From Meloidogyne chitwoodi (taxonomy: Eukaryota; Nematoda; Chromadorea; Rhabditida; Meloidogynidae): 64,000 nucleotides of DNA. Position numbers and translations under genes: made by a program. This document shows positions 1 to 64,000 of the stretch, one piece after another. Location of the stretch: positions 1,054,001 through 1,118,000 of the forward strand of contig JACZZP010000006.1 of assembly GCA_015183035.1 (NCBI GenBank), read 5' to 3'. The notes beneath the pieces are model-generated. The model had not been told where the DNA came from. It did no database searches and saw only the letters and a list, made by a program, of their open reading frames with translations. Every line of letters starts with the position of its first letter. The stretch's first letter is position 1.

Positions 1-1710
1 CTCAGAGCCTCTTGTTGAGCATCGACAACTTTCTGGTTCTGATTTGAAGTTGATCATCGGTGGTTATTATGAGCAAGGATATGAATATATGCTTATTGCC
101 CATCCTGACAACGCTGATCAAATTCATCGTATATTTTTAACATAAAAGGAGAAGTTTACTTTTCATTTTTAATTTAATTATTTTAAGATGCAATGAAGGC
201 TGTTGAGCAAAAAACGGAAGTCATTACTCAGGGTGTTAAGTTGACAACTGTAAAGAATGTTATGGCAAAACATCAATTTCAAACTTTGGAAAATATAATT
301 CACAAAACCAATGTGAAGATGGGCGGTCTTAATTACACCGTTATTGTACCTAGTATGCCACCTCAATCAGAGTAAGTGTTTTTACTTATTGTTAGGATTA
401 CCTTTAATATTAATTTTTTAGTTTGCATTTAATTTTCGGAAATGATACCTTAATTGTTGGTATTGGTACAAATCATCCAATGGGAGGACTTGGTATGCAA
501 GAAGCGCAACAAACTGGTGATAATATACAACAAGGAGCGCAACCAACTACTTCGGGTACAGGAAGTGATAAAAATGGAAATAGTAGTAATGACAAAAATG
601 GTAATAGTAAAAATGGTAACGGTGGAAATGGAAATAATGACACGTTACCTCGAGGAAGTGTGCCTTCTGTTGTTGGGGTGTGTTTTAAATTTAAAATTTT
701 ATAATGAACTTTATTTTAATTAAGTTTTCTGCAAATATTGGTAAAAATGGTCCTTATGAATTTGTTGGGGACTTTGTTTTCCAGGTAATCGTTTTTACTT
801 TTACGTCTTCGCAACTTTGTATTCTTAATATTTTTATATATTTTTGTTTTAGTTGGCGTATCGTGATGAGAAAGTTGGTATAATTTCAAGCATCATCGAG
901 CGTTGTGTTAAGCAGTTCAATGTAGCTAATGGATGTTATCCGTGAGTTTCTTCTATAATTTCTTAGACAAGATATATTTTTATAGAATTCGTCTCATTAT
1001 TTATCGAGATGGAAGTGGTGAAGGTTCTTTCCATAAGATTTTGAAGTATGAGGTTCCGTTGATCCATAAGGTCCTTTCCGATCTTGGGATTGCTGCGAAG
1101 CTTACTTTAATTGTTGTTAACAAGATGCAGGTTTTTTTATCTTATTTATCTTTTGTCTATATTTCTAAAATTATTTAGAATGTTCGGCTTTATGCTAAAA
1201 ACATTGATTTACGGGCCAAGTCTCCTGATCAGAATATTTTACCTGGAACTGTTGTGGATAAGGATATTGTTCACCCACTTTGGACTGAATTTTATTTGAA
1301 TTCACACCTTGCTCTTCAGGTTTTTATATTTTTTTCAAATATATTTAATTTTAGGGTACTGCGAAAACTCCTCGTTATAATTTGCTTCTGGATGAGAATA
1401 ACCTTTCAATGGACACTCTCCAAGCTATGACACATAGCTTATGCTTTGGACATCAAATTGTGTATAGTCCAACGTCTTTGCCAACGCCTGTTATGGTGGC
1501 ATTAGAATATGTTTGTTTTTTATTTTAAATTTTAATTATTATACAAAATTATTAAAGGCCAAACGTGGTCGTAACATCTACAATTATGCCTCTTCGTCCG
1601 GATCTGGTGGTACTTTCAATGGAGCTAATTCCTATGATCTCAATTTTATTAATGATCGTCTTACTTTCAAGGGAAGTACTTTCTTAAGAAATATGCGAGT
1701 CAATGCTTAG
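1..1710 (+). CDS. Argonaute (worm-type, slicer-dead), 3' part
   Basis: This is the 3' portion of an Argonaute gene; the N, PAZ and most MID exons lie before the window. It encodes the PIWI domain over about eight short exons and ends at TAG 1708-1710. The motifs VKMGGLNY, GTNHP, YRDGSGEG and FGHQIVYSPTSLPTP mark the RNase-H-like fold. Of the catalytic tetrad, the first Asp is replaced: VGIGTNHP stands where slicing enzymes have a G-x-DVTHP-like motif. The Asp of YRDG is kept, and the final His position (after LPTPVMVA) is not His. A slicer-dead PIWI is typical of worm secondary Argonautes, so the expected role is binding secondary small RNAs rather than cutting. A Gly/Asn/Ser-rich insert follows GTNHP. 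The sequence is nearly identical to the complete paralogue at 10482-15573. Confidence 0.88.
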
Positions 1711-2191
1711 GTTAAAAATATTTTTGATTATTTAGATTATCTTTTTTTCTTTTAAATTTAAAAAGTTATGATTTTATGATTTGTTTTTCCTTTATGAAAA
1801 TTATATACCAAAATATATTATTATTTTATTGTAAATCTGATATTTTAATTCATTGGTCTTTTCTTTACCTCCCGCAAGAATATTTTCAATGTTTTGTTAT
1901 ATTATAATATTGTTATTTATTGTTTCCATCATTTGTTAAATTATTTTTCAATATTTTATAAAAATTTTTGATTTAAAATATATTTTTATAGTAGGTTGTA
2001 TTGTTTATTTTCTAGAAATTCCCTTGAGTGAAATTCTTAATTAGATTTTGTTCATTATTTTTTTCCTATCAGAGATACAGTCAGAGTCTCGAGGGACTAT
2101 TTTTTGAATATCTTACCTTTTTAATTTATCTTTAATTAAAATCACTTCAATATTAGATTCTTTGCTTTATCTTTTTACATATTAAATTAAA
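1711..2191. other. AT-rich spacer
   Basis: This is the 3' flank of the Argonaute copy and the upstream region of the bHLH gene. I see no coding signal or structured repeat in it. Confidence 0.5.
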
Positions 2192-2517
2192 ATGAAAAAA
2201 GAAAAACTAATTATTATTCAAAAGCAACGTTATTACAAATTAAAAAAAAGTGGAGATTCTATCGTTTTAAAACAAACTTTCCAAAAGGCAAGAATATAAA
2301 AATTAAAAAAACTAAAAACTTTAAATAATAGCTTCGTCTGTTAGTACCATGTTATCCATTAGAGCGTCGTGTAAGTAAATTAGAAATTCTACGAGCAGCC
2401 ATTCGTTACATTTCCATACTTGAATATTGTCTCGAACTACGCTCAAAACCAATAGGATGTAAACTTTATTTTCCATTAAATGTGGAATATTGTTTCTACT
2501 TACCTAATTTATTTTAA
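2192..2517 (+). CDS. Small bHLH transcription factor-like protein
   Basis: Two exons, 2192-2287 and 2332-2517, give a protein of about 93 residues. Exon 1 carries a short basic stretch and helix 1 ends at the junction (TFQK then LRLLVP). Exon 2 holds the loop and helix 2, with the diagnostic pattern RRVSKLEILRAAIRYI followed by SILEYCLEL. In the bHLH family helix 1 and helix 2 dimerise and the basic region contacts E-boxes. Here the basic region (QKQRYYKLKKSGDS) lacks the usual ERxR core, so DNA binding is doubtful and a dominant-inhibitor role is possible. The intron runs 2288-2331 and uses a GC donor (gcaag) with an AG acceptor, which is unusual; the two reading frames join in phase across it. 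The start is the first in-frame ATG. The function is inferred from the fold only. Confidence 0.6.
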
Positions 2518-3122
2518 TTTATTTTAACAGAGTGATTATTGTAATAATAAGAATTCTGTTTGATAAAAGGACATTGGTCTAACAAGTTTATATTATCTTA
2601 CTAATTGAAAGAATTTGAACTAAATAATATGAAGATAATTTGGGAATATTTGTAACAAATTTCTACATAAATATAATAATTTAAGGTTTACAGCATGAAA
2701 ATTTTATCAAAATATAAATCATTTTCCAGTTTATTTTTTATTTTAGGTATTTCTAATATTTGAAATAAAATTATTTAAAATTTATTTTATAATTATATTT
2801 ATGTATTTTCATATTTTTATCCGATAAAATAATTATTTTCAAGTATTCTTTAATAAGTAAATTGTTTAGTCCTAATCCATTGAATCGGAGAGGATTTAAT
2901 CAAAAAGGTCATCAATATTATAATTATATCTATTGCACAAAAGTGTTGGTCACGGAAAGTAAATGATCTTATAAATTAAATGAAAATTTAAAAAAATAAG
3001 AGTGGTGGCGTTAAATAAAATTGTGAAAAAATATCTATTTGTTTTAATTTTCCCTCATTTTTTAAAAATAATTTAAAAAAAGAAATTAGTTAATTAATAT
3101 AATTATTTATTTTAATTTTTAT
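2518..3122. other. AT-rich spacer
   Basis: About 600 bp between the bHLH gene and the prolyl oligopeptidase. No gene, RNA or repeat is recognised. Confidence 0.5.
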
Positions 3123-6100
3123 ATGAATAATTTATTCGAATTTTTATATTTTTCTATTTTTATTATTTTACTTGTCAATAATACTGTTGAAACAAATGAA
3201 AAATATAAAAATATAAAGGTTTATTAATTAAAGATTAAATAATATTTTTTTAATATTTAACTAATTTTTATAAATTAGAAAAATAAATTTATATGTTTTT
3301 CTTTGAAATGTTTGGGAAAAGAGATCCTAGTTGGATTGAGAAAAAATCTTTAGAAAGTTGTTCCAATTAATTATTTCATTTAAATAAATTAATTAAATTA
3401 ATAAAAAATAATAATAAATAAATTAAAATATTCAAAAAAAAAACAGAATTTTTGGCCACTAACAAGTTCCTACAAAAATAATATTTTATTAAATGTTAAT
3501 AGTAAAATAAATGAAATTGAAAAACCAGAAAAGTTAAAAACACAAAAGGACAGATATAGTAAAAATTCAAAAGTTATTGATTACACTAAAACTTATTGGT
3601 AAGAAAATTAATTATTTTTTTAATAAAAATAATAAAATAAATTATATTTTATATTTTTATTTAAAACTTGAAAGAAAAAAAGTTTATTAGAATTTTTTAT
3701 TTAAATATTATTGAAAAGAATATTTTAAATAAACTAACAAAATTAAATAAAAATAAAAAATTAATTTAAGTGAATCATTTAATATTGATATACATCCAGA
3801 TGAATATCCAAAACCTAAACGTAATGATTCAATTATTGAAAATATTTGTGGAATTAAAGTGAAAATATATTTAAAAATATATATTTTTTTAATTTTTATT
3901 TTAAGGTTCATGATCCTTATCGTTGGATGGAAAATTTACAATTAGAAGAAACACAAAAATTTGTTTATGAATTAAATAATCAATCACGTCCTTTTTTAAA
4001 TAAAGCTTTCTTTCGAGATAAATTTAAACAAAAGTTAGTTATTATTTTTCAAGAAAATTTATTAAATTATTAAATAAATATATTAATAAATTATTTTAAT
4101 TTTGAATAGTAAATAATTTATTTAAAATTAAATTAATTTAATAATTATTTAAATTTTAAAAAATAATAGGTTAATTAAATTATTTGATCAAAAATCATAT
4201 GGATGCATTTCAAAGCATGGAGATTATTATTATTATGCATTTAGTGAAGGAAATCAAAAACAAAGGTTTAAAATAAAATTAAAAATAAATATTTTTAATT
4301 TTTTTAAAGTTCAATTTATCGCCAGAAAAGTTTAAATGATCAAAAACAAATTTTTCTTGATCCAAATAAATTTTCTTCTGATGGAACTATAGCTATTTCA
4401 CAAACTTTTTTTAGTAGAGATGGTTCTGTTATGGCTTATACTATTTCTGAAAAAGGAAGTGATATTACAACAATTTATGTAAAATATTTTAAAATATAAA
4501 TATTAAATTAATTTATTTATTTTTTAAGTTTCGTGATGTAAATGGTCATGATTTGCCAGATAAAATTCCAAAAATAAAACAAGGTTCTATTTCATGGATG
4601 CCAAATAATAAAGGAATTTTTTATTCTGTATGTTAAATAAAAAATAAATAAACAAATGTTTAATTTTAAAGAAATATGTACAAACAAAAAAATCAGAAAA
4701 TGAATCAATAATTATAAAAGATCAATTTCATACATTATTTTATCATCAATTAGGCTCTAGAACAAATCATGATATTCTTATTGCTGATTTTAGAGAACTT
4801 GATGATCCAAATCTTAATATGTTAAATTAAAATTGAATTAAAATAAATAATTATAAATTATTTTTTTTTAATTTCAGTGTTGGTTCTGTTTCACGCGATG
4901 GAAGATTTCTTTTTGTTTATGTTTATGACAGAGGTAATAAATATTTTTAATATTTAATTAATTAAAAAAGATAATGCAAATACAATTTATTATTTGGATT
5001 TAAATTCTGTTAATTATAAAATTAATCGTCGACCACCTCTTACACTTTTAATCCATGATACACGAGCATTCTTTATTGTTTGAATTTTAAATTTATAAAA
5101 AACAAAAATTAAATTTTCTCTTATTTTAAAAGGATAAATTTACAAATATTTTTTTTTTATTTGAAAAACAATAAAATTTATAAATATTAAAAAAAATTAA
5201 TTTTCATTAATTTAATTAAAGATTCTTGATTATGATCATGAAACAGAATCTGCCTTAGGTATATTTAAATAAATTATTTTTTAATTAATTAATTTAATAA
5301 ATATTTTTAGTCCTAACAGACCATTCAGCACCAAATAGAAAATTAATAAGAATAAAAATATCTACAGCAATGCTTGGTTGTGCCCATTGGGAAACTTTAA
5401 TTGCTGAAGATCCAAAAAGAGCTTTAGAATCTGTTATTCCAGTAGCTGGTGATAAATTAATGGTTATATATATTGAAGATGTTAAAGTATATTATATTAT
5501 ATTTTAATTATTTATTTTTTAAATTAAAAGACATTTCTTTATGTTCATTGTTATAAAACAGGAAAACTTTTATATAAGTATTTTAATATTTATTTTAAAA
5601 ATATATAAATTTATTTAAAAAAAAAGGATTCCTCTTGGTATTGGAACTGTTAGTCAATGTTATGGTGATAGAGAAGATACTGAAACATTTTTTAGTTTTA
5701 ATTCATTTCTTGAAGCACCAACAATTTATAGAGCTGATTTTTCTTTAGTAGCCAAAACATCACTTCTTCAATTAGAACAAGTAAATAAATTAAATAATTA
5801 TTTTTTTTAAATTATTTTTTAAATAATAGATTAGTCACAGAAATGAATATAATGGAATTAATGTTACTGGACTTGAAGTAAAACAAGAATTTTACAAAAG
5901 CAAAGATGGAACTAAAGTTATTATTATTTTTTAAATTTAAATATTTATTAAATATTTAGATTCCAATATTTATAATTTCAAGAAAAGATATGAAAAAGAA
6001 TGGACAAAATCCTACATTATTATATGGATATGGTGGTTTTAAGTTTGTTTTTTTTAATTTATTGTTTTAAAAATAAATATAAATATTAAATAAATTATTT

Positions 6101-7897
6101 TATTTTATAAAATTTAACTAATTTTTATTAAAATATTTTTTTAATAAAAATTAATAAACAAAACTTTAATAATTATAATAAAAATTCTTTATTAAGCATA
6201 CCACTTTTGCCAAGTTATTCAACAAATAGAAATATTTTTGTTAAGGTTTTTTAAAAATTTATAAAAAAAACTTTTTCAAATAAAAATAAATAAAAAGCAT
6301 TTTAATGGAATTGTTGCAATAGCAAATATAAGAGGAGGAGGAGAATATGGGGAATATTGGCATGAATGTGGGGCTAGAGAAAATAAACAAAATGTTTTTG
6401 ATGATTTTATATTTGCAGCAGAATATTTAATAAAAAATAAATTTACTAGTCCAAAAAAGTTAGCAATACAAGGAGGATCAAATGGTGGTCTTTTAGTTGC
6501 TGCTTGTTCACATCAAAGACCTGAACTTTTTGGAGCAGTTATTAACCAAGTTGGGTTAGTAATAAATACATAATTATTTAAATTATTATTATTAATTATT
6601 TTAGTGTAATGGATATGCTTCGTTTTCATAAATTTACAGTTGGAAGTTTTTGGATTAGCGAATATGGTGATCCTGAAAAATCTAATGAATTTGAATATAT
6701 TTATAGGTTTATTTATTTAATATATTATAATTTATTTATTTATTATTTTTTAGATATTCACCTCTTCATAATATTCGTCTACCTCGTGGAGTTCAATGGC
6801 CATCAACTCTTTTAATGTAAAAAATTATATTTTTTAAAAATATATTTAGAAAAATAATTCTTCTTAAATTAAAATAAAGAATATTAAATTTTGGAAAAGT
6901 ATTTAATACAGGGCTGCCATCGACAAAAATCAAAATAAAAGTACAAAAAAGTTTATTTATAAGTACATAGGGTACAAAATTTTCCAAATGGAAGTACGCT
7001 CCAGATTTTATTTAAAATTTTTTTTGTTCAAATTTATATTTTTTCCCAGATTAACGGTTTACAGGATTTTTAGAGATCCTTATATCCAATTAAGAGTTGG
7101 ATTTTCGGGATGAGTAAATTTTAAAAATTTCAGGTAATTTACAGCGCCGCAGGCGAAAATTTTTTAAATTAATTGCCCTCTAGTTGCCAAAACTTCACCC
7201 TTTTTTAACGCCGCAGACAAAAATTTTAAATTATTCAGAACTACAAGTTAAATAGTAGAGAAAAAAAGAAATATTTACATTTTGCCAATCTAATTTTTAT
7301 TAATTTCGCAAAAATTTAAATTTTTATTCAAAATATCGATTTGGAAGTACGTACTTAGATTTAAGTACATTTTCAATTTTGTAAGTACACTGGTCGATTT
7401 GGAAGTATTGTACTTCCATTTTAAGTACGAATGACAGCCTGATTTAATAGAAGATGGTTAATTAATATAAGAAATTGTACCCGTGACAATTTTAATTTTT
7501 TATGCTAAATTTTAGTCAAAAAATGACAAAAATAATTTTCTAATTTATTTAATTAATTAAAAATTAATTTAAAATTACTCAAAACTTTAAAAACTAAAAT
7601 TTAAGCACAGCAGATCATGATGACCGTGTAGTCCCTAGTCATACACTTAAATATGCAGCACAGCTTTATCATTACTTAAAAAGGCCTGAAATAAAATTAA
7701 TTCAACGTAATCCTGTTTTAGTTAATATAGAAACAAATACTGGACATGGAGCTGGTAAACCAAGAGATAAAATTGTTTTTATTATTTTTAAAAAATAAAT
7801 AAATAAATAAATAATATTTTTTAAGATTGAGGAATTAGTGGATATTATGAGTTTTTTACAAAGAATACTTAAACTTAAATGGTCAGATGATGAATAA
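3123..7897 (+). CDS. Prolyl oligopeptidase (S9A), probably secreted
   Basis: A multi-exon serine peptidase that cleaves after proline in short peptides. The beta-propeller region runs from [10 protein letters not shown] and [10 protein letters not shown] through the middle exons. The alpha/beta-hydrolase domain follows, with the nucleophile in GGSNGG (6474-6492), the Asp in ADHDDRVVP (7611-7634) and the His in TGHGAGKP (7740-7764). [14 protein letters not shown] is also characteristic. The stop is TAA 7895-7897. The proposed start at 3123 opens an exon encoding a hydrophobic signal-like leader ([12 protein letters not shown]), followed by one or two exons of low-complexity sequence before the conserved domain. 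The family is normally cytosolic, so this leader is notable, but its exons (3123-3221 and roughly 3440-3602) are less certain than the catalytic part. A large intron (about 6820-7600) carries a hAT-like MITE. Confidence 0.85.
6909..7441. mobile_element. hAT-like MITE in prolyl oligopeptidase intron
   Basis: A 533-bp non-coding element with related inverted ends: it starts CAGGGCTGCCAT and ends ATGACAGCCTG. It is flanked by the 8-bp direct repeat ATTTAATA (6901-6908 and 7442-7449). An 8-bp duplication and CAG-type ends fit hAT elements. The interior repeats GTACTT/AAGTAC-type words. It lies wholly inside an intron. Confidence 0.7.
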
Positions 7898-8137
7898 AAA
7901 TTAATAAATATAAAAATAACTTTTAATTTACTTTTTTTTTAATTTAATTAAATAACAATATACCTACATATTAATAAAAATAATATAATTTATGTCATTT
8001 ATTTACTAATTTAAAATAAAAGAATATCAGAAATGAAAATGTAAATAAATAAATTAACTAAAGAGAATTTTTGGGCTAAAAAGATGTTTAAAAAAATTAA
8101 ATAATATTTAATAATTAAACAATTTTCATTTAAAAAA
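7898..8137. other. Spacer between convergent genes
   Basis: AT-rich DNA between the 3' ends of the peptidase gene and the small minus-strand gene. Nothing is recognised. Confidence 0.4.
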
Positions 8138-8895
8138 TCACATAATAATGCAACATTCACTTTTCTTTTTTTCATTTTTTAACGAATCTTTCTTTAATTT
8201 TTCTTTATTTTTTAATTGAATTTCACACATTCTACGTTCATCACAAATATTAATTTTATTATCTTTTCTATTTTCTCTGTCAAGCATATTTTGTGCCCTT
8301 TGAAGAAAAATATTATCCTCTATTTTTGAAATGTAGTATTTAGGTAACTCTTTTTCATAGTTATCAATATATGTCTTAAAAATATTATATAAAATTTTTC
8401 AGAATAAAAAAAATTAATAAAATTAAAATCTTAATCAAAAAAATTTTTTTTTAATTTTCAAATGTTGTAAAAATAATTTATAAAATATTTTACTTTTTCC
8501 AATTGTTTTGCTCTATGATCAATTCCATCATACTCCTATATTTTAATTTAATTTTAATATAAAATAGACTTTTATAATAATCCTAATTCTGGGTCAAATT
8601 CTAATTTAAATAATGAAAATTTTAAGTATTTGGTTGATATTTAATTTAATTTAAATTTAATTATATTTATTTATAATTGTTAAAATTTATATTAAGCTTT
8701 TATTTAATATTTTTTAAATACCGAAAAGTTCGATGTTCGATTTGAACCATTACTACTATATTCATAATCAGCCTCATAACTATCCAGGTCAGATTCATTA
8801 CCTTCATCAATTTTCTCAAGCTCTGAAGGACGGGAATTTACTGAGAAAACCAGAAAAGTTGTTGTAATAAATAAAACAGTCATTTGAAATTTCAT
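8138..8895 (-). CDS. Small acidic/basic protein with leader and CaaX-like end
   Basis: I do not recognise the family. The first exon (8895 down to about 8722) encodes a hydrophobic leader (MTVLFITTTFLVFSV), then an acidic Ser/Glu/Tyr-rich stretch with potential N-glycosylation sites (NGSNRTSNFS). A short exon near 8495-8540 gives EYDGIDHRAKQLEK. The last exon (about 8376-8138) gives a charged helical segment that becomes Lys-rich and ends ECCIIM. The C-terminal CIIM matches a prenylation CaaX box preceded by a basic patch, which conflicts with secretion through the leader. The region could be two genes, or the exon joining may be wrong. A further tiny exon near 8570-8640 is possible. Confidence 0.45.
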
Positions 8896-10481
8896 TTTTT
8901 AATTACTAGTTATTTTTACTAAAAATGTTTTTAATTTTTAAAATAAAAAACCAATTAAAAGGAATATATTTAATTATAAACTGAAAAAATAACCAAATAT
9001 AAATATTAAAAATAATAAAAATGATTTTTATATAAAATCCTATAATTCTTGTCTCAAAATGTCATTTCCGTTTGTTAATTGTCAAAAATTAATGAGTAAA
9101 AATTATATAAATTATTAAAAATTAAATTTAATTATTTAATTTTTTTAATTATTTTTTAAAGACATGAGCGAGTTTTTTTTAAGAAACATATAGGTAAATG
9201 GAAAATAATAAATAATAATTCATTTGGGCTTTAATCAAATAAAGTATATCCACAACGTTTTTTTTATTAATAATTCACGTGAATATGAAGCGGCAAAAAA
9301 TACAAAGGAATATGTAAAGCAAGTGCATATATGTATAATGTGTTTTAGATATATAAACAAAAAAATGTGTCTTGTATTTAAAACATATAAAAATATCCTC
9401 TACCTACAAATTCAAAAAAGGAGCAGGATCCTCAAGTAAATTGGAATAGATTGTGAGGAAGGATGACTATGGAACAGCCTCACTCAAAGTAACCCCAAGG
9501 TTTCGGCCTTCTGAAACATTTTATCGGTTTTTGGCCTACGTACAAATTTGTCGTCTGATTGTGAGATTTGTCCGATTTTAGCTTATCTTAGTTACCATTT
9601 TTCGTTTACCAATCTGTTATTTTACCATTTTATATAGAAGGCAAATTAACTGCCTTAGCGCCGTTCCGAAGATTCGGAGTGCCCGGGTGTTTTTGATTTC
9701 TTTTTTATTTCATAATTGATTCGAACATTTCTTTTATTAATTGAATATGCGAATTAGGATTATTTTTACCAATTGGAAGATCAGATCATTCTATAAAAAG
9801 TTACAACATGATAAACGTAGAAAATCGCGATTTCCGTATTTTTAGACTTAACTTTTTTGAATCAACTGATCTGATAAAGTCTAATTTAAAGAAAAGAATC
9901 CACTTTTTGCTCTTTCAAAACATAAAAACTTTTAGAAATTGTTTAAAATAAAAACGGTATTTATGCTTACTTACTCTGAATAAGCCGACTCTGAATCGAC
10001 CTTTACCGCTTTTCACGATGTTTCTGGCATTCTGCTAATTTATTTTACCATTTTTGTATGTAATTTATTATTTAAAACAATTTTTCACTGCAAATAACAT
10101 TGATTTATTGTTTTTTAGCTTTACCTGTTTATTATATTCACATCCAATATAGAGAATTGCGTAGAGTCCAAAAAACAATGTTAAAATACTCAAACTTTTC
10201 ACTAAGACCTACCTCTAAAATTCTATAAGTCAGGAAACCTTGTTCAATTTTCGAATAAGCAATTAGTGCTAACTCTTAGAATTGAGTCAATGAAACGCAA
10301 CTCCTGTGATTAGTAAATTTAAACAAAGTTATGTCCAATTGAAACTGCTGAAAAATTTATACTATTTAAGTACAACGTGTAAATTTTTGCTTATTACATT
10401 TTTTGTTTTACCGCAATTATAAAACACGTATATCAACAAATTCTTGTTTTTAGATATTTTTAACAATAATATTCCTTTACA
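8896..10481. other. Intergenic region before the complete Argonaute
   Basis: About 1.6 kb. The stretch 9420-9720 is less AT-rich than its surroundings but I recognise no gene or RNA in it. Just before the Argonaute start, a pyrimidine-rich TTTTTAG at about 10448-10454 could be a cis- or trans-splice acceptor for the mRNA. Confidence 0.4.
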
Positions 10482-13400
10482 ATGGATACTCAACCAACTC
10501 TTAAACCGAGGATGGCAACGATCTTAATGCAGGACGCAGAGAATGCCTTACAGGATGCTAACGTTTGTTCGATTTATATAATATAATTCTCTTAAATTGA
10601 AAGATTTCTCTTTAGGTTCCACCAGGATCAACTTTAATGGCGTCCAAAAAGAAGTCTGGTAAAATTAACGTTGGTCAAGGGCAACAAGTCGTTACCAATG
10701 TAATTTTTAACAAAAAAATAATTTTGAAATTTCCAATTGTCAATATTCTCATCGGAATATTTTCTTAGATTTTTTATTTAAAAATTCTTTTTAATTTAAG
10801 GTCTATCGTCTCGATACTACAAATGGAAAAGGCAAAATTCTTTATCGCTACGAAGTTATGGTTTATGGACTCCGTACGACTGAATTTTTCTTTGATTTGA
10901 CTATGCGCACATCAGAGTATTCTTTAATTTTTATAGTTCACTCAACTTTTTTAATATATAACGACTGATTGTGAGTTTATCATGATATATGTAGTTGAGC
11001 GCTTTTCTGTATTCCGGGATTATATAGTTCTCTTCAGAGCCCAGTGATAAAGACCACTCTCTCATGTGATAAAGACGCAGAAATTGGTACAGTTCTGGAA
11101 AAGAGCAGGTAATTTGACATTTCTCTGACCTCAACTATCCACTGGTCAGTTTTTCTGCGTCTTTATCAGACGAGAGAGTAGCCTTTATCACAGGAGCACT
11201 GAAGAGAATTATATAATTCCGGAATTCAGAAAAGCACTCAACTCTAATTATATGTTACTTCTAACAAAAAATCATACAGATACACTCGATTTTTTCGTGG
11301 TTTTTAAAATTTTCTATTAATAAAAATTATAAAATTGTTTTTTAAGTTATCGTATTACAAATAATCGAACTTCATGCGGCGCTGTTCTGAAGGCGTTTAA
11401 GGCTCGTCATTCTGATTTTTTGCTCAATTATAGTCTTTTTTATGATCAAGCACGTGTGCTTTATTCGACATTGGACTTATTGCTTCCACCTGTTAGTTTA
11501 TTTTTTATAAACAATTTAAAATTTTCTGTAATAGATTTAAAGAAGTTTTCAAAGCTCAAAATAGTAATTTTTTGCAATTTAAACCAAATAAATTAAAAAA
11601 TAAAATGAATGCAAATTTATTAAATTTTCTTATTCTTAGACGGGCACTGAAGAAATTTATACATTAGAGCAAATTCGAGCTCACTCCCCTCATTTGGGTG
11701 ATGATGTCTTCAATTCTTATAAACTGAAGATTGTTCAAATTAGTGATGCTAAGAAAGTGCCAATTATTGGAGATTTCTCTCATGTTTCCAATGATATTGG
11801 TGATATAGATAGAACTTCGGAACAATTTTTGGATATTGTAACGACCCAGAATGTTTTTGACGATCCGTAGGTTTTATTAAATATTAGGCCTGATAGTTTC
11901 TTTCAAAATAATTTTTTATTTTTATAATTCTTTTCTTCCATGAGTGAAACTGCCAAAGGCAGCATCTTCTATAAATTTTTTACGTTAATTTTATTTTTAG
12001 TATCAATTATACACATTTCTCTGCTTCAAATTATTATTTGCTTAATCCATCCAGTTTTGGATTTAAAGCTGATGATTGTCCTTACTTTCCAAGCAATAGC
12101 GCTTTTCTTGGAATTGGTTTGGATAAAGGTATTCGCACAGTTGAACGTCCCACAAATGAGAGCGAAATGTCTTTGGCTATTGTTGCCTCTGTTAAAAAGG
12201 TTTATTTTTTTATTAGAGTGATTATACTCTTTTACAAATTTAGTCACCTTTTCATGTCGTGGAACTTGTTTCGCTGAAACTTAAAGCCTTGCTTGGAAAT
12301 AACTTTAACATTCGTTGTAAAGATACCGAATGGATTAAAGAGCGAATGGAGGGATTTCTCAAAGGTATGTATAAATATAGTAATATATTCATTTCTGGTT
12401 TCTTTATTCAATATCATCAGGTCAAAGACTCGAAATTTTTCTATAATAATTTCTGTCTTTTATAATCTTAGCCTAATCTTCTAATATTTTATAATTAAAT
12501 ATTATTTTTTGAATTGCTAGGTATTTCTGTCGTGACTGTCCATACCAATCCAGATAAACGTAGGTTTTTTGAGATTCATGGTCTGTCATCTACTAATCTT
12601 TACACTGAATTTATTCAACGTGAAGGAAATACAAAAATCTCATTGTTTGATTATTACACTCAAACATATGGCATCGCTTTTAAGTATATTTTGATTTATA
12701 ATTAAAAAAAATTTTCTAGTTATCCGGAATTTCCTCTTCTTATTCAAAAGTACCAAACTGTGACAAAAAATAATGGTGTTCGTTATTATCCGATGGAAGT
12801 TTGCGAAATTCTCGACAATCAGCGGGTTAAGACGGGCCAACAGGATCCTAAAATGACTCGAGTAAGTCTTGTAATTTTCTTTGTTAATATTTATACTCTT
12901 AGGAAATGATTCGTAAAACTGCCATTCCCCCTGCTGAGTTAAAGAAACAGAACACATACCTCAAGAATTCTCTTCTTCTTGACGGGAGCGAATATCTTGC
13001 TGGATTGGACATCAAATGTAATAAGGATCCAATTGAAGTATCAGCTCGTGTTTTGCCGCCACCTGAACTTAAATTTGGAGTTAATAGCAAACAAATTCCA
13101 AAGCTTCCACGTTGCGCTTGGAGTGATTGTGGGCAATATTATGTTTCTTCTGCGTGTGGTAAATGGGTTGCTTTGGCCCTTTCTGGACAACAACAAGATT
13201 ATTTATCGTCAAATGAATGGATGTAAGCTCTATTTACTTAATTCTTACAATTAGAAATCCTCTAAAAAATTTAAACTCCTAATTTCACTGGATCAAATAA
13301 GCTAAATCTTTACCACTAACAGCTATATTAAGATATGGTGGGTCTCATAGCAGTGATTTTATTGCTCAGAGTGGAACAATAATTTTTTCAGTATTTCTCT

Positions 13401-15573
13401 ATAATAGTTAAATTCATCTAATTATTGTTTTCCATTAACTAAAAAATAAAGCGAGTTGGAATTTTATTCTTTTAATTTTCTAACACCACATTTTTGAAAA
13501 AGAATTTAAACTCCTTGATCTTTTATTCTTAATATTTTAATGTTTGTTACCTGTAAAGATTTCAGCATAATTGGTTCAATGCATGTATCCATAACAGGAA
13601 AAAATTACTTGCTCTTATAATATTTAACGGACTTTTTTAATTAATAATTTATTTTGTTTTTATAGTGAGTTTGTTAAACGTTTTCGTGCTGGTTTGTTAA
13701 AAAAACGTATGAAGTTCTCGGAGCCTCATGTCGAGCATCGACAACTTTCTGGTTCTGATTTGAAGTTGATCATTGGTGGTTATTATGAGCAAGGATATGA
13801 ATATATGCTTATTGCCCATCCTGACAACGCTGATCAAGTTCATCGTATGTTTTTAATATAAAAGGAGATGTTTTAATTTTTTATTTAATTATTAAGATGC
13901 AATGAAGGCCATTGAGCAAAAAACGGAAGTCATCACTCAGGGTGTTAAGTTGACAACTGTAAAGAATGTTGTCACAAAAAATAGATTTCAAACTTTGGAA
14001 AACATTATTCACAAAACCAATGTGAAGATGGGTGGTCTTAATTACACTCTTATTGTACCTAGCATGTCACTTCAATCAGAGTAAGTGTTTTTACTTATTG
14101 TTAGGATTACCGTTAATATTAATTTTTTAGTTTGCATTTAATTTTCGGAAATGATACCTTAATTGTTGGTATTGGTACAAATCATCCAATGGGAGGACTT
14201 GGTATGCAAGAAGCACAAGGAGCGCAACCAACTACTTCGGGTACAGGAAGTGATAAAAATGGGAATGGTAACGGTGGAAATGGAAATAATGACACGTTAC
14301 CTCGAGGAAGTGTGCCTTCTGTTGTTGGGGTGTGTTTTAAATTTAAAATTTTATTCTGAACTTTATTTTAATTAAGTTTTCTGCAAATATTGGTAAAAAT
14401 TGTCCTTATGAATTTGTTGGGGACTTTGTCTTCCAGGTAATCGTTTTTACTTTTACGTCTTCGCAACTTTGTATTCTTAATATTTTTATATATTTTTGTT
14501 TTAGTTGGCGTATCGTGATGAGAAAGTTGGTATAATTTCAAGCATCATCGAGCGTTGTGTTAAGCAGTTCAATGTAGCTAATGGATGTTATCCGTGAGTT
14601 TCTTCTATAATTTCTTAGACAAGATATATTTTTATAGAATTCGTCTCATTATTTATCGAGATGGAAGTGGTGAAGGTTCTTTCCACAAGATTTTGAAGTA
14701 TGAGGTTCCGTTGATCCATAAGGTCTTTTCCGATCTTGGGATTGCTGCGAAGCTTACTTTAATTGTTGTTAACAAGATGCAGGTTTTTTATCTTATTTAT
14801 CTTTTGTCTATATTTCTAAAATTATTTAGAATGTTCGGCTTTATGCTAAAAACATTGATGTTCATGCCAAGTCTTCTGATCAGAATATTTTGCCGGGAAC
14901 TGTTGTGGATAAGGATATTGTTCACCCACTTTGGACTGAATTTTATTTGAATTCACACATCGCTCTTCAGGTTTTTTATTTTATTTTTTTTCAACTATAT
15001 TTAATTTTAGGGTACGTCAAAAACTCCTCGTTATAATTTGCTTCTGGATGAGAATAACCTTTCAATGGACACTCTCCAAGGTATGACACATAGCTTATGC
15101 TTTGGACATCAAATTGTGTATAGTCCAACGTCTTTGCCAACGCCTGTTATGGTGGCATTAGAATATGTTTGTTTTTTATTTTAAATTTTAATTATTGGGA
15201 TCAACCCTGAATATCGAAACCCTGAATATCTAATTAGCCAATTGGTCAAACTGCCAATTCGGTCAAGTAATAAAACACTCCCAATAGGTCCAAGTTTACA
15301 CGGGACCAACTAGTTGTAAGAGAGAGGACCGAATTGGCAATTGGACCACTTGGCTAATTAGATATTCAGGGTTTCGATATTCAGGGGTGGACCCTTAATT
15401 ATTATACAAAATTATTAAAGGCCAAACGTGGTCGTAACATCTACAATTATGCTTCTTCGTCCGGATCTGGTGGGAATAATAATGGAACTAATTCTTACGA
15501 TCTTAATGCTATGAATGAACGTCTTACATTTAAGGGAACCACTTTTCTAAAAAATATGCGAATTAATGCGTAA
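10482..15573 (+). CDS. Argonaute (worm-type, slicer-dead), complete
   Basis: A complete Argonaute gene of about 19 exons and roughly 970 residues, from ATG 10482 to TAA 15571-15573. N-terminal and linker exons run from 10482 to about 12363. The PAZ region lies around 12522-12861, with FDYYTQTYGIAF and RYYPMEVCEILDNQRV. MID is around 12902-13850 and PIWI around 13900-15570. PIWI motifs are GTNHP, YRDGSGEG and LPTPVMVALEYAKR. The first catalytic Asp is Gly and the final His is missing, so target cutting is not expected; the likely role is a secondary small-RNA effector. The PIWI insert after GTNHP is Gly/Asn-rich and shorter than in the copy at 1-1710. Introns carry a 251-bp inverted repeat (10993-11243) and a 198-bp MITE (15197-15394). 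Confidence 0.9.
10993..11243. repeat. Imperfect inverted-repeat element in Argonaute intron
   Basis: Two arms of roughly 88 bp, starting GTTGAGCGCTTTTCTG on the left and ending CAGAAAAGCACTCAAC on the right, enclose about 70 bp. It lies inside the intron at 10917-11346, is GC-richer than the intron around it and looks like a MITE. I could not define a target duplication. Confidence 0.6.
15197..15394. mobile_element. 198-bp MITE with 9-bp target duplication
   Basis: The ends are inverted repeats of about 45 bp (GGGATCAACCCTGAATATCG against GGGTCCACCCCTGAATATCG). The element is flanked by TTAATTATT at 15188-15196 and 15395-15403. The paralogous intron of the other Argonaute (1531-1546) has the same bases with one TTAATTATT and no element, so it is the empty site. 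A 9-bp duplication suggests a Mutator-like family. Confidence 0.85.
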
Positions 15574-16092
15574 GATGGGTTATTTTTGATTTTTTTCCTT
15601 TTAAATTGGAAATTTTGATTTAATGCATAGATTGTTTTGCTTTAATTTATTGTAAATTACATGACATTAAAATAATTATTTTCAACTTTTTTTCTAACTT
15701 TTAATTATAATAGTTTTTTTACTTATTTTTTCCTAGCTCGATGTAAAATTTAATACCCGTTATATATATTCCAAAGGAAATTAGTGTGAATTTACAAAAA
15801 TGGTAAGTTGTACTCATAAGATTTAATTTTTAAAATTTTCAAAATAGTTGCAAAGAATTATGATGAGTTTTTGAATAAGTTCTTTAATCGCTCGTGGAGA
15901 GAGATGAAATTATTTTCATGGACCAATTAAAAGGAGAAATCCCATTTTCGCAATTTTTTAATTTAGCAGTCCCACAATTCCTTATAATCGAATGTTTGTG
16001 TGAATTTAAATTGATGAGAGTTATGAGGTGGAAAACCTCATCTCCACGATGTTTGGAGGTAAAACTTCAATAATTAAAAAGAAGATAAAAAT
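15574..16092. other. Spacer after Argonaute
   Basis: About 520 bp between convergent genes. It is only weakly similar to the flank after the first Argonaute copy. No gene is recognised. Confidence 0.4.
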
Positions 16093-19000
16093 CTATTCTA
16101 AATTTAAATAAATAAGCCAATATGCAAAATGGAAGCAAATAAAAAATATTGGAAAAGCAATTCTTGAGAAGAGATCTACATGTGATGCTCTAATCGAACA
16201 TTTTCCTAATTGACTAATACTTTTTAAACTTTTTCTCCTTTCCTCTTCAGTTTGTTCTGTTGTTGAGATATCAATATTATCTTGTAAACATAAAATACAA
16301 CTAGGTCTACGTTTGTTGTCTCCATTAGTTTGTATTTGATTATTAGCACTAAGAAAATAATTACTTGAACGACGATTTGTTGAAAGTGAATGTTGTTCAT
16401 AAGTATTAAGACTTTGTCGATGAGGAAATGAAATACCTAGAAGAGGTTGACCACAATTATCGTTAGTATCACCATTCTAATAATAAAATAAGTAATAAAA
16501 ATTATTTTAAGAATTAATTTATAAAAAAATAACGAAACAGGAAATGGAGTTGTTGAGCATCTTCTAGAAGAATTTCTAAATCGTTTTGAATTTCCATTGA
16601 CATTTTTAACATTTTGAATTTGTGATGGAGCAGGAGGAATAATTAATTGATCCATCCTTCTTAAAGTGCCATCTTCCAATTCAAAAAAACAAACCGTAGC
16701 TGTAGAAGAACGTGGTAATAATGCTGTTGCTGGAAGAGTTGATAGTCTTCTAAGGCTATGACGTCTTCTACGCTGTCTTTTCATCAAAAATCCAACAGTA
16801 GCATATTCCAATAAACTTGCAAATACTTAAAATTTTTAATTAAAAAATGAAAGAATTTTTATTCATAATTTATTTAATGAAAAATAGTCATTTTTAAGAG
16901 TAACCAGAAAAAATCCATTCAAAATTATTCTTTAATTTATATATACATATTTTCATAATTTTTTAGTAATATAATTAAAAAAACCAACCAATAAAAAAAC
17001 AAACACCCAAAAATATATCCAAACTTTTAACATAAGAAACTTTAGGTAAAGAAGCATTAGTTGATGTCATTAATGTTGTTTGTGTTAAAACAGTAGTAAC
17101 CCCAATAGTTACTCTAGCTTGTGTTGCTTCACGATTTAAAAAGAATGAAACCCAAGAAATGACAACAATTCTAGAAATAAAATTTATATTTATTTTTAAA
17201 AAAATAAATACAATGATGATGGAAAATAAATTTGTATAAGATAAAAACCCAAATTTCTTTTAAAAGTAAAATAAGCAGTTAATCTTGAATAATTTCCTGT
17301 ACTCAAAGAGATTGTTCTTTCAATTTGATAAAAACCCCCAATGCTAAAATGTGCCAAATGAACATCATCATCAATTGTTACAGGTGGAGAATTGTCTATT
17401 TGTTTCCATTGATAAATAATATCATTTGTACTATAACCATAACTCTAAAAAATTAATTTTAAATTAAAAATAATTAGAAATTTTAATTATATGGGTATTA
17501 ATCAAAAATTATAGAGAAATTAAATTTTACATTTTTTTGTAAATATTTAGAATTAATATGTAAATAAAAGACCTCAATTTCCAAAGGACATATTTGTTTA
17601 TCCAAAGGAAACTGAAAAGAAAAACTTTAAATAATACAAAAAATAATTATTAAATACAGTGTGTAAACTCATTGGGCAATTTGCTGTAACTGTTAAACGA
17701 ATACTTCGAAGAACATTACCTAAAAAAATAAAATATTAATTATTTAAAAAATATTTATAAAGTCAAGTCTATTTTGTGGATTAATAATTTTAAATTAATT
17801 ATTTTAAAAAATAAAATTATACCATTACTATCAATTCTTAAAAAAGAATTATGTGAAGTTGTTTCATGAAAATAAGACTTTTTTTCACTAAAAATAAATT
17901 TATTAAAAAAATAAAAATAAAAACTTTGGAAAAAATGTATCAGGTGTCCATATTGATTTGACCATATCAATTCCAACAGTTAAATTTTGATGTTCTCTAA
18001 TTGCATTAAAAGCTAATCTACTATCATGCCAAAATTGTCGTAAATATAAATCCAATGTATAATCCTTTTTTTAAATTAAAATTAAATAAAAAATAAATAT
18101 TTAATTTTTATTTACCATAGAAACTTCAGAAATAGCACTAATTGTTATTATATGAATTGTTACATTTACAATTGTAGGTGGACCTATAATTAATATTTTT
18201 ATATAGTTTATTTAAAAAATAAATAAAATGGAATTAGTTAGAAGGGTAAAATATTTTTAATTTGTTATTATTTTATAAATTTATTATTTTTATATTAATA
18301 AAAATGTAAAAAATAATAATTATAAAAATATTAAAATTAAAATAATTAAATAATTTTTACCTCCAAAATTAGGTCTTATTCTTCTGTCATGACTAGCAAT
18401 TAATGCATTTAATATACGAGTCATATTTGTTTCTAAATTTGTGTCATATACTCTAAAAAATTAAAATTGAGTTTCTAAATAATTTATATTTTAAATTAAA
18501 TATTTAATTATATTTTTATTTTTATATAAAAATATTTAAAAACATCAAAAAAAACTTTCAAAAATATTTCTATTTTTAGAAAAAAAGAAAATAATTATAT
18601 TTTTAAATTTTATAGAATATTTCCTGTTATTAAACTCTAAAAAATATTTTATTTAAATATAATTGAGATATAAAAATAAATAAATAAATAAAAACACAGC
18701 ATGTAAAATTATTTATTAAAAAAAATATTTAAAGATTTTAGTTTTGAAAATTAATTTTAAATTATTAAAAAAAATATTTTTAATTATACCCAACAGTTTG
18801 ATGAACATAATTATCATTATTTTCAGTTAATTTTAAAATCTTTCGTTGTTTTCTTTTAAAATTATTTTTATTTATTTTTGAATTTATTATTGTATTAGAA
18901 GTTTCAGAAAGATCAGCCTATTTTATAAAAAATATTATTATTATTTAATAAAAAGTAGATTAATATTAATTAATATTTTTTAAAAATTATAAAATTATTT

Positions 19001-19189
19001 TTATTATTTAATTAATTAAAATAAATATTTTGAGGAATTTTCAAGAAATATTATTTAATTAATTAATTAAGAAAAACAAACCATATTTAAAATATTTGTT
19101 GATGTTTTACTAGAAAATAATATTAAAATAAATAAAATATGAAGAAATGAAAATAATTGTAATTTATTTAAAATTGTTGAATTTTTCAT
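16093..19189 (-). CDS. Cys-loop ligand-gated ion channel, GABA-receptor type
   Basis: A pentameric channel subunit for the plasma membrane. Exon 1 (from ATG 19189) encodes a signal peptide. The extracellular domain includes [13 protein letters not shown] and the Cys-loop, with 13 residues between its cysteines ([15 protein letters not shown]). TM1 is followed by TM2, reading [20 protein letters not shown]3 ends in [12 protein letters not shown], then comes an Arg/Ser-rich cytoplasmic loop. TM4 follows ([21 protein letters not shown]) and the protein ends at 16093. The TM1-TM2 layout and the [15 protein letters not shown] motif resemble GABA-A beta-like nematode subunits. At the selectivity position it has QAR rather than PAR, so anion selectivity is likely but not certain. 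There are many small exons. Confidence 0.85.
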
Positions 19190-21610
19190 TTTTTATTATT
19201 ATTTAAATGAAAAAAAATTTAAAAATTTAATTGATTTAAAAAATGTTTTTTAAATAAATTTATATTCTTTTTTAAAAGGTAATATATTTATTTATTTACT
19301 TTTTATTTTCTTTAGCCAATTTTTTTATAAACTCATGAAAATAATAAAAGAGAAGAAAATAATGGAAACAAAATTATTATTAAAAAAAATTTTTCAAATG
19401 GAAGGAAAAAATAAAATAATTATTTATTTAAAAGGTTAAAATAATTAAAAAAATATTTTAAAATTTATTTATATATTTAAAATAATATTATTTAAATAAA
19501 GTATTAATGTACTACTTACTAATAATAATATATTATTTTTTGTTTTAATATCAAATTTCAATAAAACATTTATTAAAGATTTTTTTATTTTTTTAAATTT
19601 ATTATTTTTAAATAAATTATTTAATAAATATTTATTTTTTTAAATTAAATATTTAACAAAATAATTTTATTTATTTTTTAAAATTAGTAAAAAATAATAA
19701 ATTAATCTTTAAATAAATATTTAAGTACAAATGTAATTTAATATTAAAGAAAATAAAATTAAACAAAATTTAAAGAATATTTTTTAAAAAATGTGAGAAT
19801 TTGGCCTTTATCCAAAAATGAAAAATTAAAAATTTTTTTAATGCCTGTCCTTTTATTTAAAAATATTTTTGAAATTATTTTCTCATAGGAAAAAAATTAT
19901 TGAAACTTTAAATAATTTTTAAGAAAATAATAAAATAAAATATATGAGAAAATTAAATATATGGATGACGATAAAATAATTTTTTTAGAGAAAATCTATC
20001 TTTAAAATTATTAAAAAATAGAAAAATTATTTTTTAAAATTAATTTGTTGGAAATACTAATTAATTTTAGTAAATATTTTATAAATTTATTTAATTAAAA
20101 GTAAATATAAATAATAATTATTTTATTTTTAAATAATTAAAATAAATAAATTAAATTAAAAAAATATATTTTTAATTTTAAAAGTACAAATATTTTTTTT
20201 AAAATTTATTTTTTCATCTTTTAAATACCGGAAAATGCCAATTCATGAAAATATTTTGCATTCAATTTTTATTCTCATCTTTTAAATTCTTATAACCAAT
20301 AGACCGGAATAAAAATATATTCTCTAAGAAATTTAAAAAAAAAAGAAATATAATGAAAAAGTAAAATAAAAATATTAAAATAAATAAATAAAATAATTAA
20401 TGAACAAAGATTAATTAAAATATTAAATTAAAAATCAAAAAATGATTTTTTGTAGGAAATATAAAAATAATTAAATATAAATTAATTAAATAAATAAACA
20501 TTAAATATCAACAAAAAATTAAATAATAAAATTATGCTAAATTTGATTAATATAAATAAAAATAATAAATTATTTTATTTTAAAAATATTTAAGAAATAA
20601 TTTTTTAAAATAATTATTTTATTTAAAGTGCTTATATATTTGTTGGATATTTATTTTATTTTTATATTTGGAAAAAAAAGAAATAATTTCTTTTGTCATA
20701 AAAGTAAAATATTTAAAGGAACAAAAATATTTAAAAAAAACATTAAATAAAGGAATGGCTAAATAAAATTAAAAAAATAAATAATTTATTTTATAATAAT
20801 TTATTAAAAAATAAATAATTAATAAATTAGTGGATAATTACTAAAATTTAATATTTAAAATAAAATATATTTAAAAATAAAATATTTTTCTTTTTAAATT
20901 TATTTCCAAATTTAGATTAAATTTAAACAAAAAGTTCATTTTTTAAATTAAATTATTGCGTGTATTAATAAACAAAAGAAAAAATACTAGGAAAATTTCT
21001 TTTTGGAATAAATTGAAACAAAAATAAAATAAATAAAAAATATATTGACTTGAGAAATAAATAAAGATATTTAATAATTTAAATTAAATATATTTATTTT
21101 TAATAAAAAAATATTTTTTGTAAAATATTAAAAAAAAATAAATAATATATAATTTTTAAATAAATAAATAAATATTTAGTATAATTTATTATCATTTTTT
21201 TAAATTTAGTAGTTATTTTAGTAATTCATTTTTTTAAGTAAACTCATGTTTTTTGTCATTTAAAATAGAACAATTTTTGAAATTGAGTAGAAAATAAATA
21301 AATAAAAGAAAATCGGTGAAAGAAAATAAAATAAAAATTTATTTTTTAAATTAAAGAAAAAAAAAGAATTTATATTTTAATTTATTTAAAATATTTTTTT
21401 AATAAAATTAAAAATAAATAAATTTGTTTGTTTACTCTTTTTATTAATTAAAATATATACGGATCTTATAAATTAAAAAATCGAATTTTGGATAGATTTG
21501 AAATATGCCTTAATTTTTTAAAATAAAATATTTAATTAAATCTTTTTTTTAAATAATTAATTTTATTTAATAAAATGAAAAAAATATTATTAATATATTA
21601 TAATATTAAA
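19190..21610. other. AT-rich intergenic region
   Basis: About 2.4 kb of extremely AT-rich sequence made of A/T runs and TAAATAAA-like words. No coding, RNA or transposon signal is seen. Confidence 0.5.
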
Positions 21611-24600
21611 TTAATATAATTTATCCAATTTAATAATATATGAATAATTTGAATGTTTTTGTAATCCTCTAACCTTTAAAAATAAAATAATAAAATATAT
21701 ATTAAATAAAAACAAACATTAATATATTGAACATTTTTTATAGGTAATATATGTTCATATTTATACCAATTACCACCAACTTTATATCTCCAATTATAAT
21801 TATTTAATCTTACAAGAATATTTATATTAAAATGTTCTCCTTTTTTTAAATTAATAAATGGATGGTTATGTTTACATTTATTATTTAATTTAATATCTAT
21901 TTTATTAATACAATGTAAAGGAAGCCATTGTTTATTCTAAATTAATTAAAAATAATTTAACTAAAATTTAACTGCATAAGAACCCATAAATGTTTCACCT
22001 TCTTTTGTAAAATTAATTTGAAATATTGTGTGACCAACTAAATAAATTATTATTATTAATAATTTTTTAAAATATTAATTAATTTAACTATAATGATGCC
22101 ATTCAAGTGCTTCATGTAAAAAAGTAATTGAAATTAATTCATCATTATATATTCCATCAATAATTATAAGACTACCATCTTTTAATAATTTATTTTGAGG
22201 TATTTGAATAATATTTAAATTTTCTTTAGAAGATTTATATTGTAAATTACATTTGTCAGAATCATTTCCATATTTTATTTGATCAATATTACCTTTTATC
22301 TAAATTAATTAATAATTAATTATTTTAAAAATAAAATTCAAACCATAATCCATTCAGTGGCCCAATAAGGTAATTGATGTTTATAATGAATATAATCAAT
22401 AGCATTATTTATAATTATATTAAAATAATATTTATTTACATCAATTCTTAAAGTAAAATAAACACCAGTTTGTCCAATTGGATTTAAATATTTTATTTCA
22501 TCTGTCCATTTATTTTCTTCATGAATATAACTTTTCATTATTAAAGATTGATCTAAATTTTTAATATTTTTATTTTCTTCATTATATTGTTTTGGATTAA
22601 AGGTAAATATTAAGTTAAGAACAGTATCACCAACTAAATTAAAAAATTAAAATTATTTTTATTTTTAGTAAAAAAAACTAACTTTTTTCACTAAATTGAT
22701 TAGCATCATGAAAAAGGTTAATTTCAAAATTATTACTTTCTGACATATTTATTGCAGTTAAAACAAAAGCTTCAAAACAAAAAATAGTTCCACTTTCTTT
22801 TAATTGATCTAATTTATATTTATTAATTAAATCTGTATCTTTAGGTAATAAAATGATTGGAGAAATAAATAATTGAACAGTTCCGTTTACCTAAAAAATA
22901 TTAATAATAATATTAATAATATTTAAATTAATACAAAAATATGATCTATTGAAGATATAGGTATATAACCATTTATATCCAATTTATTTTCATTTATATA
23001 AACATTATAATAAGATCGTTTAATTTTATTTATTAATACAGAAAAAACTTCAATTACACATTCAAAAGCTTTATTATTAATAGAAATATTTTGTTTAACA
23101 GTTTGATGCTAAATTAAAAAAATTAATGATTTAAAAATTAAATTAAATATTTATATTTTCAACTATAAAAATTAAAAAATAATAATTTTATAATAATAAT
23201 TTTATAATTAATTAATTAACCGAATTATCTGATTCAAGTGTAACTTCATCTCCCTTAATATTAATTAATAGCATTACAGCACCAACTTAATTAAAAAGTT
23301 TTATGTATTTTAGGTCTTCTAATAATTAATTAATAATAATTTAGTTTAAATAATTTATTATTAAATTAGCTTTTAAATAGTTAAATATTCTAGCCAAGTT
23401 ATACAAAAAATAAATAAAATTACTTTTTTTTATTGACAACAAATTTGAATTTCCGTGAAGTAAAGCAATTTTTATTATTTTTTTATCCTTTTGATTATTT
23501 GTTGTAAATCCACGAAAAACAAATTTTGTTCCATTTATGATATCCATATTTTCAAATGAACGTGAATAAGGGCTTGGAAATAGATTATTACGCTGAAAAA
23601 AAATAAAAATAATTTAATTATAAATTATTGTCATTTAATAATATTAATTTAATTTTAATCTTTAATTAATTAATAAAGGTCCAAAAAAGTAGGAGAATGC
23701 ACTTATAAATATTAAAAAGGACAATTATATTTATTTTTAAAAATATATTAAATAATTTTGTTTTTTTAAACAAAAATAATAATTATTATATTATTAATCT
23801 TTTTATTTTATTAAAAAAAATAAATAAAATTACGAATGGTTCAATTATTGGTCTATTTTGAATTTTCTTAGTAGTTTTATTAACATGTCCAACACTAATA
23901 ATACTAATTGGTATAAAATCTCCATTAAGTAATAAATTTGCTTTAATATTTTCATTAAATTGATTTTCATTTTTCCACCATTCTTTTGGCCAAAATATAT
24001 TAGTAGAAATATAAATATTATCATAATTCATTGTAATCCAAAAATAATGTTTTTGTATAAGTATATAAATTATTATTTTAACATTACTTAAAATTTGATT
24101 ATTTTTTTCAAATGTTATAAGTGAATCTTCTGACCAATTACCATTTATCTAAAAATAAATATTTTTAAAATTATATAATATTAAAATATATTTCATACAT
24201 TTATATTTTTCCAATTAAATGCAGTTAAATTTCTTTCAAAAATAATTGAAGCATTTTTTTTTAATATATAAAAATTATTTTTTGAATAATTAAAATTTAA
24301 ATCAATTTTTCCTTTAGTCCCATTTTTATCAGGTAAAATAATAAAATAGATTGGTTTTTCAAAAATATTATCTAATTCATATATTTGATTTGTTTGACGT
24401 TTTTCACAATGTTTTTCTTGCGTTGTATTTAATTTAGTGTTAAATGCTAATTCAGATATTTTAATTAATGGTGTTATAAACTTTAAATATAAATTAATTA
24501 ATTAATTAAAAATAAATTTAAAATTAACTTTAGCTTGTAATTTACAAGAACATCCTCTATAAACAAATAAATTAATATATCTTTGTGCTGAAATTGGTAA

Positions 24601-25816
24601 TAAATCTAATCCAAGTGCCCATAAACTAGCATATTTATATAAATAAGCACCTTTATTTATTTTTGATAGAAATTCTTTTCCGATTTTACCTTCATTTATT
24701 TTAAGTTTTTTATCTAAATATTTTTTTTTATAAAATTAAATTATTTTTTAATATTTTTTACCATCATTTCCAGAATATAAATAAGTGAAAATATCATCTT
24801 TTTGTCCAAATTTAATTGTAAAATCATTTAATGACTCAAATTTATAACTAAAATAATAATTAAATATTTTTATTTAAATAAATATATATTTATTAATTAT
24901 TATTTTTTAAATTAATTTAATTATTTCCTCTAACATTTTGTCTGTTAATGATATAAATATATTAATATAAATAATTCCTTTATTATTATTTTCAGTTTTA
25001 ATTAATATTCCATTCCATCTTGAATAACCAACATTTCCAGATGTACATTCTTTTTTATTTTTTTTACAAAAATCAAAACGTTTATTTTCACAAAGTTTAG
25101 TAACTTTATTCTTTTTTTTTAAAAAAAAAAGAAATTAATTTTTATAATAATATAATTTTACAATTTTAGTACTATTTAAACGATAAGGAATTGAAATAAT
25201 TGTTCCATTTTTATTATTTTTACCATTTAATTGACTTGGATAACAAATTAAAAGTCTTTAAAAAATAATAATATTTTTAATTATTTATTTAAATATTTAC
25301 CCTTCTTTTTCACAAATAAATAAAGTTTCAAGAAAAAATTGTAATGAATATGAGCCAAGTTTTTTTTTGTTCAGGACGGAGCATACATTGATCATGAATT
25401 AAATATGGAATTTTATGATGAATTATTCCATTATCAGTTAACATAAAACTTAAATATATAGTTCATTTTTAAAAATTATTTTTTTAATAAAATTTAATTT
25501 ATAAGTAATATTAATTAATTAATTAAATTAATTTTTTAAATCAGATCCAAATAAAATTTTTATGTGATATTTCCATTATGTCTTGTGTTTCTTTATCAAT
25601 AATTTTATAAAAATAATTATAATTTATTATTTTAAAAATAAATTATAAAAATTTATTTTTAATTAATTTTATTTATTTCTTATTAATTTAATTTTAATAA
25701 ATTAATTACGGTTTTTGATCAAATTCATTTTTGGTATTTGCAAATTTAATGTTATAAAATAAATAAATAATAAATAAAATAAAACTTTTAATTAATATAT
25801 TAATATATTCAATCAT
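21611..25816 (-). CDS. Galectin-like repeat protein, membrane or secreted
   Basis: A long multi-exon gene starting at ATG 25816 with a hydrophobic signal or anchor (ILFIIYLFYNI) and ending at 21611. Several blocks resemble beta-sandwich galactoside-binding domains: YKHQLPYWATEWIMVKG (about 22338-22380) and the last domain with HFNINILVRLNNYNWRY and YEHILPIKNVQYI match the galectin strand pattern and its (Y)xHxLP signature. The usual sugar-contact residues (HxNPR, WxxE) are not evident, so carbohydrate binding is uncertain. The upstream exons, with YRGCSCKLQAKV and WPKEWWKNENQFNENI, look like divergent related domains. Near 25355-25370 a run of A (minus strand) breaks the frame, which could be a sequencing error, a missed splice or real decay. 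Exact exon borders are approximate. Confidence 0.55.
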
Positions 25817-26960
25817 TTTTTAAATTATTAAAATAAACTAATTAAAATAAAAAATATTTTCTAAAAATTATGACTAAATTATTAAAAATATTAGTTAACT
25901 AAATTAAACGATAATTAAATTAAATTTTGTTTAAATAAATTAATAGGATATATTACTAATTTATGTGAATATATTTAATTTTTTTTATAAATATTTAGTA
26001 AATGATTCATCGATATTATTTAAATTAACACATTGTAAAATATAAATTATATATATTTTGTTAATTTAAGAGTATTAATTAATTAATAAATTTAAAAAGA
26101 GTAGGTTAAGTCATAAAACCAATTGCCAAATAAAATATAAAGATTTAAGTAGATAAATGTAAATTTGCTTTGTTGAGTCTAAAATATTTAAGAATTTATT
26201 TATCAATTTTAAAGTTTATTTATTTTTTTGACTCTAACAATTACTTTTAATAAATATTTAACTTGTCTAATAAATAATTAAATATTTTTTAATTTAATAT
26301 TTTTATATGTTTTGTAAAAAGGATAAATATAAAATATATACTAAATTATTTTAATAAATTAATTTAAACAAATTACATCAATGACAATATTCTAGACTAT
26401 TATAACACACTAACAAGTCAAACATTCTTTAGTTTAATTTAATTTTTATTAAATCTTTTCCAGAAAAATTTTCTTTAAAAATGTTTTTTATGAGGTTTAA
26501 ATTTTTTACGGTTCCGAAACTGTAATTACTGTCCAGCCTTACTGCATATTTATAATTTTTATTAATTTAAATTTAATTATATTTGTACAATTTTTATTAA
26601 ATTTTTTACTAATATAGAGATATAAATTCATTATAATTAATTTAAAATATTGTATTTATTTATAAAATATGTATACATTATAATATTTTTAGTAATGTAT
26701 ATTTTTCTAAAAATTAAAAAAAATTATTCTGTATATCATAAATTAATTTTTTGAATATAAATAAATAAAATATAATTAAATCAAATATTATCCAATTTTT
26801 ATTTTGATGAAAAAATATTCTAATATTCTAAAATAATGAGTAAAGAAAAAAAAAGAGATTCATTAGAAAGTAACCGGAATTGATATATATATATTTTTAA
26901 TTTAAAAAATATTATCTATATTTAAACAAATATATACAAATTATATTTTAAAAATTAAAA
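25817..26960. other. AT-rich intergenic region
   Basis: About 1.1 kb. No gene or repeat structure is recognised. Confidence 0.4.
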
Positions 26961-30077
<3,117 letters not shown>

Positions 30078-32415
30078 AATAATATATATTTATATTTATA
30101 TTATTGCACTAATTAAATTAATTATTAAAGTAAAATTATTTTTATTTATTTATTTCTCCTTTTTATTAATTAATATAAAAATAAAATTAAATTATTCTAT
30201 TTGTACAGCTACATATATATATATTTAAATATAATTCTAAAATAAATATAAATATTTTAGCAACAATAGTAATTTATTTTTAAATAATTTAAAATTTATT
30301 TTTTTTAAATCGACACAACAAAATCCCACATTTATTCTCAACACATTTTATTTTTTTATTTTTGTTTGTTTTAAAATTTTATAGGTGGGAATCAAAAAGC
30401 ATAAAAAAATAAAATAAAATAAAAATAAAAAAAGATATTTGAGAAAGTATTTTTAATTAAATATAAAACAGAAAATTAGTAAAAACAAACAATTTATTTA
30501 TTAATTTTAAAAATAAACTATTTTTAGTAAAATAATTAAATAAATTTTAAAAATATAAAAATTAAAGATTAATTAATTTTAAAATAAATAATATTAAAAA
30601 AAACAAAAATAAATATATTCTCATAAACAAATTAATTTAATAAAGATCATAAAATTTTAAAGAAAATTTTATAAAAATAATTTTATCTACTTAATTAATT
30701 AATATTTTAATTAATTAAATGATAAAAAAATTTTAGATCAAATTAAAAATAAAATTTAAAGAAAAATGGCTAATAAAAAATAATATATAGGAATAATTTA
30801 CCCTTTAAAAAAAAGGAAATAATACTAAAATTTTTATATTAAAAGCATTCCAAAAATGAGTGGACAAAAGCAGAGTTTTTTCTCACAACAATTTTTCTTC
30901 ATCATATTTTTTTGTGCTTGACAATAAGTAAAAATATATATAAATATAAAATATAAATTTGTTTGCGGGTTCTTTTTTACACCTTCGCCTCCTTCATAAT
31001 ATATTTGTGAATGTTAGAATGTCATTTTCTTTAGTCCTTTAAAATTCCCTCTCTTTTAAAAATTCCCATTTGTTTTAACATAAATATTTTAACTTTAAAA
31101 GGAGAATTACTTCTAATAGAAGAAATTCTTGGATATAAGTTTTTTAAAATAAATAAATTTTCTGGAAATATATTATTAACTCTTCTTATAAAAAGAATAA
31201 TAAATATATTTGTTTTTCTTTTAATCACTGCGGGAAATATTCTCTAACTAATGACTGCAGAATAGTTAATATAAATTTGAAATAATTAAGTAAAAAAAAT
31301 TTTTAAATTTTTGAATAAACTTTAATAAATATATTTTTTTATTAAATAAAAAGTCCAGTTTTTCCTTCTCATAAAATAAAAATATATTTATATAATATTA
31401 TTGACTTTTATCTATTTTAATGTCATTTTCAGATTTATATATTTTTAATATTATTCTTCCTTTTTCTCATTTTTATTCATTCCTAATTTCCAGTCTTTTC
31501 ACTTTCTTAACATTATTTGGCTCTTTTTCTTTTCTTCCCCAAACCCCTTCAAAAAATAATCAGCCAATTCCTTTCCCGATTTTATTTATTTTCCTTTCTT
31601 GACTTAAGAGAAGATGTGATTATATATGTAATTGAAGAAAATGAAGGAACGTTTTTATTTAAAAGATGGAAAATTGAAAAAATAAATAAAAAATAAAGGG
31701 AAGATGTGTTCTACTAAAAATGTTAAAGCAACTTTAAATGAGAATTTAATAAAAATAAATATTTTAATAATTTTAATATTTAAATCATTTATTAAAAAAA
31801 ATAAAAGCCATTAGAGAAATTCAGTTAAAAACATATATTTTATTTTATAAAAAAATAAAATCATCTAAGGCGGAAGAGAACTTTAGTAAAAGATAACGGA
31901 TGTGAACTTGGCTAATCAAAAAATTTAACGGAAGGAAGGCGTTGGCGTGTGAAGGCGTCTACTATTCTACAAAAAGGAATTAATAAAAAGAAATAAAATA
32001 TTAGATAATATAGTACATAAATATTTAATATTCAAAGAATTAAAAAAAGCATTCAAGCAAAAATATCTTTTCAAGTTTTTATACATAATTTCTCAGAGAA
32101 TTTTTAATTAAAAAATAAATATATTTTTGTGGTGATTTTAAATTTAATTTACATATTTTTTAGCTAAATTTTTTAGAAAATTTTATTTATTGTAAATAAA
32201 ATTAATTATAATATTACTTTATTTTTTATATATAAGTAGAATATATACAAACAACAACGAATTATCAACATATACCTATATAGAGGAATTATATAATTAG
32301 GTAGAATTTGAGGTGGTTTATAAAAAACAAACAAGTATTTTATAGGATTTTCGTTTTAGATTTTCATTTTTACTTCTGAGAACATCCTTCCGAACTATTG
32401 CCAGCAACACACCGC
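30078..32415. other. AT-rich intergenic region
   Basis: About 2.3 kb with short AT microsatellites (for example near 30210). A few short open frames are only A/T-run translations. Nothing is recognised. Confidence 0.5.
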
Positions 32416-33183
32416 CTACTCGGAAACAATCTTGACATGTCTAAATAAAAGAAAAAAATTTAAACTTTCTTTTTTTTCAACTTTTACCTCATCAGCGAGG
32501 AATTGCTGATTGCATCGAACGCCGGGTCCACGTATTTGGCATACATATTGTGGGCTCCATAGGTTTGCGGTAATGCCAAGTAGAGAAGGAATACAGCTTT
32601 TACAGCCCAATAGAGAGGGAAGTAGCAGTAGATCTGTGAGGCAAACTGATCAGGCACAGTGAAGAAGGCAAATGTTGTCCAATAAACTAGCCATTGGGTG
32701 TCATCTTCTGAAAATGTTAAGAAAGTTTCAGATTTATTTATCCTTTCTTAAATTAAGTATTAACCTTTATCATCCGATCGAATTGCAATCACAGACTGAT
32801 ATGCTGGATAGGCGAATCCTATCATGTTGCAGACGAGACCAGCAAAGTTGCCAAGTACCAGATATAGAATGACGATGATACTGCCACCATAGAACATCTA
32901 ATTAAAAATTAAAAAATTAATAATTATAAATAAATTATTTTATCTACCTGTTCTCGGTCAATGCCTGTAGCTGTCTCCAATGGAGAAAAGAATGCATCCT
33001 TCGATTTCAACCAGAGAAGCAACACAGGGCGCAAATCCTTCAATTGTTGAATATCACTCGGACGGCTTTGGATACGTTGCTTGCTTTTCCACCAGAAGAT
33101 CTCACACGGCTCTTTGAACTTGAACGTGCAGTAGTCGTCGACTCTCCTTCACGTCCTTCACGAGCATGTGAGCTGGTAGACAT
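32416..33183 (-). CDS. REEP5/6 (YOP1/DP1) ER-shaping membrane protein
   Basis: A reticulon-like hairpin protein that curves tubular ER. The conserved block runs from TGIDREQ through [35 protein letters not shown] and [16 protein letters not shown], the TB2/DP1/HVA22 signature with paired hydrophobic hairpins. The start ATG at 33183 gives a Ser/Arg/Gly-rich head. A 38-nt GT-AG intron (gtatcc...ttgaag, about 33036-33073) restores frame into [17 protein letters not shown]. Without it the first exon hits a stop. The 3' exon ends at TAG, complement of 32416-32418, giving HVKIVSE. The gene has about five exons. It is the last host gene before the Polinton. Confidence 0.85.
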
Positions 33184-33519
33184 TATTAGGTGTTGAATAT
33201 ATCGTTGGTTGACTTTGTTATATTATGAGTTGTTGACTGTGAGTTGAAGATTTGTGATAATTATTTAAACTTTTTAGCGTTTTTATATTAAAAATAAATA
33301 GGTAGGTTGATTTGAATTTTAAGATAATTAAAATAATTTAACTTTTTAATGTTTTTTATGTTTATTTACTATTTAATGAATATAATAGGTAAGTAACACA
33401 ATATATTTTTTAACTTAAGTTTATTAAATTGAAGTTAATATTTTATTTTATTTGTTGTTTTTTATTATTTTATATAAAATAATATTAAAGTTTTAATTTT
33501 TTAATACAAATTTTTATAT
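33184..33519. other. Host sequence left of the Polinton
   Basis: AT-rich flank upstream of the REEP gene. It may hold its promoter but no defined element is seen. Confidence 0.4.
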
Positions 33520-33525
33520 TAGTTT
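33520..33525. repeat. Polinton target-site duplication, left (TAGTTT)
   Basis: A six-base direct repeat next to the left terminus, identical to 57799-57804. Confidence 0.9.
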
Positions 33526-34045
33526 AGTAGTAAGAGCGACGGGACCGTCGTGGGTGTCAATAACGCCGACAAAGATCAAAGGGAATTTTATGCCTAGAAT
33601 AGACCAATTAGTAACTACAAGGTGTAAGGGGTTTTTATTAACTGTCGCGGGTGTTAATAAAGACAATTAGTGCGGGAAATCAAAGGAATGCCGACAACTA
33701 AATATTGTAAATGGTTTTTTAGTGCGCGACGGGGAAAACTTTTTAGTGCGCGAGGGAAAACTTTTTAAATTTTGGAAACTTTTTTTTTAAAAAACTTTTT
33801 GAATTTTTTAAACTTTTAAATTTTTTAAACTTTATTTGTTAAAACTTTTTTGAAACTTTTTTTTTAAAAAAAAAACTTTTTGATGTTTTTAAACTTTTTA
33901 TTTTTAAAACTTTTTAATTTTAAAAATTTTTTTTAATTTTTAAACTTTAAATAATTAGGATGCTTTGAAGTTACCGACATAAAAAATAATTTTTTGCAAA
34001 ACATATCTCGGACTCAAAAGTACATATGTTAGAGTGATCTAATTG
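33526..34045. repeat. Polinton left terminal inverted repeat
   Basis: The outer 250 bp are GC-richer and closely match the complement of the right end. Then comes a low-complexity tract of AAACTTTTT-type words (about 33765-33950), then a conserved inner block around GGATGCTTTGAAGTTACCGA. Homology fades near TGTTAGAGTGAT (about 34030). It contains an insertion of about 35 bp near 33638-33672 that the right copy lacks. Confidence 0.85.
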
Positions 34046-34390
34046 GGACATGTTTTAGACAGAGATATAAAAAGGTACACTAGAGTATGTAAAAATTTTT
34101 CAAATTTTTAGGTCAAAATTATTTTTTTATTGAAGAAAGAAGATGGTCCCTTCATTGGCCAATGAGACTTATTATTTAAATATGAAAGAAAAGAGAAAGA
34201 AATAAACAAGCTAGAAGTAAGTGATAATGATCTTTTTTCTATTAAATACAAGGCGGTAAAAAAAAAGTTGTAAAAAATAATATGCTAATTTCCGTAAGAT
34301 TTAATATACTAAACTTTTCTAACAAATCACTTTATTTATTTTAAAATTTTTTACAAAAATATTAATTTAGTTCATTTTAAAAAATTAAAA

Positions 34391-34956
34391 ATGTCTAATT
34401 TTTCTTCCTGGGTAAAGGCTGAAAATTGTTCGTGCGACGGTACAGACTTAATCTGTTACCGCCCGGAGCTCTACAAAAAACCGTTAGTGTGTGCGCATCA
34501 CACAATAGTTGATATTAATCAACATCTTAGAAACCCAACTAATTTTTTATTAAATTGGGTCTATTTATTATTAGCTATTATTTTGGCTATACAGGTAATC
34601 TAAAATTAAAATTAAAATATTATAATTATTTTATTTAGTTGTGTTCTATTATTATATATTTTGTGGAAAAGTATCGTTCAATTATTAAATTAAAAGAAAA
34701 GAAGAAGAAAATGGAATTAAATAAATTTGCGCCGGACTACCGTTCTTCTTACCGTCGTAAATGTATTTAAATAAATTAACAAAAAATTTTTAAATTAAAA
34801 ATTTTAGCGCCAATGACTTTTAAAAAGAAAGACATCGGACCCCCTGTTCCATTACACGTAAAAGTAATGGATCATGTTGTAGAGGTACACGAGGAGGGAA
34901 TAGAAATGGAGGATATAAAGTTTGAAGAAGGCAGAAAAAGTAAAAATTTCTTTTAA
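34391..34956 (+). CDS. Small type-III/I membrane protein, first Polinton gene
   Basis: Three exons (34391-34594, 34639-34762, 34808-34956) join in phase to about 158 residues. The short N-terminal part has a Cys cluster (CSCDGTDLIC and VCAHH) without an obvious signal peptide. A strong transmembrane segment follows (LLNWVYLLLAIILAIQ continuing into LCSIIIYFV across the first splice). A Lys-rich juxtamembrane stretch and an acidic cytoplasmic tail come next. I recognise no family. Its place beside the terminal repeat and its membrane nature make an envelope, entry or host-interaction role possible, but nothing in the sequence proves it. Confidence 0.55.
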
Positions 34957-35399
34957 ATAATATAGAAAACTAGTACAGAATTTTAAATAAAATTTTTATT
35001 AAAACTAATTTATTAAGGAAAATGCTAATTATAAAATGGTTATTGACGAAAAGCCGTGCAATGGAAAATATTAATTTTATATAAGAAAGGAAAATGTAAA
35101 AATTTAATTTCTTTATTAAAATTTAGTAATTTAATTTTTAAAATTGAAAAATTTTATTTTTATTTAACTTATCAAAAAAATATTCTTAAAATAAATAAAT
35201 GATGATATTAATTATAAAAAATGGATTAATTTTACAAATTTTGAAAATTAGGTAATTTAGCACAAATATTTAAGGACAAAATATTATTATTATTTTTACT
35301 TTTTAAAAATTAATTGTTTTTACTTTTTTTTGGCGTCGATGTTAAATCTGGTTCGAACCAGCTAGGAACAGAAGAAATCTTAATTTTAAAAATTAATTT
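34957..35399. other. AT-rich spacer
   Basis: Between convergent genes in the Polinton's left end. No gene or repeat is recognised. Confidence 0.4.
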
Positions 35400-35928
35400 T
35401 TATGTTAATTTTGAAGTTACCTCTTCTATGATCAAAATAGAAGAATCATCGAGTATTTCCAAAACCTCTACAGAAAAATCTTCTTTCTCTTCAAACTTTA
35501 TATCCTCGTAGAAAGGAACAGATTTTCCACTAGATTCGACATGACACTCCATTTGTGCAACTGCTCTAATAAGCTCGCCGAAGTTCTGCCTCTTAACACT
35601 CATCCAGAATTCCTTTAAAATATTATAATTATTATTTAAAAAAAAAGTTATTTTTTTACTTCTGGGATATTTTCGCATGATGAAAAAATTATTTTTCCAT
35701 CCTTGACATTTTCAAATAAACCGTAATTTGTAAACAAATATGGACAAGGAGTTGATAGGAAAAACGGTGAATGTTTGATATAATTATCAACTAAATTTTC
35801 CTCTGTTTGAGTAGCTATTGTTTTCTAAAAGATTTAAAAATATTTTTGAAAAATTTTAGGTCCTTACTTTGTCTGATTTTTTTTGGTTTTTTTGTAATGA
35901 ATTTGGTAATTTTAAGTTGACTCATTTT
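35400..35928 (-). CDS. Unknown acidic protein, minus strand
   Basis: I do not recognise this gene. A candidate first exon (about 35928-35872) reads MSQLKITKFITKKPKK. A middle exon (about 35826-35661) reads KTIATQTEENLVDNYI and ends in SSCENIPE. The last exon (about 35612-35400) gives EFWMSVKRQNFGELIRAVAQ and an acidic tail. The middle and last exons join in phase over a GT-AG intron, but the first exon as drawn does not join the middle one in phase, so the start is unsettled. The tail contains EDIKFEE, also present in the C-terminal part of the neighbouring gene at 34391-34956. Being antisense to most of the element, it may be early-expressed or accessory. Confidence 0.4.
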
Positions 35929-36306
35929 TCAAAATTTAAAAAATAAAAGAGGAATTCTTTTGAAAAATAAATATTAAATAAAAATTCAATATAAATATAA
36001 TTAAAATAAAAAAGAAAAGAAAGCAAGTCATATTCGCGTCGCGCAAAATAAAAAAAGAAAAGAAAGGAAAGGAAGCCATATTCGCTCGCTATATTTTCTC
36101 GAAAATAAAATAATGAAAGCCTAGGATATGAAATACTTGCTCTCGACTCCTCCCCTCACACCTTTGCATGACCTTTCCTCACCTTTTATTTTTTCTTTTC
36201 TCTTAAAAGTAGGCGTGGCCTTTAAATTTTTAAATAATAAAAAATTTTAGATTTTCAAAATTAAAAATCCACCAAAATTTTAAAATCATTCGTATTTTTT
36301 CTAAAA
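35929..36306. other. Divergent intergenic region
   Basis: The promoter-sized gap between the minus-strand gene and the plus-strand operon-like run of Polinton genes. It includes two similar AAGAAAAGAAAG...CATATTCGC stretches (about 36010-36090). Confidence 0.4.
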
Positions 36307-37045
36307 ATGGCATTCAATATAAACAATAAGAAAGCTCTTTTACAACAAATTCTTCCCGAAGTTGAATTTAATATAACCGCCAATGGTCTTACAATTTCGG
36401 CCTCACAACGTATTTCAACACCTCGATTTGTACCTTTCGACCATGCAGGTCGCTGCCGTGAATGTAAGGGGTCAGAAGTTGAACTCGACTTTGTTGTGGC
36501 AAAAGAAGGAATAACATGTTATTGTACTCGCATTAAAACACCCGCCTTCATACCTTTTGATACAATTTATGATCTTCCAGGACACTGCTTTTTTAAGGTT
36601 TTTATTTTTATTGAATATATTTATATTAAAATTTTAGATAAAGAATAAAGGCCGCATTTTTAACATTCAACATGGTACTCCTCCATGTGCAGCAATTCCT
36701 ATAATTCAAAATGTTCAACCTGAGAAAAATGAGGAAATAATTTTACAACCCATGGAACCATTGTCCTCCCCTCCGGCAAAGAAAATGAAACAAGAAGAAA
36801 AGAGTAAAGAGGAATTTGAAGATATTCTACAAGAGTTTTTCGACAATATCGGTACTACTACAACAACAACAACTAGCACTCCAAAAAAGATGATTGAAGT
36901 TCAGAACACAAACTTGGTACAAGAAGAAGAAGATAAAGAACGTGAGAAAAGAAGCACAAGTGAACCACCTCCTTTTATAGAAAATATAGATACTTCTCCT
37001 TTATCTTTTCGTTTTAAAGACTCTGTAAACTCACAATCATTTTAA
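36307..37045 (+). CDS. Cys-containing small protein of unknown function
   Basis: Two exons (36307-36597 and 36638-37045) separated by a 40-nt GT-AG intron give about 232 residues. The N-terminal part is a compact domain with CRECKGSEVELDF and GITCYCTR, a possible zinc-binding site, plus two similar TPRFVPFD/TPAFIPFD repeats and DLPGHCFFK. The C-terminal half is acidic and low in complexity (a run of Thr, then Glu/Asp/Lys) and likely disordered. The function is unknown. A clear paralogue of the N-terminal domain is the only gene of the nested element (38783-39358), which reads through the intron position without an intron. Confidence 0.65.
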
Positions 37046-37064
37046 TTATTTTTTTCATTATAAT

Positions 37065-37723
37065 ATGGAATCACTTAATTTTTCAAATAAAGAATTAAAA
37101 TTTAAACTACCATTTGGTCTTATAATTTCCGGTCCAAGTTCAAGTGGAAAAAGTACCCTTCTCCTAAAATTTATTTTTCAAGCGCTTGAATTAATCGACC
37201 CGCCTCCAAAGAGTATTTTATATTGTTTTGGTGAGATGAGTAATATTGTTCCTATTTTACAAAAATCTGGTGTAAGTGTTTATGCAGGTGTACCAAATGA
37301 AGATTTAATTAAACGACTTCCAAAACCTTCATTAGTGATTTTAGATGATTTACTTTTATCTATAGATGAAAATATTTATCGGAATTATTTACTAAAAAAT
37401 CACATCATCAAAATTTTTCTATAGTATTTGTTACACAAAATTTATTTGAAAAGAAAATTAAAGTAGCTCGTCAAAATGCACAATATTTAATTATTATGCG
37501 TTCTCCAAATTCAGTACTCTCTGTAAGAAATATTGGAGCCCAACTTTTCCCAAAGAAACTAGAATATTTTCTCGATGCATATCGTCAAGCAACTAATATT
37601 CCTTATGGTTATCTTTTAATTGATATGCATGCTTCCTCAGATCCTACTCTTCGTCTTCGTACAAATATATTTAAAGACGATTTAGAAAAAATTATTTTTA
37701 TTCCTAAAAATGGTGTCTAAAAC
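37065..37723 (+). pseudogene. A32-like packaging ATPase, frameshifted
   Basis: The genome-packaging ATPase of the FtsK/HerA type. Walker A is GPSSSGKS near residue 24 and Walker B is PSLVILDD near residue 88. The C-terminal half is encoded in another frame, with the conserved LFTKKSHHQNFS and VFVTQNLF motifs, and continues to the stop at 37718-37720. The frame break lies at about 37380-37385, a few bases before LFTKK, and is consistent with loss of one base. As read, the first frame stops at 37422-37424. It lies directly after the zinc-protein gene with a 19-bp gap and overlaps the next gene's start. Either this copy is inactive or the base is a sequence error. Confidence 0.8.
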
Positions 37724-38078
37724 GCAGTGCAATATTAGTTCACTTATAAGTGAAAATGGAACTTTCTTAAAATTATTGGCAAGAACTAAATCAGAAAAGA
37801 AACGCCGACGTCTTTTAAAACAAGCAAATAGTCAAAATCTCCTTGCTATTGCAGAAATATGTTTAAATATTGTAAAAGCTAGATATAATTTAACAAATCG
37901 TCAAAAGAAACGTCTTGTACCATATGCTAATTTTGTTCGTCGGATGAGTCGCGCTAGAAGTGAAAAGGGTGCTAGAAAAATACTTACACAGAAAGGAAGT
38001 GGTGTTGGAGGTGTTTTAGCAGCTTTACTTACACCAATACTTATTGAACTAGGAAAAAAGATTTATAAAAGGAGATAG
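37710..38078 (+). CDS. pX-like basic core/minor protein
   Basis: A 122-residue, strongly basic protein. The signature is LTNRQKKRLVPYANFVRRM followed by ARSEKGARKIL, then a Gly-rich hinge and a hydrophobic C-terminal helix (LAALLTPILIEL). This pattern recurs in Polintons, adintoviruses and relatives, where it is compared with adenovirus core/minor proteins. The likely role is DNA condensation or capsid-interior membrane activity. The start overlaps the end of the ATPase frame by a few bases, which suggests tight transcript packing. Confidence 0.65.
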   Translation: MVSKTQCNISSLISENGTFLKLLARTKSEKKRRRLLKQANSQNLLAIAEICLNIVKARYNLTNRQKKRLVPYANFVRRMSRARSEKGARKILTQKGSGVGGVLAALLTPILIELGKKIYKRR

Positions 38079-38142
38079 TGATAGTTAAAAATTTTTCATT
38101 TATTCATTAATATTATTGTATTTTAAAAATTTTTCATAAAAT

Positions 38143-38561
38143 ATGGCAAATAAATTTATTCTTATCCCAGAAGATATTTATAGAGGTCTTACAACAAATG
38201 ATGTAGGTGAACCTAACCTTGATTTTACCAGACGTACTCTGGAAAAAACTAAAAGAAAAAAAGAAAGTGAATCATCTAAAAATGTTCATTATAATCAAGA
38301 ATTGAGACGTTATTTAAATTTGAGAAAGGAGAGAGAAAATAGACCAGTTAAAGTAGAAGTTGTAAATAAATCTAAAGGTGTTATTGTACCAAGGAACAAT
38401 TCTCGATCTGCTACCTATATTTCTGCAGGTAATGACAGTGATGGAGGAGATGACGACGACAATAACTATTGGATGAGTGATAATTTTTCATTCTCCTCCT
38501 ACCCCAGAGAACATCCAAATAAAGCATATAATATTGTACCAACTATTTCCAATTCTACGAT
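38143..38561 (+). pseudogene. Disordered Lys/Glu-rich protein, 5' part (interrupted)
   Basis: An open frame from ATG 38143, starting ANKFILIPEDIYRGLTTNDV, followed by charged sequence. It is split at 38561 by a nested mobile element; the frame runs 34 bases into the element and stops at 38593-38595. The frame would continue in phase on the far side at 40106 if the element and one copy of its 6-bp duplication are disregarded. The function is unknown. Its position between the packaging ATPase and the integrase is a variable slot in Polintons. Confidence 0.7.
38556..38561. repeat. Nested element target duplication, left (TACGAT)
   Basis: Matches 40100-40105; six bases, as expected for a Polinton-type integrase. 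Confidence 0.9.
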
Positions 38562-39013
38562 AGTAGTTAACCATACGGGTATGTCGTGGGTGTAGGGGGA
38601 AGAAAAAGAAGAGAGAAGTCGGTGTCGCGGGTGTAGGGGGAAGAAAAAGAAGAGAGTAGTCGGTGTCGCGGGTGTAGGGGGGAAGAAAAAGAAGAGAGTA
38701 GTCGGTGTCGTGGGTGTAGGGGGAAGAAAAAGAAGAGAGTAGTCGGTGTCGTGGGGGAGGGGGAAGAAAAAGAAGAGGGCAATTAGTGTCGTGGGTAGGA
38801 AAAAGAAGAAGAGAGTAGAGGGTGAAGGGGGAAGAAAAGGAAGAGGGCAATTGGTGTCGTGGATAGGAAAAAAGAAGAAGAGAGTAGGAGGTGTTGAGGC
38901 CTTTTCCTTTCTATTGAGCAGTCGTCTTTCCAAGTCTTGCCTTGAAAAGTTTTGGAAAAATAAAATCCTTTTTTTTTCATCCAAAGGATTATGCATTTCT
39001 TTCCATATTTGGT
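38562..39013. repeat. Nested element left arm with 41-bp minisatellite
   Basis: A terminal inverted repeat of 452 bp. From about 38584 to 38880 it is built of degenerate units of about 41 bp, each with a GTAGGGGGAAGAAAAAGAAG core. The unit contains TAGTCGGTGTCG(T/C)GG, echoing the large Polinton's terminus. Confidence 0.85.
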
Positions 39014-39358
39014 AATAATTGGGGTAGGAATCTCGGTCTTTAGTGTAGAATTGTATGGAACATTAAAGACACGCCCCTTATTCTTCACTTTAAAGAAACA
39101 GTGGCCAGGTAAATCGTAGAATGAATCAAATGGAACAAAGCGACTCCCTGAAAAGCGTGTGCAGTAAACAATCACGCCCTCTTTTACTACTACAAAGTCC
39201 AATTCAACTTCCGTAGCCTTGCATTTGGTACATTTACCGGCTTGATCATAAGGAATAAAACGCGGAGTTGTAAGTCGGACACTAGAAATAGTGATTCCGC
39301 TAGAGGTAATATTAAAATCTATTTCGGGTAAAATTTTAGGAAAATTTTTGTTGTTCAT
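38783..39358 (-). CDS. Only gene of the nested element (zinc-type domain protein)
   Basis: Starts at ATG 39358 on the minus strand. Residues 1 to about 115 are a paralogue of the Polinton gene at 36307-37045: KCTKCKATEVELDF, RFVPFDSFYDLPGHCFFK and KNKGRVFN match in order. At the point where the Polinton gene has its intron, this copy reads straight through. The rest of the frame enters the left arm and becomes a Leu/Phe/Ser/Pro-rich tail made by the minisatellite, which may not be a real protein end. The function is unknown. Retention of only this gene suggests it helps the element, or that it is a leftover of deletion. Confidence 0.6.
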   Translation of the reverse strand: MNNKNFPKILPEIDFNITSSGITISSVRLTTPRFIPYDQAGKCTKCKATEVELDFVVVKEGVIVYCTRFSGSRFVPFDSFYDLPGHCFFKVKNKGRVFNVPYNSTLKTEIPTPIITKYGKKCIILWMKKKGFYFSKTFQGKTWKDDCSIERKRPQHLLLSSSFFLSTTPIALFLFFPLHPLLSSSFSYPRH

Positions 39359-39647
39359 CTTAAAATGAATGTAAAATGTAAAAACGCTCTGTTTTTATAG
39401 TGAGAGAAGAAGTGATACTAAAAAATATATAATATTTTCTCCTTCTATTACTCAATAATTTTTTCAATGCGCGAAAGATAATTTATTCGTAAAATATTTT
39501 CTCCTTCTATCCCCTATAAATTTTATCGGTTTATAATTTATTCATAAAATATTTTCTCCCTCTATTTCGCAATAATTTATTCAGTACGCAAAAAAAAAAA
39601 GAGTTTTATTTTTATGACCAATGAGAATAGATTTTATCCTATTCTCA
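39359..39647. promoter_or_regulatory. Loop region upstream of the nested gene
   Basis: About 290 bp containing three spaced copies of an AATATTTTCTCC(T/C)TCTAT word (near 39430, 39495 and 39548). They lie upstream of the nested gene's start and could be promoter or replication elements; no function is shown. Confidence 0.4.
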
Positions 39648-40099
39648 ACCAAATATGGAAAGAAATGCATAATCCTTTGGATGAAAAAAAAAGGATTTTA
39701 TTTTTCCAAAACTTTTCAAGGCAAGACTTGGAAAGACGACTGCTCAATAGAAAGGAAAAGGCCTCAACACCTCCTACTCTCTTCTTCTTTTTTCCTATCC
39801 ACGACACCAATTGCCCTCTTCCTTTTCTTCCCCCTTCACCCTCTACTCTCTTCTTCTTTTTCCTACCCACGACACTAATTGCCCTCTTCTTTTTCTTCCC
39901 CCTCCCCCACGACACCGACTACTCTCTTCTTTTTCTTCCCCCTACACCCACGACACCGACTACTCTCTTCTTTTTCTTCCCCCCTACACCCGCGACACCG
40001 ACTACTCTCTTCTTTTTCTTCCCCCTACACCCGCGACACCGACTTCTCTCTTCTTTTTCTTCCCCCTACACCCACGACATACCCGTATGGTTAACTACT
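39648..40099. repeat. Nested element right arm
   Basis: The inverted copy of 38562-39013, equal in length. It encodes no protein of its own; the Pro/Phe/Leu-rich open frames here are low-complexity translations. Confidence 0.85.
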
Positions 40100-40105
40100 T
40101 ACGAT
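40100..40105. repeat. Nested element target duplication, right (TACGAT)
   Basis: Matches 38556-38561. Confidence 0.9.
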
Positions 40106-40812
40106 ACCTCCTTCTCTGCCTAGAAGTAGACAAAGTGTATTAATTGAAGAAGATTTTCCTGCAGGACCATCAACATCACATCAAACTCGAAAGAGAAATA
40201 TACAAACGAATAACGAAGAGTCAAAAAAATTTAAAACAATTAAAAATATAAAAGAGTCAAAAATTCCGATTCCAAAGAAAGGAAAACAAAAGAAAAATGT
40301 AAGACCAGACTCAAATATTATCGCATCTTTAAATCCTCCTCCTCCTATTTCTCTTCAAAGTACTAAGAGACGACCATCGGAGTCTGAAGAATTTAATGGG
40401 TTAAAGAGGAGACAAGTCGCAGATCCAAATATTGAGGCTGAAGATGAGCCACAAGATTTAAAACAAGACAGAAAGTTGACGCAACAAAAAATTCGTGCTC
40501 GAAGCTCAAAAGAAAAAAGATTTTCTAAAGAGAAAGGAAAAATTAAAAAAGCAAAAAGTTACCATTAATGAATCCGCATTAGTTCAAGCTCGCATTCAAG
40601 ATGATATTAATAGACGACAAAAATTAAAAAGAAAATGGCCTGGTCCTCCTGATGGAGAAGAAATAAGAGTTCAAAGAAAAGTTACTAGGAGACAATCAGA
40701 ATTAGCAGCAAGAAAGTGGATGTTAAACCTTATAAAAGCGAGGCGAAAAGAAGCAATTACAAGGAAATTAACTAAAAAAGATATTTCAAATTTTAAACCA
40801 ACACTTTGGTAA
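40106..40812 (+). pseudogene. Disordered Lys/Glu-rich protein, 3' part (with frameshift)
   Basis: The continuation of the gene begun at 38143. From 40106 the frame runs in phase with the 5' part through Pro/Ser/Lys-rich sequence. At about 40485-40500 the conserved-looking coding moves to another frame (QKKKDFLKRKEKLKKQK onward) that ends at 40810-40812 after KKDISNFKPTLW. The product is highly charged and probably disordered. Both the nested insertion and the frameshift inactivate it as read. It ends 14 bp before the integrase start. Confidence 0.65.
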
Positions 40813-40826
40813 TTTTATACATAAAA

Positions 40827-41912
40827 ATGGATGAATATATAAAACTCCTTGACAAACTTTATAATGATCCAGAGTCCCCTTCAGCATATGCTGGTATAGA
40901 TAGTTTATGGAAAGAAGCAAAGAAAACATTTAAACATATTCCTAGAGATGTAATTAAAAATTATTTGGAAGGGCATCGCACCTATACTCTTATGCGCCCC
41001 AAAAGGGTGCATTTTCGCAGGAGTAAAACTATTGCAGCAGGTTTTATGACTGATGTACAAGTAGATTTAGCAGATATGCAAGCACTTTCTAGGCATAACA
41101 GAGGGCATAAATATATATTATTTGGAATTGATGTTTTGTCTAAACGAGTCTTTACTGTTCATTTAAAATCAAAGAAATCAGATCATATGCTGGAAGCTTT
41201 TCGTATTCTCATTGAACAAATGCCTATGAAACCTCACAGAATTTTTTCAGATAAAGGGAAAGAATTCACAAATCGTCCTTTAAAAGAATTTTTTGAAAAA
41301 GAACAAATAGAAAAATATCAGGCAACACATTCTATAGTAAAAGCATCACTTGCTGAAAGAGGAATTAGAAATTTAAAACAAAGATTATATCGTTATTTCT
41401 CTCAAAATAAAACACAAAATTGGATAGATATTTTATCAAAAATAGTTGAAGGAATTAATAAATCTTATTGTCGTATACATGGAATGCGTCCAATTGATGT
41501 CAATTTTAAAAATGCTCAAAAAGTTTGGAAGAAAATTTACGGGAATATTTTCTTTACCAAAAATAAAAAGAAGCCTAAATTTAAAAAAGATGAACATGTT
41601 AGAATTAGTAGAGACAAAGGACATTTTGAAAAAGGATATCTTCCGAATTGGGGTGACGAAATATTGGAGATTGAAAAAGTAAAAGGACATGAAAATCCTA
41701 TATTATATAAATTGCGCGACGATAAAGGAGAAAAATTCAAAGGCTCTTTCTACGAAGAGGAATTATCTAGAGTAAGAAAAGATGCGGGAACGGAGTATCG
41801 TATAGAGAAAATTGTGAGAAAAAAGAAAAGATATGATGGAACATACGATATATTAGTTAAATTCATTGGTTACCCAGAAAGAGAATGGATTCATGAGTCC
41901 CAACTAGTATAA
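40827..41912 (+). CDS. Polinton integrase (rve) with C-terminal chromodomain
   Basis: Joins the element's ends to the target and makes the 6-bp duplication. The start is ATG 40827, about 361 residues. The N-terminal region has the SPSAYAGIDSLWKEAKK pattern of Polinton integrases. The DDE core is D in VDLADMQ, D in FSDKGKEFTN, and E in SLAERGIRNLK, with 34 residues between the last two acidic residues. An SH3-like basic region follows. The C-terminal chromodomain reads YRIEKIVRKKKRYDG then YDILVKFIGYPEREW, which may guide insertion to modified histones. The frame is intact. It might also serve the nested element in trans. Confidence 0.95.
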   Translation: MDEYIKLLDKLYNDPESPSAYAGIDSLWKEAKKTFKHIPRDVIKNYLEGHRTYTLMRPKRVHFRRSKTIAAGFMTDVQVDLADMQALSRHNRGHKYILFGIDVLSKRVFTVHLKSKKSDHMLEAFRILIEQMPMKPHRIFSDKGKEFTNRPLKEFFEKEQIEKYQATHSIVKASLAERGIRNLKQRLYRYFSQNKTQNWIDILSKIVEGINKSYCRIHGMRPIDVNFKNAQKVWKKIYGNIFFTKNKKKPKFKKDEHVRISRDKGHFEKGYLPNWGDEILEIEKVKGHENPILYKLRDDKGEKFKGSFYEEELSRVRKDAGTEYRIEKIVRKKKRYDGTYDILVKFIGYPEREWIHESQLV

Positions 41913-41963
41913 AAGACTTTTATTTTTGTTTATATTGTATCATTTAAATAAAACTTAATAAAA

Positions 41964-43400
41964 ATGTCTAATAGTTTTTTCGTATTTCTTCCAAGTAATG
42001 TACCTGATTATTCTTCAAATAAACCTAATAAATATCGTGTCCATCTACCAAAACCTTTATATTTCAATGGAAATTGGGTATGTGGTTTGCATAGTATAAG
42101 TTACCCTTATTCATGGCCATCTACTATAGGAACCTTAGATGAACAATGGTTAAAAATTCACTTTACAGATGAATTGGGTCAAAAACATATTCTTCGTATA
42201 CCTATCCCAAGAGCTTCGCATACAAACGTGGAAAAATTAAGAGATTTTCTAAATTCTACTCTTGAACAACAAAATAATGCAATAGATTTAGTTTTTGACC
42301 AAGAAAGGTCATCCAAGGATTTAATTGCTTCTCCACCAGGACTAGAAAAGAAAAGAAAAAGAGATATTGAAGAATCACCTCCAAGAATTATACCAAATAA
42401 GAAAAAAATTGAAGAAGAGGTATATAAAGAAGGTCAAAAGGTCACATTATTACAATCTCCTGAGAAAATAGACGATAAAAATGAAAATAATAAAAAAGAA
42501 CAAACAAATAATATTACGCAACCCTCTCCTCCATCTTCTCAAAATAAAGACGATAAAAAAATATTAAAAGAAGAAGATTTTATTAAAAAAATAAAAGAAG
42601 CAGATGTTCAAAATAATAACGAAAAAATAAATGAAAAAGAAAAAATAATAAAGGAAAAGGTCATCCGTTCAAAACAATCTTTAGTATCAGAGAAAGAGGT
42701 TGCGCAAGAAGAAAATATTTTAAAAAAAGACTCTTTACCACCTGTCATTAGTCCGTTATTTTCATTAAAATTTCCTGAATTTGAAAAAGAAAATAATAAA
42801 ACAATAATTAAAAATGATGAGCTAGAATTTTCTATAGAGAATGAAGAAAAATATAAAAATAATACTTACAAGGATAATTCAAAATTTTTATTATGGAGAA
42901 GAGGGGCCCGTCTAAATGGAAATTTAACAATGTTAAAAGAAATTATAGATTCAATAATGTTTGAATATAGTACTGACTTTGCACGATTTCGAGTTGTATT
43001 TACGCATGAAAATATTGATCATATATCACTTGCATCACAATTGGGTTATGTTCTAGGGTTTGAAAACTCACAATTTATTCAAAATAATGAAATTGCAAAA
43101 TATGGCTGTGATTTGAGAGGAGGATTTTCTAGTTTTGCTGTTTATACTAATGGTCTTACAGAAAATATGATTATTGGTAATTCCCTAAGCTCATTATTGA
43201 GAGTAGTTTCGGTTTCTGGTGCAACCCCTGGAGAATATAATGAGAAAATATATGATTCACCAATTTATGCTAGAGTTCTTCCAAGAGAAATTAATGAAAT
43301 ACAAATCGAACTAAGAACTATGGATAGTGGAAGACTTGTACCATTCGCCTATGGAACTGTTTTAGTTGTACTAATATTCAAGAAAGTAATAAATTTTTGA
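41964..43400 (+). CDS. Minor capsid protein (penton-like)
   Basis: About 478 residues. The N-terminal block (FFVFLPSNVPDYSSNKPNKY, then VHLPKPLYFNGNWVCGL) and the C-terminal block (LLRVVSVSGATPGEY and RLVPFAYGTVLVVLIFKK) match the conserved ends of the Polinton/adintovirus minor capsid protein, assigned to the penton by structural comparison in the family. Between about residues 110 and 300 lies a Lys/Glu/Asn-rich insert, probably a disordered loop. The frame is intact. It precedes the pVI-like and major capsid genes, forming a structural-gene run. Confidence 0.75.
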   Translation: MSNSFFVFLPSNVPDYSSNKPNKYRVHLPKPLYFNGNWVCGLHSISYPYSWPSTIGTLDEQWLKIHFTDELGQKHILRIPIPRASHTNVEKLRDFLNSTLEQQNNAIDLVFDQERSSKDLIASPPGLEKKRKRDIEESPPRIIPNKKKIEEEVYKEGQKVTLLQSPEKIDDKNENNKKEQTNNITQPSPPSSQNKDDKKILKEEDFIKKIKEADVQNNNEKINEKEKIIKEKVIRSKQSLVSEKEVAQEENILKKDSLPPVISPLFSLKFPEFEKENNKTIIKNDELEFSIENEEKYKNNTYKDNSKFLLWRRGARLNGNLTMLKEIIDSIMFEYSTDFARFRVVFTHENIDHISLASQLGYVLGFENSQFIQNNEIAKYGCDLRGGFSSFAVYTNGLTENMIIGNSLSSLLRVVSVSGATPGEYNEKIYDSPIYARVLPREINEIQIELRTMDSGRLVPFAYGTVLVVLIFKKVINF

Positions 43401-43471
43401 AAAGTATATAAAGCATTATTTTCGTTTATTTTGTATTCATTTATTATTTTATAAATTTTATTAAAAACAAA

Positions 43472-43963
43472 ATGGTACATATTATATTTGATACTACAGA
43501 AGTCGGTTATGACGACTTTATTCAAAACCCTTTTAATATTCAAGAGGGTAGTGGTCTAGAAGGAATAGGAAGTACATACTTCAAAGGAGCATCCCCTTTT
43601 CAAAGAGGTTATGGCTTACAGGGTGGTGCGGGAATAGGAGATGTTCTTAGAGGACTTTGGCGTTTCTTTCTCCCAATTGTTCGTCGTGTAGGAACTACTG
43701 TAACAGCAGAGGCATTAAATACAGGACAGAGAGTGTTAGAAAAAGTTAATCAAGGGGAGCCTATAAGAGAAGCTCTGACTAGTGAGGGAAAAAAAGGTTT
43801 AGACACTCTACTTGAAAAAGGAGGATTACCAAAACAGTTTGGGACTGGCCGTCCGCGAAAAAGTATAAAAGGCGGTAAAAAATATTCTTCACCAAATCAT
43901 AAAATCATTATTGGAAAAGTTGCTAAAAAGAGAGTTAGATCAGACGCTTTCGGCCTTTATTAA
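43472..43963 (+). CDS. pVI-like minor capsid protein
   Basis: A 163-residue protein. The middle has the Gly-rich segment GYGLQGGAGIGDVLRGLWRFF and an amphipathic helix, as in adenovirus pVI-like proteins of Polintons, which lie inside the capsid, disrupt membranes on entry and are cut by the viral protease. The C-terminal part is Lys/Arg/Gly-rich and ends AKKRVRSDAFGLY. Gly-Gly/Gly-Ala sites could be cleavage points, though no site was verified. The gene sits 22 bp before the major capsid gene. Confidence 0.65.
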   Translation: MVHIIFDTTEVGYDDFIQNPFNIQEGSGLEGIGSTYFKGASPFQRGYGLQGGAGIGDVLRGLWRFFLPIVRRVGTTVTAEALNTGQRVLEKVNQGEPIREALTSEGKKGLDTLLEKGGLPKQFGTGRPRKSIKGGKKYSSPNHKIIIGKVAKKRVRSDAFGLY

Positions 43964-43985
43964 TCTAAAAAAAAAATACTACAAA

Positions 43986-45314
43986 ATGGCATACCATAAA
44001 ATAGACAAAGATAGTATAAGCTCCATCACAAATGCTTTGGATTTTTTTCAAATTCCTCCAACAAATGTGAGCATTTCATCAGCCAAAGTTTTTGAAATAT
44101 TACCGAGCAATCCTCTCACGGATACTCCTTACCACTTTAAAATTCATTCTAGTCAAAATTATATTGATTTATCAAAATGTTACTTATTTACTGAATTTCG
44201 AATTCGCAAAGAAAATGCAAATGGACAACTTGTAGATATTGTGTCAACTGACAATGTCGCCCCCATTCAATTAATCGGTCATACTTTTATAAATAATATG
44301 AGAATTAGTATAAATGGAAGAGAAGTTTTTAACTCAAACTCTTTAATGGCTTATAAATCATACCTATCGCATGAACTAAGTTTTTCGAACGCAGCAAAAA
44401 ATTCCCATTTAAATGTAGCAGGATATTATGGAGACTCTGGATTAAGTTTGGAATCGGGTGCAGGATACGAATCAAGAAAATCTCGTTTTGCTCAAAGTAC
44501 AACAGCCCAGTTTATTTCGAAAATAGATGCAGATCTTTTTAATCAACCTTTATATTTAATTAATCACTGTGAAATTGATATAGAAATTCTTCCTAATGAA
44601 TCTCGTTTTGTATTGATCTCACCACTAACTATAGCAGGACTTCCTCAAAATACTCGTTACCACTTTGAAGTAATTAACTGTAAACTTTATGTGAAGAAGG
44701 TGGACATTATGGATGGTCTAGCACTTGACATTGCTAAAAAGCTAGACATGAGACCTGCACGCTATGCTATAAGAAAAACAATGATGAAACCCTTATTTAT
44801 TAGTCAAGGTCGATATGAATTCAATGCAAACCTATTTATGGATCAAATTCCTAGAAGAGTGATACTTGGTCTAGTCTCAAATACTGACTATGTTGGAACT
44901 TTTCATAGAAGCCCTTTTAATTTTCAACCCTTTAATTTGAGAGAAATTAGTATAATTGCAAATGGTAGAAGTTATCCTCAAGCTTCCTATGATTTTGATT
45001 TTCCTAGTGGAAAATTTGCTAGAGCTTTTAATGATATGAATGAGGCAATAGGTTTTACAAATTCCCTAGAAAGTAACGGAATATCCTTCGCACAATATGC
45101 TTACACCCACTGTATTTTCGTTTTTAATCTTACTAACAGCGGAGAAGATCAAAGCGGTCTTTTTGACTTAATTAGAAATGGAACAACCGCAGTTAACATA
45201 AAATTCAGTCAGCCTATACCAGATGGAGGAGTAATGTTAATTGTAATGGGTGAAGCAGACTCATTAATAATGTTAGATAAGAATCGAACAATAACCAGTG
45301 ATACCACAATCTGA
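43986..45314 (+). CDS. Major capsid protein (double jelly-roll)
   Basis: A 442-residue protein from ATG 43986. The start ALDFFQIPPTNVSISSAKVF, then TPYHFKIHSSQNYIDLSKCY and NNMRISINGREVFNSNS, is the typical opening of the Polinton/adintovirus major capsid protein, annotated in worms as a hypothetical of Maverick origin. The second barrel includes YAIRKTMMKPLFISQGRYEF and RRVILGLVSNTDYVGTFHRS. It would form hexon-like trimers. The frame is intact, so capsid function is not obviously lost. An upstream ATG in a longer open frame (43911) overlaps the pVI gene and is less likely. Confidence 0.88.
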   Translation: MAYHKIDKDSISSITNALDFFQIPPTNVSISSAKVFEILPSNPLTDTPYHFKIHSSQNYIDLSKCYLFTEFRIRKENANGQLVDIVSTDNVAPIQLIGHTFINNMRISINGREVFNSNSLMAYKSYLSHELSFSNAAKNSHLNVAGYYGDSGLSLESGAGYESRKSRFAQSTTAQFISKIDADLFNQPLYLINHCEIDIEILPNESRFVLISPLTIAGLPQNTRYHFEVINCKLYVKKVDIMDGLALDIAKKLDMRPARYAIRKTMMKPLFISQGRYEFNANLFMDQIPRRVILGLVSNTDYVGTFHRSPFNFQPFNLREISIIANGRSYPQASYDFDFPSGKFARAFNDMNEAIGFTNSLESNGISFAQYAYTHCIFVFNLTNSGEDQSGLFDLIRNGTTAVNIKFSQPIPDGGVMLIVMGEADSLIMLDKNRTITSDTTI

Positions 45315-45363
45315 TATTTTTATTAATTCATTTATAAAAGTTGTTTAAAATTTTAGAAATAAA

Positions 45364-45828
45364 ATGTTCTCTAAAAATGTTTCGATAATTATTTTTTTAT
45401 TACGAGTTTTCCTTCCTATTACTTCTTTGACAGTTGAGTCAGAATTGCCAGAGTATTCCGAATATTTGCGTCAGATAGCCGAAAGACAAATAAAAACAAA
45501 TATAAAGGAAGAAGTAACCACAAAATCTTTGATTAGTCCCTTTGCAAATTTTCCTTCTATTCAATTATGTAAGGATGCTCCTACAACAAGCGAAAACTAT
45601 TATAATCATGTCTATTGCTGGGTAATGTTACTTCTTTATACATTGCTTGTACTAAGTCTAATAATATATCAATTACGATCGATTGTGTGGTTAGGGAATA
45701 CTATCCCAAAAAGAAAAAATAAAAAAGATATTGAACTTGGTTTAATAGATGAACAGTCTAGAAATAACAAAAATATTGACAACAAATCCAAAGACGAACC
45801 AAATATTTCAAGGATGCTTACCATGTGA
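45364..45828 (+). CDS. Type I membrane protein, Polinton cargo
   Basis: A 154-residue protein with a signal peptide (IIIFLLRVFLPITSL), an ectodomain of about 75 residues with few Cys, and one transmembrane segment near residues 90-110 (VYCWVMLLLYTLLVLSLIIY). A basic then acidic cytoplasmic tail ends in SRMLTM. I do not recognise the family; it is much shorter than known Maverick fusion proteins. It may be an entry or envelope accessory, or a virion membrane protein. Its 3' end overlaps the protease start in another frame (45769-45828). Confidence 0.55.
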   Translation: MFSKNVSIIIFLLRVFLPITSLTVESELPEYSEYLRQIAERQIKTNIKEEVTTKSLISPFANFPSIQLCKDAPTTSENYYNHVYCWVMLLLYTLLVLSLIIYQLRSIVWLGNTIPKRKNKKDIELGLIDEQSRNNKNIDNKSKDEPNISRMLTM

Positions 45829-46216
45829 TAAAATACCCAATATAAATTGTATAAGATATCCTGCGGCGTTTGTATAGAATTTGGACCCTCATCAGTCAGG
45901 AGGATCACATTGGGTGTCTATTTTTGCAGAAGGAAAAGAAAGATGTGTATATTATTTTGATAGCTTAACACTTTTTAATATTCAAAAATCAAAAGAAGGA
46001 TGTATAATAAATAATTTTCTTGAAAAATTCCCTTTAATAGTTAGAAATTGTAATCCCTACCAATCTCCTTTATCTAAGACATGTGCCCACCATTGTATTT
46101 GTTTTATTTATTTTCTCTCACAAAATTGTACCTTTAATCAATATCTTAAAATACTAGAAAAAGAACATAACCCAGATTTATTTGTTAAAAAGATAGTTAA
46201 TAAAATGCTTAAATAA
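45769..46216 (+). pseudogene. Adenovirus-type capsid maturation protease with in-frame TAG
   Basis: A cysteine protease of the adenain/Ulp1 type that cleaves capsid precursors. The N-terminal part starts at ATG 45769 (SLEITKILTTNP). An in-frame TAG interrupts it at 45875-45877, just before NLDPHQSGGSHWVSIF. The catalytic His is in GGSHW, the Asp in YYFDSL, the Gln in YQSP and the Cys in SKTCAHHCICF, in the expected order. The stop lies in the beta-sheet before the catalytic His, so termination there removes the whole active site. Either the gene is dead, the stop is read through, or the base is wrong. Confidence 0.8.
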
Positions 46217-46869
46217 TTTTCTTATTTTATTTTTTCTCGAAATGTCCAGATGTTAATTTAATATAATATATTTAGGTTTTAACCTTTTTAAGTAAATAGA
46301 ATAAGAGTAATTAAATTTAAAATAAATATGACCTTTTAGATTTTATTAAAAAAGGAAAAAAATTTCCTAATATAATTAGATTTAACCTTTCGGATGAGTA
46401 TAAAGAGAATGTAAATTAATGACCTTTGCAGGCCAGATGTTTTAATAATTTAACCTTTCGAAAATTTTAAAAGTAAATATTGCGAAAAGGTCAAAGTGTC
46501 ATTAAAATTTTTTAGGATAATAAGATTTTTAAATATAATTGAGTTTTACGACATTTTGCAAGTCCAGATGTTATTAATATTGTATTTATTTAACCTTTTT
46601 GGAAAAATAAAAGCATTTATTTTAAATTTAATTACACTAAAAATTAAAATTTATTATTGTTTAATTTTGAAAGGTCAAGATGTATAAATTGCAATATTTT
46701 TTTTAAAGATAATTGAATTTTACGACATTTTTAAGCCCAGCTGTCTAATTTTAAGGTGTACTAAAATATGCCATTTTTTGTAAAATTATATCCTTTTTTC
46801 ATTTTTATAAAAAATAATTATAAGTAAATATTTTTAGTTCAGATAGATTTTATTTATTAAAAGAGAACA
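46217..46869. repeat. Degenerate repeat region
   Basis: Contains about five spaced, diverged copies of a unit with a CCAGATGT-like word followed by TTTAACCTTT (near 46246, 46432, 46561, 46674 and 46738). No gene is seen. Confidence 0.45.
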
Positions 46870-47326
46870 ATGAACCATTATCCTGAAAAACGTGCAACAT
46901 TAAACGAACAATCTCTTGAATTTTTATTTGAAAATATTCTATCATTGAATGATCATCTCCCTAAATTACAACAAGAAATACAGACAATATGTGTTAAAAA
47001 TGAACCGGAGATAATTGTTGCAACACCTATTCCATTAAATCGTTGGATATATTCTAGATATTTAATCAAGGTATTTTAATTTTATATTATGAAATCAATT
47101 ATTAATTTAGATAAATAATCCTCGTTGGCATTTTGAACGTAATAAAGAGAAAAACTACAAATTTAAAAACTATAGATGTTGCAAAACATTTTACAATGAC
47201 AATCGTTTTAAAAACAGAAAATTCAACAGAAAGTGTTATAAATGTGGTGTGATTTGGCGTTTAAAAAATAATAAGAACGGACGTAGAAGACACATGTGTT
47301 TTGAAAAATATAGCCGACCATTTTGA
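46870..47326 (+). CDS. Truncated polymerase-B paralogue (N-terminus plus zinc ribbon)
   Basis: Two exons (46870-47070 and 47111-47326) joined by a 40-nt intron give about 138 residues. Exon 1 parallels the polymerase's first exon: EKRATLNEQSLEFLFENIL against TKRAKLTTERSRAFLIENIL. It ends in the same LIK, and exon 2 starts with the same INNP. It then jumps to the zinc-finger region (CCKTFYNDN, CYKCGVIWRLKNNKNGRRRHMCFEKY) and stops. All polymerase and exonuclease motifs are missing. The frames are open throughout, so it could be a real short protein or a remnant of tandem duplication with internal deletion. Confidence 0.6.
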
Positions 47327-47380
47327 TATGATTTTTACACTCATAGATATCTTTATTATTTAATTTTTATTGTTGTTATT

Positions 47381-47740
47381 AATAAATAGAAGATACAATT
47401 TTGAAAAAATTAAGGATTAGAAGATGTCGTTTTTAGGGGTAAAAATGCATAATTAAGGAAAAGAAGATAAAATTTTAAAAAAATTAACAACTAGAAAATA
47501 ACTTTTTATTTAAGAAATAACAATTAACAAAAATAAGATGAAATTTATAAAATATTAGTTTAGAGAAGATGTCAGTTTTAGGGGTAAAAATGCAATATTA
47601 ACGAAAAGAAGATACAATTGTAAAATAATTAAGGAAAAGAAGATGAAATTTACATTTTTTGCCTATTTTCGATGAAAAAATACATATTTTTATAGTATAT
47701 GCGTGTGAAAAATATTCGCACGAAAAATCGCCAGCCGTTT
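47381..47740. repeat. Direct repeat copy 1 (360 bp)
   Basis: Begins AATAAATAGAAGATACAATT and ends CGCACGAAAAATCGCC-AGCCGTTT. It is closely similar to 52276-52636 and lies after the truncated polymerase gene just as that one lies after the full gene. Internally it has shorter repeats of AGAAGATGTCGTTTTTAGGGG. Confidence 0.85.
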
Positions 47741-47990
47741 ATATGCACTTGTGGAGCAGTTCTTTTTTGAAATTTTATTTAAATTTTTTATTTAAATTTA
47801 TATTTTTATAATTATTTTTTAAATTTAGAAATACTGAGAAAAATGAATGGATAACTAAAAAAAGGGCGTGGCTTAAAAATAGTATAAAAGTCGAAGATTT
47901 TAACAAAAATATTTCATTCTTTAAATTTTTATTTATTTTCTTATTTATTGTTTATTTATATTATATAAATTTTAGAATTAATTTTATAAA
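47741..47990. other. Upstream region of polymerase gene
   Basis: AT-rich DNA with a TATAAAAG-like stretch near 47883. Probable promoter region; no motif has been tested. Confidence 0.35.
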
Positions 47991-50900
47991 ATGAGTCCTC
48001 CTCCAACTAAACGAGCAAAATTAACTACAGAACGATCTCGTGCCTTTTTAATCGAAAATATTTTAAATGCTTCTAATGGTGAACTACCCCTTATAAATTT
48101 ACAACAACAACAATATGTTCAAGAAGGTCAAGGAAAATCACCTGAAAGTTACGTTACAAAACTAGGAGAGCAAGTTCAACATAATAAAAAATTCCGATAC
48201 ACAAAGTGTAGTACAAAATTTCAAATTAATGAAGTACCAGCAGATCCAGAAGACCTTTTAAGTGGAATATTTCAACACTGCGTCGATGCAGCATTAGAAG
48301 AATGTCGTGAAAGGGGAGATAACCCAGATCAGCTAGGATGTGTCATCACCAGTGAATTACTTGAACCTGATGTTTGGATACCAATCAGGGAGATTACAGA
48401 CAACACAGTGGACACTATACTAAACCAATTTCTTAAAGTTGGTCAAAGCAAAAAACAACAAGGAGTCACACTATGGGGAAAACCTTTCGAGATTACAGTG
48501 ACAACAGTAGATACCAAGAATGAAAAAGACAAAGATAAAATTGTAGGAGGAGCAAGAGGAAAACTTGCACCAGTACATCATCGCATCAGTTCACAATGTC
48601 TAATCAAGGTTTTTTATATTTACAAATAAATAATTTTTAATTTTAGATAAATAATCCCGATGATATGAATCATTGTTTATTCTTTGCTCTTCAAGCAACA
48701 CTAGTTTCCAATATTTATGAATTTACACGTTCTCAATTTTATGATTATATGCATGGCCGTTATGGATCAAGAAATCAATTTAGAAATGAAACACACCATC
48801 TTATGAATCAAGTATTTGCTCCTTTTGGTCGTCACGAGTATGCAGCAGAAAAATGGGTGAAGCCAGTCGTTGAATACTGGAACAACATATACAAAGGCAA
48901 ATTTATCTTCAAAGTCTTTATTTTTGGAGCATCTGGTCATTATAAACCAATTTTTAAATATGGTCCTGAAAAGTTTGATACACCCATAATTATTCATTAT
49001 GACAACAATCATTTTGATGGAGTTCAAAAAGCTGGAAATTTATTTGGATACCCCTATTGTTTTTCATGTGAAACAATATATCGTCATGCTCAAGAACATT
49101 CAACTAAATGTCTCTCTCGTTGTTTAAAATGTTCTCGTATAGGACCGACTTTTCCGTGCAAAGAAGAGAACAATTACAATCTTAAATGCAGAGGATGCTG
49201 CAAATTATTTTACAATGCAAATTGTTACCAGCATCATTTAAACAGTGGATTTGCTATAATTCAAAACAGTGTGAAAAATGTGGAGAAATTTATCGTGTAA
49301 GCAATAACACTAAGAATGGACGTAGAGGACATGTCTGCTTTGAAAAATATTGTGGACGCTGTGACGATTACCATGATCCTAAAAGAGGGTGCTACATCAA
49401 ACCTCTCAAACCAAAACAACAAACTCCATATCGACTTGTTTCCTTTGATTTGGAAACCATGCAACATAAAATTATAGATCCTTCAAAACAACAAAGACTT
49501 CATGAGCCTAATTTTATTGCAGCAAAAATTGTATGTCCAAGCTGTATAACAAACGGTGAATGGAAAAGAAGTTTAAAAAACAAATTTTGCAAAGTTTGTG
49601 GACCCCATCGTACTATTACCTTCTCTCACCGATCATATAACAACACTGAAACAGATAAAAAAATTATTTCTCAAAATCCTTTAAAGGATTTCGCAAAATG
49701 GATATTATATGACTTGCCAAACAACTATGAAACATATGTTTATTCACATTTTGGAGGCCGTTTTGATATGGTGCTTGTCTTCAAAGAATTATTCAATGAG
49801 AAACTCAATCCAGAATTAATAATGAAAGGCAACAAATTATATGAAATGAAAGTAAAGAAGCGCCAAAATTTGAATCCGAATATAGTCTTTCGAGACTCTT
49901 ACAATTTAATGCCAATGGGCTTAGCTGCATTGGTACCAACATTTGGATTACAAGTAGAAGACAAGCCATTTTTTCCTCATTTGGCTAATCAACCCGAGAA
50001 TTATGGAAAGATAATATATCCTACAAAAGAAGAGTATATGGCAAATGGAATGATGCCTTCAAAAAAGAAGGAATTTGATAATTGGTATGATGAAAATAAA
50101 ACAACACCATTCCTATTAGACGAAGCCTTAGCAAGTTATTGTACAAATGATGTAGAAATATTAATGTGCGCTTTAATCGATTTTCAAAATGAATTTTATG
50201 AAACAACAAGTAGTTCAGAACATGAAGGAATTGATGTATTAAAAGAATGTATGACAATTGCAAGTTCCTGTATGAAACATTTTCGACTAAATCACTTAAA
50301 AGAAGACCATCTAGCCATTGTGCCTGAAAGAGGATATGAAAATGCTGAAAACCAAAGTCTTTTGGCTTTGAAGTTCTTCCAATGGTATTCAGAGAAAAAC
50401 AACGTCGAAATACAAACAGCTCATTGGAAAGGAGAAAAGAAAGTTGGAAATTTTAAATTAGATGGTTGGATTGAAGAGCAGCAATTAGCAATAGAAGTTA
50501 ATGGATGTGGATGGCACGGCTGCCCAAAGAAAGGATGCTACCCTGGTGAAAATATGATGCTACCTAATGGTTTGACAGCTGGAAAACAACGAGAGAAAGA
50601 TAAGAAAAGATTAGATTTTATTCGAACTCAAGTGCCAAGAGTGGATGTATACTGGGAATGTGATATAAGAAGAATGATAGAAAGAGATAGAGAAATGAAG
50701 AAGAAATTTGACAATTATTTGGATGAAGGCCCATTAGAAATAAGAGGCTGTTTCTTTGGAGGGCGCACAGGCCCATTAAAAGTTTATCATGAAGCAAAGC
50801 ATGGCGAGAAGATTTCATATTTAGATGTAACATCATTGTACCCCTACACAAATTTCAATACAAAATATCCAATTGGACATCCTAAAGTCCATACACTTAA

Positions 50901-52217
50901 TGAAGATGTACATTGGACAAAAGCAGCAGACAATCCTTATTCCTTCTCATTAATGAAGGTTTTCGTCATACCACCAAGAAAGATCGACATACCAATTCTT
51001 CCTGTAAAATTAGATGAACTACGACTACTTTTTCCTCTCTGTGCAAAATGCTCCAAAACACACCCAAAAGGTGGAATCAATGAAAACTACAGCTGTCGGC
51101 ATAATGATAGAGAAAGAGGATGGGTCAGCAGTTGCACTTCAATTGAACTAAATGCAGCTTTAGAAGAAGGCTATATTGTTACCAAACTTTATAGAGTATT
51201 GGAATACACAGAAACAGACGACGAGCTTTTTAGACCTTATATGAGAGAATTTTTAGCGCAAAAGATACATGCATCAGGCTTTGATGAAGAAATAAGAGGA
51301 AATGGAGAAAAAGAAGAAAATTTTGTAAAAGAATGCTTTGAAAAATTTGGAATCAAAATTGAAATTGAAAAGATGACACCTAATAAAGGAAAAAGAGCTA
51401 TAGCAAAACTGGCTGTAAATAATTTATGGGGGAGATTTTCGTTAAGAAATCATGGACTAGCACAAACACTTATTACCGATGACCCAGCAGAATTAATAGA
51501 ATTTCTAAACAACAGATCGATTGATGTTGCAGCATTAGATGAACTTACTAAAGATACAACAATGATTCGCTATGTAAAGAAGAAGGAGTGGGTTGAAGAA
51601 CACGATTCTTCCAACGTTGTGATATCTCTATGGACTACGTCCGCAGCACGCTTGCATCTACTTAAATTAATGCAAAAAGTTGTGAGGACACCCGGTTGTA
51701 CGCTTCTTTACACAGGTATTTATAATATAATTTATAAAATTTATTTTAAACTTTAGACACCGACTCCCTTATATTTGCTCACCCTGAAAACAACAACCCA
51801 TTAGAAATTGGACCTCATCTAGGTGACCTGACGGATGAGTATCCCGAACATGATATTCTCGAGTATTGTAGTGGAGGTGCCAAACAGTACGGACTAAAGC
51901 TCAGAAGGAAAAATGGAAGTGTCAGCGAACCGGAATATGTTTTGAAGGTCAGAGGAATTACATTAAACTATGACGTCATCAACAATCAAGGACTTAGGTA
52001 CGAAACATTTAAAGAATCAGTTCATAATTTTATAAATAATAATGGTGATTTAGATCCAATTTTTATTGTTTACCCAAACTTTTTAAAACCTTCTATTAAA
52101 AGTAGTTCTGTTATCTCCCAGCCTTTTCATAAAAATTATAAACCTTTCATAGGCAAAGGTATTATTCGCCCTAGTGATTTTACTGTTCTAGATTATGGCT
52201 TTGTTAAAAATATTTAA
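47991..52217 (+). pseudogene. Protein-primed family B DNA polymerase, frameshifted
   Basis: The element's replicative polymerase. Exons: 47991-48608, 48647-51715 and 51757-52217; the introns are 38 and 41 nt. The N-terminal part includes a Cys/His-rich zinc region. The exonuclease motifs are SFDLETMQ, HFGGRFDMV and YCTNDVEIL. The polymerase motifs are DVTSLYPYTNFN (A), KLAVNNLWGRFS (B) and DTDSLIF (C, formed across the second splice). The frame breaks at about 49240-49250, between HHLNSG and the zinc residues SKQCEKCGEIY, consistent with one lost base. As read the first frame ends at 49298-49300. Other motifs look intact, so a sequence error or a recent mutation is possible. Confidence 0.9.
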
Positions 52218-52275
52218 TTGTTTTCATCATTTTTCTTATTTATTTTTTACTTTTTACAAATTTATTTTTAATAAT

Positions 52276-52636
52276 AATAAATAGAAGATACAATTTTGAA
52301 AAAATTAAGGATTAGAAGATGTCGTTTTTAGGGGTAAAAATGCGATATTAAGGAAAAGAAGATACAATTTTGAAAAAATTAACAAATAGAAGAATAATTT
52401 TTATTTAAAAAATTACAATTAACAAAAAGAAGATAAAATTTAGAAAATATTAAGAATTAGAAGAGATCGTTTTTAGGGGTAAAAGTGCATAATTAATGAG
52501 AAGAAGATACAATTTTAAAATAATTAATGAAAAGAAGATGAAATTTACAATTTTTGCCTATTTTTGATGAAAAAATAAATATTTTTATAGTATATGCGTG
52601 TGAAATATATTCGCACGAAAAAATCACCACCCGTTT
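52276..52636. repeat. Direct repeat copy 2 (361 bp)
   Basis: The second copy of 47381-47740, after the full polymerase gene. Its right end runs into the last codons of the minus-strand PAZ gene. Confidence 0.85.
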
Positions 52637-53187
52637 AAATAAGTTAAATCGTTTTGAGATTGACTGAATTTTCTTCCAACATAACATAACTCTTCATCAT
52701 AATCTGATAATGGCACAGGAGTTGTTACATCAAATTCTCTTGGTGATTCTTCTGAAGATGTTTTACTTTTATCTTTGAAATAATTTTCTAGCCATTTATT
52801 AAAATCTGTCTTTTCTTCATCTACAAGTTGTAAAAGCTCAATAGGATAGTATCTGTCTTCACCTTTTGTAAAGTGTTCAATTACACAGTGATGATAAGGA
52901 TAGTTGAGTCTGATACGATGACGAGAATAAAAATGAGCAGCAACACTGATATTGAATGGACGAGATAGTCGACCATATGCTTGTAAAACATCAGATCCTT
53001 GTTTACTCAAATCATCAAAGAATAAGGTCTTGTTTAAATCATTATGATCAGTATATGTTGTACGAAGTTTTTTGCCTTTTAATTCTTTTAAAATTTTTTC
53101 TCTATTTATCGGATGATTGAGCATATCTCGTAGTGATTTTTTATTACATTTTAGAATTTTTGCAAATTCATCAATAAGGAGAGCCAT
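52624..53187 (-). CDS. Stand-alone Argonaute PAZ-domain protein
   Basis: A 187-residue single-exon gene. Residues 1-36 resemble the linker that precedes PAZ (FAKILKCNKKSLRDML). Residues 36-124 match the PAZ domain: KGKKLRTTYTDHNDLN at the entry, then ISVAAHFYSRHRIRLNYP (80-97) where Argonautes have SVAxYFxxxYNIxLKYP, and RYYPIELLQLV (112-122) where they have YLPLEVCNIV. The remainder is an acidic Ser/Glu tail. There is no N, MID or PIWI domain. PAZ binds the 3' end of small RNAs, so this product could sequester small RNAs or compete with Argonautes. That function is inference; the domain call rests on motif order. It is antisense to the core genes and next to a divergent small gene. Confidence 0.75.
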   Translation of the reverse strand: MALLIDEFAKILKCNKKSLRDMLNHPINREKILKELKGKKLRTTYTDHNDLNKTLFFDDLSKQGSDVLQAYGRLSRPFNISVAAHFYSRHRIRLNYPYHHCVIEHFTKGEDRYYPIELLQLVDEEKTDFNKWLENYFKDKSKTSSEESPREFDVTTPVPLSDYDEELCYVGRKFSQSQNDLTYLNGW

Positions 53188-53387
53188 TTGAAAGTAAATA
53201 TTTTTAAAAAAGATGAATATTTTTAAGAATGATTTTTAAAATTTAAAGGATTTCTATAAGTCCTTACACCTTACACCTTCAACCTCAACTAAATTCTGCA
53301 GACCATCTAATTTAAGAATACCCCCTCCCCTCCATCCATATTCTGTTTCCTTCATTTTCTTTAAATCATTTCTGAAATTATATAAAA
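53188..53387. promoter_or_regulatory. Divergent promoter region
   Basis: A 200-bp gap between the PAZ gene and the zinc-protein gene, read outward in both directions. A TATATAAAA stretch lies just before the plus-strand ATG (53375-53387). Confidence 0.45.
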
Positions 53388-53730
53388 ATGAACAATCAAG
53401 AGTTTAATCCACAAATTCCTCCTCCATCTATTCCTGAACCAATGCTTTCTGAACCACCCATGGCTTATCAAGAACAACTATGGAAACTAGTAAAAGGAAA
53501 AACTGTTTTACAATATCATCTCTGCTATGGTTTATTATTCTTATATTTAAATTTATTTAATAATTTTAGAATGTCAAGATCGACTTTTCCATACAAATGA
53601 CAAGGTGATGCGCAATGGAGATAAAGTGATAATCAAAATAGAATTATGCAATAAATGTGTAAAGGACAACTGCTTTGCCACAGATTTACTTACAAACAAG
53701 AAGCCGAAGAATTTTGATAAATATAAATAA
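53388..53730 (+). CDS. Small zinc-ribbon-like protein
   Basis: Two exons (53388 to about 53528, and from about 53570 to 53730) with a short intron starting GTTTATTATTC. The product is about 100 residues: a Pro-rich head (IPPPSIPEPMLSEPP), then CYEC near the splice junction and CNKC 30-odd residues later, which look like a pair of zinc knuckles. It ends KNFDKYK. I recognise no family. Its divergent placement with the PAZ gene suggests co-regulation, perhaps as accessory genes. Confidence 0.55.
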
Positions 53731-54660
53731 AAAATAATTATTCACTTATGTAAACTTTTAATTTGAAATAAAATTTAATTTAAAAATTTTTAGTTTTGTT
53801 TTACCCTTTTATCTTTTTTCTCGCTTTTCCACTATTCTTTCTTTTAAAAACATCTGGCCTTTTTATTTTTTGGTAATTAAAGAAAGAGATTGTCTTCGAG
53901 ATAACGATCTTAAATTTGAATATTTGAATGGACTAGAAAGAGAAGATATAATTAGCAAAGGGCGGAAATAATAAACAATGCGAAAAACAATGTTGCATCA
54001 GATAATATGTCAGTTTTTCTTTTTTTCACACATTTTTATAATGTTAATTTTTAATAAAATAATATTTTTTAAAAATATTTTTAGAATATTTTTATTTAAA
54101 TTAAATTGCTATATTGGCATAACGTAAAACGTTCAAAAAACGTGTTTTTTTAGCGTAGTAGGAAGAGTCTAGTGCGACTTTTAGGATGACTATTTTAGAC
54201 TTTTTGGTATTATTTTTGACTTTTTTGTGCTTTTTCAAGATATTTATGCCTAAAAATCAGAAAAATTTATAAAAAGTTGGAAAACTTCTTAAGTTTAAAC
54301 AATTTTTCAATTTTTCTTTCAACTTTTCTTAAAAATAAAAAAAATTTATCTGGCATTTTGTCAATTTTTTCTTTGTGACATTTTGTCACTTTGTCGCTTA
54401 CTGACATTTTTTCATAAGAAACGAATGCTTTACTAAGCCAATTTTGAGAAATATTTAATCTAATCTGCGTTTATAATTTAAAAATGACCAAAAAATGACT
54501 AGTATTTTTTGTTTTGACCTATTTAGATTAAAAAATTTATTTTATACACATTTTTGTATTTTAAACTTGATTTTTTGTGACTTTTTTGTGACTATTTTGG
54601 TGACTATTTTGGATTTTTAGTGACTATTTTAGGCGACTATTTTGCAATTTTATTTTGACT
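53731..54660. other. Non-coding low-complexity region
   Basis: About 930 bp. From about 54190 on it has many spaced TGACTATTTT/GACTTTTT words. No gene is seen. Confidence 0.45.
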
Positions 54661-54667
54661 ATTTTTT

Positions 54668-55246
54668 TGCAACCAATAACTTAGGTCACAATATTTATTG
54701 CAACCAATAATTTAGGTCACAATAGTTATAATAAAATGCAACCAATAACTTAGGTCACAATTTTTATTGCAACCAGTAATTTAGGTCACAATAGTTATAA
54801 TAAAATGCAACCAATAACTTAGGTCACAATATTTATTGCAACCAATAATTTAGGTCACAATTTTTATTGCAACCAGTAATTTAGGTCACAATAGTTATAA
54901 TAAAATGCAACCAATAACTTAGGTCACAATTTTTATTGCAACCAGTAATTTAGGTCACAATAGTTATAATAAAATGCAACCAATAACTTAGGTCACAATT
55001 TTTATTGCAACCAGTAATTTAGGTCACAATAGTTATAATAAAATGCAACCAGTAATTTAGGTCACAAATAGTTATTGCAACCAGTAATTTAGGTCACAAT
55101 AGTTATAATAAAATGCAACCAGTAATTTAGGTCACAATTTTTATTGCAACCAGTATTTTAGGTCACAAATAGTTATAATAAAATGCAACCAATAATTTAG
55201 GTCACAATAGTTATAATAAAATGCAACCAATAACTTAGGTCACAAA
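54668..55246. repeat. Tandem array of 17 TAGGTCAC units
   Basis: Alternating monomers of about 31 and 38 bp: GCAACCAATAACTTAGGTCA-CAA plus spacer, and a variant with CAGTAATTTAGGTCAC then AATAGTTATAATAAAAT. I count 17 TAGGTCAC cores, almost all in one orientation. The AGGTCA core equals the nuclear-receptor half-site, though it may be coincidence. Confidence 0.85.
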
Positions 55247-55499
55247 TTATAAATACAATTGACGCCAGCGTTTAGGCTTTCAATTATTACTCAATAAAAA
55301 AAAAACATAATTAAAATTTAAATTAATAAATCAATTTTTTATAACTAAGACCCAATAGTGAAATATTTAATATTTTACATAACCTTTTTTATGAATAGTC
55401 TTATTTTCTAAGTTGAATGTTTTTGATGTTGGTGATAATTATTTATTTTAATTTAATAATTTTTATAAATTAATTTTAATTAAATAATATATATTAGTG

Positions 55500-55678
55500 T
55501 ATTAGGGGGAGGGTGGTAACTACTTTACTTTTGGTCCTACTAACTACTCTGAATGGGTTAACTACTAAAATTATAATTTATATTTTGATTAAATTATTTT
55601 AATTTTATATTAATTTTAATAACTAATTTAGCTTAAAAGCTAACTTATATTATTCACACCAAAATTATATAATATAGG
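55500..55678. other. Region with three TAACTACT words
   Basis: TAACTACT occurs at 55517-55524, 55541-55548 and 55559-55566; the last lies in GGGTTAACTACT, equal to the tip of the nested element's terminus. No gene is seen. Confidence 0.35.
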
Positions 55679-56095
55679 GGAAGGCTATACCCAAGATTGA
55701 TTACAGACTAAGAACTCTAACAAAACGCAAGAGTCCCAGAAGTAACCAAAAATAGATATAGGGAAGGCTATACCCAAGATTGATTACAGACTAAGAACTC
55801 TAACAAAACGCAAGAGTCCCAGAAGTAACCAAAAATAGATATAGGGAAGGCTATACCCAAGATTGATTACAGACTAAGAACTCTAACAAAACGCAAGAGT
55901 CCTAGAAGTAATCAAAAATAGATATAGGGAAGGCTATACCCAAGATTGATTACAGACTAAGAACTCTAACAAAACGCAAGAGTCCCAGAAGTAACCAAAA
56001 ATATATATAGGGAAGGCTATACCCAAGATTGATTACAGACTAAGAACTCTAACAAAACGCAAGAGTCCCAGAAGTAACCAAAAAAAGATATAGGG
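55679..56095. repeat. Tandem repeat, five units of 83 bp
   Basis: Units beginning GGGAAGGCTATACCCAAG recur at exact 83-bp spacing (55681, 55764, 55847, 55930, 56013) with few differences. It is non-coding and lies inside the right end of the Polinton. Confidence 0.9.
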
Positions 56096-56530
56096 GAGAG
56101 AGATAACTAATTAGTAACCCTTTAAAGTCTAACAAACGCTAACCATTAAAGATTTACCAAAAAAATTATAGAGGGAATCACATGTCTAAAACTTTTCCTT
56201 TTTTTTACTTCAATCATAAATAAGTATTAGAATTTATTTATTAAAAATGTGAAAGAATAGAAAGAAACTTCTCAATAGAAAGACTGGGAAGGAGAGAAAC
56301 AATAAAAATTATTCTAAAAATTTTTTTCAAAAATTTTCCGTAGTTTTTTTAATTTTATTCATTTAAATTAAAAATTTTTTTATAAATTATAAATAAAAAA
56401 AATAAATAAATAATATATCAGAGAAAAGTGTGTATAAACGCAACAAATCTCTTACTATATAAAAAATAAATAAATAAAGATATGAAATTTATTAAAAAAT
56501 TAAATTAAAATATTAGAAAATTTAGAATAT

Positions 56531-56562
<32 letters not shown>

Positions 56563-56954
56563 TGTTTTTGAAGGAAAAATATTAATTTTAAAAGGGAAGG
56601 AAAAATCAATTTGAATGGTTGGTTATTTCCTTAAAAAATGGCTTGGTAAAGAAAAATAGGTCAATAATTACTTGAATTGCCTATTTTCTCTTTTTTCATA
56701 TTTCTCACTCTTCTTTTTTTTCATATTTTTCATCCATATATATTTGCCCCCGACTTTTCAATTCCTTATTATATATTTAAATAATTTTGCCTAATCCCTC
56801 CTATCTTAATATAAACGAAGAAAATTGCCCTATTACAGTGTTGCGCAATTATTTGGGTAGAGAAGAGTGGACCATGGTCTAAAGATCACCTCATAAAATC
56901 ATTTAAAATTTTAATTACTTTTTATTCTCTATTTTTTATTCAAATAACGTACCT
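56096..56954. other. AT-rich sub-terminal region
   Basis: No gene or repeat is recognised between the 83-bp array and the right terminal repeat. Confidence 0.4.
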
Positions 56955-57798
56955 CTAATATCACTCTAACATAAGTATTTGAGTCTTAGATATGTTTTAC
57001 AAAATTTTTATTTTAAGTTTTACTTATGTCGGTAACTTCAAAGCATCCTAATTAGTTAAAGTTTAAAAATTAAAAAAAATTTTAAAATTAAAAAGTTTTA
57101 AAAATTAAAGTTTAAAAAATTCAAAAAGTTTTTTAAAAAAAAAAAAGTTTTAAAAATTTAAAAGTTTAAAATTAAAAAAAAAAGTTTTAAAGTTTCAAAA
57201 GGTTTCCACTGGCACTAAAACACTTAATTAAAATCCCCCTAATCCTTGGCGGTTCTTATTAGATGTTCGGTAACTTCAGAGCATCCTAATTAGTTAAAAT
57301 TTCAAAAAAGTTTTTAAAAAAGTTTTAACAAATAAAGTTTCAAAAATTTAAAAAGTTTTAAAAATTCAAAAAAGTTTTTAAAAAAGTTTTAAAAATTAAA
57401 AAGTTTAAAAAATTCAAAAAGTTTTAAAAAAAAAAAGTTTCAAAAAAGTTTTAACAAATAAAGTTTCAAAATTTAATTTAAAATTAATAAAAGTTTTACA
57501 AAAGTTTCAAAATTTTAAAAGTTTAAAAAAAGTTTTTAAAAAATAAAAGTTTAAAAAATTCAAAATGTTTTTTAAAAAAAGTTTCAAAAATTTAAAGTTT
57601 TCCCTCGCGCACTAAAAAGTTTTCCCCGTCGCGCACTAAAAAACTCTTTACCACAATTAGTTGTCGGCATTCCTTTGATTTCCCGCACAAAACCCCTTAC
57701 ACCTTTTAGTTACTAATTGGTCTATTTTAGGCGTAAAAATCCCTTTGATCTTTGTCGGCATTATTGACACCCACGACGGTCCCGTCGCTCTTACTACT
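56955..57798. repeat. Polinton right terminal inverted repeat
   Basis: The complement of the left terminal repeat, but longer because of expanded AAAGTTTTAAAA tracts and an internal duplication: the GGTAACTTCA(A/G)AGCATCCTAA block occurs at about 57030 and again at about 57269. The outermost 200 bp match the left end well, apart from one length difference and scattered substitutions. Confidence 0.85.
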
Positions 57799-57804
57799 TA
57801 GTTT
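57799..57804. repeat. Polinton target-site duplication, right (TAGTTT)
   Basis: A six-base direct repeat next to the right terminus, identical to 33520-33525. Confidence 0.9.
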
Positions 57805-60800
57805 ATATATAAAAAATTATATAATTATTTGTCTTAACTTTAAAAACTTTATTAAATTATGGCGGAAATAGAAGGGAATAATCTCAACTTTTTTCATATA
57901 TAGGAAAAAGATTTACGTCAGAAATCACTAATTTTATTTTATTAACAATAAAAAATGTAAAAAATTAATTTTATCAAACAAATAAATATAAATTATATTT
58001 AAATTAGTAAATATTTTTAAAGTAAAATATTGAGACAATTTTGTATTGAAAGAAGACACAAAAGTTATAAAATAGATTATATAAACAATTTAATTTAATT
58101 TATTGGAATTATTTGTATATTGATGCTCTTTTTTCGTCAATAATTATATTTAAATTTATTATTTTTTAAATAAAACATTTTTACTTTTATTCTAAAACTG
58201 TTTTATTTTTACTATTTTTTTGTCTTCCTAATTATTTTAATTAATTAATTATATAATTATTTAATATTTAATTAATAAATATATTTAATTTTATTTTTAA
58301 TTTGCCATATGTAAAACAATTTAAGTATTATATTAATAAAATACATCTGTTGAGTAATTTTACCTTCAATTTTATCATATTTTTTAAATATTTTTAATAT
58401 TTATTTTTATTTTAAAAATTAAAAAGTTTTGTATTTTAATAAAAATATTATTTTAATTTTTAAAAATATCTAAAATAAAAAAAATAAACTCTTTTTCATT
58501 TTTTATTTTCATTTAAAAAATTTTAAAGAATTGAATTTACCTTTATTGTTTTTTTGTTTTTTTCTTCGTTTTTTATCCTAAAATTAACTATAATCTCTTT
58601 GTTTTAAAAAAAGCTGAATTTTCTCTTTTATTATTTAAAGGTATATTTTTAAATATTTTTTTTTATTTTTTGTTCAAAAATATTTTTTTACTTTTAAGTA
58701 CATAATATTTTAGATTTATTTAAAATTCGAGTTATAAAATAATATTTTTTATGAAATTATTTATAAATTTAATTTAATTAATTAATATTTCTTGATTTAA
58801 AAAATTATTTTTTTTAATTAACCATTTTTTCTAAAAAATTAATATATTTATTATTAAATTTTTTTTATTTTAATAAAAAATCTTTTTAAAATTTAATATA
58901 ATATACCTAGGATATATATTTATAAACAAAAATAGCCTTAAGAAAAATTAATTTGTTTATTCCGAATTATTTATTATTTTCTTTTTATTATGAAAAATAA
59001 TTGTGAAAAGTTTGTTTTTATATAAATATATTTTTATTAAATTTATTTATTTTTTATTATTTTTTAATAAATAAAAAATAATAAAATTACCTATAAATAT
59101 ATAGCACATTTTTATTTTTTAAATTTAATTTTAAATTTAATTTATTTTTTGAAATTTTATAAATTTTTGATGGATAAACACAATTTATTAAAAAGTTTTA
59201 AATTAAAAAAAAATAAAATAAATAAAACATTTCTTTTTTTTGACTTTTAAATTAATTTAATTATTTTATAAATTTCTTTAAAACATTTATTTTATAGTAG
59301 TACTTTTTATTAAATTATTTAATTAAAAAACTTAAATATAATAAATATAAATATATTTTTAATCCTCTCGAAAAGAAGATGCTTTGAAAAAAATAAATTT
59401 TAAATAAATTATAATTTAAAAAATAAAATATTTTTTTTCTTACTTTGGTCTCAAAAGATTAAATATTTTGTTTCAATTTTTTTTTTAAATTTTTTTTCTT
59501 TCATTAGTTTATTAAACAACTCTTTTCTCTTCATTTTCTCAAGGGAATGCTTGTTTCTCCGTTCATTTTTTGTTAAAAAAGATAAACTTTTTTTAAAGTA
59601 CAAAAATACAAAGCAAAATAAATATATTTTTATTTTATAAAAAATAAATTTATGATATGTATAAAATAGTCAATTTTATATTTATTTGATATATATATTA
59701 TTAATATACAAGTAATAAAAATAAATAAAAAAACAAAAAGCTTATCCTTTAAAACATTTCTTTTTATTTTTATATTTTTTCTTCTATTTATTCCCATTTG
59801 TGCCATTATTATACTTATAATTTTTTTTATTTATTTTTTCATAAATTTATTATAAATTCGTTAAAGATTCTATTGAAAAATATTAAATAAATAAGGAAAT
59901 AAAAATAATATAAAAATTAATTTAATTAAATATTTAATTGTATCAAATTATACAGTAATAAATAATATCTTTATTTTTATTTTTAATTTATAAATTTAAT
60001 ATTGACTTTAAATGAAGCATAAAAATAAATATTTATTTTTGTTGTTAAAAATGTTTTTTTATTAAATGAACCATAAATTTAAATAAATATATACCTATAT
60101 AATATTTGTTATTTTGACACTATTTTTGAAAATATTATTTTTATAAATTATATAATTTTATTTTTAGTAAAATTCACTTAATATATTTTTATGCTTTATT
60201 TATTTTTTTTAAATAAATTACAGTACTTTAAATTAAATTTTTGCCTATAATTTAGAATAAATAAATAAATATTTTTATATAATATTTATTTTTTGTGTTT
60301 TAATTAATATATTTTACTTTTGAAATTTTATTTTATTAAACATTATCACATTGTAGTAATTATTTAAAAAAAGACATTTTATTTTACACATTTTTATTTC
60401 TTAAAAATTTAAAATTTACCGGAAAGAGATTAATATCAGTAAATTTAATTTAATTTAAATTTAATATATTTATTTATTTATTTATTTTTCCTCTCATCAT
60501 TCAGATATTTTTCATTGGTTTTAAATAAAAGACAACAAATTAAGAAATAAATAGAATTATTATATGTAATAATGCTTGTTTATCTTTATTATTTATTTAT
60601 AAATTAATAATTACTAGACACACTCATCATTCTTTATTTTTGTTCTTTTGACATTTTACAAATATTTTTTTTATTTTTAACTCATTAACATTTTTTTGTT
60701 TTTTTAAATGAATATATTGGAAAATTTATAATATATTGAAAATTGTGAATAAAAAGAAAATAAATATATTTATTTATTATTTATTTATTTATATAAATGC

Positions 60801-60883
60801 AAAAGAAATAAATTTTATTTTTAATTTTCTTTTATTTTTCAAAAATTAGTTTAATAATTTTTTAAATCATTTTTAGAAATAAA
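57805..60883. other. AT-rich host flank right of the Polinton
   Basis: About 3 kb of A/T runs. No gene, RNA or repeat structure is recognised. Confidence 0.5.
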
Positions 60884-63800
60884 ATGAATTGTTATTATTA
60901 TATTAAACATTTTAATCAATTTTATAATTTAATTAAATTTACAATAATTATTTGGATTAATTTTTGTCTTTTTTGTTTTCCTTTGGCATCTAGGTATAAA
61001 TTATATTTTAAATGGAATTAATTGAAAGAGAAATATTAATTTATTAAATATATTATAATTTATTAATTATTTTTTTAATAATTAGTACAAGTTTTGAAAT
61101 TGGAGCTCAAAGTGCAAAAGCACTTAGAGACAGACTTCAAAAAAATTCCAAAACAATTCCAGAGACTTTCATTTTATTATCAAGAAGTAGTACTAGTAGT
61201 ACTATTAATAGACAACGATCACCTTTAAGAGTATTAATTGGAATTTATATAGAATCTATGGGTAATTTTCAAGCAACAGATATGGTTATTTTAATTTAAT
61301 TTAATTTTTATAAATTAATTGATTATTTGATTTATATTTTTAAAAGGCTCTGCTTTTCATTAAATTAAATAAAAAATAAATAAATTATTTTAAGAGTTTT
61401 GATGTTGATCTTTATTTATATATGCATTGGAAAGATAAATCATTAAATCATTCTAATCAAGAATATATTTTAGTTAATGATCCAAAAGTTCGTGACAGAA
61501 TGTGGTAATTTATTAAATAAATTATTTTAATAATTTAAATAAATAAATAAGGTTACCAGATCTTTATTTTGCCAATGCACGTAATAGTAAATTTCACGAA
61601 GTGACAGCTCCAAATTTTAATCTTTTTATTGATAAAAATGGAAATATAGCATATTCTATTAGGTTTTTTTGTTAATTATTTTTAATTTTTGTTATAGAAT
61701 AACTTTAAATGTTGCTTGTAATTTGGATTTGGCAAATTATCCAATGGATAGACAAACATGTGGAATTAGAATTATTAGTTGTAAGAATTAAATATTATTT
61801 TTTAATTAAATAAAATTTATTAATGATATTCTAAAATATATTAGGCAAGTAATTTAGAATTTTATTAGATCTCTTTGTTAAATAATCAAATAATTATTAC
61901 CTTGTTATTATTATTTAAATTAATTTCTTTCTTTAATCTTTTAGTATTTTCAGAAATAAAATATTTAAGACAATTAAATTTAATAAAATAAAAGTATTGC
62001 TTTGGTTTCTCAGTCAGTAGAGAATTTGATTATTTAAGTACATATATAAAAACGAAAAATATTAATAAAATATTTTATTATAAATAATTAAAAAAAAAAA
62101 AGATGCATATATTGAAAGTCAAGTAAATGTTACTTGGTTTACTCATAATTCAACTCGTTATAACCCTGAAATTGGTTTACCTGAATTTAAAATTGAACAA
62201 TTAACACCTGATTATTGTGATGGAACTTATATGTATGCAATTATGGAAGAATCTTATAAAAGAGGTTTTTAAATTAATTTAATTAATTTAAAATATATTT
62301 ATTTATTTTTTAGATAAATTTAGTTGTCTTGAAGCTCTTATTCACTTAAATAGACAAATTGGTTATCACCTTGTCCAGTCTTTCATTCCAACTGCTTTAA
62401 TTGTTATGATATCATGGGTTATATATTTTTAAATATTATTATAATTTTTAAATTATTATTTTTTTTAAATTTAGGTTTCATTTTGGATTGATAGACGGTA
62501 AAAATAAAATTATTATTATTTTATAATTTTAAATAGAGCCGTCCCTGCTCGAGTAACATTATCATTTACAACACTTTTATCCTTATCTACATTGGTTTAT
62601 TTAAATATTTATTTAATTATTTAATTATTTTTAGGGTAATGGATTACGTTTTGGTCTTCCCCAAGTTGCTTATGCAAAAGCTATAGATTTTTGGTTTGGA
62701 TGTTAGTTTATTTAATATTTTAAAATTATTTTATTAATTTTTTAATAGCCTGTATGTTTTTTGTTTTCCTTTCTTTGGTTGAATTTGCAGCTGTAAATTC
62801 ATATATGCGCGAAGCTGAAAAATATGAAAGACTTGCAAGTTATACAGCAAAGAAAGGTTTACTAAAAGAGAGATTTAGTAATTTATATATTTTTTTAAGA
62901 ATTACATTTACATGATGATAATTCTCGTTTGTCTCCTGAGTAAATTAAAAATACCTATATTTTTTAAATAAATAAATATTAATTTTTAGTGAAAGTTGTG
63001 GTGAAAATTCTTTACTTATTTTTGGAACAAATGAATTAGGTTCTAATGGACTTGGAACTCGTTTAATAAGTTTTGCTAATTTACTTGTACCATCTTTATT
63101 TTTAAATAAAAATAATTCAACTACACAATCTAAAAGAATTTTAACAAATCAAAATATTGGAAATGGACATTTAAAACAACAAAGGTAATTAATTATTGGT
63201 TTTTAATTTAATTTAATTAAAAAATATTTAAATTGTAGAATAGATAATTTATGCCCTAAAACAGATAAAAAAATTGGTTTGGGACTTCGCCTTTCTGAAC
63301 ATATGGAATTAAGGCCTTTTAATGATTTTACAATTGGTGGTGAAGATGGAGGAGATGAAGAATTTTCTGAATCAAAAAGTTTACCTTCTAATAATTTATT
63401 ATTAATTACTAGTCCAACACATAATAATAAACAATTAATTGGAAATAATAATTTTTCACCAGCTGAAAATAGAAGAAATATTATTGTTCCTGAAATGCAT
63501 CCTTGGCCACCTTCACCTTATGAAAAAGTTTTTGTTTAAATTTTTAATAATTTTAATTTTTTATTATTTGAATATTTAAAATTAATTTATTATTTTTTAA
63601 TTTTAATCCAATAAAAACTTTAGGGACGTGCACCTCCTCCAGCACCACGTAGAGCTCGTAAAACAAATAGTTGTGCTGCTGGTGGTTGTTCTACAAATTA
63701 TATTGGTGCTGAACAAAAACGTCCAATGGCAACAAGTCATTTTCTTCGTCAGGGATTTTGTTATTCCAGAAAAGGTTTAAATATAGATCGTTGGAGTAGA

Positions 63801-63893
63801 ATATTATTTCCTGCTGGATTTACTCTTTGGAATATTTATTATTGGACTTATTATTTGTGGTATATACAAATTACTGGACCTCATCATCATTAA
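60884..63893 (+). CDS. Cys-loop ligand-gated chloride channel subunit
   Basis: A plasma-membrane receptor subunit. ATG 60884 opens a signal peptide ([16 protein letters not shown]). The extracellular domain has the Cys-loop ([15 protein letters not shown], 13 residues between cysteines) and a second cysteine pair in loop C ([12 protein letters not shown] and FSCLEA), as in glycine/GluCl-like and amine-gated worm channels. TM1 reads [20 protein letters not shown]. Before TM2 there is [14 protein letters not shown], the PAR motif of anion channels, and TM3 reads [20 protein letters not shown]. The long cytoplasmic loop is Asn/Gly/Ser-rich with Pro-rich stretches. TM4 is near the end ([20 protein letters not shown]). 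The stop is TAA 63891-63893. The ligand cannot be told. Confidence 0.85.
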
Positions 63894-64000
63894 ATTAATT
63901 AATAAAAATAATATTTAATTGTATAGAGAATAGTCTTTTTTGTTTTACTAATTTATATTTTTAAAAATAAATTTTAGACAATTTTACTAATATCTTTATT
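63894..64000. other. Window end, no gene
   Basis: The 3' flank of the channel gene; nothing is seen. Confidence 0.3.

What the first reader, a model, noticed from the sequence alone, without database searches (positions are those of the whole stretch)
52624..53187. Virus-like Polinton encodes a free-standing Argonaute PAZ domain
A single-exon gene on the opposite strand inside the Polinton matches the linker-PAZ portion of Argonautes in motif order (ISVAAHFYSRHRIRLNYP, then RYYPIELLQLV) and has no N, MID or PIWI. Known: PAZ anchors small-RNA 3' ends, and many viruses encode small-RNA suppressors. Inference: it is a captured decoy that binds small RNAs or blocks Argonaute loading, protecting the element in a host rich in Argonautes. 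I know of no described Polinton gene of this kind.
Basis: partly seen in the sequence, partly recalled or inferred. Interest (0 to 1): 0.94.

Follow-up and report, generated by a model that had tools for sequence, protein, structure and literature searches.

The report
Virus-like transposon carrying Argonaute PAZ gene
A virus-like mobile element in what looks like a root-knot nematode genome carries, as a conserved gene of its own, the part of the host's silencing protein Argonaute that grips the ends of small RNAs, and it may use it to blunt the silencing that nematodes direct at such elements.

The parts
52624..53187 (-). Free-standing linker-PAZ gene, 187 aa, single frame
52813..53187 (-). 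Codons 1-125: L1-linker helix plus PAZ fold, aligned with human Ago2 227-350
   Evidence: VIA alignment range; profile alignment from residue 5 on
52624..52812 (-). Acidic, variable, low-confidence tail (codons 126-187) ending in NGW, with the stop codon
   Evidence: Terminal W in 32 of 38 distinct sequences, GW in 17 of 38; low pLDDT at 141-153 and 167-187; binding untested
33526..57798 (.). Polinton element, 24,273 bp, flanked by TAGTTT on both sides
33526..33948 (.). Left terminal inverted repeat (inner limit approximate)
   Evidence: blastn 77.7% over 471 columns against the right end
57383..57798 (.). Right terminal inverted repeat (inner limit approximate)
37065..37424 (+). Packaging-ATPase-like exon
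   Evidence: Pfam Adeno_IVa2 E 9.5e-5, 21.8 bits, cut-off 21
40827..41912 (+). Integrase
   Evidence: Pfam rve E 1.1e-7, 32.5 bits, just under the cut-off of 32.6
43986..45314 (+). 442-aa ORF taken as capsid ORF by size and place only
   Evidence: No Pfam match of note; 62 matches in the genome
45878..46216 (+). Ulp1/adenain-like protease exon
   Evidence: Pfam Peptidase_C48 E 8.3e-4 (19.7 bits, below cut-off 20.7), Peptidase_C5 E 0.024
49186..51756 (+). Family B DNA polymerase, main open frame
   Evidence: Pfam DNA_pol_B_2 E 4e-40

Best explanation
The gene is a free-standing Argonaute linker-PAZ domain that a Polinton lineage took from an Argonaute, probably once and long ago, and has kept under purifying selection as one of its own genes (identity, place and selection shown; single capture fits the tree but is not proven). 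It most likely binds the 3' ends of small RNAs, or of small-RNA duplexes on their way into Argonaute, and so weakens the silencing that the nematode aims at the element (inferred). The acidic tail ending in tryptophan may dock on the tryptophan pockets of a host Argonaute and place the PAZ domain beside the guide's 3' end (speculative).
Against: No RNA-binding, expression or silencing data. Pocket positions are recalled and the six were picked by me; of the 11 positions printed, K53, L55 and Y113 rank only 41st, 57th and 48th of 97 in conservation, and most pocket residues are substituted relative to Ago2 (H271 to Y, Y311 to H, L339 to Y). The model is weak (pLDDT under 50) at 72-85, beside the pocket. 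The tail differs in two divergent genome copies (L024, L029) and is absent from the most distant one read (L091), so a W-hook cannot be general. The PAZ gene is not detected near many other Polinton loci of the genome.
Confidence: 0.5

Rival explanations
1. The PAZ domain serves the element's own nucleic-acid metabolism: it binds 3' ends of single-stranded DNA or RNA in protein-primed replication, recombination or packaging, and has no anti-silencing role.
For: 28 of 37 copies are convergent with a neighbouring polymerase gene and PAZ divergence tracks that of the capsid ORF. The OB-like PAZ fold can in principle take DNA ends.
Against: The place beside the polymerase is not kept in all copies; Polinton loci without a detected PAZ gene exist in the same genome; the profile and fold matches are to RNA-guided Argonautes.
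Confidence: 0.2
2. The element uses the PAZ protein to steer small RNAs, for instance to recruit or amplify silencing of rival elements or to tune its own expression (regulator or superinfection exclusion rather than suppressor).
For: Several related Polinton lineages share the genome. The tail could recruit Argonaute.
Against: A bare PAZ domain lacks the slicer and 5'-binding parts; no PIWI match in the element. No direct evidence.
Confidence: 0.12
3. The gene is a host Argonaute fragment or stand-alone host PAZ gene that only happens to lie in Polintons.
For: Some copies are truncated (L025-L028), and one copy (L024) has only a weak integrase-like match 15.6 kb away.
Against: 36 of 37 relatives lie beside Polinton markers in 4.7% of the genome; the window copy is inside a TIR- and TSD-bounded element; purifying selection.
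Confidence: 0.04

Closest known systems
PAZ domain of AGO-clade Argonautes (human Ago2 8thq and 6ra4, Drosophila Ago1 1r4k)
   Same: Fold, L1-linker helix before PAZ, position of the conserved aromatic/histidine residues
   Different: About 20% identity; free-standing; no N, MID or PIWI part; own acidic tail; lies in a Polinton
Polinton/Maverick elements (including those of nematodes)
   Same: Family B polymerase, integrase, ATPase- and protease-like exons, TIRs, 6-bp target-site duplication
   Different: Carries a PAZ gene; I know of no described Polinton with one
Viral suppressors of RNA silencing, including GW/WG proteins that hook Argonaute (recalled, no call)
   Same: Proposed way of working: bind small RNAs or Argonaute
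   Different: I recall none that is a captured PAZ domain; no BFVD viral model matched at E 0.001 or better and no IMG/VR contig was confirmed to encode a relative

Membership tests
PAZ domain (PF02170) | Profile score above the curated cut-off | tested here: met
   32.5 bits against 28.8; 22 of 22 family members match at E 0.01 or better
PAZ domain (PF02170) | PAZ fold | tested here: met
PAZ domain (PF02170) | Aromatic/histidine pocket for RNA 3' ends | tested here: inconclusive
   Equivalent positions conserved but from recalled numbering and with substitutions; low model confidence at 72-85
PAZ domain (PF02170) | Binding of small-RNA 3' ends | not testable with these tools
   Needs a binding assay
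Argonaute protein | PIWI domain with PAZ in one protein | tested here: not met
   No PF02171 match inside 33526-57798; the ORF ends after the tail
Polinton/Maverick (the element) | Protein-primed family B polymerase and retroviral-type integrase | tested here: met
   DNA_pol_B_2 E 4e-40; rve E 1.1e-7, 0.1 bit under the cut-off
Polinton/Maverick (the element) | Terminal inverted repeats starting AG and 6-bp target-site duplication | tested here: met
   (that Polinton ends start with AG is recalled)
Polinton/Maverick (the element) | Packaging ATPase, cysteine protease, double jelly-roll capsid | tested here: inconclusive
   ATPase 21.8 bits over cut-off 21; protease below cut-off; capsid ORF without a Pfam match and not folded
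Viral suppressor of RNA silencing | Lowers silencing in a cell or animal | not testable with these tools
   No functional data
GW/WG Argonaute hook | Tryptophan in an acidic, disordered, glycine-flanked context that binds PIWI | tested here: inconclusive
   32 of 38 distinct sequences end in W, 17 in GW, net charge of the tail negative in 35 of 38; binding untested

The most novel reading that the evidence does not exclude
A eukaryotic virus-like element has captured the small-RNA-gripping module of the host's own Argonaute and uses it, in most copies tethered to Argonaute by a C-terminal tryptophan, as a decoy against the worm's transposon-silencing pathway: an undescribed class of silencing suppressor.
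Probability: 0.33. Interest if true: 0.92.

Novelty: new variant of a known kind. Interest (0 to 1): 0.8.

Why it matters
How Polintons persist in animals with strong small-RNA defences is unclear. A conserved element-borne Argonaute PAZ gene is a specific, testable candidate for counter-defence in nematodes, whose Argonaute families are unusually large (PMC3782831, passages read). It also offers a natural minimal PAZ protein to study on its own. Meloidogyne database entries named only 'PAZ domain-containing protein' are relatives of this Polinton gene; whether they too lie in Polintons was not tested.

Tried and rejected
Chance frame: rejected by 37 genome matches and by selection. Dicer or PIWI-clade PAZ: 27 of 29 PDB profile hits are AGO-clade Argonautes and 2 are weak unrelated chains; PIWI-clade PAZ domains appear lower in the fold lists and Dicer is not among the printed rows, which does not exclude it. 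Source Argonaute: the best-scoring host PAZ exon is that of the C28 Argonaute (36.3 bits, next 21.7), but the tree of short pieces does not place it as sister. Relatives in viruses: 16 pattern matches in IMG/VR, none confirmed; best BFVD match E 0.14. Lac_bphage_repr (E 0.007, below cut-off) is taken as chance. No cleft of the model was examined.

Could not be done: wider protein-database searches (with a host Argonaute and with family alignment A2) failed or were switched off, so restriction of the family to Meloidogyne is not shown; the one answered search scored 87 candidates and gave 18 hits. No transcript data. The polymerase search of the genome scored 55 of 158 candidates, so its list is a lower bound.

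Full report

The element. Inverted repeats beginning AGTAGTAAGAGCG bound 33526-57798 (24,273 bp), and TAGTTT stands immediately outside both ends. Inside are a family B DNA polymerase (E 4e-40), an integrase (1.1e-7, 0.1 bit under the cut-off), an Adeno_IVa2-like ATPase exon (9.5e-5) and a Ulp1/adenain-like protease exon (8.3e-4, below cut-off). A 442-aa ORF is called the capsid ORF here by size and place only. The whole is a Polinton. Whether the database relatives also lie in Polintons was not tested.

A gene of the element. The genome holds 37 matches, 33 without a stop in the matched stretch; searches with two divergent copies found no further ones. 36 of 37 lie within 15 kb of a polymerase, integrase or capsid-ORF match, a zone of 4.7% of the genome; 28 of 37 are convergent with a neighbouring polymerase match. 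The 37th (L024, C25:897412) has only a weak integrase-like match (E 2.9e-4) 15.6 kb away, so its setting is open. A PAZ gene lies within 12 kb of 20 of 26 capsid-ORF loci with 73% identity or more, 4 of 6 at 56-57%, 1 of 6 at 38-45% and 5 of 16 at 33-36%; in the last two bins a neighbouring element may own it. So the gene is typical of one Polinton lineage and patchy elsewhere. Copies are fewer than matches: contigs C16 and C17 (153,282 and 153,258 bases, PAZ at nearly the same place) look like duplicates, and L025-L028 are truncated frames.

Selection and age. Over 28 of the 37 copies PAZ identity tracks that of the nearest capsid ORF (Spearman 0.81; 0.75 over 20 distinct value pairs), which fits long co-inheritance. 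In elements of intermediate divergence PAZ (42-56%) is less conserved than polymerase (about 60-64%), integrase (66-72%) and capsid ORF (73-85%). Five recent pairs give 57 synonymous and 37 nonsynonymous differences where about 221 nonsynonymous would be expected under neutrality (pooled ratio 0.17, binomial p 3e-17); older pairs range from 0.12 to 0.62 with synonymous sites near saturation. One of the four most distant matches, L091, read in full, is a bare PAZ of about 105 residues without the tail, 1 kb from a capsid ORF.

Origin. In a tree of 31 PAZ pieces, 21 free-standing sequences (11 from this genome, 10 database relatives) are split from 8 other rows of this genome (7 Argonautes, 1 PAZ fragment) and 2 reference Argonautes by one branch (support 100/98; found in 100% of 200 bootstrap trees). 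That fits one capture but cannot show it: the tree is unrooted and short, long branches are flagged (L091 among them), and it does not name the donor. The best-scoring host PAZ exon belongs to the Argonaute on C28 (36.3 bits, next 21.7).

How it might work. Positions matching Ago2 H271, R277, F294, Y311, H316 and L339 (pocket numbering recalled; R315/H316 also appear as a mutant's name) are Y45, K53, Y71, H85, H90 and Y114. Y45 and H90 are invariant in 22 sequences, and the six together are more conserved than random PAZ columns (mean entropy 0.36 against 1.28; permutation p 0.0012), though I picked the six, and K53, L55 and Y113 taken singly are unremarkable. The tail is variable, with negative net charge in 35 of 38 distinct sequences, yet 32 of 38 end in W and 17 in GW; W-ending members occur in 10 of 14 clusters at 70% identity. 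The six exceptions are L024, L029, P0001 (which stops one residue short), P0011, P0017 and P0018. Kept pocket and selection point to binding of RNA 3' ends. In C. elegans WAGO/22G pathways target transposons (PMC3782831, passages read), so interference with them is the natural benefit. The tryptophan as an Argonaute hook is a guess, and it cannot hold for copies without it. A role in the element's own replication remains possible.

Novelty. Four literature searches were answered. Two held papers have both 'PAZ domain' and 'Polinton': the four passages of PMC6361761 read treat them apart, and PMC6128900 was seen only as a listing. PMC11071308 holds neither 'Argonaute' nor 'PAZ' in its text (find). 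Jeong et al. 2023 on nematode Polintons (named in the reference list shown) and a 2023 paper on nematode Mavericks (recalled) are not held and were not read. No BFVD model matched at E 0.001 or better, and no IMG/VR contig was confirmed. UniProt already names several of the Meloidogyne proteins 'PAZ domain-containing', so the domain is annotated; the Polinton setting, the selection and the tail are what I found undescribed.

Noticed in passing
window 187-1510 and 12514-15166: Two host Argonaute genes with PIWI exons lie in the same window, about 18-33 kb left of the Polinton.
   Followed up: partly
window 38562-39013 and 39648-40099: A perfect 452-nt inverted repeat (634 nt between the arms) of C/T-rich repeats lies inside the Polinton.
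   Followed up: no
L070, L071, L087 (G000 C25:530607, C11:462069, C11:624827): Three PAZ fragments with a shared 'TMYFPPEICE' motif have no PIWI match listed near them: possible Argonaute fragments or another stand-alone PAZ set.
   Followed up: partly
G000 C6:110854-118784, C6:133051-140975, C12:2246417-2257375: Mirror-image pairs: two polymerase genes facing each other with two PAZ copies between them, as if elements were joined head to head.
   Followed up: no
window 47323-47622 and 52218-52517: A 300-nt direct repeat (82%) flanks the polymerase block just beside the PAZ gene.
   Followed up: no
window 54594-55296 and 55595-56181: Two tandem-repeat arrays inside the right part of the Polinton.
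   Followed up: no
window about 53400-53740: By eye, a small spliced plus-strand gene seems to follow the PAZ gene inside the element (from the sequence).
   Followed up: no
PMC7593179 (M. graminicola genome paper, passages read): The paper reads integrase genes in two Mavericks as transfer from bacteria; they may simply be the Polinton's own integrase (inference).
   Followed up: no
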